Assembly (NCBI RefSeq): GCF_000688375.1
Contig: NZ_JIAF01000004.1
Span: forward strand, 1,240,001 to 1,304,000
DNA: 64,000 nucleotides
DNA from: Prevotella sp. HUN102
Lineage (GTDB): Bacteria; Bacteroidota; Bacteroidia; Bacteroidales; Bacteroidaceae
Direction: 5' to 3'
A program made the translations under genes and the position numbers. The first letter of the stretch is position 1. Every line of letters begins with the position of its first letter. Under the pieces are notes generated by a model. The model was given only the letters and a program-made list of their open reading frames with translations, had not been told where the DNA came from and searched no databases. Below, in pieces: positions 1-64,000 of this stretch.

Positions 1-638
1 AATTTACTGATGCTACCAATAACTTCAAATACATTTATGATGCGGCTGACAGCGAACTCCTGCTCATCGAAATTAGGATTTATGGGAACATATCGGAGGA
101 AGCCCTTAGAGGAGCCTTTGCGAAGAATCTTGATGGTGCGGATGGTATCGAGAATCACTGCATACATCTCGCCGTATTGAATGTCGTCTACAGTGCATGG
201 GCGGAGAGCTATAATATCACCGTGGCTTATTCTTGGTTCCATAGAATGTCCGGTAACATTACACCAAAGATTGGCTCTGTCAAAACTGGGTACGATGATA
301 TTATGGGCTGGCAATGAGACTTGCGAATTATAAACCTCGCTGAAACCACCAAGAAAATCAACATCGTAATAAGGTTGTCCCATTTTGGGGTCATGGCTGA
401 CTATTGGTGCGGAGACATCTTCTTTTTCCTCCTCTTTAAGCATATTCCCTTTGCCTGTGAGAAGCCAGTCGGGAGATACGTTTAAACATTTTGCATAAAT
501 AATATCTATATCAAAGGTATTGCGGGTGATCCAAGTGTTAACTGCTTGTGGAGATACCCCTATCATCCGAGCAAATTCAGACTTATTACCACCAGAGTAA
601 TGGTCTATTAGGCTTAATAATCTATCTTTTTTCTCCAT
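1..638 (-). CDS. Prophage repressor, HTH plus S24 peptidase (partial)
   Basis: This leftward gene starts at the ATG complementary to 636-638 and runs off the left edge with about 212 codons visible. Residues 1-60 form an XRE-type helix-turn-helix with the run FARMIGVSPQAVNTWI, then an acidic linker. A LexA/UmuD-type S24 peptidase domain follows, with GHSMEP carrying the nucleophile Ser and a downstream Lys in TIKILRKG. This is the layout of CI/C2-like repressors that cleave themselves upon RecA activation. By position it is the lysogeny repressor, divergent from the early operon, and probably acts at the sites between 643 and 698. Only the last residues are missing. Confidence 0.9.
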   Translation of the reverse strand, partial: MEKKDRLLSLIDHYSGGNKSEFARMIGVSPQAVNTWITRNTFDIDIIYAKCLNVSPDWLLTGKGNMLKEEEKEDVSAPIVSHDPKMGQPYYDVDFLGGFSEVYNSQVSLPAHNIIVPSFDRANLWCNVTGHSMEPRISHGDIIALRPCTVDDIQYGEMYAVILDTIRTIKILRKGSSKGFLRYVPINPNFDEQEFAVSRIINVFEVIGSISK

Positions 639-642
639 AATT

Positions 643-705
643 AAACATTTCGAGTAAAATAATTACCAAAACATTTGGTTTGTTTATGCAAAACGTTTAT
701 CTTTG
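643..705 (+). promoter_or_regulatory. Early promoter with three putative operators
   Basis: A near-perfect Bacteroidetes promoter is visible: TTTG at 674-677, a 20-bp spacer and TATCTTTG at 698-705, giving a start near 711. Overlapping it are three copies of AAAC(A/G)TTT, at 643-650, 669-676 and 691-698, roughly two helical turns apart. The second overlaps the -33 box and the third overlaps the -7 box. A further palindrome, GTTCC-AAT-GGAAC, lies just downstream at 712-724. I read this as the repressor-controlled early promoter. The operator role is inferred from position and repetition. Confidence 0.7.
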
Positions 706-790
706 CAGTGTGTTCCAATGGAACGTGCGGCCAAAAATACGAAAAATAGCCGAGATTAGCAAATATTAAGTCTTAAAAGTAAGTGAGATT

Positions 791-1162
791 ATGGCACGTA
801 AGATTCAAACGACAATGGACGTGAAAAGGATGCTTATGAAAGCGTTCGGAGTAACAGAACGTATGGTTAACAGGGCACTGAGCTTTGACAGCGACAGTGA
901 GCTTGCCCGTAAAATCCGCCATACGGCCAGAATGAAAGGTGGTTGGATAGAGGCTTCTGTACCTGAGGAAGAAATCTTCTATGATGTTACCGAAAACGGC
1001 ATGAGGCTGATGCGCCAGTATTTTAGCAATGGTGCAGTCTTGGAAGCCAACATGACAACTGGCAGAGGAATCATCTTGTACAAGGGTTCCAAAAGAAAGG
1101 ATTACAACAAGGTCTATCTGAGTGAGATTCCTTCCATGCAGGAATTTGCAAAGGCATTGTAA
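791..1162 (+). CDS. Small early protein, possible DNA binder
   Basis: This 123-residue basic protein is the first gene after the early promoter. Residues 9-30 (VKRMLMKAFGVTERMVNRAL) look like a helix-turn-helix, and the rest is not recognisable to me. In Mu the equivalent slot holds Ner, a small early regulator, so a regulatory role is plausible, but that rests on position rather than on a family match. The gene lies 13 bases before the truncated transposase copy and is probably co-transcribed with it. Confidence 0.55.
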   Translation: MARKIQTTMDVKRMLMKAFGVTERMVNRALSFDSDSELARKIRHTARMKGGWIEASVPEEEIFYDVTENGMRLMRQYFSNGAVLEANMTTGRGIILYKGSKRKDYNKVYLSEIPSMQEFAKAL

Positions 1163-1174
1163 GGGGGGCACAGT

Positions 1175-1768
1175 ATGGAGTATTACGGCAAGAAACTTTG
1201 TATATCCTACGGGGAACTTGTAGATGGTGGCATTATGACAGCCTCTAACTACAAAAGCCTAACCTATCGAAAGAAAATGGATGTCGTGCGCCATGGAGGT
1301 GGTGCGAGGGGCAAATGTGCTTTGATTGCCATAGAAAGTTTGCCAAGTAAATATCGTATTAGGGTTTACAAGGCTTATCCTCATGGTGAGGATGCACTTG
1401 TGAAAGAGTGGATAATATCTAACTATCATATTGACCGAGATGCCATTTCTTTTTTCTATGACTGTGATAAGATCGGTTTTGAAATGTCGGACAGAAAGAA
1501 ATGGGAGTACATTGTCAACGCCTCTGTGCTGAACACTTGCATCAAACTCTATGGACGTGCGGGAGATTGCCAGCAGCTGTTCGGAGGTAAGTACAATTGG
1601 GGGATGATGGCCAAAGCTATCGAGATACTGCGCAATGAACTGGAACACACGCTCCCTGCCAGTACATCTCGCTTCAGACAGAAAGTGAACGACTACAAGC
1701 GCAATGGTTACGGCTGCCTTATAAGTGGCAAGTTTGGAAATCAGAATGCAAGGAAAGCGAACATTTAA
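1175..1768 (+). CDS. Free-standing duplicate of transposase N-terminus
   Basis: This 197-residue protein is homologous along its whole length to residues 1-195 of the full transposase that starts 9 bases after it. Both begin MEYYG.KLC.SY.EL and share the later run VNDYKRNGYGCLISGKFGN. The copy then ends with its own stop, so it has the DNA-binding part and no catalytic domain. In Mu the repressor and MuA share a related N-terminal DNA-binding domain, so this copy may compete with the transposase at the prophage ends or operators. The divergence between the copies, with the frame kept open, argues for a maintained gene rather than a fresh duplication. Confidence 0.8.
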   Translation: MEYYGKKLCISYGELVDGGIMTASNYKSLTYRKKMDVVRHGGGARGKCALIAIESLPSKYRIRVYKAYPHGEDALVKEWIISNYHIDRDAISFFYDCDKIGFEMSDRKKWEYIVNASVLNTCIKLYGRAGDCQQLFGGKYNWGMMAKAIEILRNELEHTLPASTSRFRQKVNDYKRNGYGCLISGKFGNQNARKANI

Positions 1769-1777
1769 TTTTAGACT

Positions 1778-3769
1778 ATGGAGTATTACGGTAATAAACT
1801 TTGCGTATCCTATCACGAGCTTGTGGACAGCGGTATTATGACTAATTCCAACTATTGTTACAAGGCTTGGAAAGGTCAGATAGACGTTGTCCGTCGTGGA
1901 GGTGGTGCGAATGGCTGTTGTGCTCTGATTGCCATAGACAGTTTGCCGGCAAAATACAAGGAGGCTGTCGAGGAAATGTATCCCGGTGGCGACGAGGTTC
2001 GCATCAAGACGTGGGTACTTTCCAATTATGAGATGGACCAAGCTGCCGTTGCCTTCTTCCATGATCGCAGCAAGACAGGTATCGACCTTGACGAGAGAAA
2101 GAAACGTGAGTATATCATCAACGCCTCGGTACTGAACTGCTGCATCAAGCTCTATGAACGCGCACGGGACAGCCAACGCCTGTTCGGTGGTAGATACAAC
2201 TGGGATATGATGGCTAAGACCATCGAAACCCTGCGTGAGGAACTGGGACACACTCTCCCTGCCAGTACGCTGCGCTTCAGGAAGAAGGTAAACGACTACA
2301 AACGCAACGGCTACGGCTGTCTTATCAGCGGCAAATTCGGAAACCAGAGTGCAAGGAAGGTGGATTATAAGACCAAGCAGCTGGTCCGTGGCTTGGCAGT
2401 CTTGCCTAACAAGCCCTACAACAGTAACGTACACGAGATGTATATCAGCTTTGTCTGTGGAGAGCTTGATGTTTACGACCCGAAGACCGGAGAACTGTTC
2501 AATCCCGATGATTTCACGGATAAGAACGGCGACCCGAAGTTCCTGAGCGAGAGCACCATCAACAATATACTGAACGAGCCGGCAACGAAAATGCTGATAG
2601 AGAAGTCGCTGTCAAGCTGGAGTACCTTTATGCACGAGCAAATGCCTTATATGCACCGCCATAACGGACGCTTTTCGCTGAGCCAAATCACAATGGACGA
2701 CGTGGACTTGACGCGCAAGCTGAAGGACACGAAGCAGCGTGTTCATGCCTACTATGCCTACGATGTGGTGAGCCAGTGCGTGATAGGCGCAAGCTACGCG
2801 AGAAAGAAGGACGAGCGGCTCGTGGTGGACTGCTTCCGCGATATGTTCCGGCTGATAGCCCGTAACGGCTGGGGTATTCCTGCCGGCATCGAGGTGGAGA
2901 ACCACTTGATGAGCCAGTACAAGGAGGGGTTCCTGAAAGCCGAGACTGTGTTCCAGTTCGTGAGATTCTGCGCCCCTTTGAACTCACAGGAGAAATATGC
3001 CGAACCTCTGAACGGTGCGAAGAAGCGCAGCGTGATACACAAGAACCACGAGGGTATCGGCCGTTTCTACGGCAAGGGCAAGTGGCGTCAGGAGTATCAG
3101 AAAATCAGCGACGAGACCAACGAACTCTACGAGGACAAGGAATATTTCACTTGGGAGCAGCTGGTCGCCGATGACCGCAAGGACAACGAGGAATGGAACA
3201 ACACGCTGCACCCCAACCAGAAGATGTATCCGGGTATGACGCGCTGGCAGGTGCTGGAGGCAAACATCAACCCGAACCTGCTGCCATACGATGCGAGAAC
3301 ACTTGCCTACCATATCGGCGAGCGGGTGGAAACAAGCATTCGCAGAAACTCTACCGTAAGGATGGCACACGAGGACTGGTGGCTGAGCAGCACGAGCGTA
3401 CTGGAACGGCTGGAGCCGAACAATTACAAGGTTACCGCCTGTTATCTGCCGGATGATGAGGGCGCACCACAGGAAGTCTTCATCTATCAGAAGGGCAAGT
3501 ACATCGACACAGTTGAGAAAGTGAACACCTACAGCCGTGTGATGGCCGAGCAGACGGAAGAAGACCAAGCAGCGTTCGTGGAGCAGCAGAAGAAAATAGC
3601 GAAATTCAACAAATACGTTGAGGACAACACCATCGACAGACTGGGAGTGATGAAACCGAGCCAACAGGCACAGCAGGAGGTACAGGAACTAAAAGCCTCC
3701 GTTCCTCCGGAATACAGGCCCCAAATGCCATTGCCAAGCGCATCGGACAGAGCGGTCGCAGACATATAG
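1778..3769 (+). CDS. MuA-type DDE transposase
   Basis: This 663-residue protein cuts and joins the prophage ends during integration and replicative transposition. An N-terminal DNA-binding region (1-200) precedes an integrase core. The first carboxylate is in ITMDD near residue 307. The second falls in the IEVENHL segment near 372-374, and the third in YAEPLNGAKK near 409. The spacing resembles D-(66)-D-(35)-E, but the second acidic residue reads as Glu rather than the usual Asp. A C-terminal region with a Gln- and Glu-rich coil (590-640) would be the MuB-contact part. The MuB-like ATPase follows 25 bases downstream. Confidence 0.9.
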   Translation: MEYYGNKLCVSYHELVDSGIMTNSNYCYKAWKGQIDVVRRGGGANGCCALIAIDSLPAKYKEAVEEMYPGGDEVRIKTWVLSNYEMDQAAVAFFHDRSKTGIDLDERKKREYIINASVLNCCIKLYERARDSQRLFGGRYNWDMMAKTIETLREELGHTLPASTLRFRKKVNDYKRNGYGCLISGKFGNQSARKVDYKTKQLVRGLAVLPNKPYNSNVHEMYISFVCGELDVYDPKTGELFNPDDFTDKNGDPKFLSESTINNILNEPATKMLIEKSLSSWSTFMHEQMPYMHRHNGRFSLSQITMDDVDLTRKLKDTKQRVHAYYAYDVVSQCVIGASYARKKDERLVVDCFRDMFRLIARNGWGIPAGIEVENHLMSQYKEGFLKAETVFQFVRFCAPLNSQEKYAEPLNGAKKRSVIHKNHEGIGRFYGKGKWRQEYQKISDETNELYEDKEYFTWEQLVADDRKDNEEWNNTLHPNQKMYPGMTRWQVLEANINPNLLPYDARTLAYHIGERVETSIRRNSTVRMAHEDWWLSSTSVLERLEPNNYKVTACYLPDDEGAPQEVFIYQKGKYIDTVEKVNTYSRVMAEQTEEDQAAFVEQQKKIAKFNKYVEDNTIDRLGVMKPSQQAQQEVQELKASVPPEYRPQMPLPSASDRAVADI

Positions 3770-3794
3770 AATAACGTTAAAATGCCATTAGAAT

Positions 3795-4670
3795 ATGATT
3801 AGTGAGACTCAAAAACAGCGGATACTGGAGGCGATAGCAGCCAACCGCCGGAATTATCCAAGCGATGCGAAACACGCATCGGCACTGGGTATCTCCCCAA
3901 GTGTCTATAACGGGTTGAAAAAAGGCCAGACGGAGAAAGCACTGAGTGATGCCAACTGGGTGAACATCGCCCGGAGGCTGGACGTGAACCTCCGAGAGAC
4001 GATAGAGTGGAAAGGCGCACAGACGGAGACATTCAAATATATCAGTCTGCAGATGGAGGCGTGTCAGGAGCGCAGCCTGAGCGTGATACTCTGCGACCTG
4101 CCCAACATCGGTAAGACCTATACGGCACGCTGGTATGTGAACGAACACCGTAATGCCGTGTATGTGGACTGCTCACAGGTTAAAACCAAACGTGCGTTGG
4201 TCAAGAAGATAGCACGGGAGTTTGGTGTAGGCATAAGCGGCAAGTATCAGGACACCTACGAGGATCTCGTGTATTACCTGCGCTCTATGGAACGCCCGTT
4301 GGTAGTGCTTGACGAAGCCGGAGACTTGCAGTACGAGGCGTTTTTGGAACTGAAGGCATTGTGGAACGCCACTGAAATGTGCTGTGGCTGGTATATGATG
4401 GGAGCCGACGGGCTGCGTGCCAAGATAAACAGGATGGTGGAACATCAGAAGGTGGGCTATGCCGAGATATTCTCACGCTATGGCGGTAAGTACAGCCGTG
4501 TAACCCCCGATCAGGAAGATGACCGCCGTCAGTTCCTTATGGAGCAAGCCCGTGCCGTGGCAAGCGTGAACGCACCGAAAGGCACGGACATTGGTCAGAT
4601 AGTACGCAAGAGCGGAGGCGGTTTGAGAAGAGTATATACTGAAATAGAAAAAATAAAGAGAGGAGCATAA
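3795..4670 (+). CDS. MuB-type AAA ATPase, target-DNA activator
   Basis: In Mu, the B protein binds target DNA in its ATP form and recruits and activates the transposase. This 291-residue protein has an N-terminal HTH (about 20-62, with the run ALGISPSVYNGLKKG) followed by a AAA domain. The Walker B motif PLVVLDEAGDL is clear at 168-178. The Walker A site reads DLPNIGKT at 101-108, so the two early glycines of GxxGxGKT are replaced while the GKT core stays. Length, HTH-AAA order and its place directly after the transposase support the call. Confidence 0.88.
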   Translation: MISETQKQRILEAIAANRRNYPSDAKHASALGISPSVYNGLKKGQTEKALSDANWVNIARRLDVNLRETIEWKGAQTETFKYISLQMEACQERSLSVILCDLPNIGKTYTARWYVNEHRNAVYVDCSQVKTKRALVKKIAREFGVGISGKYQDTYEDLVYYLRSMERPLVVLDEAGDLQYEAFLELKALWNATEMCCGWYMMGADGLRAKINRMVEHQKVGYAEIFSRYGGKYSRVTPDQEDDRRQFLMEQARAVASVNAPKGTDIGQIVRKSGGGLRRVYTEIEKIKRGA

Positions 4671-4672
4671 TT

Positions 4673-4906
4673 ATGATGACTAAGATAGAAATGCAGTATA
4701 TGGATGCGGTCATACAGATGAACCGTAGGCAAAGAGACCACGAGATAGATTGGGAGCAACGCCGTTACGAGCTGGCTAAATCAGCCTTATTTGTGGCACC
4801 AATGATACAAAAAGAAGAAGGTCCAATAACAGCAGAACTTATTGCCAAGTATGCAGTAGAAATTGCAGACGCAACTGTTATGGAACTTATCAAAACGGAA
4901 AAATGA
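4673..4906 (+). CDS. Small early protein, unknown
   Basis: This 77-residue protein lies 2 bases after the MuB-like gene and overlaps the next gene by four bases (ATGA). It is rich in charged residues and mostly helical by appearance, with no recognisable motif. Tight packing on both sides implies co-translation with the transposition genes. I cannot assign a function. Confidence 0.6.
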   Translation: MMTKIEMQYMDAVIQMNRRQRDHEIDWEQRRYELAKSALFVAPMIQKEEGPITAELIAKYAVEIADATVMELIKTEK

Positions 4907-5538
4907 CCAAACGAGCGTACAGTCCGAAAGAGATTGCTGCCAAGAAATGGGTAACATTGCCTTGGGGTGAGCAGTGGAGTGAGCCGTTCGGCTTCCCTGC
5001 CGAGAACGCCTCTTGGTTCATCAGTGGGGCGAGTGCGCAGGGCAAAAGCTCATTCGTGATGCAGTTGGGCAAGGAACTGTGCAAGTACGGTCCCGTTCTC
5101 TATATGAGCTACGAGGAAGGTGTAAATCAAAGTTTCCAACGCCGCATGAACTATCTGAATATGCATGAGGTACAAGGGCATTTCAGAGTTGTAACCGACG
5201 AGTCGATAGATGAACTTGCCAAGAGGCTTGCCAAGCCAAAATCTCCAAAATTCATCATTGTGGACTCCTTTCAAGTAGGTTGTTGGGACTATGGTTGGAG
5301 TTACTCTTCTGCCGTTGCACTGATGAAGAGGTTTCGTCGCAAGTGCTTCATCTTCATTAGTCAAGAACACAAGAGCGAACCAATGGGAAAACCTGCTGTA
5401 AGTCTGAGATATATCTGCGATATGAAGGTTCGTGTGATGGGTTATAAAGCCTACTGCTTGGGCAGGTCGATTGGCGAAGCCGGAAACCATTATGTTGTCT
5501 GGAAAGAAGGTATATTGAAAACGAGTAACAATCTGTGA
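4903..5538 (+). CDS. RecA-like P-loop ATPase
   Basis: This 211-residue protein has a Walker A site, GASAQGKSS, near residues 41-49. A Walker B-like strand, FIIVDSFQ, lies near 116-123. The late segment KCFIFISQEHK resembles the sensor strand of RecA/DnaB-fold ATPases. It is shorter than RecA or a replicative helicase and lacks a primase-type domain, so it is a minimal single-domain ATPase of the kind phages use for recombination or replication loading. It overlaps the preceding gene by four bases. Confidence 0.75.
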   Translation: MTKRAYSPKEIAAKKWVTLPWGEQWSEPFGFPAENASWFISGASAQGKSSFVMQLGKELCKYGPVLYMSYEEGVNQSFQRRMNYLNMHEVQGHFRVVTDESIDELAKRLAKPKSPKFIIVDSFQVGCWDYGWSYSSAVALMKRFRRKCFIFISQEHKSEPMGKPAVSLRYICDMKVRVMGYKAYCLGRSIGEAGNHYVVWKEGILKTSNNL

Positions 5539-5558
5539 TAATTTAATTTTATATACAA

Positions 5559-5792
5559 ATGAAAATAGAAGATTTATATGTTAAGGTAACCTACCATGTC
5601 GGTTTGAGTGATGTGGAAGTCAGCAATCAGTTATATGAAGCACTGCAACACTTGGCTGATCATGGAAAGGTACGTGGCGACTTAGTACATTCAGACAAAC
5701 AGTTAGACACAGCCATAGAATGGCTTGAAGACAACATTGAGGAAAGTGATGCCTGCGACTGGGAATATGAAATTGAAAACATAGAAAACTAA
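5559..5792 (+). CDS. Small acidic early protein, unknown
   Basis: This 77-residue acidic protein carries no motif I recognise. It lies between the RecA-like ATPase and the first zinc mini-protein in the early operon, with short gaps on both sides. Its acidity might suit a DNA mimic or a protein-binding factor, but that is speculation. Confidence 0.55.
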   Translation: MKIEDLYVKVTYHVGLSDVEVSNQLYEALQHLADHGKVRGDLVHSDKQLDTAIEWLEDNIEESDACDWEYEIENIEN

Positions 5793-5797
5793 TTAAA

Positions 5798-6034
5798 ATG
5801 AGCAAGGAAAGACGAATGATTGAAATTGCTCCGGGACGAATGAGTCCGGGCGGGCGTATGACAGAACATCTTGATAGCTGGGGGCACAGTTGCCCATACT
5901 GCCAAGGTAACGGCTTCTTTTGGCAAGAGGATGAGTTCAGGGATCGCTATAAAGAGCCTTGTCCCATTTGCAAGGGAAACGGAAAGCTGGATGCCATGGT
6001 AACTATTGAGTGGAAAGCGTCAGAGAATGTATAA
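5798..6034 (+). CDS. DnaJ-type zinc mini-protein (CxxCxGxG pair)
   Basis: This 78-residue protein has two motifs, CPYCQGNG and CPICKGNG, about 24 residues apart. This is the spacing that lets four cysteines hold one zinc ion in the DnaJ cysteine-rich region. No J domain or substrate domain is attached. A second protein of this type lies at 7537-7731. The zinc binding is a fair prediction and the role is unknown. Confidence 0.7.
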   Translation: MSKERRMIEIAPGRMSPGGRMTEHLDSWGHSCPYCQGNGFFWQEDEFRDRYKEPCPICKGNGKLDAMVTIEWKASENV

Positions 6035-6046
6035 TCTTTAATTAAT

Positions 6047-6352
6047 ATGACAATGAGCAATTTTTTAGACGAAATCAAGAAGCGTATTCAAGTATGGCAC
6101 GAACAACGTGCAGAACGGATCGAGACAGAGCGTCAGGCAATGCTCGACGCAGAAGCACGCAAGGCTGTGCAGGTAATGGAGTTTAACGGGGAGCTGTATG
6201 CTTGTGTGAATGGTGTACCCCTGTTTGGTGTCAGCGACATCAACGGCACTTTGCCGGAGGCTGTTGCCAAAGCAAGACAGAATTATAAAGACTGGAAGGA
6301 GGAAAAACTATGGGAGCGGAACGGAACTATGCGCGTTTCTACTGTCTTCTGA
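6047..6352 (+). CDS. Small early protein, unknown
   Basis: This 101-residue protein has a charged helical first half (residues 5-45, rich in Arg, Glu and Gln) and a compact second half containing VMEFNGELYACVNGVPLF. I do not recognise the family. Its last 43 bases overlap the start of the Gp16-like gene in another frame, as is usual in tightly packed phage early regions. Confidence 0.55.
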   Translation: MTMSNFLDEIKKRIQVWHEQRAERIETERQAMLDAEARKAVQVMEFNGELYACVNGVPLFGVSDINGTLPEAVAKARQNYKDWKEEKLWERNGTMRVSTVF

Positions 6353-6783
6353 AGAAACTGACCGGCGCAGATAAGGAAACGCTTGTGGAGCAATACACCC
6401 ACGGTCGGACGGTCCACCTGCACGAGACCACCATACAGGAATATGATGCGATGTGCAACGCTATGGAACGAGTGGCAGGTTTTGATGAGCGCAAGGAGGC
6501 AATACGAAAGGAACTCCGCCGAAAGCGCAGCATGTGCCTGAAGCTGATGCAGCAGCTCGGTGTGAATACAACAGACTGGGCGCGGGTGGATAACTTCTGC
6601 CAACATCCCCGTCTTGCCGGCAAGCCTTTCAGGAATATCAGCATAGAGGAACTTGAGGACCTCTCCGTAAAACTGAGGACGATCAAGCGCAAGGGTGGCC
6701 TTAAGCCACGGCAAGCACGAGAAGAGCAGAAGAATACGACCTCATTTGTTTATGTCCCGATGGGGAATATCGCAGAAAGTTAA
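6310..6783 (+). CDS. Gp16/GemA-like early regulatory protein
   Basis: This 157-residue basic protein resembles the Mu Gp16/GemA group (DUF1018). Its N-terminal part contains NYARFYCLLKKLTGADKETLVEQYT. A central Arg- and Lys-rich helix follows, then a C-terminal segment built around ISIEELEDLSVKLRTI. In Mu, GemA alters host gene expression and DNA supercoiling early in infection. The assignment comes from general sequence character and position before Gam, so it is moderate. The stop overlaps the next start (TAATG). Confidence 0.6.
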   Translation: MGAERNYARFYCLLKKLTGADKETLVEQYTHGRTVHLHETTIQEYDAMCNAMERVAGFDERKEAIRKELRRKRSMCLKLMQQLGVNTTDWARVDNFCQHPRLAGKPFRNISIEELEDLSVKLRTIKRKGGLKPRQAREEQKNTTSFVYVPMGNIAES

Positions 6784-6947
6784 TGAATATGACACCAAGA
6801 GAATTTGTAAAGCGTGCGATGGAGCACATCAAGGAACTCACGGAGGGCTTAAGCGAAGCGGAGTATGACAACTGCCTTGAGTAGCTTTCCTTTGAGATAG
6901 AGGAGGAACGCCAGCAACTGAACTGGTCGCCCGACATAGAAGATTAG
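6783..6947 (+). pseudogene. Small ORF split by an in-frame amber codon
   Basis: An ATG at 6783 overlaps the stop of the previous gene. It opens 33 codons with the run TPREFVKRAMEHIKELTEG and meets TAG at 6882-6884. The same frame continues for 20 plausible codons (LSFEIEEERQQLNWSPDIED) to a second TAG at 6945-6947. The uninterrupted product would be a 54-residue acidic helical protein. Other genes here end in TAG, so the codon is a normal stop and a point mutation is the simplest reading. Readthrough is the alternative. Confidence 0.6.
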
Positions 6948-6976
6948 TTTTATCAACCCTATAAAAAGAAAAGACA

Positions 6977-7540
6977 ATGGCAACAAGAAAGAAAAAAGTA
7001 ATCATTACCGGCGTGAGCAGAGAAGCCGCCGATGAAGCGTTTGCAACCTACGCTAAAAGCGATGCACAGGTACAGAAAATCAATGCGGACATCGAGCTGC
7101 AGTGTGCCAAGATCCGTGAGAAGTATGCTGACAAGCTGGCGACTCTCACTGAGGAGAAAGACAAGGCTTTCGACACCCTGCAGGCATTCGCCACAGAGAA
7201 CCAGGCTGAGTTGTTCTCCAAAAAGAAAAGTCTCGACATGGCTCATGGTACCATCGGTTTCCGCACTGGGACACCGAAATTGAAGACGTTAAAAGGCTTC
7301 ACGTGGGCAAGCGCATTACAACTTGTTAAGCGTTTTCTGCCAGACTATATCCGCCAGACAGAAGAGATTGCCAAGGATAAGCTGCTTACTGATCGTGATG
7401 GTAACGTGTCAATGGAGGTTTCGGACTCTCCGTCACTTGTAGAAGTTCCTATACGGCAGGCTATGACGGAATGTGGTATACAGGTTACGCAGGATGAAAC
7501 CTTCTATGTCGAGCCCAAGAAGGAGGACACCAGCGTATGA
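6977..7540 (+). CDS. Mu Gam-like host-nuclease inhibitor
   Basis: Mu Gam is a Ku-like dimer that coats double-stranded DNA ends and shields them from exonucleases. This 187-residue protein has the long charged helical N-terminal half expected of the family (25-80). The conserved central segment follows, with AHGTIGFRTGTPKLKTLKGFTW near residues 89-110, then a domain with Leu, Pro and acidic residues. The length (about 170-190) fits. It overlaps the following gene by four bases. Confidence 0.85.
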   Translation: MATRKKKVIITGVSREAADEAFATYAKSDAQVQKINADIELQCAKIREKYADKLATLTEEKDKAFDTLQAFATENQAELFSKKKSLDMAHGTIGFRTGTPKLKTLKGFTWASALQLVKRFLPDYIRQTEEIAKDKLLTDRDGNVSMEVSDSPSLVEVPIRQAMTECGIQVTQDETFYVEPKKEDTSV

Positions 7541-7731
7541 TCAGAGAAATATCTAAAACGCCCAAGGTAGCCCTGTGCCGTGAATGTCATGGCACGGGCT
7601 TCCAAAAGGTAAGTATAGACGGGACACAGACACATGTCCGGTGTCCCCAGTGTGAGGGAAGCGGCAGGGTGCTGGTAAGTTGCAAGATGAGCCTTGACAT
7701 CCGCCCGTACAGAAACAGTCAACAATCCTAA
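7537..7731 (+). CDS. Second CxxCxGxG zinc mini-protein
   Basis: This 64-residue protein carries CRECHGTG and CPQCEGSG, a second DnaJ-type four-cysteine zinc pair in the same early operon. It differs from the 5798 protein outside the motifs. It starts inside the stop of the Gam-like gene (ATGA) and is probably translated together with it. The function is unknown. Confidence 0.65.
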   Translation: MIREISKTPKVALCRECHGTGFQKVSIDGTQTHVRCPQCEGSGRVLVSCKMSLDIRPYRNSQQS

Positions 7732-7745
7732 CAAATCCCACAGCT

Positions 7746-8027
7746 GTGAACAAAAGGAAAGGAAAGAGTTATGCCAAACGCGTTGCCGACATCAACCATA
7801 TCTATGACACTTACGTAAAGACCGGTCTTCCGAACCGTGAGATATGGAAGCGTTATGTCTACCCCAAGTACGGCATCAGCGAGCGCACCTTCTACAATCT
7901 GCTGAAGGCATCGGGCAGTCCTGGAATCGAGGACAGCTCGGAGCTTTCAGCAGAGGGCTTTTTGTTCCCTGAGCTGTTTATAGAAGATGAAACCAGAGAC
8001 CCGTCGTATTTTAGGAAGAATCCTTAA
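7746..8027 (+). CDS. Small HTH-like protein
   Basis: This 93-residue protein appears to start at GTG 7746, as no ATG fits the open frame there. Residues 30-62 (LPNREIWKRYVYPKYGISERTFYNLLKASG) look like a winged or homeodomain-type helix-turn-helix. It lies between early and morphogenesis genes, the place of a middle or late regulator in Mu, and could drive the late switch. The last 41 bases overlap the next gene in another frame. Confidence 0.6.
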   Translation: MNKRKGKSYAKRVADINHIYDTYVKTGLPNREIWKRYVYPKYGISERTFYNLLKASGSPGIEDSSELSAEGFLFPELFIEDETRDPSYFRKNP

Positions 8028-8544
8028 TGACATCCGCGTGGAGATGACGGACGAGTTCGACCGGAACTTCGAGCGTCAGTCCTTCTTCGGCGAAGCGTGG
8101 CAGCGTCGCAAGAGCCCCACGCGCCCGGGTGGCCATATACTGGTCGATACCGGACGGCTCCGCAGAAGCATACAGAGCCGGACAACGGAGAACAGCATAA
8201 CCTTCTTCACCGAAGAACCCCACGCAGCCATTCACAATGAGGGCGGCGAGATTGTGGTGACAACGAAGATGAAACGGTACTTCTGGCACAAATACTACGA
8301 GGCGACCGGCTCGCTCGGCAGGAAGAAGGACGGCAGTCGCAGGAATGACAAGCGCACGGTGCAGCTTTCCGAGGAAGCCGAGTTCTGGAAGTTCATGGCC
8401 CTGAAGAAAGCCGGTACGACCATCAAGATACCGCGCCGCCGTTTTCTGGGCACCAGTCCGGAAGTGGAGAAAGCCGTCCGGGAAATCATTGAGGAGAATA
8501 TCACCGAGTATATCAACTTTGAATTCGAGATTAACGAGAAATGA
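7987..8544 (+). CDS. Virion morphogenesis protein (gpG/gpS-like)
   Basis: This 185-residue protein belongs to the phage virion morphogenesis/tail completion group (Mu gpG, P2 gpS). The visible signature is F..AWQRRK followed by ILVDTGRLRRSI at about 54-66 and AAIHNEGGEI at 79-88. Members help close the head or finish the tail. It is the first structural gene of the prophage and is followed with a four-base overlap by another small morphogenesis gene. Confidence 0.8.
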   Translation: MKPETRRILGRILNDIRVEMTDEFDRNFERQSFFGEAWQRRKSPTRPGGHILVDTGRLRRSIQSRTTENSITFFTEEPHAAIHNEGGEIVVTTKMKRYFWHKYYEATGSLGRKKDGSRRNDKRTVQLSEEAEFWKFMALKKAGTTIKIPRRRFLGTSPEVEKAVREIIEENITEYINFEFEINEK

Positions 8545-8978
8545 GAAAGGAACTGTACAAGATGCTCTGCGATAAGCTGAAGACAGTAAGCGGCGGGGTC
8601 ATCAAGCATATCGACCTGTGGAACCACAACGTCGAGTTCATCGAGCAGGAGGAGCAGTGGGAACGTCCCGCTGTGTTCGTGGAGTTCGCCCCCATTCAAT
8701 GGCAGGCTGTTCAGAACGGTGTGGAATACCGTGCCGAGCCGATAGTGAACCTGCATGTGGTGACTGATTGGACGGGCAGCGTCAGTGCCGGCAGCGAGTT
8801 CCAGGAGGAAAGTCTGAAGGTATTCGACCTGCTGGAGGAAATCCACAAGGCACTGACCTGCATGGAAGGCGAGACTTTCATGGAATTTGACCTGGTGGAA
8901 AGCCGGACAAACCACAACCACGAGGAAATTGTCGAGAACATAGAAAGCTACCAGTGTGTGGCCATCAAGAGCCTCTGA
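8541..8978 (+). CDS. Putative tail terminator or completion protein
   Basis: This 145-residue protein overlaps the morphogenesis gene by four bases. It has an alternating alpha/beta look, with FVEFAPIQWQ and IVNLHVVTDW strands, as in tail-terminator proteins of long-tailed phages that pair with gpG/gpS-like proteins. The call rests on size, position and fold impression rather than a clear motif. Confidence 0.5.
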   Translation: MRKELYKMLCDKLKTVSGGVIKHIDLWNHNVEFIEQEEQWERPAVFVEFAPIQWQAVQNGVEYRAEPIVNLHVVTDWTGSVSAGSEFQEESLKVFDLLEEIHKALTCMEGETFMEFDLVESRTNHNHEEIVENIESYQCVAIKSL

Positions 8979-9001
8979 ACGAAAAAACAAGGCTAAAAAC
9001 A

Positions 9002-9038
9002 AAAAATCCGCTGCTTTTGTTGGAAGTAACGGATTTTT
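9002..9038 (+). terminator. Hairpin after early/morphogenesis operon
   Basis: AAAAATCCG (9002-9010) and CGGATTTTT (9030-9038) form a 9-bp stem around a 19-base loop just after the stop at 8978, ending in a T run. It would end the rightward operon before the small-RNA promoter at 9043. Confidence 0.55.
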
Positions 9039-9042
9039 ATTG

Positions 9043-9133
9043 TATATTTGCAGTGCGTAGAGATACGTAGGGACAGGGTCGAAGTAATGACCGTGTACCG
9101 CCCCAAGGTCGCTTTTCAGCGGCCTTATTTTTA
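9043..9133 (+). ncRNA. Candidate small RNA with own promoter and terminator
   Basis: TATATTTG at 9043-9050, with TTG at 9020-9022 (20-bp spacer), matches the Bacteroidetes promoter. About 70 bases later AAGGTCGC (9105-9112) and GCGGCCTT (9119-9126) form a stem followed by a T-rich tract. Between them lie a small stem GGTC-GACC (9077-9092) and no usable reading frame. The terminator also sits directly before the 3' end of the convergent MuF gene. The predicted transcript runs from about 9056 to about 9132. That it is a discrete RNA is inference. Confidence 0.5.
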
Positions 9134-10396
9134 TATCTTCAGTTCCTTCAATACCATTTCGTCTGCTATATAGAAGAAAATTCTACCAGTACACTTTCGT
9201 CGTGCCTCTGTCAGAGCGGCATAGTATTTCGCATCATGTGTGGGTATCTCGAAGACAACCGCCTCGCCTCCTTGCTTTGTGAGTGCCTTCTTGGCATACT
9301 TCACGATATTGCCGGCTCCACCGGTTACGCATTTCAAGTCAGCCTTTACCTTGTCGAATCTAATATCGTAGGTCTGTCTGGCGGGTCTGTTCACGCCTTG
9401 CAGGTATTCGACATCATGCCCATTGTCGGCAAGAACCTTGCACATTCTCATTTCCTTGTTGAACTTGCTCCTTTCTGCATTGCTGGCCGTAGCTTCCGCA
9501 ATGCGTTCCAATTGCGTAGCCACAAGTCCGATGTCCTTTGGTGATACATAGGTTCTTTCCCATGTCTTCTCATCATATTTCAGGATACGCTCTGCAGCCC
9601 CTATGTTCTCGTGTTTTTGAGCCCTTATAAGCCGGCAAGCAGCGCAAAGTTCATTGTCAGGAATGAAAGCAAGTTTCAGTTTACCTTTGGCAATATCGCA
9701 GTCCCTGCAGCGGCGTATGGTGTAGGGGTTGTAGTCGGGTACAGACTTCTGCTCCAGTCCAGCATTGAAACGGAATATCCCCTTTGTGTCCTTGCCCGTT
9801 GCCTCTTCTCCGAGAGCCATCGCCTCGTCGTGTGGTGTGACGGGATATTTCGACTTGCGCACCTGTACAACCGTGCAGCGACAGTTCCATCCGTTCGGCG
9901 GGTAATATTCTTCCCAGAACGGGTCAGTGATGGGCAGCGTTACACGGTCAAGAGCGGCATGTTCAGGGCGTACCTTATCGTCTCCTGCAGTACGGTACTG
10001 GAGGTTGTACCGGTCGCCATCCTGCATGAAGTCCTCCCACTTGGCAGCCATCTGTGCGGAGGCCTGCACAAAATTATACTCCGCACGGAGATAGTTCCGG
10101 TTGTATGTACTGTCAATGCTTTGAACGTCATTCAGGAACTGTTCGAATGACTTTCGATTGCCGTCCTCATCGAGTAGCGACGGGAACGCCTCGTTCAGTT
10201 CGTGGAAGGTCTTCATGCCGGAGAATATGTAGTCAGACCGTTGCAGCCGCTTTCGCATCGTATCGGACATCGCTACTTTCTCAAAGGAAGAGTCCAATGC
10301 AGCGGCATGCGCCTCAATGAAGTTCCGCATTTTAGGCGTCTCCAGAATCTCAATGCGGAACTGTGCCCCCTCCACCTTGTAAAGTGTCCGCATCAT
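9131..10396 (-). CDS. MuF-like head morphogenesis protein with toxin-like tail
   Basis: MuF-type proteins attach near the portal in the head and may travel with the DNA. Residues 143-174 carry the family hallmark (RPEHAALD, then YYPPNGWNCRC). Four cysteines in two CxxC pairs (230/233 and 251/254) could bind zinc. The last 120 residues are an added domain with YDIRF.KVKADLK and an alternating alpha/beta pattern, resembling nuclease toxin domains fused to MuF proteins in temperate phages. The ATG at 10396 is probably not the true beginning. The same frame continues upstream for 43 protein-like codons to the portal stop, so expression may use a frameshift or a CTG start. Confidence 0.85.
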   Translation of the reverse strand: MMRTLYKVEGAQFRIEILETPKMRNFIEAHAAALDSSFEKVAMSDTMRKRLQRSDYIFSGMKTFHELNEAFPSLLDEDGNRKSFEQFLNDVQSIDSTYNRNYLRAEYNFVQASAQMAAKWEDFMQDGDRYNLQYRTAGDDKVRPEHAALDRVTLPITDPFWEEYYPPNGWNCRCTVVQVRKSKYPVTPHDEAMALGEEATGKDTKGIFRFNAGLEQKSVPDYNPYTIRRCRDCDIAKGKLKLAFIPDNELCAACRLIRAQKHENIGAAERILKYDEKTWERTYVSPKDIGLVATQLERIAEATASNAERSKFNKEMRMCKVLADNGHDVEYLQGVNRPARQTYDIRFDKVKADLKCVTGGAGNIVKYAKKALTKQGGEAVVFEIPTHDAKYYAALTEARRKCTGRIFFYIADEMVLKELKI

Positions 10397-10496
10397 TCCC
10401 TCAAAGAGCGTGGAGAGTTCTTTCCTTATATCCTCTTCACGGTTGAAAGTGGCTTGCAGTGCGGACTTGTCCAGTAGATGGGTATAGCGTTCGTGT

Positions 10497-10531
10497 AGCC
10501 CCTCGTAGTCAGAGGGGCTCAGTCGAAAAAA
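10497..10531 (-). promoter_or_regulatory. Candidate -1 frameshift signal, portal to MuF
   Basis: Read on the minus strand, the portal frame ends CTT TTT TTC GAC TGA. This contains the slippery heptamer T TTT TTC (10525-10531). After a 5-base spacer comes a perfect 8-bp stem, AGCCCCTC (10512-10519) and GAGGGGCT (10497-10504), around a 7-base loop. A -1 shift would join the portal to the MuF frame, giving a fusion of about 909 residues. The competing reading is a CTG start overlapping the TGA (CTGA), with translational coupling. Confidence 0.55.
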
Positions 10532-11859
10532 AGGCGTTTATTTTGTCCCTGTCGCTTCTTTTTGCCCGGCTTGGGTGTTTTATCGCCCTTGGGCTCTTCA
10601 CCGCCACCGTCGGGGGGTGTGGGGCCAAGAACGGGAACCTGCTGCCTGCGCTCGCCTACGGGCATGTTGTATTTCTCCTCGAAGTAGGATGGATCCACCT
10701 CGTAATTGTTCAAGACGAGCTGCTCGTAAGCCACTTGTTGCTCCGGCGTATAGTCCGCACTGTAATCCCAGTCGAAGCGAATACCTTGCAATGGAAATCC
10801 ATGCTGTATCATACGTGGGATTAACTGATTATTAATGACATCACGGAGCATGTCGCAGTCAGAATCTACAAGGTTTTGGAATACCTCGAGGTGAGTTTCT
10901 GATTGTGATAGTGAAGAGCCGTCCTCGATGGTCATTGTCTGTCCGATAATGAGTTTGGAGAGTTCAGAGTTTGCCCGATCGATACGGCGGTCATAGACAT
11001 TGAAGGAATCTCCTTTGGTAGACTCTACAACTTCGATATCCGTTCCCTGCTGGAAGATACCCCAGCCTTCTGTCCCCATATCAGCCATCATCTTTTCCAT
11101 TTTAGAGAGTTCCTTGTCATCACGGGTAGTTGTGCGTGCTATACGCATCGGCATGCCAAAAATCTCGGCAAAGGTATCCCAAAAAGCTAATGCATTCTTC
11201 TTAGGTATCGTTTGTGTAGCCGCTTTAAGATAAAGACCGAGAGCATCAGGCTGCCCTACTTCAATGAGCCAATCAACAAATGGAGGCTCGTGATAGTTGA
11301 TACCCGACTGCCATTCGTCGCCTAACTGTTTAACGACTCTACTATATTCAGGAATAACGTGTTTTCTCGGAATAAGCTTTACGCCATTATAATAAAGCAT
11401 ATTATTGGTATCAGTCATCAATTCGCCAAGTTCAATGAGCGAATGGCCCCAATAATTGGCGTCCAATGCATATTTCATAAGCTGTTTGAACCATGACTTA
11501 TTGAAATAATCAACTGCTTGTTCGTCTTCGTCGCCTTTTTCATTAACAAGTTTAAAGGAACGAGCTAACACAAAGCCCTCTCGTTGCTGAATACAGCCCG
11601 AAAGATGTAAGTCTACCTCCACATCACGATAAACGTCATAGAGACGCTGGCGGTTCGGATTGTCGGCGTTGATGGCCATCTGCCAAGCCGTACGCCAGTC
11701 GCCGATGTCCTTGCGTGTGAGAGAGTCCGTGGTGCGCTGCAGTTCCATCACCGTCTTATGGAACCGCTTTGCGTCATTCTTTGCCAGCTGGAGCGTGCCG
11801 AAAGGTGTATGCACCAGCATCTTGTTGTTTTTATTCCTGTTTCTTGCCATAGTAGTCAC
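10519..11859 (-). CDS. Portal protein, Mu gp29-like (DUF935)
   Basis: This 446-residue protein is the Mu gp29-type portal, the ring through which DNA enters the head. Visible family features are the early RQRLYDVYRDVEVDLHLSGC and FGMPMRIARTTT segments. GWGIFQQGTDIEVVE and ELSKLIIGQTMT(I)EDG follow in the core. A Pro-, Gly- and Lys-rich C-terminus ends in RQGQNKRLFFD, exactly at the putative frameshift signal. It overlaps the upstream gp36-like gene by four bases. Confidence 0.9.
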   Translation of the reverse strand: MTTMARNRNKNNKMLVHTPFGTLQLAKNDAKRFHKTVMELQRTTDSLTRKDIGDWRTAWQMAINADNPNRQRLYDVYRDVEVDLHLSGCIQQREGFVLARSFKLVNEKGDEDEQAVDYFNKSWFKQLMKYALDANYWGHSLIELGELMTDTNNMLYYNGVKLIPRKHVIPEYSRVVKQLGDEWQSGINYHEPPFVDWLIEVGQPDALGLYLKAATQTIPKKNALAFWDTFAEIFGMPMRIARTTTRDDKELSKMEKMMADMGTEGWGIFQQGTDIEVVESTKGDSFNVYDRRIDRANSELSKLIIGQTMTIEDGSSLSQSETHLEVFQNLVDSDCDMLRDVINNQLIPRMIQHGFPLQGIRFDWDYSADYTPEQQVAYEQLVLNNYEVDPSYFEEKYNMPVGERRQQVPVLGPTPPDGGGEEPKGDKTPKPGKKKRQGQNKRLFFD

Positions 11860-12275
11860 CAGTTATATCTTTGCTTCTTTTGGCTTCCGTACTTCATCGG
11901 GAGACCGATGGTGTCGCCATTCTCATCGATTGCGAGTGGCAGGTCCAGCACAATCTTTCCGGCCTGTACTCCCTCCAGCCACTTGATGGCTCGTTCATAG
12001 CGTTCCTTGCGTATTTCCATACCCATCTTCTGCGGCGTAGACGCTGCCATGTGGTAGATGGCAATATCGCAGGCGCGCATTACCACGAGCTTGTTACGTT
12101 GGTTGCCCGTGGCACTGAATACAGCCTCCGTGTCGTATTTCGGGCGGAGATATCCGGCTATCTCTTCTATAGCTTCTGTCTCGGCGTTGCTTCGGTTCTC
12201 TTCGCTGACCTGTGAAATCACTTTCAACGCCTGTTCTCCGATAACGACCTTGTAATCTTCATTCGTGATAAACAT
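11856..12275 (-). CDS. Mu gp36-like protein (DUF1320)
   Basis: This 139-residue protein resembles the Mu gp36 group: an N-terminal FITNEDY segment, a helical middle with EAIEEIAGYLRPKYD, then ACDIAIYHMA and a helix ending RYERAIKWLEGVQAGKI. Such proteins are head-tail connector candidates. It sits just before the portal gene with an ATGA overlap, in a co-directional packaging block. Confidence 0.75.
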   Translation of the reverse strand: MFITNEDYKVVIGEQALKVISQVSEENRSNAETEAIEEIAGYLRPKYDTEAVFSATGNQRNKLVVMRACDIAIYHMAASTPQKMGMEIRKERYERAIKWLEGVQAGKIVLDLPLAIDENGDTIGLPMKYGSQKKQRYNW

Positions 12276-12288
12276 ACCTATTCATTTA

Positions 12289-12519
12289 TTATAATGTGAT
12301 GTATAAAGCCTTCTTTTCCAAGTCAGCTATGGTTGTGCCTTCTTTGAAAACACCACCCCTGATAAACTTCTTCAGTTCCTGTTTGGAAAGTACTTCCAAT
12401 TTTTTGTTGATAACAAGCACCATATACTTTTTATGGGTGGTATGGTGGCAGTAGTCTGCCTTTTTTACGGCACGCTTGAATCTTATGCCGAAAATGATGT
12501 CTTTAATAAGTCTGTACAT
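12289..12519 (-). CDS. Small basic protein, unknown
   Basis: I chose the ATG at 12519, which gives 76 residues, because the longer frame upstream runs into the terminase coding sequence. The protein is basic, with FKRAVKKAD and YMVLVINKKLEVLSKQELKKFIRGG segments. No family is recognised. It sits between the large terminase and the gp36-like gene. Confidence 0.5.
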   Translation of the reverse strand: MYRLIKDIIFGIRFKRAVKKADYCHHTTHKKYMVLVINKKLEVLSKQELKKFIRGGVFKEGTTIADLEKKALYITL

Positions 12520-12587
12520 AATTAACTTTATTGAAGGTAGGCGCGTTCGGCACAGCTCAAGCAAGCTTGGCTTTGCACTCACTTGCG

Positions 12588-14150
12588 CTACCATTGGTTT
12601 TTTGAGGTCGGCCGACGGCCGAATCTCGGTGAAAACATTTGTTGTCTTGTATTCCTCTGAAGGATATAGATAGCTCCTTCATCGGCATCCGGTGCATCGT
12701 CGTTGCCTGCCATGCCTTTCTCGAAGGCGAGCGTCTGCTCAACTCCAGCCTGCATGTCGGGGTCTTCTTTCTGTGATATGTCATAATAGACAAAGCCTCG
12801 TTCCCAGAGCGGGCTGATGGCTTCGACGCGCTGGAATTTGTCTGGTTTTTTGCGCATGTCTCCCGTGATGGGCAGTTGGAAGCCCCGAAGATTACCTTCA
12901 ACGGTAAAGTCGTCAAGGATGATGTCCTGCATGAAACTTGCCTCCATCATGAAGCGGATAGGCAGGCCGATTCCCAAACTCCACTCATAGAGGTCGTAAC
13001 ACCATCGGACAAGCTCGGCCACGGATGCCTTTCGCACGAAAGCCCGCAGGTGCCACAGCTGTGATCTACACTTGCCCCATAGCTTCGCCGCCTTGGTGTC
13101 ATTTGTTTTCTTTGATTTCCACGACGGGTCGATGTAAAGTACCAGTTCGTCGAACTCCCACCATGCCGGACGCTTGGCATATTTAATCCACTCTTGCTTG
13201 AAGACTGTACCCTCGACAATTGGATTATGCATCATCTCCTTGTTCCAGGCACGATAGCCTACAAAGTCGGCATATTCTTGTGCTTCCTCCTTGGTCCATT
13301 TCTCGCACCATACGGGATTGCCCTCGTTGTCCACGGCATATATGGTTGAGACATGCACACTTTTTATCTTGCAGATGTTGGCCAACACCGAAGTCTTCGA
13401 GATAAGGTTGCCCACCATGATGAAGCGTCCGCGTCCCACGTCAAGGGCTCCGAACAGAGCTTCCTTCACCCAGTCGGTGAGTTCGCGCACACGGCGTTCA
13501 TTACGGCAGAGCTCGTCGTCATCAAGGTCATCGATGACGATATAGTCCGGGCGTGCCTCTCGTTTGCGCAGTCCACGTGGCGACTGTCCACGACCGCATG
13601 CAAGGAAATAGACACCCTCCTTGGTGGAAAACTCACCCTCCGTCCAGCTGCCCATTGACATCTGCTTTCCGAAGTCGGCTATGATGCGTTTGTTGTACTG
13701 GAGTTCGGCCTGAATATCACCGAGGAGTCTGTTTGCACTATCCTCGGACTTGCCGACGAGTACCATGAAATTGATAAGCCTCTTGGGCTGGAACATGAGC
13801 CACAGCGGAGTGAAGATGTCCATGTGCGTAGACTTGGCATGCCCGCGAGGCCACTTGAAGACAGCTTTCAGGTTCGGAGTGTTCTTTACCTTATTAGCTG
13901 CGGCGTTGTGGAACGACGCATTGTGGATGGTACGGATAACCTCACCCGTAACCTTGTCGCGCAGCTGCAGGAAATGAGGGAAATAGTATTCGCAGAATGC
14001 GGCATAGTCCTTCTGCAGCCTGCGAATGCGCTGCTCTTTCTGCACGGAACTCTCGCGGACAAGACTTTTCGTGTCCGTAATGCTTTGTATCAACCGGCAG
14101 TGTTCCTGCCACTCCTGCTGTATCTTCTTGAGCTCCGATATTGTTGCCAT
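12588..14150 (-). CDS. Terminase large subunit
   Basis: This 520-residue motor and nuclease cuts and pumps DNA into the head. The ATPase half shows a Walker A, PRGHAKST, at 101-108. The Walker B is DYIVIDDLDDDE at 202-213. A coupling segment, VGNLISKTSVL, follows. The C-terminal nuclease half begins LYIDPSWKSKKTNDTKA near residue 335, with the acidic residue expected of the RNase H-like fold. The small terminase gene lies 9 bases upstream. Confidence 0.92.
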   Translation of the reverse strand: MATISELKKIQQEWQEHCRLIQSITDTKSLVRESSVQKEQRIRRLQKDYAAFCEYYFPHFLQLRDKVTGEVIRTIHNASFHNAAANKVKNTPNLKAVFKWPRGHAKSTHMDIFTPLWLMFQPKRLINFMVLVGKSEDSANRLLGDIQAELQYNKRIIADFGKQMSMGSWTEGEFSTKEGVYFLACGRGQSPRGLRKREARPDYIVIDDLDDDELCRNERRVRELTDWVKEALFGALDVGRGRFIMVGNLISKTSVLANICKIKSVHVSTIYAVDNEGNPVWCEKWTKEEAQEYADFVGYRAWNKEMMHNPIVEGTVFKQEWIKYAKRPAWWEFDELVLYIDPSWKSKKTNDTKAAKLWGKCRSQLWHLRAFVRKASVAELVRWCYDLYEWSLGIGLPIRFMMEASFMQDIILDDFTVEGNLRGFQLPITGDMRKKPDKFQRVEAISPLWERGFVYYDISQKEDPDMQAGVEQTLAFEKGMAGNDDAPDADEGAIYILQRNTRQQMFSPRFGRRPTSKNQW

Positions 14151-14159
14151 AGCGTGATA

Positions 14160-14633
14160 CTATAATGTGGACGGGTTTTGCATGCGCTCCATGAGGAACT
14201 TGTTCTGGTACTTGTTGATGGCCTTGATAAGCTCCGGCGTAATCTCTGGGTCGAAGGACGCCTGATCCTGAATCCAGCGGTTGAAAGCCATGAACACCTC
14301 TATGGCGTCGATGACGTTCGCCTTCTTGTCGAGCTTCTCTATTGTTGCTGATAGTTTGGAGAGCTTGTCGGCCAGCGAGCCGATGAGCGCCGGGTCTTCT
14401 GACTTGTTCACACTCTCTATCAAACCGTCGATGGTAAGCAGGAGCTTGTTTACCAGTTCCGGGCGTGATATGTTCTTTGCGGCGCGCGCCTCCTTCCATC
14501 CTTCAGAGGTGCACCATTTGGAAACGGTAACGCGCGACACGCCCAGTTGGTCGGCAATCTCCGTCTGCTCCATTCCGGAGAGGTACAACGACCTCCCGAT
14601 GGTCTTTTTCTGTTCAATTTCTGCCTTTGTCAT
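14160..14633 (-). CDS. Terminase small subunit, gp27-like
   Basis: I start this protein at the ATG at 14633 (157 residues). The upstream extension in the same frame is low-complexity and crosses the control region. Residues 6-45 form a clear helix-turn-helix, with LSGMEQTEIADQLGVSRVTVSKWC. Long helices follow (60-110, with heptad Leu), as in small terminases that bind DNA and oligomerise into rings. It is the first gene of the leftward packaging block. Confidence 0.8.
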   Translation of the reverse strand: MTKAEIEQKKTIGRSLYLSGMEQTEIADQLGVSRVTVSKWCTSEGWKEARAAKNISRPELVNKLLLTIDGLIESVNKSEDPALIGSLADKLSKLSATIEKLDKKANVIDAIEVFMAFNRWIQDQASFDPEITPELIKAINKYQNKFLMERMQNPSTL

Positions 14634-14795
14634 AAAAACGTTTTTATGGATTGTATTAAAAACTACTGCAAAGATGCCCTTTTTCAGGCAGGCAGGAAAA
14701 GAAGTGTGCAATGCTTTCACAGATGTGTGCAACCGTTTCACACTTTCTTTGAAGGCTGTCTTAAATACCGCAACTTTGCATCAAAAAGCGATGAT
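14631..14795 (+). promoter_or_regulatory. Divergent late control region with tandem dyads
   Basis: Between the leftward packaging block and the rightward structural block lie two copies of GTGTGCAA-N3-TTTCACA, at 14704-14721 and 14725-14742, exactly 21 bp apart. Each is an imperfect dyad, TGTGnAA-N3-TTnCACA. An 18-bp perfect palindrome, CATAAAAACGTTTTTATG (14631-14648), covers the start codon of the small terminase gene. Both directions also show a weak -7-like sequence (ACTTTGC at about 14772; ATCTTTGC on the minus strand near 14670). I read this as a late activator region. Confidence 0.6.
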
Positions 14796-15743
14796 ATGAG
14801 TAAGACAAAACGAGTAAGAATCAGCAACGAGAGCCTGAACAGCTATGGTACGCGTGTCCTGACAGCCGGAATGAATGTCGAACAGTACAACCGCAACCCC
14901 GTATTGCTGTACATGCACGAGCGCGGTCAGATTATCGGTCTGGTGAAAGACCTGAAGGTCGAAGGAGAGGAAGTTACCGGCGAACTGGTGTTCGACGAGG
15001 CGACCGAGCTGAGCCGACGTTGCAAGAAGCAGTGGGAGTTCGGCTCGTTGAAAATGGTGAGCGTGGGCATTGACATCTTGGAGTTGAGCGAGTCCCCAGA
15101 ACACCTGGTACAGGGGCAAAGCAGCCCGACGATTACCAAGAGCAAGCTCTTCGAAGTATCGCTGGTAGACATCGGCGCGAATGACGATGCCATCGTGCTG
15201 CAGAAAGACGGGCAGCGCATAGAGTTAGGTAAGGATGGCGGCACAGTACTGCCGCTGCTGTATAGTAACAACAATCAAAAATCAAAAGAAATGGATCAAG
15301 AGAAATTAGCCCTTGAGTTAGGTCTTCCCAAAGATGCCGACGAAGCTGCCATCAGTGCAGAATTGGCAAAGCTGAAGACCAAGGGTGCGGAGGCGGACAG
15401 TCTCCGCACGGAATGCGACACGCTGCGTGCCGCACGTATTGAAACCCTCGTGAACGCCGCCGTGGCCGAGAAGAAAATCGGTGAGGACAAGAAACAGCAG
15501 TTCCTGGAACTGGGAAAGAAGCTCGGTGCCGAAGACCTGAAGGCAACCTTTGATGCCATGTCGCCACAGGTGAAGCTGAGTTCCATCGTAGGCAATCAGG
15601 GCGGAGCCCCGTCTGGAGGAAATGCCGAATACAAAAAGCTGAGCGAGGTTCCTGCAGAAGAGTTGGAGAAGCTCCGTGAAGAGAGCCCCGCACAGTACAA
15701 GAAGCTGTACAAGGCAGAATACGGTATTGAATGCGAGATTTAA
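14796..15743 (+). CDS. Head maturation protease with scaffold domain
   Basis: The ATG at 14796 gives 315 residues. The first 150 or so residues look like a prohead protease, with YMHERGQIIGLV, GSLKMVSVGI and FEVSLVDIGANDDA. The second half is a charged helical scaffold (165-260). An in-frame ATG at 15291, preceded by an A- and G-rich run, starts MDQEKLALELGL and could give a separate scaffold. In Mu the scaffold Z is likewise made from inside the protease gene I. The capsid gene follows directly. Confidence 0.75.
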   Translation: MSKTKRVRISNESLNSYGTRVLTAGMNVEQYNRNPVLLYMHERGQIIGLVKDLKVEGEEVTGELVFDEATELSRRCKKQWEFGSLKMVSVGIDILELSESPEHLVQGQSSPTITKSKLFEVSLVDIGANDDAIVLQKDGQRIELGKDGGTVLPLLYSNNNQKSKEMDQEKLALELGLPKDADEAAISAELAKLKTKGAEADSLRTECDTLRAARIETLVNAAVAEKKIGEDKKQQFLELGKKLGAEDLKATFDAMSPQVKLSSIVGNQGGAPSGGNAEYKKLSEVPAEELEKLREESPAQYKKLYKAEYGIECEI

Positions 15744-15744
15744 C

Positions 15745-16842
15745 ATGTATAACAACAAAAATCAGAAAGCAATGACAAGAATGATTGCAATGTTTATGGC
15801 GGTTCTCATGAACTGCCTGGTAGGCGGCACCCTTGCCGTCGCTGCCGGTCTGTCTCCCATGACGGGTGCCGTCGGCATGAACGTACTTGCTGCCGTCATC
15901 GGACAGGCGGTTCCCGCCGGCAGTCTCCGTGTGGGCGTCTATACCGAGATATGGACTGGTGAGTTGGTGAAATACCTGCGCCGTGGTCTGGAGGCGACTT
16001 TCCTTGACGGCATTCCGGACAGTTCGAGTATCGTGAACAACGATGTCATCCACCTTGTAGAGGTCGGTGTTGATCCCGATGTATTGATCAACAACACGAC
16101 CTATCCTATTCCCCTTCAGGCTTTGGAGGACAAGGACATCGCCATCAAGCTGGACAAGTTCCAGACGAAGGTAACACCCATTACCGATGACGAACTCTAC
16201 GCATTGAGCTATGACAAGATGGCACGTGTGAAGGAAAGCCACGGCAATGCAATCGGCGACTCGAAGTTTGCCAAGGCTGCCCACGCCCTGTGTGCAAAGG
16301 AAGACACTGCCACCACGCCCGTACTGAAGACTACGGGCAAGTGCGATCCGGTAACGGGACGCCTGAAGATGACGCCGACCGATTTGCTGGACCTGAAACG
16401 TGCGCTGGACAAGCTGAAAGTTCCTGCCCAGGGACGTCGCCTCGTGCTTTGCAGCGATCATGCGAACGACCTGCTGGAAGTATCCCAGGTGTTCAAGGAA
16501 CAGTACAACATCAACCGCAATGACGGCACGGTAGGCAGGCTGTACGGCTTTGACATCTATGAGTTTGCTAACAATCCGCTGTACACCACTGCCGGCAAGA
16601 AAAAGGATGTCGGTGCCAGTGCTGCGACCGGTGAGTTCCAGTGCTCTTTCGCCTTCTATGTACCTCGTGTCTTCAAGGCTACAGGTTCCACGAAGATGTA
16701 CTACAGTGAGGCATCGACGGACCCGCAGAACCAGCGTTCACTCATCAACTTCCGTCACTACTTCATCTGCATGCCGAAAAAGACAGATGCCGGTGCAGTG
16801 ATGATGAGTGGCTACAAGGACCCCAGCCTTCCTGAGGGATAA
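15745..16842 (+). CDS. Major capsid protein
   Basis: This 365-residue protein starts one base after the protease stop, or possibly at the ATG at 15772. An unusual hydrophobic N-terminus (IAMFMAVLMNCLVGGTLAVAAG) precedes the coat body. Recognisable stretches are VYTEIWTGELVKYLR, FLDGIPDSSSIVNNDVIHLVEVG and KFQTKVTPITDDELYALSY. Its place after protease/scaffold and its length support the capsid call. Confidence 0.82.
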   Translation: MYNNKNQKAMTRMIAMFMAVLMNCLVGGTLAVAAGLSPMTGAVGMNVLAAVIGQAVPAGSLRVGVYTEIWTGELVKYLRRGLEATFLDGIPDSSSIVNNDVIHLVEVGVDPDVLINNTTYPIPLQALEDKDIAIKLDKFQTKVTPITDDELYALSYDKMARVKESHGNAIGDSKFAKAAHALCAKEDTATTPVLKTTGKCDPVTGRLKMTPTDLLDLKRALDKLKVPAQGRRLVLCSDHANDLLEVSQVFKEQYNINRNDGTVGRLYGFDIYEFANNPLYTTAGKKKDVGASAATGEFQCSFAFYVPRVFKATGSTKMYYSEASTDPQNQRSLINFRHYFICMPKKTDAGAVMMSGYKDPSLPEG

Positions 16843-16870
16843 ATCAAACCATAAAACAGATAACAAGCGT

Positions 16871-17155
16871 ATGAAACTGAAAGTAACAAGTGCGTTCCGC
16901 GACAGGGACGATCATGTAACAGTGTATGACCCGGATACCATTCTGGAGGTGAAAGACAAAGACCGCGCCCAGTCGCTCATAGACCGTGGCCTGTGCAAGG
17001 AGTTCAAGGGCAAAACTGCCCCTGCATATATCCTCGGCACAGAGGAAGATGGCAGCCAACCGGACGAAAGTGAGGCCGGTACGGACGAAAATCCGGATAC
17101 CGGCGCAGCAGGTCAGGAACAGAACCCTAACTCCAATCCTGAAGGCGATGAGTAA
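16871..17155 (+). CDS. Small head-region protein, unknown
   Basis: The ATG at 16871 gives 94 residues. The first 55 form a small beta-rich domain (LKVTSAFRDRDDHVTVYDPD). The C-terminal 40 are acidic and Gln-, Asn- and Gly-rich, probably disordered. A head decoration or completion role is plausible from position only. It overlaps the amidase start by eight bases. Confidence 0.6.
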   Translation: MKLKVTSAFRDRDDHVTVYDPDTILEVKDKDRAQSLIDRGLCKEFKGKTAPAYILGTEEDGSQPDESEAGTDENPDTGAAGQEQNPNSNPEGDE

Positions 17156-17615
17156 GCCGATAAAGTATCTTGTAATCCACTGCACCGCCACGCCGGAAGG
17201 CCGTGAGGTAAGCTCTGCGGAGATACGCCACTGGCACACCGACCCGGTAAGCAAGGGAGGGCGTGGCTGGAAGCAGGTGGGTTACACGGATATGGTGCAC
17301 CTCGACGGTCGCGTGGAACGGCTGGTGGACAACAACGAAGACGCCTGCGTCGATCCCTGGGAGGCTACCAACGGTGCCGCAGGCTTCAACAGCATAAGCC
17401 GACACATCGTATATGTAGGCGGCTGCGACAAGGCCATGAAGCCGAAGGATACCCAGACGGCAGCGCAGCGCGAGGCTTTGAAACGCTATGTGCAGGACTT
17501 TCACCGCCGCTTCCCCCAGATACGCATCGTGGGACACCATGAGCTGAACCCGGGCAAGGCCTGTCCTTCCTTTGACGTGCAGAAGTGGCTGCGCGAGATA
17601 GGAATCAGGCAGTAG
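17148..17615 (+). CDS. N-acetylmuramoyl-L-alanine amidase (endolysin)
   Basis: This 155-residue Amidase_2/PGRP-type enzyme cuts the amide bond between muramic acid and the stem peptide. Zinc ligands are visible: His in VIHCTAT (residue 11), His in VGHHELNPG, and Cys in KACPSFDV. No signal peptide is present, so it needs a holin or similar to leave the cytoplasm. The next two genes provide membrane proteins. Confidence 0.88.
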   Translation: MSKPIKYLVIHCTATPEGREVSSAEIRHWHTDPVSKGGRGWKQVGYTDMVHLDGRVERLVDNNEDACVDPWEATNGAAGFNSISRHIVYVGGCDKAMKPKDTQTAAQREALKRYVQDFHRRFPQIRIVGHHELNPGKACPSFDVQKWLREIGIRQ

Positions 17616-17635
17616 GCCCATAATATATTTAAGGT

Positions 17636-18226
17636 ATGGAACTCAGTGAAATTATCAATCTGGTGCTGGGTGGCGGCCTGGTGGCTACGATAGCAGCCAT
17701 CATCACATTGAAATCGACCGTGAGGAAAGCGAAAGCGGAAGCAGAGAAAGCGGAAGTAGAAGCCGAGACAGTCCGGATTGATAACACTGAGAAAGCCACC
17801 CGGGTGCTTATCGAGAATATTGTAAACCCATTAAAGGAAGAACTCAATGAAACAAGAAAAGACCTCAACGCGACCAAGCGCGAGATGGCACGTCTCCGCA
17901 AGGCCATCGACGATGCTAACAGCTGCCGTTATAGCGATGACTGCCCTGTGCTTCACCGCATGCGCATCGAGCAGAAAAAGCGTGAGCCGGGAGACAGCCA
18001 CGAGCCAAGAGGCGAACCGCCTCGACGTGGACAGCACGGTGAGCGTCGTAGAAACCTGGCGAACGCCCGTGAAGGTCCCGATGTCAGCGGTGAGCCTGAC
18101 GCTCAGCATGGACAGTCTGCGGCTGCTGCCGTCCGGGGCGGGCTACACAGCCCGGAAAGGACAGGCGAATGTGAAGGTAACGCGGAGGGCACCGACGGAG
18201 AAGGAACCGGAGCAGCTGGTGATTGA
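17636..18226 (+). CDS. Membrane coiled-coil protein, holin or i-spanin candidate
   Basis: This 196-residue protein begins with one membrane helix (INLVLGGGLVATIAAIITL, residues 7-25). A long Lys/Glu/Ala heptad coil follows (28-98), then CRYSDDCPVLHRM. The last 80 residues are low-complexity, Gly-, Arg- and Glu-rich, and overlap the following lipoprotein gene in another frame, so they may be little constrained. Topology and place after the amidase suggest a holin or inner-membrane spanin. Confidence 0.65.
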   Translation: MELSEIINLVLGGGLVATIAAIITLKSTVRKAKAEAEKAEVEAETVRIDNTEKATRVLIENIVNPLKEELNETRKDLNATKREMARLRKAIDDANSCRYSDDCPVLHRMRIEQKKREPGDSHEPRGEPPRRGQHGERRRNLANAREGPDVSGEPDAQHGQSAAAAVRGGLHSPERTGECEGNAEGTDGEGTGAAGD

Positions 18227-18449
18227 AGCCGGCTGCGACAGCCTGGAACTGGTGTGTGCCGGATATTCCAAGACCATCAGCACTCTGAAACGCCAGCTGA
18301 AGGAGGCCAGAAAGTCCAATAGCGAGCTTAGGGAAGAGACAAAGGAAAGTTCCGGAAACACCTTCCTCATGAGGCTCAAGTATTTTTGTGCTGGGCTTCT
18401 GTCCGGGATAATCGGAATAGTATTCACTTTTATAAAACTTAGAAAATGA
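17913..18449 (+). CDS. Lipoprotein with C-terminal membrane helix, u-spanin-like
   Basis: I start this gene at 17913, where MLTAAVIAMTALCFTAC forms a lipoprotein signal with Cys 17. The frame is open further up to 17847. A periplasmic region contains SLTLSMDSLRLLPSGAGY and a coiled segment (KTISTLKRQLKEARKSNSEL). The C-terminus carries a membrane helix (FCAGLLSGIIGIVFTFI). An outer-membrane lipid anchor plus an inner-membrane helix in one chain is the u-spanin layout. It shares 314 bases with the previous gene in a different frame. Confidence 0.65.
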   Translation: MLTAAVIAMTALCFTACASSRKSVSRETATSQEANRLDVDSTVSVVETWRTPVKVPMSAVSLTLSMDSLRLLPSGAGYTARKGQANVKVTRRAPTEKEPEQLVIEAGCDSLELVCAGYSKTISTLKRQLKEARKSNSELREETKESSGNTFLMRLKYFCAGLLSGIIGIVFTFIKLRK

Positions 18450-18949
18450 GCAAGAACAAGAAATTCATCTACGGCATCGCAGCCGTGAAGAAAGGAACCA
18501 CGCTGATAGGTTACATCGAGAAAGGCAGCTGGGACTGGGGCGGCACGAAGCCGGAGAGTGTGGACGTGGAAGCCGAGCAGGTTCCCGATGCGCCTGTGCT
18601 GACCCTGCTCCAGAAGAACGGACAGGTCAGTCCGACTTTCAACCTTATCCAGTTGGATTACGAGAACCTGAAGAACATTCTCGGCGGTGAGCTGGTGAAG
18701 ACTGGCAGTGGCGGCAATGAGAAGGTGACTGGCTGGAAAGCTCCCTCCTCCCTTGTGGAACTGAGAGACAAGTGGACCATCGACTTCGTGAGTGGCCAGA
18801 CTATGACCATTCCCAACGGTACCATTCTGGCCAACCTCGGCGGCAAGCTGACACTGACCGAAGTGTCGAAGGTAGAATGCCAGCTGAAGGTGAACAAGCC
18901 CGAGGATGGTGGTGCGCCTTATGAGATCAATGATACCACTGAAGGCTGA
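18446..18949 (+). CDS. Major tail tube protein
   Basis: This 167-residue protein looks like a long-tailed phage tube subunit: a beta-rich body with GYIEKGSWDWGGTKPESVDVEAEQVPDAPVLTL near the start and GKLTLTEVSKVECQLKV near the end. It lies immediately before the tail chaperone pair and the tape measure, which is the standard order. It overlaps its neighbours by a few bases on each side. Confidence 0.75.
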   Translation: MSKNKKFIYGIAAVKKGTTLIGYIEKGSWDWGGTKPESVDVEAEQVPDAPVLTLLQKNGQVSPTFNLIQLDYENLKNILGGELVKTGSGGNEKVTGWKAPSSLVELRDKWTIDFVSGQTMTIPNGTILANLGGKLTLTEVSKVECQLKVNKPEDGGAPYEINDTTEG

Positions 18950-19428
18950 TGGACGAGCAAGTAATCAGGAAGATCCAGAGAGAGGGAGCGGAAGCCTTGC
19001 TTGATGCGGGCGTTTCCCTCCCTCTCAAGGATTTAAGGATACCTTTCAGGAAAGAGCCGTTGCGGTTCCGGCTGACGATGAAGCGTCCCACACTTTCAAG
19101 ACAGATAAAGATAGCGCATGCTTATCTGTCAATGGACACGACGGCGGCTGAACTGGAAGCGATGGATCATAAGGAACAGATGCAGTTCCTTGCCAGGCAT
19201 GGCAGGACCTTGAGCCGTATCATCGCCCTGACGATGGAACGCTGGTGGCTGCCGGTATGGTTGCTTTCGTGGCTCGTGTTGCACTCGATGAAGTGGGAGT
19301 ACCAGAAGGCAGCCTTCAGCCAGTTCGTATTGCTGATGGGCACGCAGTCTTTTATACCTATTATCAGATCAGCAGAGATGACGAATCCGATGAAGCTGAG
19401 ACTGAGCCAACGAAAGAAGGGGAGTTAA
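18949..19428 (+). CDS. Tail assembly chaperone, first frame (G-like)
   Basis: This 159-residue protein lies between the tube and tape-measure genes, where tail assembly chaperones are encoded. It is helical, with a hydrophobic segment around WWLPVWLLSWLVLHSM (117-132). Its 3' part overlaps the second chaperone frame by 184 bases. The last codons (CGA AAG AAG GGG AGT TAA) offer an A AAG slip point at 19413-19416 for a -1 shift into that frame. Confidence 0.6.
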   Translation: MDEQVIRKIQREGAEALLDAGVSLPLKDLRIPFRKEPLRFRLTMKRPTLSRQIKIAHAYLSMDTTAAELEAMDHKEQMQFLARHGRTLSRIIALTMERWWLPVWLLSWLVLHSMKWEYQKAAFSQFVLLMGTQSFIPIIRSAEMTNPMKLRLSQRKKGS

Positions 19429-19658
19429 AGAGCCATTGGGAAAGCTCCCATAGCCCTTTCGGATTTATCTGGCAAATAGCCAGCGCTACGGGATGGAGCG
19501 TGGACTACATTCTGAATGGCGTAAATTTTCAGACACTTATCATGATGCTGAGTGATGCACCACGTTATGTTGATAGCCGTGAACAGAAGAAAGATCAGAC
19601 TGAAGAGGAGGAAGCTGAGGATATAGTAGGCTTTTTTCAAAGTAATTTAAACCAATAA
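19245..19658 (+). CDS. Tail assembly chaperone, second frame (T-like)
   Basis: This frame is -1 relative to the preceding gene and ends 5 bases before the tape-measure start. The part after 19428 (SPFGFIWQIASATGWSVDYILNGVNFQTLIMML) is protein-like and resembles the small chaperone region made only as a frameshift extension in lambda-type phages. The nominal ATG at 19245 is inside the first gene and may not be used. Confidence 0.55.
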   Translation: MAAGMVAFVARVALDEVGVPEGSLQPVRIADGHAVFYTYYQISRDDESDEAETEPTKEGELKSHWESSHSPFGFIWQIASATGWSVDYILNGVNFQTLIMMLSDAPRYVDSREQKKDQTEEEEAEDIVGFFQSNLNQ

Positions 19659-19662
19659 GACA

Positions 19663-22600
19663 ATGAAACCAGTAGAGATAGAATTCCTTATGCGTGATAA
19701 CCTCACGGCAGGACTTGACAAAAGCAAGATGAGTGTTGAGCAGCTCTTAGGAGCAGCTCGACGTGCTTCGCTCTTTATCAATGCTAAGATCAACGACCAG
19801 CATAAGGTAATTGATAGTGTCAATACTGACCTTGACCGTATGCAGCGTAAGTTGCAGACTATGAAACCAGGGACAGGACAACAAGAACTGCTTACGGAAA
19901 TTAGTGCTTGCAAGAAAGTACTTGCCGAAGAGATGGGTGTGCTTGAGGGGTTGGAAAAAGAATATCAGCAGGCACGGCAGGGCGTCAGTCAATTGGAGCA
20001 GGAATATAAGAAAATATCTGTATCAGAAGAGCAAGCAGCAGCTGCCAGCAAATCGCTCACCGAAAAGATAGCTGAGCAGAAGAGTGTCATCAAGCAGGTG
20101 GAGGCTGACGTGAAGGCTCTACAGAAAGCTTATGAGTCCGCAGCACCTGGCAAAGCACAAAATGAAGTAGCAGCCGATTTGAATGCAGCCAAACAAGCCT
20201 TAGAAGAAGAAAAGGGAATTCTAAATAGCCTGACAGAAGCACAGAATCGCAACAAGGAAAGCAATCAACGATTGTCGCGTCAACTACGTGAGCTGCAAAA
20301 CGACATGGCACGTATGCGTCTGAACGGCGAGCAGAATACCGAAGAGTACCAGAAGATGGCACAAAAGGCAGCTGAGTTCTCCGACACCTTAGGAGACTTG
20401 CGTGCACAGACAAGTATTCTCGCTAATGACGATGCGAACCTTCAGGGCTTCATCTCGGGAGTTAATGGTCTGTCTGGTGCATTCACCACAGCTACAGGTG
20501 TAATGTCGTTATTCGCATCAGAGAACGAGAATCTCGCAAAGATACAAGCTCGCGTGCAGAGTGTCATGGCTATCACCATGGGCTTGCAGCAGGTGTTTAA
20601 TACTCTTAACAAGGATAGTGCCTTCCGCCTTGTAACGCTTACAAAAGCAAAGGAGTTCCTTGCAGCTGCTAATTATCGGCTTGCAACATCGTTAGGTATA
20701 TCTAATGCTGCTGCAACTGCACTTATGGCAACTCTTACTCTTGGATTATCTGTAGTTATTACAGGTGTAATTGTAGCTTGGAATAAACTTTCAGATGCTC
20801 AGGAAGAAGCTGCGAAGAAAGCACAAGAACGTGTAGAAATTGAATCTCAGGGCAGAGCCGAGATGATTAAGACTCGATTCGAAATTGATACTATCCGTGA
20901 GAGTCTCAGGAATTTCAGTGGTACGAAGGAAGAAGAAAAGCAGAAGTGCGAGGAAATGAACCGTAAGTACGGTGAAGCCTTCGGATATTATGACTCTGTA
21001 GCAAAGTGGTATGATGTTCTGACACAAAAAGCAGAACAATATATACAGATGCTCTTTCTGCAAGCTAAGGCACAGGCACTGGTGAATAAGGCTGTAGAAG
21101 CTGACGAAAAATTAGCTAAACACAAAGCCACTAACCCAGATAATGCAGATACATCTATGGGGTGGTTTAAGAAGGCTTTATTGAGTTTTGGTTCTGCTAC
21201 ATCTAATGGAATCATTGATTCTCGTAAGATTATAAAAGATAGTAACAAGAAGGCTCATGATAAACGGACCAAAGAATTAGAGGCTGAGCGCGACAATAAT
21301 CTAAAGAACGCAGCTGATTTAACAAAGCAAGCTGCAAATATTGGAAAGAAGAATAATATTGGTGGGCATGCAGCACCTACAAAAAACAAAAAGAAAAAAA
21401 AGAAAGAGAAAGACGGGACAAAAGAAGCTGAGCAGCTTGCCAAGGAACTTCTTGCATTACAAAGAAAGAACCGCCAGGAGGAGATAGACCTTATTAAGGA
21501 AGGTTCTGACAAGAAAAGAAAGCAGATAAAAGAGAATTACGACAATGAACTTGCTGATTTGAAAGTACAGGAGAATAAATGGCGTAAGGCGCAAAAGGGT
21601 AAACTGACTAAAGCACAGGAAGATGCACTTACAGAATCTCGCAATCTTGCCACACAGAAAAAGCAGCATAACGAAGATGAGATAAATAAAGAAGAGCAAA
21701 AGAAACGCTTAGAGCAGCAGAGAAATGAAGTGCAGGCTATGAGTGAATATCTCAAGACTTATGGCTCTTTTCAGCAGCAAAAGCTTGCGATTGCTGAAGA
21801 TTATGCCCAACAGATAGCGGATATAGATGCTTCGGAAGTGAGCGAGACAACAAAGAAGTGGCAGAAAGCAAAGCTTCAGAAGGAATATCAAGAACGCCAG
21901 GCAAGTATGTCGTTCGAGGAAATCAGCCGTGGTATCGACTGGAATGCGCTCTTCAGCGGTGTAGGCAATCTGACCAAGGAGATGATGCAACCGATGATGG
22001 AGCAGCTGCGTGCCTACACAGAAACTGACGACTATAGGAACGCTTCAGCAGATACACAACAGAAAGTGACAGAGCTAATTCAGCAGATGAGACAGTATAT
22101 CGGTACTGACCAGAGTGCGACATGGCAGAAGTTGGACGAAGCCATCAAGCGATTTGCTGATAGCGTGGCTGTATACGACCAAGCTAAGAAAGATGAAGCT
22201 GCTGCCGTTGCTGCCGTGGAAGCAGGAAAGGTAGGACTCCGTGAAGGGAGAATCAATAAGGAAAGATACGATGAACTTGAAGCACGTGCTGAAGAGCTGG
22301 GGAGGACAACAGTACAAGCACGCGAGGATATGGACTCCTTCGGCAAAGCATTAAATAGGACATCTGAAGAAGTTGCTAACTTTACGTCTGGATTAACAAC
22401 GGCTCTCAATAACGCTAAGGCATGGCAGGGTGTAGATGGATACGGAGGCATACAGCAGTCAGTAGGACAGGTTGATGCACTCAAAGGTACGCTTGATTCT
22501 ATTCTTCCAACCATGGGAGACGGCATAGCAAAGAGTGTTGGCAGTGCTGTGTCAGGAGCAATGGGAAATGCGTTGTCCTCTCTTGGTGGCACGATGTCGG

Positions 22601-24030
22601 GCATTCTATCAAGCGGCATAGGAAGTATGGTTGGCATTATTGCACAAATACCCAGAATGATACTTGACCTTGCCAATAGTATCAAAAGCTTTGTTACTGG
22701 TGTTCTGAACTCACTGACGGAACTTATATCTTTGCGCTGGATAGACGATCTTGTAAATAGCATCTTGGAAGCTATCGGTAATCTTATCAATGCTATTTTT
22801 GACTTGCCAGAGAATTTATTTAAGGTACTTGAGTCTATTATAGTAAAAGGTATTGGAGGTTTGTTGGATACTGTTGTCGGACGTATCGGTAACGTTCTTT
22901 CCTTCGGACTGCTCAGTCATAAAGGTCCCAGCAGCTGGTTTACTAACAGTAACGAGGAGGAAGTGGCAAAATCAACTGATCGCCTGACAAAACGTAACGA
23001 ACTCCTGGAGCAGGCAATTGAGGACCTAACGGACGAGATGAAGACGGCACGAGGTGCTACGGCTATTCGCATATCACGCGATGCAGAGAAACTGCAGCGT
23101 GAAACGAACGAGAACTACAAACGTATTGCACAGGAACAGGCAGGCTATCACTCGGCACATCATAGTTTCAACGCCTACTGGAAAGGGTTTAGTCAAGAGC
23201 AAATAAATCGTTTCAGCTCTCAAATAGGCAGAAAATGGGACGGCAACTTGTGGAATCTCACTCCCGAAGAAATGAAGATATTACGTTCCAATGTCGATAT
23301 GTGGGAAAAGATTCAGAATACAGGTAAGGGAGACTATGGTGGTCGCGTAGCTGATAAGCTTAATGACTACATCGCACAAGCCGGCAAGCTGAAAGAAATA
23401 ACAGATGCTCTCTATGAGAACCTGACTACAACAACAAGGCAGAATGTCTTTGACGACTTCCTTAACTCACTTTATGCTCTCGCCAGTGGTTCGAAAGATG
23501 TCTTCAAAGAGATAGAAGAGAACTGGCAGACGATGGTAAACAAGATGGCAGTGAACAATCTTGTTGGTGCGAAGTTTCAGAAAAATCTTGAGAAGTGGTA
23601 CGAAAGTCTTGCAAAACTTAATGAAGAACGTGTTGATGGAAAGATAACTGATGCAGAATTCCGCAAGCGCCTCGATGCACTGAAAGAACAATACGAAAGT
23701 TATGTCAATAGTGCTAAGAATGACATAGAACAATTGCGTAATGAAGGTATTATTAAGGAGACAGACAAAGGTACAACCCAACAAGGCAAGAGTGGCGCAT
23801 TCACAGCAATGAGTCAAGACCAGGCAACAGAGCTTGAAGGGTTGTTCGTTAGTGGTCAGATGCATTGGGCAAGCATTGATGACCGCGTTGAAGATGTCAC
23901 AAAAAAGATGAGTGCAGCACAAGAGCATCTACGGAAGATTGAAGAGAACACAGGCAATAGTGCTGCTTCATTGAAAGAGATAGGTGCTGATGTGAAAAAA
24001 ATGATTAGGGACGGAGTAAAAGTTAGATAA
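19663..24030 (+). CDS. Tape measure protein
   Basis: This 1,455-residue protein is the largest in the prophage and would set tail length. Long charged coiled coils cover residues 40-260 and 560-730, with a poly-Lys stretch (KNKKKKKKEKD) near 570. Hydrophobic stretches lie near 345-370 (TALMATLTLGLSVVITGVIVAW) and 950-1010 (Gly- and Ser-rich). It follows the chaperones and precedes the tail tip genes. By the rough 1.5 angstrom per residue rule the tail would be near 220 nm, which is an estimate only. Confidence 0.9.
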   Translation: MKPVEIEFLMRDNLTAGLDKSKMSVEQLLGAARRASLFINAKINDQHKVIDSVNTDLDRMQRKLQTMKPGTGQQELLTEISACKKVLAEEMGVLEGLEKEYQQARQGVSQLEQEYKKISVSEEQAAAASKSLTEKIAEQKSVIKQVEADVKALQKAYESAAPGKAQNEVAADLNAAKQALEEEKGILNSLTEAQNRNKESNQRLSRQLRELQNDMARMRLNGEQNTEEYQKMAQKAAEFSDTLGDLRAQTSILANDDANLQGFISGVNGLSGAFTTATGVMSLFASENENLAKIQARVQSVMAITMGLQQVFNTLNKDSAFRLVTLTKAKEFLAAANYRLATSLGISNAAATALMATLTLGLSVVITGVIVAWNKLSDAQEEAAKKAQERVEIESQGRAEMIKTRFEIDTIRESLRNFSGTKEEEKQKCEEMNRKYGEAFGYYDSVAKWYDVLTQKAEQYIQMLFLQAKAQALVNKAVEADEKLAKHKATNPDNADTSMGWFKKALLSFGSATSNGIIDSRKIIKDSNKKAHDKRTKELEAERDNNLKNAADLTKQAANIGKKNNIGGHAAPTKNKKKKKKEKDGTKEAEQLAKELLALQRKNRQEEIDLIKEGSDKKRKQIKENYDNELADLKVQENKWRKAQKGKLTKAQEDALTESRNLATQKKQHNEDEINKEEQKKRLEQQRNEVQAMSEYLKTYGSFQQQKLAIAEDYAQQIADIDASEVSETTKKWQKAKLQKEYQERQASMSFEEISRGIDWNALFSGVGNLTKEMMQPMMEQLRAYTETDDYRNASADTQQKVTELIQQMRQYIGTDQSATWQKLDEAIKRFADSVAVYDQAKKDEAAAVAAVEAGKVGLREGRINKERYDELEARAEELGRTTVQAREDMDSFGKALNRTSEEVANFTSGLTTALNNAKAWQGVDGYGGIQQSVGQVDALKGTLDSILPTMGDGIAKSVGSAVSGAMGNALSSLGGTMSGILSSGIGSMVGIIAQIPRMILDLANSIKSFVTGVLNSLTELISLRWIDDLVNSILEAIGNLINAIFDLPENLFKVLESIIVKGIGGLLDTVVGRIGNVLSFGLLSHKGPSSWFTNSNEEEVAKSTDRLTKRNELLEQAIEDLTDEMKTARGATAIRISRDAEKLQRETNENYKRIAQEQAGYHSAHHSFNAYWKGFSQEQINRFSSQIGRKWDGNLWNLTPEEMKILRSNVDMWEKIQNTGKGDYGGRVADKLNDYIAQAGKLKEITDALYENLTTTTRQNVFDDFLNSLYALASGSKDVFKEIEENWQTMVNKMAVNNLVGAKFQKNLEKWYESLAKLNEERVDGKITDAEFRKRLDALKEQYESYVNSAKNDIEQLRNEGIIKETDKGTTQQGKSGAFTAMSQDQATELEGLFVSGQMHWASIDDRVEDVTKKMSAAQEHLRKIEENTGNSAASLKEIGADVKKMIRDGVKVR

Positions 24031-24032
24031 GT

Positions 24033-24497
24033 ATGACGAAGATATTGGAAGGACAAGTGCTTATCAATGGCACGGATATATATAAGGAGTATGGTGTGTT
24101 CTTAACCGAAGAACGAAAAGGTGGCAGAGATAATCTCAATGCTATCCTGGCACCAAGCAAGGCAAAGGACCATGTAGGTGTAGACATACGTGAACATAAC
24201 GGAAAGAAGTATTCCAAACAATTATTTCCTGCCAATGCTGAGCGTGACGTTACTTTGCACTTCGCCCAGTATGCACCTACACGCCAGCAGTGGCTTGAAC
24301 GATACATGTCGTTTATCCGCTTTTTAAAATCAGGCAACAATGGCTGGCTGACAATTACATTCACGACACTGAACCTTACAATCAAAGTATTCTATCTTGA
24401 CAGTAGTGCCTATCGCTCACTGACGTATCTATGGACCGAAGGCATACAGGCAAGTAGCTATAAGGTGAAGTTCCGTGAACCCGAACCAATCATATAA
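24033..24497 (+). CDS. Distal tail-like protein
   Basis: This 154-residue beta-rich protein starts 2 bases after the tape measure. An N-terminal VLINGTDIYKEYGVFL segment and the RDVTLHFAQYAPTRQQWLERY stretch fit a Dit-like adaptor at the base of a long flexible tail. The assignment is by size, composition and position. Confidence 0.6.
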   Translation: MTKILEGQVLINGTDIYKEYGVFLTEERKGGRDNLNAILAPSKAKDHVGVDIREHNGKKYSKQLFPANAERDVTLHFAQYAPTRQQWLERYMSFIRFLKSGNNGWLTITFTTLNLTIKVFYLDSSAYRSLTYLWTEGIQASSYKVKFREPEPII

Positions 24498-24517
24498 CGT
24501 TTAAACGCCATTTGAAT

Positions 24518-27349
24518 ATGCTTCTAACACTATTTGATAGCAGCGGACAAGTAAAGGCTACGTTCTCACCGAACGACAGCAGCACACAGGATAAGGAAAT
24601 ACAAGGCGACAATCTGCTGAAACTCTCCTTCATCCTGTACGAGTGTATCTCCATTGACGTGAATGATTACCTCGACTATGATGGTGAACGTTACTGGGCA
24701 ACGGAAAAGTATAAGCCAGCACAGAAGAGTACAATGGAATGGGAGTACTCTTTTCAGCTGCGTGGCATAGAGAGTCTGATATCTCGCTTCTTAGTACTGA
24801 ACAATACCGATGGTGAGAACGAGGCGGTGTTTGCTCTAACGGCACGCCCAATAGACCACATGCGCCTTATTGTGAAGAATATCAATGCAGGTATGGACGG
24901 ACTGCAGAACTTCAAGGTGGGTATTGTTGAGGGTACAGATAACGTGGTAATAGACTATACTGGCAAATACTGCCAGGAGGCACTGAAGGAACTTGCCGAC
25001 GCTGTACATACTGAATGGTGGTTTGACGGTCAGACGCTAAACCTCTGTAGGTGTGAGCATGGCGAAGAAGTTACACTGGGTTACGGCAATGGCCTTACAT
25101 CGCTCGACAGAGATTTAGCCGATAATGTGAAGTTCTACAGTCGACTGTTCCCGATAGGTAGCTCACGCAATATAGACCCTGAAAAGTATCACCACTCCCG
25201 ACTGATGCTGCCAGGTGGCGCAAAGTATGTTGATGTGAATGTAGAGAAGTACGGCATTATTCATCACTATGAGCAGGCTGCCTTCTCCAATATCTATCCA
25301 CGTCGTACGGGCACTATCAGCGAGGTGCGACACGAAGAAGTAAAGGATAAGGACGGAAAGCCCTTCACCATCTACTACTTCAAAGATAAGAACCTGCCGT
25401 TCAACCCGAATGACTATGAGATAGGCGGACTTGTAAAGCGTGTGTCGTTCCAAGAAGGAAGTGAGTTGGCTGGATTAGGAACTGACACGGAGCATTACTT
25501 TGAAGTGAACTACCATAGCGATACTAAGGAATTTGAGATTATCACGATTTGGCCCTACAACGACGGTACCCAACTGCCAGGTGGTACACTCGTGCCAAAG
25601 GTTGGCGACAAATACATACTTTGGAACCTGCGCATGCCTGATGAGTACTATGGTATAGCAGAGAAAGAGTTCCTGGCAGCTGTTGAGAAGTACAATAAGG
25701 AGCACGCCTTGGACGTATCGCGCTATAAAGCCCCGACAGACCATGTATGGATGGAAGACACAAGTACCGACCTATTCATCGGCAGACGTGTCCGGCTGGA
25801 GAGCAATAAATACTTCCCCGATACGGGCTTCCGCAAGAGTCGGATCACACGCCTTAGTCGGCAGGTAAACCTGCCTGGTAAGATGAACCTTGAGAAAAGT
25901 GATGCGCTATCGACGGGGATGATGCAGAAGGTGGACGACTCCATCAAGGATGTAAAGAAGTACACGGGAACCTTAGTGGGAGCACTGAATGTTCCGGACA
26001 TCATACAGAGCGGAGACACAACGATGCCTGCTGATACGAATATCTTTTCTGCACGCCGCTCGCAGAAGGAATTCATCAGCAAGAATTCAGCTGATATTGC
26101 GCAGGGGTTAATTACCTTTTTGATGGGTATAGGATTCAAGGACGGCGCGGGCATAGACGGTTTTGGCAACGCCATATTGAAAGCCATTCAGACGCTCGGT
26201 TTTGAAAAGACCATCAACGGCTTTGGCGTATGGCTTGATGAGAACGGGCGTGCCCACGGGCAAATAGATTATTTGGAGGTGATTGGCAAGGCTGTCTTCC
26301 GTAGCCTTCAGATAGACGAATACAAGCACATTGGCGGCAACATCGTGCTTTCAGGCGCAAATACCATCATAAACAAGGTTGTGCCTGTTGTGGGTGGCTG
26401 GAAATGCTACCTACATACGGATGATGGAGATAAGGCGATTACTAACGACTGGAAGGCAGGCGATCAAGCCCTTTGCCAAACGTTCAATATAAAGGCGGGA
26501 GTCTACGAGAACGTCAGAAATAATTACTACTGGCGTTGCGTATCGGAAGTTGGACAAAAGACAGCAAGTGAAGAAGCGTATATCGTTATCACCGGCGACG
26601 ACAACTATCGGGATAAAAGCGTAAAGAATGATGAGCCCAAAGCAGGCGACAACGTCGTGTTGTGTGGTCACAACACACTTTGGGACATTACACATGGTGT
26701 AGACCCTACGCTGCACCGCAACCGAATGAATGTTACGATGATTACCACCTCGAAGGAGGAGGGTGGAACTATCGAAGTATACCGCAACATTCACGACTTT
26801 TCACTGAATAAAGGCAACGCCATATTCCATCTGTCTTCAGACAAGATTTATATGAACAGCCAACGCTTCGAGTGGATAAGCGCAGATGGCGAACGTATTC
26901 CTAACGTGATTTATCGTGGCGACTGGACACCCGGCACGGTGGCTGCTCGATACGAAGCGTGGTACCACAGTGGGGGCACGTGGCTTTCCCTTGTAGACGA
27001 CAATACCGATGAACCGGCTGAGCAGTCGCCTAAATGGAAGAAATATGCAGCTAAGGGAGAAGACGGCACATCGCCCTACACGGTGAGTGTGCAGTCGGAA
27101 AGCGGTGGCAATGTTATACACAATGGACAAGGCGAAATTGTTCTTGTGGCTGCCGTCTTCCACGGAGAACAGGATATTACATCAACTTTGCAGCCTTATA
27201 ACTTTTCGTGGGTAATTCAGACAGGCAATCCCGAATTCGACAAGGCTTGGAATGCCCGACACGAAGCGGTTGGAAACCGTATCACCATACGGGCTGAAGA
27301 GGTGAGTTTGAAGGCACAAATAGACTGCATGATAGAAATTGAAAGATAA
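24518..27349 (+). CDS. Tail tip/hub protein
   Basis: I use the ATG at 24518 (943 residues) rather than the TTG two codons earlier. The N-terminal half, with LSFILYECISIDVNDYLDYDGERYWATEKYKP and a LIVKNINAGMDGLQNF segment, resembles tail-associated hub proteins (gp27-like fold). A Gly-rich turn near 550 (FKDGAGIDGFGNAI) leads into repeated beta segments with MYNSQR-like host-contact character. It sits after the Dit-like gene and before fibre genes. Confidence 0.65.
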   Translation: MLLTLFDSSGQVKATFSPNDSSTQDKEIQGDNLLKLSFILYECISIDVNDYLDYDGERYWATEKYKPAQKSTMEWEYSFQLRGIESLISRFLVLNNTDGENEAVFALTARPIDHMRLIVKNINAGMDGLQNFKVGIVEGTDNVVIDYTGKYCQEALKELADAVHTEWWFDGQTLNLCRCEHGEEVTLGYGNGLTSLDRDLADNVKFYSRLFPIGSSRNIDPEKYHHSRLMLPGGAKYVDVNVEKYGIIHHYEQAAFSNIYPRRTGTISEVRHEEVKDKDGKPFTIYYFKDKNLPFNPNDYEIGGLVKRVSFQEGSELAGLGTDTEHYFEVNYHSDTKEFEIITIWPYNDGTQLPGGTLVPKVGDKYILWNLRMPDEYYGIAEKEFLAAVEKYNKEHALDVSRYKAPTDHVWMEDTSTDLFIGRRVRLESNKYFPDTGFRKSRITRLSRQVNLPGKMNLEKSDALSTGMMQKVDDSIKDVKKYTGTLVGALNVPDIIQSGDTTMPADTNIFSARRSQKEFISKNSADIAQGLITFLMGIGFKDGAGIDGFGNAILKAIQTLGFEKTINGFGVWLDENGRAHGQIDYLEVIGKAVFRSLQIDEYKHIGGNIVLSGANTIINKVVPVVGGWKCYLHTDDGDKAITNDWKAGDQALCQTFNIKAGVYENVRNNYYWRCVSEVGQKTASEEAYIVITGDDNYRDKSVKNDEPKAGDNVVLCGHNTLWDITHGVDPTLHRNRMNVTMITTSKEEGGTIEVYRNIHDFSLNKGNAIFHLSSDKIYMNSQRFEWISADGERIPNVIYRGDWTPGTVAARYEAWYHSGGTWLSLVDDNTDEPAEQSPKWKKYAAKGEDGTSPYTVSVQSESGGNVIHNGQGEIVLVAAVFHGEQDITSTLQPYNFSWVIQTGNPEFDKAWNARHEAVGNRITIRAEEVSLKAQIDCMIEIER

Positions 27350-27378
27350 ATACATTCACAATAAAAAAAAGAAAAAAT

Positions 27379-28407
27379 ATGGCAACAGTAAAAGCAAGAG
27401 GTCAGGTAACAATAGTAGACCTTAACGATGCGAAGCAGGTGCAGCTCGTTATGAGTATTAAGCACCCCGTACAGATGTATAATCCCGACACGAAGGTGTA
27501 TACGCCTAACTTCGGAAGTGATAACAATGTGGTAACGCCAAAAGTTTATGTTACGGGCAACGGTACTAACCTTGTAAGCAAACTGACAACTCTGAAATAC
27601 GAAGTCGGCGGTACTGTTATAGCTGCCGGGGCAACAAGCGGGCAATACACTGTAGCAGCCATACCGGCAGGCGGAGCACTCACCATTAAGGGAAACATCA
27701 CTGGCAATTCGCTCCCTATAAAGATAACGGCTGTTTATCATGACGACGAAACCCAGCAGGACACCACGCTCGAGGCACAGGGCTTTGTCGTGAAGACAGC
27801 AAATGCCGGTGCGCTCTTTCAGGTTGTTCTCACACAGCCAAAGGGTAACAGCTTCGATGCATCGAACAACATTTCTACGCTCACAGCCGAAGCAAAATGT
27901 TTTCGTGGTGGCACGCAGGACACCGACGGCATTACCTATAAATGGTACTCGCTCAACTTAAAAACACAAACGTGGGAACTGCTCACACAGGGCATAGCAA
28001 CAACAGGTGGAGTATCGACTCTGTCGGTAAAGGCAAATGACGTGCTCAACGTGCAAACTTTCAAGTGCGAAGCCATCGACGGGGCTGACCGTGCCGAAGC
28101 TATCGTAACATTCGAAGACCGCACGGATCCCTACTCATTAGAACTGTTCTCTCCAACAGGTTTACAAATAAAAAATGGTCAAGGTTCTACAACTCTCTGT
28201 GCCCGACTATATCGTGGCGGAGAACTAATAGAAAGTGAAACAACATCTTCGCAAAAGTTCACCTATACGTGGACCAAGTTCGATAAAAACGGAGCAAAAT
28301 CTAACTTTGCAGGCACATCGTCGGCACAAAAGACAGGCAATCCGCTCACCGTGTCGGCCAACGACATTGAGCAGAAAGCAACATTCTACTGCGAAGTAAG
28401 TCAATAA
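27379..28407 (+). CDS. Ig-like tail fibre or baseplate protein
   Basis: This 342-residue protein has Ig-like beta sandwiches: ITYKWYSLNLKTQTWELL followed by FKCEAIDG, and later FTYTWTKFDKNGAKS followed by ATFYCEVSQ. Both show the Trp/Cys pattern of Ig domains. Ig domains on tail proteins commonly bind cell-surface glycans weakly. An upstream beta domain starts ARGQVTIVDLNDAK. It lies between the hub and the long fibre. Confidence 0.65.
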   Translation: MATVKARGQVTIVDLNDAKQVQLVMSIKHPVQMYNPDTKVYTPNFGSDNNVVTPKVYVTGNGTNLVSKLTTLKYEVGGTVIAAGATSGQYTVAAIPAGGALTIKGNITGNSLPIKITAVYHDDETQQDTTLEAQGFVVKTANAGALFQVVLTQPKGNSFDASNNISTLTAEAKCFRGGTQDTDGITYKWYSLNLKTQTWELLTQGIATTGGVSTLSVKANDVLNVQTFKCEAIDGADRAEAIVTFEDRTDPYSLELFSPTGLQIKNGQGSTTLCARLYRGGELIESETTSSQKFTYTWTKFDKNGAKSNFAGTSSAQKTGNPLTVSANDIEQKATFYCEVSQ

Positions 28408-28415
28408 AAATACTT

Positions 28416-28443
28416 GTGCATAGGGCTCTTACCCCCTATGCAC
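28416..28443 (+). promoter_or_regulatory. Intergenic hairpin between fibre genes
   Basis: GTGCATAGGG (28416-28425) and CCCTATGCAC (28434-28443) form a perfect 10-bp stem with an 8-base loop. No T tract follows, so it is unlikely to be a full terminator. It may tune expression of, or protect, the upstream message. Confidence 0.5.
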
Positions 28444-28465
28444 TCAATCAATACACATTTGAAGT

Positions 28466-30166
28466 ATGGGAAAAGTTATAGCACGTGCATACCTCTCCAT
28501 TGTCAATGTAAATGATGGAGAAAAAGGCGAAACTGCACTCACACTTGTCGTAACGCCGAATACCTTTGTCTTCCAAACCAACAACAAAGGTATCATCGAA
28601 AACTTGACGCAGAATACAGGCACGGTGAAAATGTATGCCGGCACTACGGAAGTACCCATCGACAGCGTAAGTGCAAAGCCCTACAACTGTGATGCCGTTG
28701 TATACAAGCAGCAGCTCGCAGGACAAGCTGGTATTCCGCTATATATCCTCGAGTTTAAAAGTGTAGCGCAGGGACAGTGGAGCGGCAAAGTGGAGGTTAC
28801 TGCCACCTATAAGGGACAGGCACGCACTGCCATTGCTGAATTTATGGTGAGTGCTCAGAAGTGGAATGAGGCACAGTTCTTGGCCAATGAGCAGCAGTTT
28901 AAAAGTATAATAGCACAGAATAAAGCGGATAAGCAAGGGCTTGAGAGGCGCATATCTACCATAGAGCAGGATGCTGGGAACATTCGTCTGGAGGTCAGCA
29001 GGCAGACTTTCAGTGGCGTGAATATGCTCAAGGGGGCGAGCTTGCGAAGAGAGAAATTTATCTTTGATGGGGAACTAATCGATATATACGGAGGAAGATT
29101 AAACCAAAAGCGTATTGAGATAAAAGACCACGACAGATGTGCGTATATTCATACTTATGGTTTTAGCAGTGATACCAACGGAGGATTGTATTTTGTAGCT
29201 AAAATAAATGGAAAGGGGGCTTATACCTTTAGCTTCTATGCACAGGTAGCAACAACACCTGACAGGGGAATGTTCGTCAGCAGCTGTCTGAATAGCACTC
29301 CTACAACACGCCAAACTTGGTTGCCGCAGAAAAACTTCACACTTATATCTAACGGATTGTGGAATAAATATACTTTCACGATAGAAGTACCCGATACCGT
29401 TTGCCGTTACTTGGAATGCAATATACGAATTGTGCGCAATGGCGAAGTCCGCATAAAAGAAATACAGTTGGAGGAGGGCACTAAAGCTACCGCATGGAAA
29501 GACCCGGACGTTGTGGAGAGCGTTGAGCGTACCGGTATTGACCTGACCAATGGCACCGTATCTGTCGAAGCTGCCAATTTTGAAATCAAGCATAATGGTG
29601 AGAAGCCTTTTGCTGTGAGCAAGGGAAAAGCCCTGCTGGGCGGCTGGGTGTTTGATAAAGGGAAACTGTTTTCTCAATGCGGGGATATTAACGGAAATCC
29701 AAGCACGGACTACGGCAATGCGAATTTCACTCCTGACATTGTTCTTGACCCGGTCAATGGGTATATGTCAGGAGTTGGCTCTTTCAGAAAAAAGGTATTG
29801 ACAATAACTCCTCAAAATATAGAGAATTATGCAAAAACTTCTTATGAGTTGGGTACAAGCTATGTCTTTTTAGCCGGTAAAATAAGTGCCGCAGCTCTAT
29901 TTAAAGGTACTTTTAAACATCCAATATTCATAACATTACCCGGTAATGGTGGGAATGGTGGTTTTGAGGTTGCCCGGACAATATTGGGGGAAACAATAGT
30001 GATATACAACCAATCAAGCAGTTATATAAACATTTGGGGCAGCGGCAGTAGTATTTCGGTCTATCCAAATCAATTTGCCGCACTCGAAGTGAAAATATCG
30101 GTAGATAAGACTGGTACAGAAAGTTATTATAATTACGACTGGATAAAAGGAAAAATGTTAGTTTAA
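28466..30166 (+). CDS. Tail fibre protein
   Basis: This 566-residue protein begins with ARAYLSIVNVNDGEKGETAL, related in style to the start of the preceding gene. A helical stalk follows (around 130-180, AQFLANEQQFKSIIAQNKADKQGLERRI). The middle (180-340) looks like a carbohydrate-binding beta domain ending KEIQLEEGTKATAWKDPD, a stretch often seen in phage fibres. The end is Gly- and Ser-rich. It is probably the receptor-binding fibre. Confidence 0.65.
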   Translation: MGKVIARAYLSIVNVNDGEKGETALTLVVTPNTFVFQTNNKGIIENLTQNTGTVKMYAGTTEVPIDSVSAKPYNCDAVVYKQQLAGQAGIPLYILEFKSVAQGQWSGKVEVTATYKGQARTAIAEFMVSAQKWNEAQFLANEQQFKSIIAQNKADKQGLERRISTIEQDAGNIRLEVSRQTFSGVNMLKGASLRREKFIFDGELIDIYGGRLNQKRIEIKDHDRCAYIHTYGFSSDTNGGLYFVAKINGKGAYTFSFYAQVATTPDRGMFVSSCLNSTPTTRQTWLPQKNFTLISNGLWNKYTFTIEVPDTVCRYLECNIRIVRNGEVRIKEIQLEEGTKATAWKDPDVVESVERTGIDLTNGTVSVEAANFEIKHNGEKPFAVSKGKALLGGWVFDKGKLFSQCGDINGNPSTDYGNANFTPDIVLDPVNGYMSGVGSFRKKVLTITPQNIENYAKTSYELGTSYVFLAGKISAAALFKGTFKHPIFITLPGNGGNGGFEVARTILGETIVIYNQSSSYINIWGSGSSISVYPNQFAALEVKISVDKTGTESYYNYDWIKGKMLV

Positions 30167-30184
30167 TATAAAAATAAACGAATT

Positions 30185-30511
30185 ATGAAACTAAAAGTAA
30201 TGCAAAAAAGAGTTGAGGCAGACGTGAATGGTATTGTCATTATAAATGGCTTTGTCCACGTAGTTACCTATAAGGCAGATATTAGCGACCCAAAGAATGC
30301 CAAGGTGTTGCTTTTTCACGACCATGTAGCCAAATGTACCCATGATGACGTTGCCGATGAAAGTTGTGCGGCAGATTATGGACACAACGGCTCTACATTC
30401 ACAGATGGGCGTTGGAACTCAATCCCGGATATCGAAGAACAAACTGTCGCATACAAAGGGGTACGTGATATCTATTTCGCCATTGAAAGAGGCGAACTGG
30501 TTTTAGAGTAA
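30185..30511 (+). CDS. Small protein after tail fibre, unknown
   Basis: This 108-residue protein starts 18 bases after the fibre gene and is the last gene before the terminator. It is beta-rich and His- and Asp-containing (LLFHDHVAKCTHDDVADESC) with no recognised family. Fibre-adjacent small genes are often assembly chaperones, but I see nothing specific. Confidence 0.55.
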   Translation: MKLKVMQKRVEADVNGIVIINGFVHVVTYKADISDPKNAKVLLFHDHVAKCTHDDVADESCAADYGHNGSTFTDGRWNSIPDIEEQTVAYKGVRDIYFAIERGELVLE

Positions 30512-30553
30512 ACCTTATAGGGGGAATAAAAAGCCCCCAGCCTGTTAAAAGTC

Positions 30554-30670
30554 GTCTCACTTACTATTTAACCAAAAACGCCGCAAGGACGCGACCGGGG
30601 GCAATATGCCATTCCGACCGTCCTTGCGGTTTTTAATTTTGGCTGCGCTATGCACAGTAATAAGTGAGAC
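30554..30670. terminator. Bidirectional terminator inside a 10-bp inverted repeat
   Basis: CCGCAAGGACG (30581-30591) and CGTCCTTGCGG (30619-30629) form an 11-bp stem with T tracts in both directions. GTCTCACTTA (30554-30563) and TAAGTGAGAC (30661-30670) flank it as an outer inverted repeat. It ends the tail operon. On the minus strand TATCTTTG (30675-30682) could start a transcript of about 95 bases ending at the same hairpin, but no good -33 box is visible. Confidence 0.65.
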
Positions 30671-30691
30671 ATTGCAAAGATACTAAATTTT

Positions 30692-30940
30692 ATGAAGATG
30701 AAGATAATTGAGGTCTTGAAATTTAACAGGGAGCTAATAAAAAGGCTCAAAATAGCAGGAATACGTTTAGAAGATGAAGAATTTGTGGACTTATATACCG
30801 ATTACACAGCATTGCTTGAACACGGCGAAAAGGTAACCTATATAGTTGCTGTCCTATCAGACAAGTATGCCGTGAGTGTGAGAAAGGTTTATCGACTTAT
30901 TAAGCACTTTCAAAGCGACTGCAAGACTCTTGCAGTGTGA
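30692..30940 (+). CDS. Small HTH protein, Mor-like in style
   Basis: This 82-residue protein ends with VAVLSDKYAVSVRKVYRLIKHF, a good helix-turn-helix. The N-terminal half is charged and helical and could dimerise. Mu Mor and C activators are of similar style but longer. Located outside the tail operon, it may regulate the downstream cargo genes or the late switch. Confidence 0.55.
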   Translation: MKMKIIEVLKFNRELIKRLKIAGIRLEDEEFVDLYTDYTALLEHGEKVTYIVAVLSDKYAVSVRKVYRLIKHFQSDCKTLAV

Positions 30941-31006
30941 TTTGGTTCAAAAGTTCTTTTGACTTACCGAATATGGCGAACTTTGCCGTATTAATTTAGT
31001 GAGACA

Positions 31007-31837
31007 ATGAGAAAACAATACCTTTCAGCACCGCTTCCTTTTCAGGGACAGAAGCGGATGTTTGCCAAGGAGTATATAAAGGTACTCCAACAGTTTCTTG
31101 ATGGTACTACTTTCGTGGACTTGTTCGGTGGCAGTGGACTGCTGTCGCATATCGCCAAGTACCAGAAGCCGAACTCCACCGTTGTGTATAATGATTTTGA
31201 CGGCTATCGTAAAAGGCTGGAAGTCTTACCCCAGACGAATGCCCTGCTTGCTGAACTGCGTACAATAGTGGATGTTCCGCGACACAAGGCCATCATGGGA
31301 GAGCAGCGCGAGCAGGTGCTGTCGTGTATCCGCAGGCATGAGCGGGAGCACGGATATGTTGACTACATCACGCTGTCCTCATCCATCCTGTTTTCGATGA
31401 AGTATGCCATCGAGTATGCAGACTTGGAGAAGGAGACCTTATATAATAACATAAAGGGAGTGGATTATCCACCTTGCAACGACTATCTCGATGGGCTGAT
31501 CATTACCTCCTGTGATTACAAGGAGGTTTTTGAGCGTTACAAGGATGTGCCGGGCGTGGTGTTCCTCGTTGATCCCCCGTATCTGAGTACGGACAGCAAG
31601 ACCTACAGAATGTACTGGAAACTGTCCGATTACCTCGATGTGCTGACAGTCCTCTCCAGCCACCACTTCATCTACTTCACCTCGAACAAGTCCTCTATCA
31701 TAGAATTGTGCGACTGGATGGGCAGACACCCGAACCTCGGCGACCCGCTCAGGAACTGCCACCGTAGGGAGTTCAATGCCCACATGAATTACAGTTCGTC
31801 CTATACGGACATCATGTTTTATACGGATGCCGCTTGA
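31007..31837 (+). CDS. D12-class DNA adenine N6-methyltransferase
   Basis: This 276-residue enzyme has motif X near the start (PLPFQGQKRMFAKEY), motif I FVDLFGGSGLL at 40-50, and motif IV VFLVDPPYLS near 186-195, the order of Dam-type enzymes. It would transfer a methyl group from SAM to adenine N6. No endonuclease is adjacent, so it is probably a solitary protective or regulatory methylase. The next gene, 25 bases on, is the thymidylate-synthase-fold protein. Confidence 0.88.
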   Translation: MRKQYLSAPLPFQGQKRMFAKEYIKVLQQFLDGTTFVDLFGGSGLLSHIAKYQKPNSTVVYNDFDGYRKRLEVLPQTNALLAELRTIVDVPRHKAIMGEQREQVLSCIRRHEREHGYVDYITLSSSILFSMKYAIEYADLEKETLYNNIKGVDYPPCNDYLDGLIITSCDYKEVFERYKDVPGVVFLVDPPYLSTDSKTYRMYWKLSDYLDVLTVLSSHHFIYFTSNKSSIIELCDWMGRHPNLGDPLRNCHRREFNAHMNYSSSYTDIMFYTDAA

Positions 31838-31862
31838 ATAACATTCTAATACCGTTTGAACG

Positions 31863-32501
31863 ATGAATAAATACTATCAGATACTGAACAAAATCCTGGA
31901 GCAAGGAAAGACCCAGACCAATAAGAAAGGCAATATCCGCTACTTGCTCAACGAGCAACTTTCATTGTCGCCGGCCGACCTGCTCGACATTTTCGAAAGC
32001 CACGGCATAGCCAGGAAGAAACTAAGAAATGAACTGCAGCTGTTCATGCAGGGTGAGCGGCAAGTGGAGAAATACCGCGTGGCAGGTATCAACTGGTGGG
32101 ACTATTGCGGTTCCGTGCTCGTCAATAGTTATCCGACTTACTTTGAGAAACTGCCGCCATTGTTAGCGAGGATAAACCGCGAGAAGCGCAACTCGAAGAA
32201 TTATGTTCTGTTCCTCGGTGAGACAGGCGCAGAAAGCAATCAGGCTCCGTGCCTCAGCCTGGTACAGTTCCAAATTGATGACGGAGAACTTGTTCTGTCG
32301 GCCTACCAGCGCAGCAGTGATGCGAACCTTGGACTACCGGCCGATATATACCACCTTTATCTTATGGCGCGGCAGATAGACCTGCCACTGAAAAACATAA
32401 CTCTGAATCTCGGAAACGTACACATATACGAGAATAATTTGGAGCGAACAAGGCTGCTGCTTGAAGGTGATGAGAGTATGAAGTTTGACTTGAATGTCTG
32501 A
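31863..32501 (+). CDS. Thymidylate-synthase-fold enzyme, possible dCMP hydroxymethylase
   Basis: This 212-residue protein aligns by eye with thymidylate synthase. Glu 57 and Trp 78/79 match E. coli Glu58 and Trp80. Cys 130 (APCLSLVQF) matches the nucleophile Cys146. Arg 150, Ser 151 and Asp 153 match R166, S167 and D169. His 187 and Tyr 189 (NVHIYEN) match H207 and Y209. Asp 161 in LGLPADI stands where TS has Asn177, the residue that reads uracil. T4 dCMP hydroxymethylase has Asp there. The phosphate-binding R126/R127 pair reads Lys-Asn. It is shorter than TS (264). It may make or modify a 5-substituted dCMP, or be a diverged non-catalytic relative. Confidence 0.75.
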   Translation: MNKYYQILNKILEQGKTQTNKKGNIRYLLNEQLSLSPADLLDIFESHGIARKKLRNELQLFMQGERQVEKYRVAGINWWDYCGSVLVNSYPTYFEKLPPLLARINREKRNSKNYVLFLGETGAESNQAPCLSLVQFQIDDGELVLSAYQRSSDANLGLPADIYHLYLMARQIDLPLKNITLNLGNVHIYENNLERTRLLLEGDESMKFDLNV

Positions 32502-32522
32502 AATAGAATGATAAGAAACAAG

Positions 32523-32555
32523 AAACGCCCCAAGAAAATCTGAGGCGTTTTTTTA
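32523..32555 (+). terminator. Terminator after the cargo genes
   Basis: AACGCC (32524-32529) and GGCGTT (32544-32549) form a short GC stem followed by seven T residues, 22 bases after the stop at 32501. It ends the last prophage operon before the right end. Confidence 0.75.
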
Positions 32556-32578
32556 TTGGGAGGGGGGAACCTAAAAAA

Positions 32579-32649
32579 GAACGTTTCGTTTTACGAGGCA
32601 GAACGCTTTGTTTTATTTTTTCGGAACGCTTCGTTTTACGGATTATACA
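32579..32649. repeat. Right prophage end with three transposase-site repeats
   Basis: Three direct copies of GAACG(C/T)TT(C/T)GTTTTA lie at 32579-32595, 32601-32617 and 32624-32640, spaced 22 and 23 bp. They resemble the repeated MuA sites at Mu ends. The terminal CA at 32648-32649 fits the 5'-TG...CA-3' rule and places the last prophage base at 32649. The following host bases are TAGCG, a possible 5-bp target duplication to be matched at the left end. Confidence 0.75.
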
Positions 32650-33683
32650 TAGCGCAGAGGTTCGCGGGCCGACATGCCGATTTCTGTATTGTCATCGAGC
32701 TTCAGACTCGACATCGGAAACATATAGCTGCCCGAACTTACCCAACCACGTTTTACGGTTTTGCCCTTCTGCGCCTTGATCAGAATGGCTGTGGCAGCCC
32801 CTTTGTCCTTGTACTCCACAAATCCTCCGGCGTTTATGCGCATACCCAAGTCGTCCATTTTCATCATTTTCATCATCTGCTCGGGCATTCCTTGAAGCAT
32901 TTTGAGCATACCAGCAGGCATTGCGTCCTCAATATATTTTTCCACGGTAATAGTCCATCCCGCGAGTTCGGCAGAAGTGAAACCCTTTTCAATGACGATG
33001 TTCTGTGGTTTCTCCTTTGGCAAAGCCTTTCCGGTCTTGCTTTCAAACATAGCCAACTTTGGAGGATACTCGTCGATGGTAAACTTCTGAAGTTCAATGG
33101 CGAGTGGCAATTCGTGAACTTTGTCGTAGCTGTCGAGCGCACGCCATTCCGGATTCCCTTCTTCGCAATACATCTTAAGGCGTTTCATATCGACAGAACC
33201 CAATACGCCACAGGTTAGGAATATGAATAGTCCCAGATGGCTCACGAGAGAGGGAATGAAACGTTTCTGAAAATGCACGAGCTGATAGATGCCAACTTCC
33301 GCCACGATGATGGTATTCCAGAGATAGATGAGCACGAACGGCCAGAAAGAGAGGATACGGCTCAGTCCAATCGGCTCCATTGCGAGATGCCCTTCGGGCA
33401 CTTGGCGTGTCAATCCCATAATGACTGTGAGGATAGCTGCCGTTGCCAATGCTGGAACGGCAGCTTCGGTCTGTGCCATAAATCGGAAGATATAGGCTTT
33501 GGAGCGCAGCATATAGAAAAGCACAAGCGCAGCGATGAGTAGGGCGAGTGCAATGATGTTGGCGGGCCACATAAAGAAACGCCACTCTACGGGGCCTATT
33601 GAGGCTTGTAAAAGGGCTCCTGTAATCAGAAGCCCTATACAGATTGCGATACCTTCGCGATATTTCCAAGGTTTATTCCACAT
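32643..33683 (-). pseudogene. resB-like cytochrome c biogenesis gene cut by prophage
   Basis: ResB works with CcsA to deliver haem to apocytochromes c outside the membrane. The 346 residues here show N-terminal membrane helices, then periplasmic WRALDSYDKVHELPLAI and GFVEYKDKGAATA segments. They stop at MSAREPLRYV. In complete ResB proteins this is followed by SRI-type strands and a last membrane helix, which are missing. The terminal Val codon and TAA come from prophage bases (TGTATAA on the minus strand). It follows nrfA by 4 bases. Confidence 0.8.
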
Positions 33684-33687
33684 CTTT

Positions 33688-35182
33688 CTACATTGGTTTA
33701 GTGATGAAACGTCCCTTTTCCTTAGCTGTTGCTATCCACTTTGGAACGGTGGTCTCAAGGAAGCGTTTCTTGTTTTCCCTGTTTTGGGGCATATCAAGGC
33801 CAATGTAAGCCTGAGCTTTTTCCTTTGTAGTGATGTCGGGCAATGGCACATCGCCTGTGAATCCGTGCTTAGCCAACACTTTGGCAATGCGGAAGCGTGC
33901 CTGATTTGCATAGCCGAGAGCGTCGCCCAGCAAGCGGGTAATTTCCTGTGGAGCGTGGAAACTTGCACCGTGGCTTGCCACAGCATAGTCCCAACGCCAC
34001 TGGCTCTTGCGAATGTCCTTGAGAGCTTCCTCCATTTCGGCTTCCGTAGCTCCCTTGTCCCACGCAAACTTAGCCTCAATGTGTGCTGCCGCAAGTGCTT
34101 TCTCTACCTGATTGCGCACGTGGAACACCTTTTCCTGGCGTTCATAAACGTTCTGGCGCAGCGTTTCTGCATCCTGACGGTGACAGGTCTGGCAGGTTCT
34201 GTCAATCTTTGCCAATGGCGAAGTGATGTGATGATCGGTAAATTTTACGCCACCTTCCTGTTTGTAAGGCATGTGGCAGTCGGCACAGCTTACGCCACGC
34301 TGTCCGTGAATGCCCTGCTTGAATATCTCGTAACCCGGGTGTTGACCCTTCAGTATCTTGGCTTTTGACAATGGATTGATGTAGTCGTAGAAGCCCGGAG
34401 AGTCATAGTACTCTTCAGCAGCCTCGCAAGTGAGTCCCTTGTCTTGTGGGAACTTGAGGTATTGGCCGTTCTCCTTCTCGAAATAATATTCTGTATGGCA
34501 CTGGGCACAAACGAGCGAGCGTATTTCCTGATGGCTTGCTTTCCTCACGTCCTTGCCGGCACGTGCCCACGCTTCATAGAGAGCCGGGCGGGCAGGCTTG
34601 AGATCCATCGTGCGGGCATCGTGGCAATCGGAGCATCCTACGGTGTTCATCATCTGGCTGCCGTGGTCGCTCCATTTTGCGGCATAGAAAGCATTGCTGC
34701 CCATTTCACGCATCAGGCGTGGCACGTCCGGACCTTTACACGTCCAGCAAGTGCCCGGCTGCATTTCCGTCTCGTCGATGCCCGGAGCACCGGTGCGCAG
34801 AATCCTTGGTTACATCCTCAATGGCGTGGCGATGCCCGCGTGGGGTGTTGTAATCGCGGGAGAAAGCGTATCCCGCCCAGAGAATCACCATTTCAGGACG
34901 TTCTGCCAGTACATCTACTTCCTGTGAGGAATTGTATTTGCTCACAAATGAAGTGTCTTCGGTCATAGCCCAAGTTTGATATTCACGAGGAAAATCTTCA
35001 GCAAACTTCTCGTTCTGCGATACAATGCTGTCGGTCATAACGGTGCGCCGGTTGTTGAACACCGAGGCGACCTCTGCTCTACGTTCCAAAAGCGATGAAC
35101 AGAGCATACCCAAAATAAAGATGATGACCATAGCCCCACCAAAGAGCAGCCATCCTTGCCATTTCTTTAATTGTTTTGCCAT
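33688..35182 (-). pseudogene. nrfA: nrfA cytochrome c nitrite reductase, frameshifted
   Basis: NrfA reduces nitrite to ammonium with five haems. The N-terminal frame (from 35182) has a membrane anchor and ends correctly at AIEDVTK, then loses register. The other frame resumes at ILRTGAPGIDETEMQPG and carries CWTCK (the Lys-ligated catalytic haem) and four CxxCH sites down to 33688. The breakpoint is at 34804-34808, where an extra G (minus strand) seems present in ACCAAGGATT. Either a real 1-base insertion or a sequencing error would explain it. Confidence 0.85.
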
Positions 35183-35264
35183 ATTTGTAGATTTTTGTTA
35201 TTTCTTCTAATAGCTTCTGTCTTGTTCCTTTCTGCTGCTTATTGGTCTTGTTTCGGCCAATAGC

Positions 35265-35872
35265 TTATTTGCTTAATATATTCTGCAGCCACTCGGGAAC
35301 AGGCGACGGAGGTATAGGCACCTGACTTTCGGCATTCGGTGTGGAAGTTAAGGTGTTCATTCCGCCGTGGGGCACATCCTGATGGCAGTCCCAGCACGCC
35401 TTACCCTCGCCGCGTCTTGCCTGCATATAGTCTATTTTGCCTGTGTTTACAAACTCTGTATTGAGTTCGGTATGGCAGCGAATGCAGTTGTCCATAATCA
35501 CTTCCGATGAGGCTTCTTCAGCCATTATCGCCTGATTTTCTGAATGAGTGACAAAATAAGCCACGTGTTTCATTCCGTCCATACCTTTGAACAGATACTT
35601 GGCAGCTATGCTCGAGTGCGGCACGTGGCAGTCGTTGCAGGTTGCATCTCGTCCGTGGCTGGAGTGCGACCACGTGGAATAGTAAGGAGCCATAATATGG
35701 CAGTTCACGCAGGCTGCCGGATCATCACCTATTATATAAGTATGCATACGCAAGAGATACATAAACAGACCCACCAGTCCCACGATGACACCCGATAAGG
35801 ATACCAGTACACCTTCTGACGATAACTGAGAGAAGGCAGAAGGGATTTCAACTTTTGCAGATATTTCTTCAT
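35265..35872 (-). pseudogene. nrfH: nrfH tetrahaem quinol dehydrogenase, apparent frameshift
   Basis: NrfH passes electrons from the quinol pool to NrfA. Four haem motifs (CVNCH, CNDCH, CIRCH, CWDCH) lie in one frame downstream of about 35795. The expected N-terminus (MKKYLQKLKSLLPSLSYRQKVYWY, from ATG 35872) lies in another frame that then degrades. The frames would join if one T were added near 35793-35802, giving a continuous membrane anchor followed by GVIVGLVGLFMYLLRMHTY. A GTG start at 35783 is the alternative but leaves half an anchor. Confidence 0.65.
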
Positions 35873-36067
35873 ACCTATGATTAAGGTGTTTAAATTCGTT
35901 AGAATAATAGATTTCACTACAAAATTAGATAATTAAGTTGATAATGTCAATAGTTTTATCCTCATTAATGAGGGTTTTTGTTTTTTAAAAATGTTTAAAA
36001 TATTAATTTAAGTTGAAATATGTATGAGTGGTAACAAATATTACCATTTTAATTTTCTATACTTCGA

Positions 36068-36075
36068 TACCTTTG
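36068..36075 (+). promoter_or_regulatory. Promoter-like box with no downstream gene
   Basis: TACCTTTG matches the -7 box on the plus strand in the 397-base gap between nrfH and the transferase. No rightward gene follows, so it would transcribe the repeat array at 36158 and run antisense into the transferase 3' end. The rest of the gap (35873-36060) is AT-rich and would hold the leftward nrf promoter, of which I see no clear box. Confidence 0.4.
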
Positions 36076-36157
36076 CAGTTTTGAAAACTGAGAAACTGTT
36101 TCCTCTCATTTCGATACTGTCTGAAAAGCGATTTGCAAGTAACCGAAGAATGGCGTG

Positions 36158-36223
36158 CAATCTTCGCACAATTGCAGTGCATTCTTGCGAAGAATGGAAT
36201 GCAATCTTCGCAAGAATGCAAAT
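36158..36223. repeat. 22-nt periodic array, copy A (3 units)
   Basis: Three 22-base units start at 36158, 36180 and 36202, with cores CAATCTTCGCA, CATTCTTGCGAAG and CAATCTTCGCA. The array is preceded by AACCGAAGAA, as in copy D. It is bracketed by GTCTGAAAA (36119-36127) and TTTTCAGAC (36243-36251), an inverted repeat. Confidence 0.75.
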
Positions 36224-36269
36224 GAAGTTTTTATTTCTTGATTTTCAGACTGTTATGGAAACTCCTCGT

Positions 36270-37829
36270 CTACCTCTTTCTTGCGGAAAACAAATCGTGC
36301 TCCTGGTCGTAGATGGGACTTTTCACGGAGAGCAGGTTGAGGACGGAGTGGAAGACATAGTGCTGGTCTATGAGTTCTTTCTTCGGCCTGAGCTGGCGGA
36401 ATCCCGGAGAAGTCCACACGAGGAACGGAATTTCGTACTGCTCCTTGGGGGCTACGCTCATCGGCAGACCGTGCATAAAGAGATTTTTCTCGCCGAGCGA
36501 CTCGCCGTGGTCAGACACGAACATCATTGCGCACCTCCAATCCTTCAGTGTGCCCAGCGTGTCTATGAGGCCGTTGAGCAGGTGGTCGGTATAGAGAATG
36601 GTGTTGTTGTAGGCGTTTATCAGTTCGGGAATGGAGTCCTTGGCATTCTCTACGTTGGAACACACAGGCGTAAACTTCTCAAACTCCTTCGGATATTTCG
36701 TGTTGTAGCAGGGGCCGTGGCTCGTGCTCGTATGAAGCACGACGAAAACCTTGTTTTTCTTGCTCGCAAGGATGCGGCCGCGCAGCCCTGCGGTTAGAAT
36801 CTCGTCGTATTCGGCGTTTATTTCAGGGTGTTCCTTCATAAGGTCGTTCTTGGCCTTGTAGTCCTTGATGTGCACCGGAGGCTCTCCCCAGTTGGTGGTG
36901 CGCCACACCACTTCAGCCCCCATACGATTAAGATAGTTGGGAAGAATTTCGTAGAGGTCGGAAGTGGCCTTGTATTCGAGAATACTCTTGCTGCCGGCAG
37001 TAGTGTAAGTGAAACACGACTGCGCATTGAACACCTCGAGGTCGCTGCGCTGGGAGAGTTTCGGATTGGTGGGAACGTCGTAGCCGTAGAGTTGGAAGTT
37101 GGCCCTGCGCGCCGATTCTCCAATCACGAGCACCACCACCGTCTTCTCATCGTCCTCGAAAGTGCCTAATGGAAGGAGCGTCTCCTCCTTGTTGGCATCG
37201 GCTTGGGACGAGAACCACCGGACGGTGTTCACTATATAGGAGTAGGGCATTACCAATGCGCCCAACGCCGTGTCGTATTTTCCAATCCACAGCACCTGAT
37301 TGAGGTTGAGAAGAACCAGTGCCACGGACAGGCCGATGGAGCTTCCACAGGCTATGCCCAGTTGTTTCGCTTTTCCACGGTCAATTTCCTGCACGAGGAT
37401 ATAGACGGCGGGCAGGATGCCGAAGGCGAAAACATAGAGCAGCAGCATAGGCGTTATGAAGCCTGAAGCCTCCGATTCACGCGTGTTGAACACGTTTCCC
37501 ATCATCGAGCGGTCTATCAGTACGTGGTAATTGACGACAAAGAATGTGCAGACGGCACTCAGAACGTTGCAGACGGCAAGAAGAATCCGTCCTACATAGC
37601 GCAGAAAATAAACGAGCAGGTAGCACATCATAAAGTTGAGTGCGAGCATAACAATGACCAAACTTGCCGTCAGCAGCGACTTCGTGAGGAAGGAATGGCT
37701 GGAATGCTCCAGTACAAAACTGAAGAATGGAATATTATAGAAAATCAGATTGCCGAGACTCATCAGTCCTGAGAATGCCCATAAGGATATGGGTTTGCGA
37801 AGAAACTGGAATAATTTAAGACTTTTCAT
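36270..37829 (-). CDS. Lipid A phosphoethanolamine transferase, EptA-like
   Basis: This 519-residue inner-membrane enzyme has five N-terminal membrane helices (to about 190) and a periplasmic sulfatase-fold domain. The metal-site segment VLVIGESARRANFQLYGY, the nucleophile region CFTYTTAGSKSI, and SDHGESLGE near 425 are all present. It moves phosphoethanolamine from phosphatidylethanolamine to lipid A, lowering negative charge and binding of cationic peptides. It is divergent from a PAP2 phosphatase at 38021, which supports a lipid A role. The exact acceptor is inferred. Confidence 0.85.
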   Translation of the reverse strand: MKSLKLFQFLRKPISLWAFSGLMSLGNLIFYNIPFFSFVLEHSSHSFLTKSLLTASLVIVMLALNFMMCYLLVYFLRYVGRILLAVCNVLSAVCTFFVVNYHVLIDRSMMGNVFNTRESEASGFITPMLLLYVFAFGILPAVYILVQEIDRGKAKQLGIACGSSIGLSVALVLLNLNQVLWIGKYDTALGALVMPYSYIVNTVRWFSSQADANKEETLLPLGTFEDDEKTVVVLVIGESARRANFQLYGYDVPTNPKLSQRSDLEVFNAQSCFTYTTAGSKSILEYKATSDLYEILPNYLNRMGAEVVWRTTNWGEPPVHIKDYKAKNDLMKEHPEINAEYDEILTAGLRGRILASKKNKVFVVLHTSTSHGPCYNTKYPKEFEKFTPVCSNVENAKDSIPELINAYNNTILYTDHLLNGLIDTLGTLKDWRCAMMFVSDHGESLGEKNLFMHGLPMSVAPKEQYEIPFLVWTSPGFRQLRPKKELIDQHYVFHSVLNLLSVKSPIYDQEHDLFSARKR

Positions 37830-37852
37830 TTAGTGATCTAATTTTGTCTGTG

Positions 37853-37994
37853 CAAAGATAAGAACAATATTTGGCAAAATTCTATGTTTAAATTCTTTTT
37901 TGCCTTCGTGCTTATATATTCCTTCAGATTCTTCTTGAAAGATTTATGTTTTTATTATATCTTTTGGCTGTCCCGAAAAATATTTTTAATTTTG
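37853..37994. promoter_or_regulatory. Divergent promoters for lipid A genes
   Basis: On the minus strand TATCTTTG (complement of 37853-37860) lies 24 bases before the transferase start. On the plus strand TTTG (37963-37966), a 20-bp spacer and TAATTTTG (37987-37994) lead to the PAP2 gene at 38021. The intervening DNA is AT-rich and could carry a shared regulator site, though I see no repeat. Confidence 0.7.
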
Positions 37995-38020
37995 CAGCAA
38001 ACTATAATTAATCACTATCA

Positions 38021-38692
38021 ATGAAGCGAATCTTTATTCCATTTATTGTGTTGTATGTGCTGTTTGTTGCCGCTATGATGATGGTACTGGCAGTTTTTCC
38101 AAAAGGCGAACTCCACTTGCTGCTGAACAGTTATCACGCCCCATTTGGCGATTGCCTGTTTATGTATTTTACGCAATTGGCAGAATGGCCGTTGTATATC
38201 ATTGCCGCCCTTCCGTTATTTTTCAGAAAAGCCGGTTGGACTTATCTCTATCTGGCATCAGAACTTACCTGCGCATTGATAATCTGTCTTGTCAAGCGAT
38301 GCTTCGACGCACCTCGCCCAATCATATTCTTCGAGCACTCGGGCGTGAAACCTCCCCTTGTCGAGGGCGTAAGTATGTGCTGCCGGCATTCATTTCCGTC
38401 CGGTCATACGTCCACTTTCTTTGTCTTTGCCACGCTGTCGGCATTGCTTCTCGCCTATTATTCCAGACAGGAGAGCAGCGTCAGGAAGAGAACGTGCTGC
38501 ACCCTTCTTATCATTCTTCTGTTTTCATTTTCCGTTATTGGTGGCTATTCGCGCATTTATCTGTCGCAGCATTTCCTGAGCGACGTACTCGGGGGCAGCA
38601 TTATCGGTTTCATTGTGCCTTGCGCTATGTTTTGGTTGTTTTACAAGCAGCAATGGATGCAGAAAAGATGGTTCAACAAGCGTGTCTTTTGA
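38021..38692 (+). CDS. PAP2-family phosphatase, possible lipid A phosphatase
   Basis: This 223-residue membrane protein holds the three PAP2 motifs: KRCFDAPRP, then CRHSFPSGHTS, then YSRIYLSQHFLSDVLGG, with about six membrane helices. The family removes phosphate from lipids. Beside a phosphoethanolamine transferase the likely substrate is lipid A (LpxE/LpxF-type), although undecaprenyl pyrophosphate is also possible. It starts with ATG 27 bases after the -7 box. Confidence 0.82.
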   Translation: MKRIFIPFIVLYVLFVAAMMMVLAVFPKGELHLLLNSYHAPFGDCLFMYFTQLAEWPLYIIAALPLFFRKAGWTYLYLASELTCALIICLVKRCFDAPRPIIFFEHSGVKPPLVEGVSMCCRHSFPSGHTSTFFVFATLSALLLAYYSRQESSVRKRTCCTLLIILLFSFSVIGGYSRIYLSQHFLSDVLGGSIIGFIVPCAMFWLFYKQQWMQKRWFNKRVF

Positions 38693-38913
38693 AAGGGAAA
38701 AAGGCTGCAAGGAGCGCAAGCCCGGGTTCAGAATAAGTTGGAAAGGAGACAATCAAATGCGTGAATAGTAAATTCACATTGTAAAAATTCATTACCAAAA
38801 AACGGACTTTTAAAATCTTCAAAATAGCATTTTGCGTCCAATAATTGGGAGATTTCGGACAGGAGTTTCGAGAAAAATTCAATGGGAAAGAATGCGTTGA
38901 ACTGCGTTTTTGC

Positions 38914-39014
38914 GAAGAATGCAATGCGCCAATACGGCAAAAGGAAGACAAAGGTGCGGGGAACGGAATGCGTTCTTCGCACCTTTGCGTTTCATTCTTC
39001 GCACAATTGAAAAC
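38914..39014. repeat. 22-nt periodic array, copy B (interrupted)
   Basis: One unit lies at 38914-38935 (core CGTTTTTGCGAAG). After a 35-base interruption come two units at 38971-38992 and 38993-39014 with cores CGTTCTTCGCA and CATTCTTCGCA. The array occupies the 570-base gap between the PAP2 gene and the nucleotidase. I see no gene or clear promoter in the rest of that gap. Confidence 0.7.
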
Positions 39015-39262
39015 AGATCTACGAACAACTGATAATCAAACGCTTACATAGGGCATCGAATAAATGAAAAAAAGAAATCAATTGACAAGGAAATGAGCTG
39101 ACGGAGAGGGTAATAGGAGAAAGAAAAGAATAAAGGCTGACAGCATAAAACTATCAGCCTGTTTATGAAATCAAGTGCCAATCGAGTTGAAAGGAACACC
39201 TATATTATATGACTTTCTTTTAAACTTGCTACCACGGATAGAGTATCGGGCAGCCGACTTTG

Positions 39263-40102
39263 CTATTTTTTCTTCGACAAGTCGAGAATCATCTTGCCGA
39301 TATACAGCCCACTCTTTCCGTTTTGGTCTACTCCGACTTCCTTTCCGTCAAGGTCTTTCACGAAAACCAGTTCTTTCAGGAACGAATGGGAATGCCCTCC
39401 AAGCACCAAATCAATACCACGGGTCTGTGCAATAAGCTCTTCATCGCTGATGCCTTCGATGTTCCATCCGAGATGGGACAGACAGATAATCAAATCGCAC
39501 TTCTCGCTTTTAAGTTTATCAATGGTCTTTTGGGCACAGGAAATAGGATCAAGGAACTCCAATGGCTTGTAATTCTTTTCGATTACCAAGCCATCGAGAT
39601 AGGTTGAGATGCCAAACACACCAATCTTCACGCCTTTCCGCTTGATAATGACGTATGGTTTCACAATGTCTGCAAGCTCAGTGTCCTTGAAATCGTAGTT
39701 GGCACAGACGATAGGGAAGTTCAACTGCTTAAACAAACGGGTCATATTCTCCAAGCCGAAATCAAACTCGTGATTGCCGATTGTGCCTGCGTCATAACCC
39801 ATCATATTCATCAGCCCCACCTCTACATCGCCTTTATACATCGTGAAGTAGGGAGTTCCCTGACAGAAGTCGCCACTATCGAAGAGCAACAAGTCGGGAT
39901 TCTTAGCCCGCTCTTGCTTCAACACTTCCAATCTGCGCAGAAATCCTCCCCTGTCGGCCTTGGACGTATCGGCAAGGTTCGTACTCAACGGATAGATTTG
40001 GCTGTGCGTATCGTTGGTATGCAATATTGTCAGTTGCTTATTCTGCGCAAAACCAACACCTGCATAAAGGCAGAATGCGATTGCTAATATATTCTTTTTC
40101 AT
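39263..40102 (-). CDS. 5'-nucleotidase catalytic domain protein, secreted
   Basis: Starting at ATG 40102 (279 residues), this protein has a signal peptide (KKNILAIAFCLYAGVGFAQ). The calcineurin-like metal sites of UshA-type nucleotidases follow: LHTNDTHSQ, DSGDFCQG, IGNHEFDFG and GGHSHS. It lacks the C-terminal substrate domain, which the next upstream gene encodes separately. The two together would hydrolyse nucleotides in the periplasm. Confidence 0.88.
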   Translation of the reverse strand: MKKNILAIAFCLYAGVGFAQNKQLTILHTNDTHSQIYPLSTNLADTSKADRGGFLRRLEVLKQERAKNPDLLLFDSGDFCQGTPYFTMYKGDVEVGLMNMMGYDAGTIGNHEFDFGLENMTRLFKQLNFPIVCANYDFKDTELADIVKPYVIIKRKGVKIGVFGISTYLDGLVIEKNYKPLEFLDPISCAQKTIDKLKSEKCDLIICLSHLGWNIEGISDEELIAQTRGIDLVLGGHSHSFLKELVFVKDLDGKEVGVDQNGKSGLYIGKMILDLSKKK

Positions 40103-40157
40103 ATCATTCATCGGTTATTTTCAATCATTATTTCGTATTCAACAGAGCAGAAAACAT

Positions 40158-40922
40158 TTATTCAACTCTGATTCTTCCCTCCACAACAGAGTTTACCACC
40201 TCTCCTTTTGCGGCATTCTCCTTAAAATAATTAATGATGATATAGCGACTATTGCTTTTTTCATCCTGTGGAGAGTTTACATTCGTCTTAGCCTTCATCG
40301 CATTCATCCTGTCATTGCCCTGAGCCACATAGTCAAGCGTTGCAACACGATACTGTCCGTTTGGATCAATCGCCTTGCCGTGGAGCTTCGCACTCTTGAG
40401 CTTGCCATCAGAAGTTATCAATAATTCCACACCTTTACTTACGCCTTCGCCCCCATTATGGGCTATTTCACGAAACAGTTGCAGAACCGTAGAACCCGAA
40501 AGTGTGAAAAAACAAATCTTGTTTTCAAAAGGCGCAATCTCCAACACATCTCCATAAGTTACCTTTCCCTTTGGCAATGCAGCTCGAATGCCTCCCATAT
40601 TATAGACGCCGAAGTCCACATTCTCCTTATAATCACGTGCTCCCCACACCATTATGTCGGCAAGCAAATTGGAAAGGTCGCTTTCCGGCTGTTTTGCCAC
40701 CATATAATGATCGGATTCGCCCACTATCGGTCCCATAATACTGTCTACCTCGTGTTTGTAAGGCTGCATAAATGCGACTGCTCCGGCATCTACCGACGCA
40801 TCATACCGACTGTCTACAAGGATTCTTGTGCGAGATATGTCCGACAATCCATAATTACTCTTACAGCCCGTAGCCAGTAAAACGAGCGAAAACCCACAAC
40901 ACAAAATTACTTTTTTTCTCAT
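40158..40922 (-). CDS. 5'-nucleotidase C-terminal domain lipoprotein
   Basis: The ATG at 40922 gives 254 residues with a lipoprotein signal ending LLATGC. The body matches the C-terminal nucleotide-binding domain of 5'-nucleotidases, with VYNMGGIRAALPKGKVTYGDVLEIAPFEN and YRVATLDYVAQGND. It lies 55 bases before the catalytic partner. Splitting UshA into two co-operonic chains is common in Bacteroidetes. Confidence 0.85.
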   Translation of the reverse strand: MRKKVILCCGFSLVLLATGCKSNYGLSDISRTRILVDSRYDASVDAGAVAFMQPYKHEVDSIMGPIVGESDHYMVAKQPESDLSNLLADIMVWGARDYKENVDFGVYNMGGIRAALPKGKVTYGDVLEIAPFENKICFFTLSGSTVLQLFREIAHNGGEGVSKGVELLITSDGKLKSAKLHGKAIDPNGQYRVATLDYVAQGNDRMNAMKAKTNVNSPQDEKSNSRYIIINYFKENAAKGEVVNSVVEGRIRVE

Positions 40923-41068
40923 AATGTATAATTTAGTTGATACAAAGGTATAAAAAAGATAAGAGGAAACCGAACCGAACCCATCAAAATATAGCACAGA
41001 GAAACGCAAAATAAAGTTAAATTATCCTCTCGATAAACTTTAATATCCCGTGTATCGGCAAAAAGTAG

Positions 41069-41163
41069 TAACTTTGCAACGCTTTTCGGTATAACCGCTG
41101 GCCGTGGAAGAGTCGCGGGCTACGTTGTATTGGAACGACAAACAATATTTAATTATCAAAAAA
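41069..41163 (+). promoter_or_regulatory. rplS promoter and possible structured leader
   Basis: TAACTTTG at 41069-41076 is a good -7 box. The roughly 80-base leader starts with a small CGGT-ATA-ACCG hairpin and a GC-rich segment (41098-41125). Leaders of this kind before L19 are autoregulatory in some bacteria. Here the function is only suggested by structure and length. Confidence 0.5.
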
Positions 41164-41526
41164 ATGGATTTAATTAAAATTGCTGAGGAAGCATTTGCAA
41201 CCGGCAAGAAGTTCCCAGAATTCAAGGCTGGTGACACTGTAACTGTCGCTTACAAAATCGTCGAAGGTAACAAGCAGCGTATTCAGCTCTACCGTGGTGT
41301 TGTAATCAAGATCAACGGTGAGGGTGAAAAGAAGCGTTTCACAGTTCGTAAGATGTCTGGTACTATCGGTGTAGAGCGTATTTTCCCACTCGAATCACCA
41401 AACATCGACTCTATCGAAGTGAACAAGCGTGGTAAGGTTCGCCGTGCTAAGTTGTACTACTTGCGCAATCTTACCGGTAAGGCTGCACGCATCAAGGAAA
41501 AGAGAACTCCTATTGCTGCAAAGTAA
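41164..41526 (+). CDS. rplS: 50S ribosomal protein L19
   Basis: This 120-residue protein is a clear L19, with [52 protein letters not shown] and [21 protein letters not shown]. It sits at the 30S-50S interface. I choose ATG 41164, since the frame extends upstream only through the untranslated leader. It is a single-gene unit with its own promoter and terminator. Confidence 0.98.
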
Positions 41527-41551
41527 ACTCCTTCGTAAATCCAAGGAAAAT

Positions 41552-41587
41552 AAAAAGGTTCAGAGTTTCACGCTCCGAACCTTTTTC
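41552..41587 (+). terminator. rplS terminator
   Basis: AAAAAGGTTC and GAACCTTTTTC form a strong stem with an inner GAG/CTC pair, ending in a T run 25 bases after the rplS stop. It also serves as a terminator in the opposite direction for the convergent gene at 41607. Confidence 0.9.
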
Positions 41588-41606
41588 TTTTCTCTCAAAT
41601 TTCATT

Positions 41607-41891
41607 TCAATCCTCATAATTCAACTGTCCGTCATTGTCTCCGTGAATGGCACTCTGCAAATCCTTCCAGTTCTGAAACCCTGCAAACAGTGCCAGTCTG
41701 TCGAGCGTCTTCTTCGAAGGTTTTTCCTTTGAGGTGAGATAACCCATAAGCTTCTTCAGAGACTTTGACTCAAGATGAATGTGATGCTGCGCCAATTTGG
41801 AAGAAAGCTTCTCAAAGTCGGCAGTCAGACCAGTTAAGTGGGGTACTTTGTGCCCAACCTCTTCAACGAGGTCTTTCAAGTTCTTTTTCAT
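41607..41891 (-). CDS. Conserved small protein, unknown
   Basis: This 94-residue protein has a helical N-terminal half and an LDRLALFAGFQNWKDLQSAIHG segment, which looks like a small helical DNA- or protein-binding module. I do not recognise a characterised family. A minus-strand -7 box (TACTTTTG, complement of 41918-41925) precedes it. Confidence 0.6.
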   Translation of the reverse strand: MKKNLKDLVEEVGHKVPHLTGLTADFEKLSSKLAQHHIHLESKSLKKLMGYLTSKEKPSKKTLDRLALFAGFQNWKDLQSAIHGDNDGQLNYED

Positions 41892-41917
41892 CTCTTAGTT
41901 TAATAACTAACCGGATG

Positions 41918-41925
41918 CAAAAGTA
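41918..41925 (-). promoter_or_regulatory. Promoter for the 41607 gene
   Basis: TACTTTTG on the minus strand matches the -7 consensus 27 bases upstream of the start codon. No strong -33 box is evident. Confidence 0.6.
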
Positions 41926-42032
41926 CAAAAAGATTGGAAATCACGATAACAAAGTACGAAGAAAAAATAATGAAAACCGAAAAATCGGATAAAAAACTTT
42001 TCACGCCAATCGGCTATCTCCCATCTTTTGAG

Positions 42033-42040
42033 TATCTTTG
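42033..42040 (+). promoter_or_regulatory. Promoter for the AICAR transformylase gene
   Basis: TATCTTTG matches the -7 consensus 30 bases before the ATG at 42071. The usual -33 box is not clear. Confidence 0.6.
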
Positions 42041-42070
42041 CATCATAATCACATATACCATATAAGTTAT

Positions 42071-43252
42071 ATGAAAGAATTAGCTCTCAAATACGGATGC
42101 AATCCGAACCAAAAGCCTTCCCGAATCTATATGGAAGAAGGCGAACTACCCATCGAAGTGCTTAACGGCCGTCCCGGTTATATCAACTTTATGGACGCAC
42201 TGAACAGTTGGCAGTTAGTAAAAGAACTGAAAGCAGCCACCGGTCTTCCGGCAGCGGCATCGTTCAAGCACGTCAGTCCGGCAGGTGCGGCAGTCGGTCT
42301 GCCCCTCAGCGACACGCTGAAGAAAATCTACTTCGTGGACGACGTAAACTTTGAACTCACTCCTTTGGCATCGGCATACGCCCGTGCGAGAGGTGCCGAC
42401 CGTATGTGCTCTTACGGCGACTTCTGTGCGCTCAGCGATACCTGCGACGAAGCCACGGCACGCCTTATCAACCGCGAGGTAAGCGACGGCGTGATTGCTC
42501 CCGACTACACCCCAGAGGCATTGGAAATTCTCAAGAACAAGAGAAAGGGAAGCTACAACGTAATCAAGATTGACCCGAATTATACGCCTACCTCCATCGA
42601 ACACAAGCAGGTATTCGGCATCACTTTCGAGCAGGGACGCAATGAAGTGAAGCTCGACGACCCACAGCTTTTCGAGAATATTCCCACAAAGAACAAGACA
42701 TTCAGCGAAGAAGCCAAGCGCGACCTTATCATTTCGCTGATTACACTGAAATATACGCAGAGCAATTCCGTATGTTACGTAAAGGACGGACAGGCTATCG
42801 GCATCGGTGCCGGGCAGCAAAGCCGCATTCACTGCACACGCCTTGCAGGCAGCAAGGCCGATGAATGGTGGATGCGCCAGTGTCCGAAGGTAATGAACCT
42901 ACCTTTCAAGGAAGGTATCCGTCGTGCCGACCGCGACAACACCATCAACATTTACATCTCCGATGAATACGAAGACGTGTTGCAGGATGGCATTTGGCAG
43001 AACTTCTTCACGGAAAAGCCTGAGCCATTGACACAGGAAGAGCGCAAGGAGTGGTTGGCACAAAACACGAAAGTTGCCTTAGGTTCAGATGCTTTTTTCC
43101 CATTCGGAGACAATATCGAGCGTGCTCACAAGAGTGGTGTTGAATATATCGCACAGGCTGGTGGCAGCATTCGCGACGACCACGTTATAGATACTTGCGA
43201 CAAGTACGGCATTGCGATGGCATTTACCGGTGTGAGACTGTTCCACCATTGA
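42071..43252 (+). CDS. AICAR transformylase, PurH-type, lacking IMP cyclohydrolase domain
   Basis: This 393-residue enzyme transfers a formyl group to AICAR in the penultimate step of purine synthesis. Typical PurH transformylase segments are visible: LPAAASFKHVSPAGAAVG (the Lys-His pair), SDGVIAPDYTPEALEIL, YTQSNSVCYVKDGQAIGIGAGQQSRIHCTRLAG and GSDAFFPFGDNIE. There is no N-terminal cyclohydrolase domain, so IMP formation would need another protein. The ATG at 42071 fits the start MKELALKYGCNPNQ. Confidence 0.9.
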   Translation: MKELALKYGCNPNQKPSRIYMEEGELPIEVLNGRPGYINFMDALNSWQLVKELKAATGLPAAASFKHVSPAGAAVGLPLSDTLKKIYFVDDVNFELTPLASAYARARGADRMCSYGDFCALSDTCDEATARLINREVSDGVIAPDYTPEALEILKNKRKGSYNVIKIDPNYTPTSIEHKQVFGITFEQGRNEVKLDDPQLFENIPTKNKTFSEEAKRDLIISLITLKYTQSNSVCYVKDGQAIGIGAGQQSRIHCTRLAGSKADEWWMRQCPKVMNLPFKEGIRRADRDNTINIYISDEYEDVLQDGIWQNFFTEKPEPLTQEERKEWLAQNTKVALGSDAFFPFGDNIERAHKSGVEYIAQAGGSIRDDHVIDTCDKYGIAMAFTGVRLFHH

Positions 43253-43277
43253 TACTGCCCTTCGCTGCTTGCATAAA

Positions 43278-43361
43278 ATGAAGAGGAAAACATTTAAAGA
43301 AGGTTTTATTATTGGGCTGGCTATGGGTGCCCTTGCCGCCCTTATGTTTTATTTAAGATAA
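43278..43361 (+). CDS. 27-residue single-helix membrane peptide
   Basis: ATG 43278 opens a 27-codon frame with a basic start (KRKTFKEG) and one membrane helix (FIIGLAMGALAALMFYL). It ends 5 bases before the next small gene. The composition is that of a real microprotein, not chance. Confidence 0.55.
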   Translation: MKRKTFKEGFIIGLAMGALAALMFYLR

Positions 43362-43366
43362 AAGAT

Positions 43367-43552
43367 ATGGACGATTTTGAACAGATATTAGAAGGTGGAA
43401 TGGTTTTTCGAGGTGCTCCAAAACCTAAAACCGACGACGGCAAGGTAAAGACCAAGGCTAAGAAAAAGAAGTATATTACCGGGGCACACGGCTCCGGAAG
43501 TGCCAAACAGAAAGCAAAGTATCGCACTCAACGCGCCAATAGACACAAGTAA
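43367..43552 (+). CDS. Small basic conserved protein
   Basis: This 61-residue protein has a short acidic start (DDFEQILEGGMVFRG) and a Lys-rich tail (KTKAKKKKYITGAHGSGSAKQKAKYRTQ) that would bind nucleic acid. It is probably transcribed with the 27-residue peptide and ends at a strong terminator. The function is unknown. Confidence 0.6.
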   Translation: MDDFEQILEGGMVFRGAPKPKTDDGKVKTKAKKKKYITGAHGSGSAKQKAKYRTQRANRHK

Positions 43553-43573
43553 AGTGCTGCCAACAACATTTAT

Positions 43574-43614
43574 AAAACAGCCAAAAGCCCACAGATAGCT
43601 TTTGGCTGTTTTTG
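43574..43614 (+). terminator. Terminator after the small basic gene
   Basis: AACAGCCAAAAGC and GCTTTTGGCTGTT form a 13-bp stem followed by TTTG. It is one of the strongest terminators in the window. Confidence 0.92.
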
Positions 43615-43678
43615 TTTATATTCACTTGAAAAGTGATACTAACTATAAGAAGAAAAGGAATTACAAACTATCACTTTT

Positions 43679-43766
43679 CAATCTTGCGAAGATTAGAAAA
43701 CATTCTTCGCACATTTGCATTGCAATCTTGCGAAAAACGCCGTGCATTCTTCGCACAAATGCAAGA
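43679..43766. repeat. 22-nt periodic array, copy C (4 units)
   Basis: Four contiguous 22-base units start at 43679, 43701, 43723 and 43745, alternating cores CAATCTTGCGAA and CATTCTTCGCA. A TGAAAAGTGATA / TATCACTTTTCA inverted repeat lies at 43627-43680. The 433-base gap (43553-43985) holds this array, the terminator at 43574 and no gene. Confidence 0.75.
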
Positions 43767-43985
43767 CAAATTATAATGATCTGTTTTTCAGATGCTTACA
43801 AAACAGAAAGACTACAAGACAGAGCATAATTCTTCTAAACCAAAAAATATAATACTGCCGAACAAAACATTGTTTACCATCTTAGTTGTTCGTCTCGACA
43901 AACTCAAAATACTATGGCTATCTATTCTGAATACTTATTTACAAAAATAGCCGAACATCAGTCTGTTCAGCTATCCAATATGCTC

Positions 43986-44810
43986 TTATTTCATTAAAAT
44001 CGCATTGTAGATTCTTCCCGACTCAACACCCAGTTTGCGCGCTGAAAAATAATCATCGGAAGAAGTATAAGTGCAGATACCTTCGTCGATTATGTTTTCG
44101 GGACTTACGCCACCCATTTCAAGATCCATACGATTGCAAAGCTTTAGATCGATATGCCATTTCATAGGTAGCTCGCCTTCTTTCTTTTCTTTTACAGGAT
44201 ACAGTTTTGCAATGGAATTCATATCAAAATTGACGGCTGCAAACTGATCGTAGACTTCCTGTCCCACTTCAAAGTTTTCCAACGAAATTCCGGGACCGAT
44301 GATTGCCTTTATCTCTTTAGGATTTGAGCCGAAGTTTACGGTCATCTCCCTGACAATCTTCATCACGATGTGATTCAGTGTACCTCGCCAGCCTGCGTGG
44401 ATTGCTGCGGCAGCGTGATGAGCCTCATCATAGAGCAGCACAGGAATGCAGTCGGCAGTGGAAACGCCAATGCAAATGCCCCGTTCATCGGTCATTACGG
44501 CATCCACACCCTCCAATATCTGATTTTTAACAGATTCAGGCAATGAGAACAATTCGCTTGCAATGCGACGGGACTCGATGTGATGTACCTGATGAGGGAT
44601 AATTAGTCGGGACTCGTCGATGCCCAAATGTTCTGCCAAAGCCTTTCTATTGGCTGCCACCGACTCCTCATCGTCGCCACAATAGAGGTTCACGCTGAAC
44701 TCGCCGTGCTTTTCCTTCCCCACCCCTCCGTGTCGGGTGGAGCTGAATGCCACAACGTCTTCAGCCAAATCGTAGTAATGGAGTTCGGGCTTAATCATCT
44801 GTGTATTCAA
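43986..44810 (-). CDS. pgeF: Polyphenol oxidase/laccase-domain protein
   Basis: This 274-residue protein belongs to the YfiH/PgeF family, which corrects wrongly built peptidoglycan precursors and has been described as a copper-binding laccase-like protein. Visible marks are [34 protein letters not shown] and [10 protein letters not shown]. It overlaps the 3' end of obgE by 20 bases and is probably co-transcribed from upstream of obgE. Confidence 0.9.
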
Positions 44811-45960
44811 AATCGTCGAGTTCCTCTATATCTTCTATCTCATCCTCATCAATCCATTCAATGTCTTCCACGTCGGCACCTTCGTCGTGCATTTCGGCTT
44901 CGAAGCGAGACATATCCTTGTCGCGATGAACAAGGTTTTCCTCAGATGTGATAATCTGGAGTTTGTTGCTCTCGGAATTAAGTTCTTTCCAGAGAACATC
45001 CTTCAGTTCGTTCAGTCCCGTGCCTGCCACAGATGAGATAAATACCACCGGAAGATCGGTAGGGAGAGTTTCCTGAAGCATTTCTATCAGTTCGTCATCG
45101 AGCAAATCACTCTTCGTAACAGCAAGCACACGATGCTTGTCGAGCATTTCAGGATTGAACTGCTTCAGCTCATTGAGCAGAATTTCGTATTCTTTCTTGA
45201 TATCATCCGTATCGCCCGGAACCATAAAGAGCAACAGGGAGTTGCGCTCAATATGACGGAGAAAACGCAATCCCAGTCCTTTTCCCTCGCTTGCGCCTTC
45301 TATAATACCGGGAATATCAGCCATAACGAAACTCTGATGGTCGTGATAGCTGACGATACCCAACGACGGTTCCATTGTAGTGAACGGATAGTTGGCTATC
45401 TTCGGCTTTGCGCTCGACAAAGAAGAAAGCAATGTGGATTTGCCGACATTAGGGAATCCCACGAGACCTACGTCGGCAAGAAGTTTCAATTCAAGGATGA
45501 CGGTCATTTCCTGCATCGGTTCGCCGGGCTGAGCATAGCGCGGAGCCTGATTCGTAGATGTGCGGAACTGGAAGTTTCCCAGTCCTCCTCGTCCTCCTTT
45601 GAGCAGTACGACTTCCTGTCCGTCGTAGGAAACATCGCAGACATACTTACCCGTTTCGGCATTGTAGACTACGGTTCCACACGGAACGTCGATATACACG
45701 TCCTTACCGTCGCTTCCGTGACACTTGTCGCGACCACCGTTCCCTCCGTGCTCTGCATGTATATGTCGTTGATAGCGCAGGTGGAGCAACGTCCAATAGT
45801 TGTGGTTGCCTCTCAGAATGATGCTGCCGCCTTTGCCTCCATCGCCCCCGTCAGGTCCTCCGTTGGGATTATACTTCACGTGGCGAAGGTGCATAGAGCC
45901 TCGTCCTCCCTTTCCCGAGCGGCAATAAATCTTTACGTAGTCTACAAAATTACTTTCCAT
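44791..45960 (-). CDS. obgE: GTPase ObgE/CgtA
   Basis: This 389-residue essential GTPase assists late 50S assembly. The Gly-rich Obg domain covers residues 1-158 ([20 protein letters not shown]). The G domain follows with [10 protein letters not shown] (G1), [16 protein letters not shown] (G3) and TKSD (G4). The C-terminus is strongly acidic and flexible. I use the ATG at 45960 instead of an upstream GTG, because it gives the family start [12 protein letters not shown]. Confidence 0.95.
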
Positions 45961-46096
45961 ATCAAAAAGAATCAAAACCAATGACCTCCCTAAAACCTTT
46001 CCAAAGGAAGAGGTGTCAAATTACCGTTGTGCCGATAATCAGACATCCCCTCCTTTGGAAGGGGCTCGGGGAGGCCATTAAGTTTAGTTTATATTT

Positions 46097-46669
46097 TTAC
46101 AAATTATCAATTATCTTTGCTATTCTCGCAAAGATTTCGTCTATCGTGCCCAAGCCTTCAACGTGATGACGGATACCTTCGTTCTGATACCAGTCAATCA
46201 GCGGAGAAGTCTGTGTGTTGTAAACATTCAGACGCTTCTGTATTGTTTCTGCATTGTCGTCGGAACGGCCACTCTGCTCGCCACGGAGAATCAGACGCTT
46301 CATCAGCTCTTCTTCCGGAACGAAGAGTTCAATCATTGCAGCAATCTGATGTCCACGCTCTGAAAGCATCTTCTTCAATGCCTCAGCTTGAGGTATTGTG
46401 CGTGGGAAACCATCAAAGATAACGCCTTTGTGCTCCTTGCCGAAACTATCGTAAACGCTTGCAAGGATATCAATCATCAACTCGTCGGGAATGAGCTGAC
46501 CGTTGTCGATAAAGCCCTTTGCAGTCTTACCAAGTTCTGTACCATTCTTGATTTCAGCACGAAGAACATCACCCGTAGAAATGTGTCCGAATCCGTACTT
46601 TTCAATCATCTTGTCGCTCTGCGTACCTTTACCAGCACCCGGAGCACCGAAAATTACAATATTCTTCAT
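46097..46669 (-). CDS. adk: Adenylate kinase
   Basis: This 190-residue enzyme interconverts ATP+AMP and 2 ADP. It has the P-loop GAPGAGKGTQSDKM, the AMP-site segment GHISTGDVLRAEI, and DGFPRTIPQAEAL. The LID is the short type without a zinc-binding insertion (RLILRGEQSGRSDDN). It overlaps hpt by one base. The 136-base gap before obgE holds an imperfect inverted repeat with CCTCCTTTGG. Confidence 0.97.
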   Translation of the reverse strand: MKNIVIFGAPGAGKGTQSDKMIEKYGFGHISTGDVLRAEIKNGTELGKTAKGFIDNGQLIPDELMIDILASVYDSFGKEHKGVIFDGFPRTIPQAEALKKMLSERGHQIAAMIELFVPEEELMKRLILRGEQSGRSDDNAETIQKRLNVYNTQTSPLIDWYQNEGIRHHVEGLGTIDEIFARIAKIIDNL

Positions 46670-47208
46670 TATTCGTTTACTAAAGTGTATATATCTCTCA
46701 AATTGCGTCCTTGCTGGTCGTAGTCGAGACCATAGCCAACAATAAAGTCATTAGGAATCTCCATTGCAACATATTCAATATCCAATGGTACTTGCAGCTT
46801 GCCGGGCTTCAGGAGCAGTGTGCTGATGTGCAGACTGGCAGGCTCGCGCGTGCCGAGTGTCTCTATCATACGCTTCATTGTAGAGCCTGTATCAACTATA
46901 TCCTCAACAATGACCACGTGGCGACCGCGAATATCTTCGTTCAAACCGATAACTTCCTTGATTTTTCCCGTCGAAGTAGTACCTTCGTAAGAAGCCAGTT
47001 TCACGAACGAAATTTCGCAAGGGATAGTGATATGCTTCATCAAATCCGAAGCAAACATAAACGAACCATTAAGAACGGCTATGAAAAGAGGATTCTTGTC
47101 AGCCATATCCTTGTTTATACGTTCAGCTACTTTCTTTACTCGTTCAAGTATCTCGGCTTCTGGGATAGAAGTTTCAAAAGTTTTGTCTTTTATTGTTACT
47201 CGGCTCAT
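46669..47208 (-). CDS. hpt: Hypoxanthine phosphoribosyltransferase
   Basis: This 179-residue purine salvage enzyme has the PRPP loop VVIVEDIVDTGSTM near residue 100 and the flexible-loop region FVKLASYEGTTSTG. It joins hypoxanthine or guanine to PRPP. It is followed by adk with a shared base, so the two are one operon. A minus-strand TAATTTTG (complement of 47232-47239) is the likely promoter. Confidence 0.93.
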   Translation of the reverse strand: MSRVTIKDKTFETSIPEAEILERVKKVAERINKDMADKNPLFIAVLNGSFMFASDLMKHITIPCEISFVKLASYEGTTSTGKIKEVIGLNEDIRGRHVVIVEDIVDTGSTMKRMIETLGTREPASLHISTLLLKPGKLQVPLDIEYVAMEIPNDFIVGYGLDYDQQGRNLRDIYTLVNE

Positions 47209-47283
47209 AGTCCTAAATCTGTTATTTTGCGCAAAATTACGAAAATTATAGCAAACAATCCTATATGATTAGCATTTATTTTG

Positions 47284-47291
47284 TAAATTTG
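47284..47291 (+). promoter_or_regulatory. Promoter for the NAD(P)HX repair gene
   Basis: TAAATTTG matches the -7 consensus only 9 bases before the ATG at 47300, so the transcript has almost no leader. Confidence 0.55.
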
Positions 47292-47299
47292 CCTTCATT

Positions 47300-48817
47300 A
47301 TGAAGATATTCACTAATGCTCAGATACACGAGCTTGACAAATACACAATAGAACACGAGCCCATCAAGTCCATTGACCTTATGGAGCGTGCTGCGAAAGC
47401 ATTGACCCATTCGATTATGGAACAATGGAGCAACCAGACACCAGTGGTGGTCTTTGCAGGCCCGGGCAACAACGGTGGTGATGCACTTGCAGTCGCCCGT
47501 CTGCTATTTGCCGAGAACTATCAGGTAAAGGTGGTGCTCTTCAATATTTCCAACCAACTTTCCGAGGATTGCGCAACCAACAAGCAACGCTTATTGGATA
47601 TGAAGCAATTCAAGGATTTCACGGAAGTTACGGCTACATTTGAACCACCTGACCTCACGGCTGAAACGCTGGTAGTGGACGGATTGTTCGGTTCTGGGCT
47701 GAACAAGCCTTTGGCCGGAGGCTTTGCTTCGCTGATAAAATACATCAATCAAAGTCCGTCAAAGGTTGTAAGTATCGACGTTCCTTCAGGTTTGATGTCC
47801 GAGGATAACTCTTTCAATGTCAGGGCAAACATCATTCACGCCGACCTGACGCTTACGCTCCACCAGAAGAAGCTCTCTTTCCTGTTCGGAGATATGCAAC
47901 CGTTCCTCGGGGAACTGAAAGTGCTCGACATTCGTCTGAGTCAGGAATATATCAATAAGACAGAGGCACAGTTTTCCATACTCGAAGAATCGGACATACG
48001 CAGTCGTCTGCTCCATCGCGGAGACTTTGCACACAAAGGACAGATGGGAAATGCGCTCATCATAGCAGGCAGTTACGGTATGGCCGGCGCATCAGTGCTT
48101 GCCACGAAAGCCTGTTTACGTTCCGGCGTAGGCAAGGCCACGGTACACACGCCTAAAAAGAATTACGACATTATGCAGATTTCGGTTCCCGAAGCAGTTA
48201 TGCAGATGGACCACGAAGAGACCACTTTCTCCGAAGCTGTGGACACGGAAGATTTCGACGCACTGGGAATAGGTCCCGGCTTAGGACTGTCAGAGAACAC
48301 AGCTATTGCAATGATTTCGCAGATTCGCCGTGCGCAATGTCCGGTTGTGGCTGATGCAGACGCATTGAATATGCTGGCGAGCCACCGTGCGTGGATGCAG
48401 CAACTTCCAAGAAACATCATTATGACGCCACATCCATTGGAATTCGACCGTTTGAGTGGCTCGCCTGCCAACGGAGACTACGAACGTCTGCAACAAGCAA
48501 GGGATATGGCACAGTCTCTCCACGCATACATCCTTCTCAAAGGACATTACAGCGCACTCTGTATGCCCAATGGACACGTTTGTTTCAACCCAACCGGCAA
48601 CAGCGGTATGGCTACAGCCGGCAGCGGAGATGTGCTCACCGGCATTATCACGGCACTATTGGCACGTGGCTACAAGCAGGAAGATGCCTGCGCAGTAGGT
48701 ATGTATATTCACGGATTGGCAGGAGATTTTGCCGAAAAGGAAGTTGGAAAGGAAAGTCTGATAGCAAGCGACATCATCAACTATCTTCCGGAAGCATTCA
48801 AACGACTGAACGATTAG
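47300..48817 (+). CDS. Bifunctional NAD(P)HX epimerase/ADP-dependent dehydratase
   Basis: This 505-residue protein repairs hydrated NAD(P)H. The N-terminal YjeF_N epimerase domain (1-210) shows AGPGNNGGDALAVARLL and VDGLFGSGLNKPL. The C-terminal carbohydrate-kinase-like dehydratase (230-505) shows GIGPGLGLSENTA, VADADALNMLASH and TAGSGDVLTGIITALLARG. Fusion of the two domains in this order is standard in bacteria. A single-gene unit with its own promoter and terminator. Confidence 0.93.
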   Translation: MKIFTNAQIHELDKYTIEHEPIKSIDLMERAAKALTHSIMEQWSNQTPVVVFAGPGNNGGDALAVARLLFAENYQVKVVLFNISNQLSEDCATNKQRLLDMKQFKDFTEVTATFEPPDLTAETLVVDGLFGSGLNKPLAGGFASLIKYINQSPSKVVSIDVPSGLMSEDNSFNVRANIIHADLTLTLHQKKLSFLFGDMQPFLGELKVLDIRLSQEYINKTEAQFSILEESDIRSRLLHRGDFAHKGQMGNALIIAGSYGMAGASVLATKACLRSGVGKATVHTPKKNYDIMQISVPEAVMQMDHEETTFSEAVDTEDFDALGIGPGLGLSENTAIAMISQIRRAQCPVVADADALNMLASHRAWMQQLPRNIIMTPHPLEFDRLSGSPANGDYERLQQARDMAQSLHAYILLKGHYSALCMPNGHVCFNPTGNSGMATAGSGDVLTGIITALLARGYKQEDACAVGMYIHGLAGDFAEKEVGKESLIASDIINYLPEAFKRLND

Positions 48818-48870
48818 AAAGAATAAAGAGAAACCTTAAACGCAGCAGAACTGCAAGTGTCTGCACATAT

Positions 48871-48918
48871 AGAAGCGAAGCCCGAAGAGTATAGGATACT
48901 TTTCGGGCTTCGCTTGTT
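48871..48918 (+). terminator. Terminator after the repair gene
   Basis: AGAAGCGAAGCCCGAA and TTCGGGCTTCGCTT form a long stem with a 15-base loop, followed by GTTTAT, about 55 bases after the stop codon. Confidence 0.85.
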
Positions 48919-49027
48919 TATCTTAGAAGCAGTTTTGCCGTATCGGCAAATCTCTTATCCTGTCATTAAACGAGCTTATCGCATTCTCAAATTCATCGAC
49001 CTTACTTTCAACAAAGTATGATACAAA

Positions 49028-49064
49028 GAAAAAACGGCAGTTTCAATAGAAACCACCGTTTTTA
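49028..49064 (-). terminator. Aldolase terminator
   Basis: AAAAACGG and CCGTTTTT with an inner GTTTC/GAAAC pair form a symmetric hairpin just after the aldolase stop at 49088, with T runs on both strands. Confidence 0.85.
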
Positions 49065-49087
49065 TGTCTTTAAGCTCTACCTTAACG

Positions 49088-50101
49088 TTAGTCGAGGTTA
49101 GCCAACTTATTGTCAGAACCAAGTACGTTCTTAATCTTGTCTGTGTACAAGTCAATCATATACTCGCGAGCCTTACCACAATACTGACGTGGGTCGAAGT
49201 ATTCAGGATGTGCAATGAATGTTTCACGAACACCAGCAGTAAAAGCAAGGCGAGAGTCTGAGTCGATATTGATCTTGCAAACCGCGCTCTTTGTAGCTCT
49301 GCGAAGCTGTTCTTCAGGAATACCGACAGCGTTTGGCAACTTACCACCGTTTGCATTGATGATATCAACATACTTTTCAGGAACTGAAGAAGAACCGTGG
49401 AGTACGATTGGGAAGCCGGGAAGTTCCTTCTCAATAGCTTCGAGAACATCGAATGCCAATGGAGGAGGAATCAAACGGCCTGTTTCAGGATCCTTAGTAC
49501 ACTGCTCTGGTGTGAACTTATATGCACCGTGAGAAGTACCGATAGAGATAGCGAGCGAATCGCAACCTGTACGTGTAGCGAAATCCACCACTTCTTCAGG
49601 GCGTGTATAGTGAGATTCCTCAGCTACAACATCGTCTTCAACACCTGCAAGTACGCCAAGCTCGCCTTCAACAGTTACGTCGAACTGGTGTGCATACTCT
49701 ACAACCTGCTTTGTCAAAGCTACATTTTCTTCGTATGGAAGGTGTGAACCATCAATCATAACTGAAGAGAAGCCGAAGTCTACACAGCTCTTACAAGTCT
49801 CGAAGCTGTCTCCGTGGTCAAGGTGGAGCACGATTTCAGGATGGTTGCAGCCAATTTCCTTTGCAAATTCCACAGCACCTTCAGCAAGGTAACGGAGAAG
49901 CGTCTGGTTAGCATACTTACGAGCACCCTTAGAAACTTGAAGAATAACAGGAGACTTCGTGTTGGAAGAAGCCTGAATGATAGCCTGAAGTTGCTCCAAG
50001 TTGTTGAAGTTGAAAGCTGGTACAGCCCAACCACCATCGATAGCTCTCTTAAACATCTCACGAGTGTTCACGAGGCCAAGATCCTTATAATTTACTGCCA
50101 T
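49088..50101 (-). CDS. fbaA: Class II fructose-bisphosphate aldolase
   Basis: This 337-residue zinc enzyme splits fructose 1,6-bisphosphate in glycolysis. Metal and phosphate sites are visible: VLHLDHGDSFE, VEGELGVLAG, ISIGTSHGAYKF and VLHGSSSVPEKYV. I use the ATG at 50101, which gives MAVNYKDLGL. The promoter lies 50 bases upstream on the minus strand. Confidence 0.95.
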   Translation of the reverse strand: MAVNYKDLGLVNTREMFKRAIDGGWAVPAFNFNNLEQLQAIIQASSNTKSPVILQVSKGARKYANQTLLRYLAEGAVEFAKEIGCNHPEIVLHLDHGDSFETCKSCVDFGFSSVMIDGSHLPYEENVALTKQVVEYAHQFDVTVEGELGVLAGVEDDVVAEESHYTRPEEVVDFATRTGCDSLAISIGTSHGAYKFTPEQCTKDPETGRLIPPPLAFDVLEAIEKELPGFPIVLHGSSSVPEKYVDIINANGGKLPNAVGIPEEQLRRATKSAVCKINIDSDSRLAFTAGVRETFIAHPEYFDPRQYCGKAREYMIDLYTDKIKNVLGSDNKLANLD

Positions 50102-50152
50102 AACAATATTATGATTTAAAAAGTGAATAATCGAATACCTATTAATCTCTTG

Positions 50153-50184
50153 CAAAATTAACATTTTATTTTGTTAATGCCAAA
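50153..50184 (-). promoter_or_regulatory. Aldolase promoter
   Basis: On the minus strand TTTG (complement of 50181-50184), a 20-bp spacer and TAATTTTG (complement of 50153-50160) match the Bacteroidetes consensus. The rest of the 324-base gap up to the aquaporin gene contains only the terminator at 50372 and purine-rich sequence. Confidence 0.75.
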
Positions 50185-50371
50185 ACTCAATAGCTAATTA
50201 ATACTACCCAACTGTTAAAAAGCGTGTTTTTCGATTATTAGATGATTTAAAGCAAGAGTTTATTTCAAAAGGAAACGAGGAGACGAGGGAACGAGGGGAC
50301 AAGGAAATATGAGGACGAACTAATGAGAAAACAAGCTGACAAGAGTAGAAGAATATCAGAAAACAAGAATA

Positions 50372-50405
50372 CAAAAAGCCTCTTTCCGTTAAGAAAGAGG
50401 CCTTT
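50372..50405 (-). terminator. Aquaporin terminator
   Basis: AAAGCCTCTTTC and GAAAGAGGCCTTT form an 11-bp stem just after the aquaporin stop at 50426, with A/T tracts on both sides. Confidence 0.9.
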
Positions 50406-50425
50406 ATAATTATTTATTTCCGAAA

Positions 50426-51148
50426 TTAATCTTCCGTAGATGGGTCGATAACCTTCCAGATTACGCTTGCCAAAGCAGCACCGATGAACGGACCTACGAT
50501 GAATATCCAAAGGTTGCTCAATGCTTCTGCCAGACCACCTGCCAACTGTGCGAAGATAGCAGGACCGATAGAACGAGCCGGATTAACAGAAGTACCTGTG
50601 TAACGGATACATACCAAGTGAACCAATATCAGAGAAAGACCGATAGCCAAACCCGCGAAGTTGTTTGTAGCACCGTTTGTCTTTGATGTAGCACCGAGAA
50701 CAACGAGCACGAACACGCAAGTGAACACGATTTCAGCAATCAAACCACCAGCAACACTGATACCAGACTGGAGACCATTAGCACCCAAACCGGCACCTGC
50801 CAATGCAAATTCAGCACCAGCACTCGTTACAAGGGCGTAGAGAATAGCCGCACCGATAAGACCTCCAAGCACCTGAAACACCATATACATAGCGCAATCC
50901 TTAGCACTCATACGGCCGCTGAGGAACACTCCGAGCGTAATAGCTGGATTAATGTGGCAGCCTGATATGCCGCCGATGGCGTATGCCATTGCAACTACTG
51001 ACAAACCGAATGCCATTGCCGTGCCGATAACCGTACCTGCATTTGCCACCACTGAACAATCTGAAGAACAATTAAGGCTGACGGCAACGCCACAGCCCAT
51101 CAAAACCAGCACCATAGTGCCAATCATTTCTGCTAAATACTTTTTCAT
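50426..51148 (-). CDS. Aquaporin, MIP family
   Basis: This 240-residue membrane channel has six membrane helices and both pore motifs, SGCHINPAIT and TGTSVNPARS. The residue layout (His next to the first NPA, Ile/Arg after the second) fits a water-selective AqpZ type more than a glycerol facilitator. I use the ATG at 51148. The frame extends upstream but not in a protein-like way. Confidence 0.9.
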   Translation of the reverse strand: MKKYLAEMIGTMVLVLMGCGVAVSLNCSSDCSVVANAGTVIGTAMAFGLSVVAMAYAIGGISGCHINPAITLGVFLSGRMSAKDCAMYMVFQVLGGLIGAAILYALVTSAGAEFALAGAGLGANGLQSGISVAGGLIAEIVFTCVFVLVVLGATSKTNGATNNFAGLAIGLSLILVHLVCIRYTGTSVNPARSIGPAIFAQLAGGLAEALSNLWIFIVGPFIGAALASVIWKVIDPSTED

Positions 51149-51371
51149 AATTAATTTTACTTTGTAAGTTATTGTCAAAACTCTAAGTTAAGTTACTGTT
51201 AAATCCAACGCAAAGTTAGACATAATATTGTTACTATGCAACTAAATTCTATAAAATCTGATAAAAAGAAACAATATAAATCGTTTTTTCCTGACATTAC
51301 TTATTCTAAATCAAAGAATATGTATCAGAGTTCAGGATATTCCTGAGCTAAAGGGGACAAGGAAAAAAGGG

Positions 51372-51472
51372 GACAAGTTTACAAGTAAGTTTCTGCGTTT
51401 CCAAGCGATTTGTATATTATTTCCCTCTTATTTTCTGCGTACATTTTCAAGTAATTTACTTGTAAACTTGTC
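51372..51472. repeat. 17-bp perfect inverted repeat in noncoding DNA
   Basis: GACAAGTTTACAAGTAA (51372-51388) and TTACTTGTAAACTTGTC (51456-51472) are perfect inverted copies 67 bases apart. They lie between the aquaporin gene and array D in a 651-base gap with no gene. Confidence 0.75.
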
Positions 51473-51592
51473 TACCTGTCCTCTCGTAAACCTCTCATCT
51501 GCTTCCCGTTCGCTTGTTAATTTACCATTAAACCCGCACCATTGTTTCACACGGGCAAACAGGCGAATTGCAAATAACCGAAGAACGCAATC

Positions 51593-51658
51593 CATTCTTC
51601 GCAAAATTACAACGCATTCTTCGCAAAAATGCAATGCAATCTTCGCACGTTTGGAAAC
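51593..51658. repeat. 22-nt periodic array, copy D (3 units)
   Basis: Units start at 51593, 51615 and 51637, the first two with core CATTCTTCGCA and the third with CAATCTTCGCACG. The second and third units are identical to those of copy F at 63207-63250. AACCGAAGAA precedes the array, as in copy A. Confidence 0.8.
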
Positions 51659-51756
51659 CCATATTTTATCCATTGATTTCCAACCACTTACAAATCTTCA
51701 AAAAATGATGCTTTGCATAACTCTCAATATCATTCGTGTCTGCACATTCTTTTTCG

Positions 51757-51764
51757 TAATTTTG
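51757..51764 (+). promoter_or_regulatory. Promoter for the HAD gene
   Basis: TAATTTTG matches the -7 consensus 35 bases before the ATG at 51800. The leader carries no visible structure. Confidence 0.6.
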
Positions 51765-51799
51765 CACCCGATTAATATATTCAATAAGGATTGTTTTTT

Positions 51800-52606
51800 A
51801 TGAAATACAAGATGATTGTGCTCGACCTCGACGGCACTTTGACGAACAGCAAGAAGGAAATAACGCCAAAAACCAAACAGGCACTAATGAAAGCGCAGCA
51901 GAACGGCGTAAGAGTCGTATTAGCTTCAGGCAGACCTACCTACGGAATCACGGCTTTGGCTGACGAATTGGAACTCGAAAAGTTCGGAGGATATATCTTA
52001 GCGTTCAACGGCGGAAAGATAACCGACTGCGCAACAGAGGAAATCGTGTACGAACAGATGCTCGACGAACGACTCGTGCCTTATCTTTACAATGCCGCCA
52101 TCAATTCAGGGATGGCGATTCTTACCTATCAGGGAGAGGGAATCGCTGCCACAAGGAGCAATGATGAGTATGTTCAGCACGAGGCTTTCATCAACAAGAT
52201 GCCCGTCGTGCAGTACGACGACTTCCTCAATCAACTTGTATATCCCATCAACAAATGCCTGATTGTGGGCAATCCTGTCCCACTCCACCAACTGGAATTG
52301 AAGATTGCAAAGGAAATGGAAGGAAAGATGAGCGTGTATCGTTCGGCAGACTTTTTCCTCGAATGCGTGCCATTAGGTATTGACAAGGCGCAATCGCTTT
52401 CCCGGCTCATCAACAAACTGGGCATTGCGCGCGCAGAAATCATAGCTTGCGGCGATGGCTACAACGACCTCTCTATGATTCAGTTTGCCGGACTTGGCGT
52501 GGCAATGGAAAATGCAGCCGAAGAAGTGAAGGCAAATGCCGATTTTATCACGCTCTCCAACGAAGAGGACGGAGTGGCACACGTGGTGGAGAAGTTCATA
52601 TTCTAA
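51800..52606 (+). CDS. HAD phosphatase, Cof family
   Basis: This 268-residue protein has the nucleophile motif LDLDGTLTNSKKEI at the start. A large type-C2 cap occupies the middle (90-190), and GDGYNDLSMIQFAGLGVAMENA near 215 supplies the metal-binding acidic pair. Cof-type enzymes remove phosphate from sugar phosphates or flavin mononucleotide. The substrate here is unknown. I use the ATG at 51800, not an upstream TTG. Confidence 0.9.
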   Translation: MKYKMIVLDLDGTLTNSKKEITPKTKQALMKAQQNGVRVVLASGRPTYGITALADELELEKFGGYILAFNGGKITDCATEEIVYEQMLDERLVPYLYNAAINSGMAILTYQGEGIAATRSNDEYVQHEAFINKMPVVQYDDFLNQLVYPINKCLIVGNPVPLHQLELKIAKEMEGKMSVYRSADFFLECVPLGIDKAQSLSRLINKLGIARAEIIACGDGYNDLSMIQFAGLGVAMENAAEEVKANADFITLSNEEDGVAHVVEKFIF

Positions 52607-52625
52607 CAAAGAATACAATCACTAT

Positions 52626-54431
52626 CTACTGCAATATATTCTTCAACAGGAAAGTTGCATTCTGATTGCGCGCCACGCCCGGCGTTATCTTGTAGGAATA
52701 CGTAACCTTTTCGCCCAATTCTATCTCAAAACAATAGTTATGGAAACGGGACGGAGCCTCTTCCGAGAGTTTGGACAGCTCCAAATCGTGGGTAGCTATC
52801 ACGCCCGTAACATTCTTTTCGGAAATGAACTGAAGGAACAACCGCGAACCGTTCAACTTGTCCAACGAATTGGTGCCCTTCAGAATCTCGTCGAGTATTA
52901 TCAGACTCGGCACATTCGGATTCAGCGAATCAATGAGTTGCTTCAGCCTCAACAGCTCCGCATTGAAATAAGATATGCCGTGCGTGAGGTCGTCGGTGGT
53001 GCGCATATTCGTGAACAGATGAAAAACCGACACAACCATCTCGTCGGCAAACACCGGCATACCGTTCATTGCCAACACATAGTTGATTCCCAACGTGCGG
53101 AGGAAAGTGCTCTTGCCTGCCATATTCGCTCCCGTGATGATGTAGTATTCCATATCGCGGATGCTGAAATCGTTCTTCACGGCCTTTTCGCCGAGGAACG
53201 GATGATAGATTCCACGTGCATCGCAGCAAACTTTGTTGTCGCTCAGCACCTTTGCACGTCCTGTCTTCCCCTCATTCAACTGGAACGTAGCCATAGACAC
53301 GAGTGCATCGAAAACACTTGCCGTGTCAATCCACAGGTCGGTCGTCTGTTTGTAGGTGCGCTGCCAACGGAGGAAATGCCGAACGATGGTTATATCAATC
53401 AGACCGAAGCTGTTGAAAAGCACGATTCCTATCTCGTTGCTGCGATTGTCTATCTTCTGCAAGATGCGTTCGAGCTGACTGAAGGAAGCCATTGCGCCTA
53501 CAAGCTGCTGCTTGAGTGCGACGAGTTCGACAGAGGTAAAGTTCTCTCCGTCGATGAGTGCCGTCATATTCACGTAGCCCCTTACCTGAATCTGCAACTT
53601 TGAAATGATTTCATTGATGAGTTTGATGTACTTATTGGAACAGAACATCGACAGGAAGAAATTGAACATACCCCACCAGAGCGGCACCAATGAGGGTATC
53701 AGTCCTCCGACAGACAGAAATATGCTGAGATAGAAGCCTACCAGATTTGCATACGTGAAGAGACGGAAAGTCTTGCCTGCAAAGAAAGCAGGTATCTTGA
53801 GCCGTTGAACGGAGGCAAAGGCGTTCTTCACGTCGTCCGTATTCAGCAAACTCTCTGTTCCCTGTGCCTTGAATGCAGACAGGAAATGCTCCTTCATCGC
53901 CAATTCGCCGATAGCCTCAGCCCTGTTATCAATGTCGGCAATGAGCTGTTCTGCGCTCTTGTCCTCCCAGTTTCCCGACAGGCACGCTGCCAGATAATCA
54001 CTTCCACCCGTGGAGATGGTTCGGCTGATGCGCTGAAAGAGCGCATCCTTGCCGAAAACGTCCAAATCGAAGGTAAAGTTATGCGAAGGATTGGCATAGC
54101 GTTCTCCTGCATCGAACTGCGAATAGTCGCCTTCGAGATAGTTCACTTCCTTTGTATAAACCAGCTTCAACGCTGTTTGCTCCTCTATTTTCCGGTCATT
54201 CTTCGTGTCGAGATTACGGATATAGAAGTAGAGAAACAGCAGAAGCAGGGCTATCCACAACGCCCATCCGGCATTTTCGACAACCGTGAAGAGCGCCACA
54301 AAGCCTATTGCAGCAACAAACGAGAGGATTTCGCCCAGAATGAAGCCGCGGCTCTTGGCACGAAGCGCATTGACTGACCGGGAAAGTTCGTCTATCTTCT
54401 GGCGATACAGTGTGTTCAATTCCTTATTCAT
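52626..54431 (-). CDS. Membrane-anchored MutS-like ATPase
   Basis: This 601-residue protein has two or more N-terminal membrane helices (around 30-75) and a C-terminal MutS ATPase with GANMAGKSTFLRTLGINY (Walker A), SLIILDEILKGTNSLDK (Walker B) and VIATHDLEL. The mismatch-recognition domain of MutS is absent, so it is not a repair MutS. Related membrane MutS-like proteins occur across Bacteroidetes with unclear function. Confidence 0.85.
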   Translation of the reverse strand: MNKELNTLYRQKIDELSRSVNALRAKSRGFILGEILSFVAAIGFVALFTVVENAGWALWIALLLLFLYFYIRNLDTKNDRKIEEQTALKLVYTKEVNYLEGDYSQFDAGERYANPSHNFTFDLDVFGKDALFQRISRTISTGGSDYLAACLSGNWEDKSAEQLIADIDNRAEAIGELAMKEHFLSAFKAQGTESLLNTDDVKNAFASVQRLKIPAFFAGKTFRLFTYANLVGFYLSIFLSVGGLIPSLVPLWWGMFNFFLSMFCSNKYIKLINEIISKLQIQVRGYVNMTALIDGENFTSVELVALKQQLVGAMASFSQLERILQKIDNRSNEIGIVLFNSFGLIDITIVRHFLRWQRTYKQTTDLWIDTASVFDALVSMATFQLNEGKTGRAKVLSDNKVCCDARGIYHPFLGEKAVKNDFSIRDMEYYIITGANMAGKSTFLRTLGINYVLAMNGMPVFADEMVVSVFHLFTNMRTTDDLTHGISYFNAELLRLKQLIDSLNPNVPSLIILDEILKGTNSLDKLNGSRLFLQFISEKNVTGVIATHDLELSKLSEEAPSRFHNYCFEIELGEKVTYSYKITPGVARNQNATFLLKNILQ

Positions 54432-54465
54432 TTCGTGGAGATATTACAAGTTCCGTTCCGTCAAA

Positions 54466-55017
54466 CTATTTCCCAGCCTGTTTCTTGACAACAATATAGC
54501 CACGGCTTTCCCAAACACTCGTGGAGTCTTGTCCATTGAAAAGGTAAAGACGGTCGAAGTTAGGAGCACCATTCGCACCTGTCCAGTGTACGGAAGACGA
54601 AAAGTCTATTTCGTCCGTGCTGCCGTCGCCCCAGTTGAACTTTATCTTCTCGTGCCGCCACGTGTAATCTGCCATAAACGGACCTACTGCAACAAAATAT
54701 TGTCCCTTGTATTCCGTCAGCCCCATACCGTGGAAGTTTTCATAATAGGCGCGGGAACTGGGGTTCACTATCGTATCGGTTCTTTGTCCCATCTTATAAT
54801 CACGCCCCTGTAACGTAATGGAACTTTTGGTTACGAACGTTTTATCATAACCCGGCGACGTCGGCGTGAGCATATCCACTCCGTTTTCATTCAAAACCTG
54901 AATGTGAAACATAATAGGATTCAAATCCCAAATCATATCATCGCCGCTATCTTTATTGCACGATACGGCAAACATCGCCAGCAAGGCTGCCACCAGAGGT
55001 ATAAAAACTTTTTTCAT
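54466..55017 (-). CDS. Putative lipoprotein, unknown
   Basis: This 183-residue protein has a lipoprotein signal ending FAVSC (Cys 20). The rest is beta-rich, with ITLQGRDYKMG and KIKFNWGDGSTDEIDFSSS, an outer-surface-like composition. Probably exposed at the cell surface; the family is not recognised. Confidence 0.7.
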   Translation of the reverse strand: MKKVFIPLVAALLAMFAVSCNKDSGDDMIWDLNPIMFHIQVLNENGVDMLTPTSPGYDKTFVTKSSITLQGRDYKMGQRTDTIVNPSSRAYYENFHGMGLTEYKGQYFVAVGPFMADYTWRHEKIKFNWGDGSTDEIDFSSSVHWTGANGAPNFDRLYLFNGQDSTSVWESRGYIVVKKQAGK

Positions 55018-55319
55018 AGGGTTGTTTTTTAAACTGTATTGTTAATTCTATCATTGCAAAAATAGCAATAATTATCTATGAAAGCCTGCTTTCGACAAAT
55101 GCAGACAGTTTATTTAACAATCTTTTATGCTTGTAAGACGTTCATAACTCACTACTGATTACCCGAATCTAAGATAAATTTACGGGGAGAAATCGAAATT
55201 TTCGTCTGCTATCAGACAACTATCCGAAGCAACACAGCATTTCAAGTAAGATGCGTTCCATAAGTGTCTGAAAATCAACGACTAAAACAATACACTCCAA
55301 ATGTGCGAAGAATGAAATG

Positions 55320-55385
55320 CAATCTTCGCACGTTTGCCTTGCGTTTTTGCGAAGATTGCATTGCATTCTTCGGACAATTGGAAAT
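55320..55385. repeat. 22-nt periodic array, copy E (3 units)
   Basis: Units start at 55320, 55342 and 55364, with cores CAATCTTCGCACG, CGTTTTTGCGAAG and CATTCTTCGGA. A reversed partial unit lies just upstream (55301-55319). The 572-base gap between the lipoprotein and DUF58 genes holds nothing else I can identify. Confidence 0.75.
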
Positions 55386-55589
55386 CGTGTTTGCAACTAT
55401 CTAAAATGATGCTTGCTTTAATCACAGCATTACCAATGCAAAGACAAATTCTCGCAGCAAGCAATGATTTGCCTTGAGCCCTTAAACGAAAGAAACGGCA
55501 ATGGGATTTCCATTGCCGTTTCCTTTGTTCTGCAAGTTCGTGATATGTGAACGATAGGAGAAAGTTATGATTTCGCACGCAGGTTTCGC

Positions 55590-56903
55590 TCAAGTGATAA
55601 TCTCGCGCTGCTTCATTTCAAGATACTTATTGATCAGGTCTACACTGAGATTCGACGGCGTGGTAAGCAGACTAAGAATACCGTTCTGTCGGAGTGTGCT
55701 GACTATCAATCGTTTTTCATAGATAAACTTCTCGGCAATAACGTGCTGATAATATTCCTCCGTTGTTTTCTTTTCCGATTGGACGTATTCCTTCATCTCG
55801 GCATCCTCAAAGAACACGACGAGCAGCCGATGACGACGGTTCAGCAACCGAAGATAAGGCAACTGCCGCTGAAGTGCTGTCATTCCGGAAAAGTTGGTAT
55901 AGAGTATCAAGAGACTGCGCTTGCTGATATGCTTATTCACATTCACACACAGGTTGCTGAAATCGGTTTCGCCAAATTCTGTCTTCTGCGCATAGAGTGC
56001 TTCCATAATGCGCTGCATCTGTCCCGGATTCTTGGTCGGAGGAACATAAGTGTCGAAGTTGTCGGCGAAGGTTATCAAACCTGCCTTGTCTTCTCGGTGC
56101 ACAACGACATACGAAAGCACCAATGCTGCATTGATGCTGTAATCCAAAAGTGTCATACCCTCAAAAGCCTGCTGCATCACACGTCCTTTGTCGATAACCG
56201 AATAAACCTGCTGCGAACGCTCGTCCTGATAGACGTTCACCATCAACTGGTTTCTTCGGGCACTTGCCTTCCAGTTGATTGTTCGGTATTCGTCGCCCTT
56301 CACATATTCCTTTATCTGCTCAAATTCGGTGTTGTTGCCCACACGACGGATTCTCTTAATGCCCAACTCCGTAAGATTGTTGCTCATTGCGAGAAGCTCA
56401 TAATGGTTCAGCATCATATACGACGGATAAACCTTCACGTCTTTGGCTTCGCCCTGCGTAAACCTGCGCTCCACAAAACCGAGAACGGTTCTGGCGAACA
56501 CACGGATTTTTCCGAAACCATAGACCCCGCGCTCCGTTGGAACCAAATGATAGGAAATTTCGCTGCCTGAATGGGCACCAACGGCAAGACGATATTCCAC
56601 ATCTCTCCGTTGGAATACTGCCGGGGCTTCGTCGATTATCGTTGTATCGACCTTGAACGGATAGGCACTCTCTACCTTTATTTCCACCTTGTTTCTATCT
56701 CCGTTGGAGAATCGGTCGGAACATTCCCGTGCAGCCGTAATGCCCTTCTTATGGTAAAGCAAAAGAATATCTACCAATACCAGCAACGCCAAGGCATACA
56801 CGATAATCTTCCCAATCGTAAAGAGGATTGGAAATGCAAAGCCTAAGCCTATTATCAGAACTGTTGCTATGAGTGTAATGTAGAATCTTCTTGTTAGAAA
56901 CAT
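55590..56903 (-). CDS. DUF58 family protein
   Basis: This 437-residue protein has two N-terminal membrane helices (8-50). The DUF58 core has EYVKGDEYRTINWKASARRNQLMVNVYQDER near 205-235 and a vWA-like segment after it. It lies 37 bases after the MoxR gene. DUF58 proteins with MoxR ATPases form the Bacteroidetes membrane operon thought to act on envelope stress or assembly. Confidence 0.9.
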   Translation of the reverse strand: MFLTRRFYITLIATVLIIGLGFAFPILFTIGKIIVYALALLVLVDILLLYHKKGITAARECSDRFSNGDRNKVEIKVESAYPFKVDTTIIDEAPAVFQRRDVEYRLAVGAHSGSEISYHLVPTERGVYGFGKIRVFARTVLGFVERRFTQGEAKDVKVYPSYMMLNHYELLAMSNNLTELGIKRIRRVGNNTEFEQIKEYVKGDEYRTINWKASARRNQLMVNVYQDERSQQVYSVIDKGRVMQQAFEGMTLLDYSINAALVLSYVVVHREDKAGLITFADNFDTYVPPTKNPGQMQRIMEALYAQKTEFGETDFSNLCVNVNKHISKRSLLILYTNFSGMTALQRQLPYLRLLNRRHRLLVVFFEDAEMKEYVQSEKKTTEEYYQHVIAEKFIYEKRLIVSTLRQNGILSLLTTPSNLSVDLINKYLEMKQREIIT

Positions 56904-56940
56904 CTTTTATATTAAAGAGGTTAAGAAAGGAATAACCGCC

Positions 56941-57936
56941 CTACTTGGGCACTTCCACCTTTTCTATCAATCGCTGCGCCACCTTCAATGCCGTGTAGCC
57001 TTCCATTTCAGCTTCGGCAGTAAGTATCAGACGGTGCTGCAAAACGCTTGGGGCAACGAACTTGATGTCGTCCGGAGCAACGAAATCGCGCCCGTTTATC
57101 AATGCGAATGCCTTCGAAGCATTCAGAATAGCCACGGAAGCACGTGGACTTGCACCGAGATAGACGGCACGGGAAATGCGCGATTGCTGCACGATGCTTG
57201 CAATGTAGCCTATCAGGCTTTCCTCGATGAATACCTTGTCGAGCATACTGCGCATTTCCAACAACTCTGCAATGGAGAGAACCGGCGCAATGCCGTCCAA
57301 CTGAACAAGGTTGCGCTTTTCCTGATGACGCTTCAATATGTTCATTTCGTCTTCCAACGAAGGATAATCCATCGTTATCTTGAAGAGGAAACGGTCGAGC
57401 TGCGCTTCCGGCAATCGATAAGTTCCTTCCTGCTCAACAGGGTTCTGTGTGGCAATGATGGTATAGAGGTCGCCCATCTTTCGGGTTGTTCCGTCCACAG
57501 TAACCTGTCGTTCTTCCATTACCTCGAAGAGGGCAGCTTGCGTTTTCGCAGGGGCACGGTTGATTTCATCTGCCAAAACGAGTTGAGAGAACACCGGACC
57601 TTCGTGAAAATCGAACTTGGAGGTCTGCATATTGAAGACCGTCGTGCCTAAAACGTCGCTCGGCATCAAGTCGGGTGTAAACTGAATGCGCGAGAAACGT
57701 GCGTCGATGAGTTTGGAAACCAAACGAGCCAACAAGGTCTTTGCCACTCCCGGCACGCCTTCCACAAGCACGTGGCCATCTGCAAGAATAGCTGTAAGAA
57801 TAAGATCGACAGCCTGATGCTGACCAACTATCACATTACCGATTTGCTGACGCAGTTCAGCAACCTTTGCACTGAATGCGTTCAAGTTGAGTCTTTCCTG
57901 TGTATGCTCTTCCATAATTGTATTTTTATCTGTCAA
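56941..57936 (-). CDS. MoxR-type AAA+ ATPase
   Basis: This 331-residue ATPase shows GVPGVAKTLLARL (Walker A), VLADEINRAPAKTQAALFEVMEE (Walker B), and TIIATQNPVEQEGTYRLPEAQLDRF (sensor 1 and Arg finger region). It probably remodels or activates DUF58/vWA partners. A second Met seven codons in (57915) is also a possible start. Confidence 0.93.
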   Translation of the reverse strand: MTDKNTIMEEHTQERLNLNAFSAKVAELRQQIGNVIVGQHQAVDLILTAILADGHVLVEGVPGVAKTLLARLVSKLIDARFSRIQFTPDLMPSDVLGTTVFNMQTSKFDFHEGPVFSQLVLADEINRAPAKTQAALFEVMEERQVTVDGTTRKMGDLYTIIATQNPVEQEGTYRLPEAQLDRFLFKITMDYPSLEDEMNILKRHQEKRNLVQLDGIAPVLSIAELLEMRSMLDKVFIEESLIGYIASIVQQSRISRAVYLGASPRASVAILNASKAFALINGRDFVAPDDIKFVAPSVLQHRLILTAEAEMEGYTALKVAQRLIEKVEVPK

Positions 57937-58018
57937 TGAGGTTCAAGCGTGGAATGAAGGGCGGGCATCAGCAATGCCTTCCGGCCTGTTTCATTCTCCC
58001 GAAGCCTCATCAGTATTT

Positions 58019-59425
58019 TTATATTTTATTTAAAACATTGTCCATTTCATCTATCAGCAGTCGCATTTCTGCATCCGTAAGCGCAGTTTCCACCTTTGAA
58101 ATGGTTTCCATCCTATCGAGCAATGCCGAGATTTTCTCCTTATCAATGCCCGTATGACTGCTTATCTGCCCTACGTTATGGCTCCGTTCTTCAAGCTGAA
58201 ATACATCTATCATCAAATTTCTACGGATATATTCCGCGAAATAATTGTATTTGTTCAACACCAAATCGCGATTGTTATGGTGCTGATAATACAGACTTCC
58301 TATCAATTTCACGAACTCAAGCGAACGGTTCTTGGGTGATTCCACTACGGGTATCACTCGCTGACGACGGCGTGCCGTGAAAATAAAGAAGAGCAAAAGC
58401 CCGAACAGTGCCAGATAAGTAGCCCATCGCAACGGCGACTGCTCGAGGAAGAAGCGCAAAGGCGACTCCGATTCGTATTCATCCTTATCAAGATAAGCCT
58501 GCGTTCGCACTACCGGCATTCCTTCAAATTGCGACATCGTGCGGAAAATGAGGGGATTTATCTCTTTATCCAACACACCGTAATTCGTGAACAACAACGG
58601 CAAGGTGTTGAAATAAACCTTACCTCTGCCCCATTTCATTGATACGATGGTCGGCTCTATATAAGATTCTACGGGAGATTCTGCAACAGCATCTATGGTA
58701 GGCTCTGCAACAATATAATCCTCTTTACCATAATATGCAGTACTGTCTTCGTCGTTTGCAGCTCCATCTCCGCCATTTGCTGAATCATCCACACTTTCGG
58801 CATAATCGGCAGTATATTCATCATCCGCACTGACTGCATCATAACCGTGTATCCAATAGCCGGAAAGCGTGTCGCACAAGTTCTCCCTGCCCGTGAAAAT
58901 CACGTGGCCGTAATTCATAGATGAATAAATACGGAACATTCCCGGCCTGTAAGGCTTCTGTTCCATCCAAAGCATAGTGTCCATTGGTATCTCCATATTC
59001 TCTATACTCGCCTGAACCACCTTGGGATTGAATGAAGAACTGGCGGATATATGCACGTCGAAAATATTGTTCGTACTGTCAGGGGTGTACATTCCACCGA
59101 TAATCATCAGTTTGTTTCCACGTTCCAGCAGCACTTTCATTGCCTTTTGATCCGTCTTCGTAGGCCTGAATTCCTGCGCATTTACGATAATGGCACGTGG
59201 CTTGTCCGTCTTTTCATTCGCCAACTGCCATAAAGTCTTGTCCGTTACCGTGTATCCGTTGGACAAAGACTTCGCCATCAGAGAATCGAATACGGCACAA
59301 CCGAACGGCTGTTTGTCGTTGTGCAGATACGTTGGTTTCCAGATAAACTTCACAGGGGCGTTCCATTGCAAAACGAACACCAACAGAAGGAAGGCAAAGA
59401 CAGCAAGGATAAACTTACGATTCAT
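58019..59425 (-). CDS. DUF4350-type membrane protein
   Basis: Starting at ATG 59425 (468 residues), this protein has a membrane helix at each end of a periplasmic domain: FILAVFAFLLLVFVLQW at the start and LRWATYLALFGLLLFFIFTARRRQRV near 345. The periplasmic part contains a KVYFNTLPLLFTNYGVLD segment as in DUF4350 proteins. It lies next to the DUF4129 gene with an 11-base overlap. Confidence 0.75.
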   Translation of the reverse strand: MNRKFILAVFAFLLLVFVLQWNAPVKFIWKPTYLHNDKQPFGCAVFDSLMAKSLSNGYTVTDKTLWQLANEKTDKPRAIIVNAQEFRPTKTDQKAMKVLLERGNKLMIIGGMYTPDSTNNIFDVHISASSSFNPKVVQASIENMEIPMDTMLWMEQKPYRPGMFRIYSSMNYGHVIFTGRENLCDTLSGYWIHGYDAVSADDEYTADYAESVDDSANGGDGAANDEDSTAYYGKEDYIVAEPTIDAVAESPVESYIEPTIVSMKWGRGKVYFNTLPLLFTNYGVLDKEINPLIFRTMSQFEGMPVVRTQAYLDKDEYESESPLRFFLEQSPLRWATYLALFGLLLFFIFTARRRQRVIPVVESPKNRSLEFVKLIGSLYYQHHNNRDLVLNKYNYFAEYIRRNLMIDVFQLEERSHNVGQISSHTGIDKEKISALLDRMETISKVETALTDAEMRLLIDEMDNVLNKI

Positions 59426-60032
59426 TCTCACCTCCTTCCTCAATCTCGTTCTGAAGCGACAGCATTTGGTCTACGCTGCCCGCATCAGCCGTGTAATTTC
59501 CGTATCGGACACGCATAAACAGATTCGTGAATCGGATGAATGCGTCTCGCGGATACTCTCTCGTGTATTGTGTAGGCGTCTTATAAATCTGCCAACTTAT
59601 CTTTCCGTTATCAGCCAACCATCGAAGCGTCTGTAAATAGATGATACAGACGGCACGGTTGTAGTCATTCTGCTTTATCGCCTTCTTCAGTTCGGCATCG
59701 AAATCCACACCATATATATTGTTTTCCTCAATGGACTGTGCAACGGTTTTGCCCGACCTGCTGAACAACGTAGGCTTAAACCTTACGATAAAGTAGGCAA
59801 TGACACCGAGAACCACCAATGCAAACAATATATACAACACCACTCTGAAGTCCCGTTCATTCTCAATGGCAAACAAACCTCTCAGAAATCCAAATATCTT
59901 GTCCAACAACCATTGGAAGATATTCATATCCGGTGCTTCCAATTCACGCGCATAGTTGTAGGCTTCATCAGTCTGAAACCGATGAAGCATTGCCGTATCG
60001 CACGTTAATGTATCTTTTATTTCCGGAAGCAT
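59415..60032 (-). CDS. DUF4129-type membrane protein
   Basis: This 205-residue protein has one membrane helix (VVLYILFALVVLGVIAYFIV, 65-85) and a cytosolic domain of the DUF4129 type (AVCIIYLQTLRWLADNGKISW...TPTQYTREYP). It overlaps the next gene by 11 bases and belongs to the same operon as SpoIIM and MoxR. Confidence 0.78.
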   Translation of the reverse strand: MLPEIKDTLTCDTAMLHRFQTDEAYNYARELEAPDMNIFQWLLDKIFGFLRGLFAIENERDFRVVLYILFALVVLGVIAYFIVRFKPTLFSRSGKTVAQSIEENNIYGVDFDAELKKAIKQNDYNRAVCIIYLQTLRWLADNGKISWQIYKTPTQYTREYPRDAFIRFTNLFMRVRYGNYTADAGSVDQMLSLQNEIEEGGENES

Positions 60033-60074
60033 AGTTCTGTTTTACAATGTCTGAAATGAGCTTTCAAGCCCTGA

Positions 60075-61037
60075 TTAAACCAGTTTATCGAAGTTATCTA
60101 TATCTGCATCCACACCAGACTTCTCCTCAAAATGCTCTATATCCTCTTCAACCGAGAACCCGTCTACTTCTTCTGCAATGCTGCCGTACTGAAATCCCAG
60201 TCCCACGAGCGACAACGACGTGGAGAGATACATACCGAACGCCTGCAATACTCCAAAGAGATACAGCACGAAATTGTAGATGGCAGAATCAGTAAAGGCT
60301 ACTCCCGAGTTGGAAGTCCCAAACACACCTTTTATCAAAGCCATTATATACCAAGGTATCATAAAGATACTCTGCAAGGTATTGGTAAGGAAAGACAGGA
60401 CAAGCAAAAATCCCAATATTCCCCAGTAGGAACGCAAGCCCAGAGATATTCCTCTCTGAATGGATGAAAACACGGTCTCGTTGTCTTCAAAGCAATACAC
60501 GGGATAAATCAGTGCCAACGGAACGATTGCCGCCACGCCCACGAGGAGGAATATTAAGAAGAATACCACCATACCTGACGCCGCTATGAGCAATCCCATC
60601 ACAAATAATATGACGAAAATAATGACCGTGAGCATCAGTCCTATCAGAAATGCCCTCTTGGCACACTTCACAATCATCGGTTTCAAGTCTTTCAGCGTTG
60701 CTCCCCTAAGTCCGTTCGGTTGCTCGTTATGGTATCTCATCATTGCATAGGTAAATGCAGAGAGGAGAATCGTGCCCAACATAAAGAAGAGGAACAGCAG
60801 AATATAGGATACACCCACCTTGATCATTGCCGCCTCTGACGCTACTCCTGTTTCCATATCCAGCATTTCAGAGAAAACACTGTTCATACACAAAGCCTGC
60901 AACAGACACAGGGGCAGCAGCAGGTAGACGTTTCCCTTAAACCAGACTCGTCTGTTTTCCTTGATAAATTCAAATGTATCTGAAAACTTATCGCCGAACG
61001 AACGAATTTTATACAGTGGTATCTTTGGTCTTTCCAT
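60075..61037 (-). CDS. Polytopic membrane protein of the MoxR operon
   Basis: The ATG at 61037 gives 320 residues with about six membrane helices, including ILLFLFFMLGTILLSAFTYAMM and VVFFLIFLLVGVAAIVPLAL. The C-terminus is acidic. It overlaps the SpoIIM-like gene by 29 bases. No function is evident from the sequence. Confidence 0.7.
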   Translation of the reverse strand: MERPKIPLYKIRSFGDKFSDTFEFIKENRRVWFKGNVYLLLPLCLLQALCMNSVFSEMLDMETGVASEAAMIKVGVSYILLFLFFMLGTILLSAFTYAMMRYHNEQPNGLRGATLKDLKPMIVKCAKRAFLIGLMLTVIIFVILFVMGLLIAASGMVVFFLIFLLVGVAAIVPLALIYPVYCFEDNETVFSSIQRGISLGLRSYWGILGFLLVLSFLTNTLQSIFMIPWYIMALIKGVFGTSNSGVAFTDSAIYNFVLYLFGVLQAFGMYLSTSLSLVGLGFQYGSIAEEVDGFSVEEDIEHFEEKSGVDADIDNFDKLV

Positions 61038-61989
61038 TTGATTTGTGATTACGAAGATAAGGTAAAATGATGAAATAATAAGCAATGAACAGTGCAGAAG
61101 AACCGATAATCAGCAACTTCAGCGCGTTGTCCATATCTGTATGCCGTGTTACGAAACTCTCTATGAAGCCGGCAATAATGAAGAGCGGTACTGTTCCGAC
61201 CACAATCTTCAGTCCCCGCTTTGCGCCTCGCTTGAAACTCTCCAAACGGGAATACGTTCCCGGGAAGAGCCAACCGTTTCCCATAGCCAGACCGGCAGCA
61301 CCGGCAACCACTATCGACGACAGTTCCAGTGTGCCGTGGAGCATCGTAGCCCAAAGCGCATCGCCGAGCAAGCCCTGCTGATAGAAGAAAGTATCGAAAC
61401 TTCCTATCATCACTCCGTTTCTGAACAGCAGCAAGCCCGGTGCGAAACTCGTGAGCAGTCCCAAAGCAAAGGCATTGAACGACACCATTATATTATTGAC
61501 CGTGATCTGCCAGAACATAGAAGCAGAATCGCCCGAGCCATAAACGCCCATCGGATTTCCCTCCTTGATGTTCTCCAAGGTCATATCCACATAGAAATCG
61601 CCCATTATCAGTCGGGGGAAACTCTCGTCGCCAAGCGTGGAAAGCACGCCGACGGCAATGCCGACAGCGAAAATCAGAAACGAAATCAGGAGCAGTCGGC
61701 GTTCTTTCCACATCACGTCGGGCACTTCCTTCGTCCAGAACGTGAAGAGCCGCGACCATTTTTCTTTCTTGTTCCGGTAGATTTCGTTGTGCAATGCCGA
61801 AGAAAGATTGTTCAGATAGAGCGTAATGCGTGAATCGGGATAATGAGTCTGTGCAAAAGCCAAGTCGGCAGTAAGGTCCATATACACGGAGGAAAGATGG
61901 TCGGGCGACTCGTTGGCAGCGTTTTCCACAGCCATTTCCGTCGCCCTCCATTTCTCAATATTGTTTCTAATGAACAGAATTTCCTTCAT
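61009..61989 (-). CDS. SpoIIM-family membrane protein
   Basis: This 326-residue protein is of the SpoIIM/DUF95 type: a long cytosolic N-terminus, then several membrane helices with LGLLTSFAPGLLLFRNGVMIGSFDTFF and MLHGTLELSSIVVAGAAGLAMGNGWLFPGTYSR, the latter being the family hallmark. In this operon it is divergent from the RDD gene, forming the usual seven-gene membrane cluster. Confidence 0.88.
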   Translation of the reverse strand: MKEILFIRNNIEKWRATEMAVENAANESPDHLSSVYMDLTADLAFAQTHYPDSRITLYLNNLSSALHNEIYRNKKEKWSRLFTFWTKEVPDVMWKERRLLLISFLIFAVGIAVGVLSTLGDESFPRLIMGDFYVDMTLENIKEGNPMGVYGSGDSASMFWQITVNNIMVSFNAFALGLLTSFAPGLLLFRNGVMIGSFDTFFYQQGLLGDALWATMLHGTLELSSIVVAGAAGLAMGNGWLFPGTYSRLESFKRGAKRGLKIVVGTVPLFIIAGFIESFVTRHTDMDNALKLLIIGSSALFIAYYFIILPYLRNHKSNGKTKDTTV

Positions 61990-62190
61990 AGATAATAGAA
62001 ACTTATTTGCACATTAATCTCAGTTTCGAAGCAAAAGTACAGATTTTTTCTTATTTTTGCAACATAAAAGAAAAATCTTTTTATAACGTGGAGGCTTCAG
62101 CACAGCATCGGAGAACTATTTTCAACAATAAAACTCGAGCAAAAGATTCCCCTCACGTGAAATCGCAAACCAGTAAACGCACAAGGAGAA

Positions 62191-62910
62191 ATGGCAGAAT
62201 CGAACATCGTAACAGGACAATACGTCCGCATCAGTCAGACACCCGCAAGCATAGGAACGCGCATTGTGGCGCAGCTTATCGACGGATTCGTCGTCGCCTG
62301 CTACGTCGTGGGCATCGCCCAACTGTTGATCAACTTTGAAATCTACTTCGATGAAACGCTATACTACATCCTGATGTTTCTTCCCGCCGTTTTCTACTCC
62401 TTCCTCTTCGAGGTTTTCAACAACGGAAGAAGCCTTGGCAAGATGGCTATGCACACGAAAGTGGTAAAGATTGACGGCAGTTCGCCCACCATAGGCGACT
62501 ATTTTATGCGCTGGCTGCTGCGCATCATCGACGTTCACTTTATGGGTGTGGGCATTGTTTCCATTCTGCTCAGCAAGAACAGTCAGCGACTGGGCGACAT
62601 AGCTGCCGGAACGATGGTCATCAGTCAGAAAAATTATCACAAAATACAGGTTTCTCTCGACGAGTTTACCTATCTGGAACGAAATTACAAGCCTGTATAT
62701 GCACAGGCAGAAGACCTCACGCTGAACCAGTTGGACATTATTCAGCGCACGCTGAACGCCGAATACAATTACGAACGCGAAATGCGCATCAACAAACTTG
62801 CCGAAAAGGTAAGACAGGCATTGAGGATTCCGAACGACAACGTGCCGAACGAGAAGTTCCTCTACACCATTGTAAGAGATTATCAGCACTATTCCTTAGA
62901 AATCATCTAA
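62191..62910 (+). CDS. RDD-family membrane protein
   Basis: This 239-residue protein begins with TPASIGTRIVAQLIDGFVVACYVVG, the RDD helix. Two further membrane helices and a NNGRSLGKMAMHTKVVKID loop follow. The C-terminal 90 residues are charged and helical. RDD proteins are transporter-like; their role beside SpoIIM is unclear. The gap upstream (61990-62190) holds the divergent promoters. Confidence 0.85.
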   Translation: MAESNIVTGQYVRISQTPASIGTRIVAQLIDGFVVACYVVGIAQLLINFEIYFDETLYYILMFLPAVFYSFLFEVFNNGRSLGKMAMHTKVVKIDGSSPTIGDYFMRWLLRIIDVHFMGVGIVSILLSKNSQRLGDIAAGTMVISQKNYHKIQVSLDEFTYLERNYKPVYAQAEDLTLNQLDIIQRTLNAEYNYEREMRINKLAEKVRQALRIPNDNVPNEKFLYTIVRDYQHYSLEII

Positions 62911-63184
62911 GCGTTTTCACAGAGTTCTTCCTCCTTTTTCCCCGCATCTTTCCTTTGCGCTCCGTCTTATCCGGAACTGGATACAGAGCAAGTCCGTGCC
63001 TTTGTCATATTCGTGAAAGATACTTCCGGCTTGGAAAGATATTTACAAAGTCCTTTCCATAACTTTAATATTTTGAACCGAGGGAAAAGTTTTTCAAAAA
63101 ATGCCCCTTTTTAGCCCACATTTGCAATAAACTGGTTATCAGGTTTTTACAAAATCACAATTTATTATTCGCAAAATAACAGTA

Positions 63185-63250
63185 CATTCTTCGCAAGATT
63201 GCAGCGCATTCTTCGCAAAAATGCAATGCAATCTTCGCACGTTTGGAAAC
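63185..63250. repeat. 22-nt periodic array, copy F (3 units)
   Basis: Units start at 63185, 63207 and 63229 with cores CATTCTTCGCA (two) and CAATCTTCGCACG. The last two are identical to copy D. The 659-base gap between the RDD gene and the tRNA contains only this array and the terminator at 63534. Confidence 0.8.
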
Positions 63251-63533
63251 GAAGGTTTTGATGACTGGTTATCAATGGTTTAGCGAAGCTATAAAGAGGT
63301 TGGGGAAATAAAATAGAATGCGTGCAAGTTTGAATGTAAATCCGTATGAAGTCCTGTTATTTCAAGTTTGCCTTTTGCTTGTTTTCCTGTGCCTTAAGGG
63401 AAGATGTGCTTTAAAGTACATTCACTTGCTGTCTCTTGTGGCTCGGGTGTAGGCTTATCTTGCATTCAGATTTTTATTAGCTTGCCTGTGTGTATTATAA
63501 TAATGTTGGAATAAGTCAGATGTTTGGAAAAAC

Positions 63534-63567
63534 AAAAAGAGTAACAAATTCCTTTGTTACTCTTTTC
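63534..63567 (-). terminator. Terminator after tRNA-Met
   Basis: AAAGAGTAACAAA (63536-63548) and TTTGTTACTCTTT (63553-63565) form a 13-bp stem with a 4-base loop, immediately after the tRNA 3' end on the minus strand. Confidence 0.9.
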
Positions 63568-63569
63568 GT

Positions 63570-63642
63570 AGCGGGACGGGGCTACGATCCCCGGACCTCC
63601 GGATTATGAATCCGACGCTCTAACCAACTGAGCTATCCCGCC
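63570..63642 (-). tRNA. tRNA-Met (CAU)
   Basis: A full cloverleaf folds on the minus strand: acceptor GGCGGGA/TCCCGCT with A73, D arm GCTCAGTTGGTTAGAGC, anticodon stem TCGGA/TCCGG around loop TTCATAA (anticodon CAT), and T stem CGGGG/CCCCG. CCA is not encoded. The loop and stems fit elongator Met more than initiator; a lysidine-modified Ile2 tRNA is the alternative. The T loop reads ATCGTAG with A at position 54. Confidence 0.93.
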
Positions 63643-63742
63643 GAAATATGCTTCCTTTTCAAAAGCGATTGCAAAGTTATTAAAAAAAAATGAACCACAC
63701 AAATTTATTTGTAAAAAATGTTTGGGTGTCAATGAAAAAACT

Positions 63743-63750
63743 TATATTTG
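63743..63750 (+). promoter_or_regulatory. Promoter for the START-like gene
   Basis: TATATTTG matches the -7 consensus 29 bases before the ATG at 63780, with TTTG at 63721-63724 as a slightly close -33 box (18-bp spacer). Confidence 0.65.
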
Positions 63751-63779
63751 CAAAAAATACTTTTGACAAGGCACTTAAT

Positions 63780-64000
63780 ATGAAAGAGAAAATAGAATTG
63801 GACTACGAACTGAAGTCAAATTCGGCGACCTTTCTCTGGCCGTTGATAAGTACGGATGCGGGACTCAAGAAATGGCTGGCTGACGATGTGCAGACTACTG
63901 ATGACGGAATGATGTTTACTTGGGGAAATCCTCACAAACACACAGAGACATACACGGCACAGATTCTGACAATGGTAAAGAAAGAGCGTGTCCGTTTCTT
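63780..64000 (+). CDS. START-like/SRPBCC domain protein (partial)
   Basis: The first 73 codons are visible, with KIELDYELKSNSATFLWPLISTDAGLKKWLADDV and then FTWG..HKHTETY. This is the start of an AHSA1/START-like ligand-binding domain of about 130 residues common in Bacteroidetes. The gene runs off the right edge. Ligand and role are unknown. Confidence 0.7.
   Translation, partial: MKEKIELDYELKSNSATFLWPLISTDAGLKKWLADDVQTTDDGMMFTWGNPHKHTETYTAQILTMVKKERVRF

Follow-up and report, generated by a model that had tools for sequence, protein, structure and literature searches.

The N177D substitution (numbering of E. coli ThyA) switches thymidylate synthase (TS) from dUMP to dCMP and yields 5-methyl-dCMP, and according to the same source positions 177 and 147 are the top markers of modified phage contigs, with Asp177 marking the cytosine-modified ones (PMC8670742). 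Asp at 177 is common to the cytosine enzymes T4 CH, MilA and BcmA, a Ser in the place that is Ser151 in the protein described here typifies deoxy-type enzymes, and one active-site Arg is supplied by the other subunit in both TS and CH, as stated in excerpts of PMC5175136. The signature of hydroxymethylation, as given in PMC6400193, is an Asp (Glu in some phages) three residues before the catalytic Cys together with a Ser (or Thr) two residues before a Tyr. According to the same text, T4 dCMP hydroxymethylase is without the TS tail, which in TS seals the site and contacts folate, and its D145N variant forms no product (PMC6400193).

Hankyphages are described in PMC12135933, a study that includes nanopore sequencing, as widespread transposable phages of Bacteroides. 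The record of hankyphage p00 (BK010646, 41030-41668) contains a gene labelled 'thymidylate synthase' which belongs to the same subfamily as the gene described here (85% identity), and which forms with a 'DNA methyltransferase N6' the last two genes at the right end; the order of the two is reversed compared with our prophage, and hankyphage p00 also has a diversity-generating retroelement. The initial annotation had taken the arrangement to be undescribed, but since the gene is already deposited in hankyphage p00 and is carried as 'thymidylate synthase' in Bacteroides phage records, its presence is not new. The word 'thymidylate' was not found in the main text, as far as it was accessible, of the hankyphage papers PMC12135933, PMC6199706 and PMC10367356, and among openly licensed PMC papers we found none on this hankyphage gene and none for PDB entry 9IQC.

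The window, by which we mean the whole analysed stretch of 64,000 nucleotides from Prevotella sp. HUN102, contains a Mu-like prophage whose left end lies before the window start and whose last gene is an ATG-initiated frame of 212 codons, here called TSL (Table 1). The transposase, Gam, Mu F-like, portal, terminase and head genes bear out the temperate Mu-like setting that had been proposed. Downstream of the three TSL copies in the same genome (C4:1148478, C4:1271863, which is the window copy, and C3:299670) the sequences agree up to GGATTATAC at window position 32648 and then diverge, and the comparison of prophage left ends gave no match in the stretches taken. A megablast search of window 14500-32800 against phages returned a single match with 3% coverage. 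The small phrog_17790 gene product appears helix-turn-helix-like by eye, and the adenine methyltransferase next to TSL also matches the PADLOC type II MTase (E 5.9e-51).

Table 1. Prophage features in the window, with the evidence for each.
Feature	Position	Strand	Basis
MuA-like transposase, same prophage	1778..3769	+	phrog_310 E 1.3e-59; no Pfam match at E 0.01
AAA ATPase, MuB-like by position	3795..4670	+	PF13401 E 8.8e-13; order as in hankyphage
Mu Gam-like end-protection protein	6977..7540	+	PF07352 E 8.3e-38
Mu F-like head protein	9131..10396	-	PF04233 E 1.4e-15
Mu-type portal protein	10519..11859	-	PF06074 E 4.2e-78
Terminase large subunit	12588..14150	-	phrog_38 E 2.1e-73
Major head protein	15676..16842	+	phrog_267 E 1e-45
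phrog_17790 gene, 82 aa, function not assigned, heads right-end cassette	30692..30940	+	phrog_17790 E 9.6e-41
D12-class N6-adenine DNA methyltransferase, 276 aa, next upstream of TSL	31007..31837	+	PF02086 30 bits, cut-off 22
TSL, short thymidylate-synthase-fold protein	31863..32501	+	Glu57, Cys130, Arg150, Asp153, Asp161, His187, Tyr189
Hairpin then T run after TSL, probable terminator	32524..32556	+	by eye
Prophage right end: three AACGYTTYGTTTTA-type repeats and terminal GGATTATAC	32580..32648	.	three-copy comparison

Some other features of the surroundings may be mentioned. A long inverted repeat was seen by eye at about 30553-30670, in the interval that separates the tail genes from the phrog_17790 gene. 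Host ORF 32643-33683 (-) adjoins the prophage, and its final codons and stop codon are supplied by the phage right-end sequence, which points to the probable interruption of a host gene by the insertion. Beyond it, a cytochrome gene that is NrfA-like by eye is split into two overlapping frames, 34736-35182 and 33688-34764 (-), by a frameshift or an assembly error.

That TSL has the TS fold, as the initial annotation held, is supported by matches to PF00303 (E 2.7e-20), to phrog_160 (E 8.3e-29) and, with residues 1-201, to E. coli TS structures (E about 1e-13). The match over most of the protein and the spacing of the Cys, Glu, Arg, Asp, His and Tyr residues place it, to judge from sequence, in the TS superfamily, while its score against the NCBIfam TS models is at most 61 bits, with model cut-offs from 108. 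The annotated catalytic residues indeed align at TS spacings: TSL Glu57, Trp79, Cys130, Gln149 and Arg150 correspond to E58, W80, C146, Q165 and R166 of E. coli ThyA, Ser151, Asp153, Gly157, His187 and Tyr189 to S167, D169, G173, H207 and Y209, and the distances Cys130-Arg150 (20), Asp153-Asp161 (8) and Cys130-Asp161 (31) are equal in the two proteins. The uracil-reading N177 aligns with Asp161, as had been noticed, and the residue is Asp in 250 of 250 aligned TSL sequences. In 29 TS rows, hand-picked from 10 of 52 genome ThyA sequences besides that of the host, 6 of 80 viral relatives of E. coli ThyA and others, this position is Asn in 27 and Asp in two (phage KF-1 and Huwbert gp67).

Further differences from E. 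coli ThyA are L143Q, H147L and Lys (in some members Arg) for R21. The change of His147 to Leu was considered as a cytosine marker and dropped because B. subtilis ThyA has Val at that place. With 212 residues compared with 264 in E. coli ThyA, TSL is 52 residues shorter, close to the shortening of about 50 first noted, and only 22-25 residues follow Tyr189 in the 250 rows (55 in E. coli ThyA and 28 in T4), so that the C-terminal tail that closes over folate in a functional TS is absent. The alteration of the phosphate-binding Arg pair is likewise real, although the register is uncertain, R126/R127 being placed opposite K112/N113, S111/K112 or Y114/V115 of TSL depending on the alignment, and none of the three registers has the Arg pair of the TS clamp. 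RR occurs in 10 of 250 rows, solely through an Arg at position 108, which is Lys or Arg in 248 of 250. Since the register differs between alignments and K/R108-R109 lies nearby, the phosphate clamp may have moved rather than been lost. Tyr94 of TS, which was absent from the residues first listed, corresponds to the invariant Tyr93 in two alignments, to the invariant Leu86 in two others, and by spacing to Tyr90.

The TSL profile, built from 13 members, gave at least 347 bits with 171 ORFs and at most 71 bits with the 53 others in the loci collected, the latter being full-length TS frames of 264-333 codons from the order and phylum of the window. TSL is thus a sharply separated subfamily of TS-fold proteins. 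The most distant members seen have 67-75% identity to sequence P0001. Of 550 matching records in the phage collection, 21 lie at 80-90% identity and 529 below 60%, and genome sampling gave TSL-scoring matches in 5 of 295 genomes for the order and in 2 of 395 for the phylum; both counts include the genome of the window. In the protein search the 8000 candidates with most shared words were scored, and the best 120 of these were listed.

Conservation was read from 289 sequences, reduced to 249 distinct ones plus the window sequence (250 rows), with start codons picked for a length near 212. The 342-residue relative P0002 was kept out of the alignment; it scores 631 bits compared with 469 for the query itself and is perhaps a tandem or misassembled TSL. 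Among the positions invariant in 250 of 250 rows are R109, S111, K112, N113, Y114, N126, Q127, P129, L131 and Q135, and also R150, S151, S152, D153, G157, D161, H164, H187 and Y189. Cys130 is kept in 249 of 250 (Arg in P0039), and Glu57 in 247, with Asp in one and a gap in two. The median dN/dS of 0.066 (from the 39 of 210 pairs with estimable dS) indicates strong purifying selection, and the conservation in 250 distinct sequences together with this value argues that the features of TSL are not due to chance. The genome of the window has its own full-length host ThyA at C4:2053895.

Similarity to T4 dCMP hydroxymethylase had been suggested on account of Asp161. The agreement extends to Lys at position 21 (as in most TSL) and to the absence of the TS tail; however, the likeness is weakened by the hydroxymethylation signature. 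Asp stands three residues before the Cys in T4 gp42 and 8 of 8 aligned relatives, in SPO1 gp29 and in MilA, and in the picked TS rows this residue is Leu in 28 of 29 (Arg in Huwbert gp67). TSL has Gln127 here in 250 of 250 rows, in place of Asp145 of gp42. Nor is there a counterpart of Ser94: the residue two before the candidate Tyr is Pro91 (for Tyr93) or Asn88 (for Tyr90), both invariant, and Ser84 (221 of 250) lies two before Leu86, a place without Tyr, so that Ser or Thr is missing in every register. The Arg pair differs from gp42 as well, being absent or moved, and identity to gp42-like rows is 14-18%. TSL therefore shares with the cytosine hydroxymethylases the base-choice residue and the missing tail, and not the catalytic Asp.

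MilA has an equivalent of Asp161 in Asp186, and the pair that marks this type of CMP hydroxymethylase (Lys133 and Ala176) is not found in TSL, where Lys112 matches in only one of three registers and Ser151 (250 of 250) replaces the Ala; Gln again stands for the Asp three before Cys. The dUMP hydroxymethylase SPO1 gp29 shares the TS fold and a second Arg-pair residue that is not Arg, and differs in its Asn at 177, its Asp three before Cys and its length of 383 aa. E. coli ThyA gives the closest profile: TSL lies nearer to TS (E 6e-17, 199 columns) than to T4-type dCMP hydroxymethylase (E 2e-6, 72 columns). In trees, TSL and the dCMP hydroxymethylases each form one clade, and inclusion of SPO1 gp29 and Huwbert gp67 places TSL with these two, whereas in a quick-method tree without them and without KF-1 it joins the dCMP hydroxymethylases. 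The placement is thus unstable, and Asp177 may have arisen once or repeatedly. As TSL lacks by these comparisons defining features of both TS and T4-type dCMP hydroxymethylase, we class it as a member of neither.

Two phage loci met in the comparison deserve mention for themselves. The 'thymidylate synthase' of Edwardsiella phage KF-1 (L392, 2489-4443) combines Asp177 with TS-like Leu143 and His147 and adjoins a nucleotide pyrophosphohydrolase and a dCMP deaminase, which makes it a candidate dCMP methylase. Microbacterium phage Huwbert (L397, 1644-3289) has tandem TS-annotated genes, one with TS residues and the second with Asp at 177 and several active-site residues altered.

The pairing with an adenine methylase at the right end is not peculiar to this prophage. 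In 163 TSL loci (133 distinct TSL genes; 8 of the 171 ORFs dropped out in gene calling) the D12 methylase family is present in 128 and the phrog_17790 gene in 112. Where at least 1.5 kb is available on both sides, the methylase lies within two genes of TSL in 80 of 95 loci and is absent in 15, or 66 of 79 near TSL when identical TSL genes are counted once, and it is placed before and after TSL about equally often (64 and 62 places). Seen from the methylase, TSL lies within 2.5 kb in 57 of 78 loci, and of 41 loci whose flanks both reach 900 bases or more it is found in 33 and absent in 8. This linkage upholds the earlier idea of a base-modification cassette as the likeliest setting. IMG/VR contig L002 ends exactly at the TSL stop codon and L398 at the methylase stop with TSL missing, and these contig ends suggest that TSL may be cut off by prophage tools as if it belonged to the host.

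Putative DNA-modifying neighbours of another kind are found in two prophages, where an ABC-ATPase/GNAT gene and a formyltransferase gene directly follow TSL and take the place of the methylase (L112 10926-12495 in Bacteroides clarus and L149 3335-4904 in B. gallinarum; L022, L477 and L112 are one prophage and are counted so). The ABC-GNAT protein has 368 aa with weak ABC-ATPase and GNAT matches, and the formyltransferase 162 aa. Among 80 viral loci with the ABC-GNAT gene, the formyltransferase occurs in 62, the phrog_17790 gene in 10, where it sits upstream of ABC-GNAT, and TSL in one, which is the B. clarus prophage again. The gene pair also ends the genome of the P. gingivalis phage phage011a (Porphyromonas; 33426-35026 of 35194), which is Mu-like with transposase, Mu B-like and Gam-like genes. 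According to PMC7824862, DNA bases are predicted to be acylated by a GNAT that is coupled with an ABC ATPase, for instance in Tenacibaculum phage pT24, and pT24 matches our ABC-GNAT protein at 34%. We read the right end of the TSL phages as what may be an exchangeable DNA-modification slot. The transposable phage Mu has its DNA-modification gene mom at the right end too; the resemblance to TSL is one of position only, chemistry and protein family being unrelated.

Taken together, TSL is a real, conserved TS-fold variant that is catalytically equipped, and it most likely acts on C5 of a cytosine nucleotide as part of a phage DNA-modification cassette. To the proposal that it modifies a cytosine nucleotide at C5 in a folate-dependent reaction that serves the phage DNA we give a probability of about 0.5. 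In such a reaction Asp161 would hold the cytosine nucleotide while Cys130 attacks it at C6, and the one-carbon unit of methylene-tetrahydrofolate would be transferred to C5. Because the C-terminal tail that would seal the site during hydride transfer is missing, the product would more likely be of the 5-hydroxymethyl type, or otherwise trapped, than 5-methyl. The small helix-turn-helix-like gene, the N6-adenine methylase and TSL would form an exchangeable right-end cassette, which may render the DNA of Mu-like phages of Bacteroidota less easily cut by restriction in the host. The catalytic and ligand residues are invariant or nearly so and the host has its own full-length ThyA; the strong purifying selection, the cytosine-type Asp161, the deoxy-type Ser151, the tail missing as in the T4 enzyme and the linkage to the methylase and to ABC-GNAT/formyltransferase genes also favour this assignment. 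Against it speak Gln127 at the place of the catalytic Asp, the lack of Ser-x-Tyr, the seemingly lost or moved Arg pair, the active-site Tyr that falls on Leu86 in two of four alignments, a profile nearer to TS, the shifting tree placement, and the loci in which methylase (15 of 95) or TSL (8 of 41) is absent.

A Pfam scan of 31 phage ORFs, covering frames from about 80 codons in the part of the phage inside the window and leaving many ORFs without any match, returned no nucleotide kinase, dCTPase, glycosyltransferase or DHFR. Modified dCTP would then need host enzymes, since neither kinase nor dCTPase was among these matches, and the four absences are a weak argument against pool-type modification. 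The absence of DHFR bears also on the possibility that TSL is a dCMP methylase making 5-methyl-dCMP with hydride transfer for phage DNA, as do the N177D mutants of TS (PMC8670742, in part). The nearness of the profile to TS, the lack of Asp three before Cys and the example of KF-1, in which Asp177 goes with TS-like Leu143 and His147, are in line with such an enzyme, but the tail that in TS seals the site and contacts folate is absent, invariant Gln127 and Leu131 replace Leu143 and His147, and no DHFR was matched in the scanned ORFs, so that we regard it as rather unlikely. A substrate other than dCMP, either CMP or the cytosine of an existing polynucleotide, would agree with Lys112 matching the CMP-type Lys133 of MilA in one of three registers, with a lost Arg clamp, which would suit a substrate without terminal phosphate, and with the lack of kinase and dCTPase matches in the scan. 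Ser151, in contrast, is a deoxy-type residue, K21, R109, K112 and R150 could still hold a phosphate, and we know of no TS-fold enzyme acting on polynucleotides, all of which makes this reading quite improbable.

Phage records label the gene thymidylate synthase and Pfam gives a TS match, but a dUMP enzyme, either a divergent TS or a dUMP hydroxymethylase, is hard to reconcile with Asp161 in every row, where 27 of 29 picked TS rows and the SPO1 dUMP hydroxymethylase have Asn, with a score so far under the NCBIfam cut-offs, and with the presence of host ThyA; we consider it very unlikely. Little more can be said for a non-catalytic or regulatory protein, to which we give a similarly small chance. 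The altered Arg pair would fit such a protein, and as that Arg comes from the other subunit in TS and CH (PMC5175136, in part), pairing with host ThyA is conceivable. The Cys, Glu, Arg, Asp, His and Tyr set is nevertheless kept in nearly all 250 sequences. To our knowledge there is also no case of a TS-like regulatory protein pairing with host ThyA, which we count against this explanation.

Returning to cytosine modification, it is tempting to speculate that TSL is a separate chemical class of the TS fold that makes a C5-substituted cytosine not yet known, a base carried by hankyphage-type phages across gut and oral Bacteroidota. In an enzyme that has a rebuilt phosphate site, lacks the tail and carries Gln127 instead of the Asp that activates water, the methylene intermediate could be trapped by another nucleophile, or cytosine within DNA could be the substrate; this is a doubtful proposal.

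With its invariant Gln at the place of the catalytic water, TSL lends itself to a clean test of the choice between methyl, hydroxymethyl and other products in TS-fold enzymes. Mu-like phages that form a widespread group in bacteria of the gut and mouth probably carry in TSL a DNA-base-modification gene under an ordinary metabolic label; if true, we know of no earlier case of such a gene with the TS fold in a Mu-like phage. If TSL modifies cytosine, the DNA of these phages would be modified, which would matter for restriction, for sequencing and for genetics in Bacteroides.
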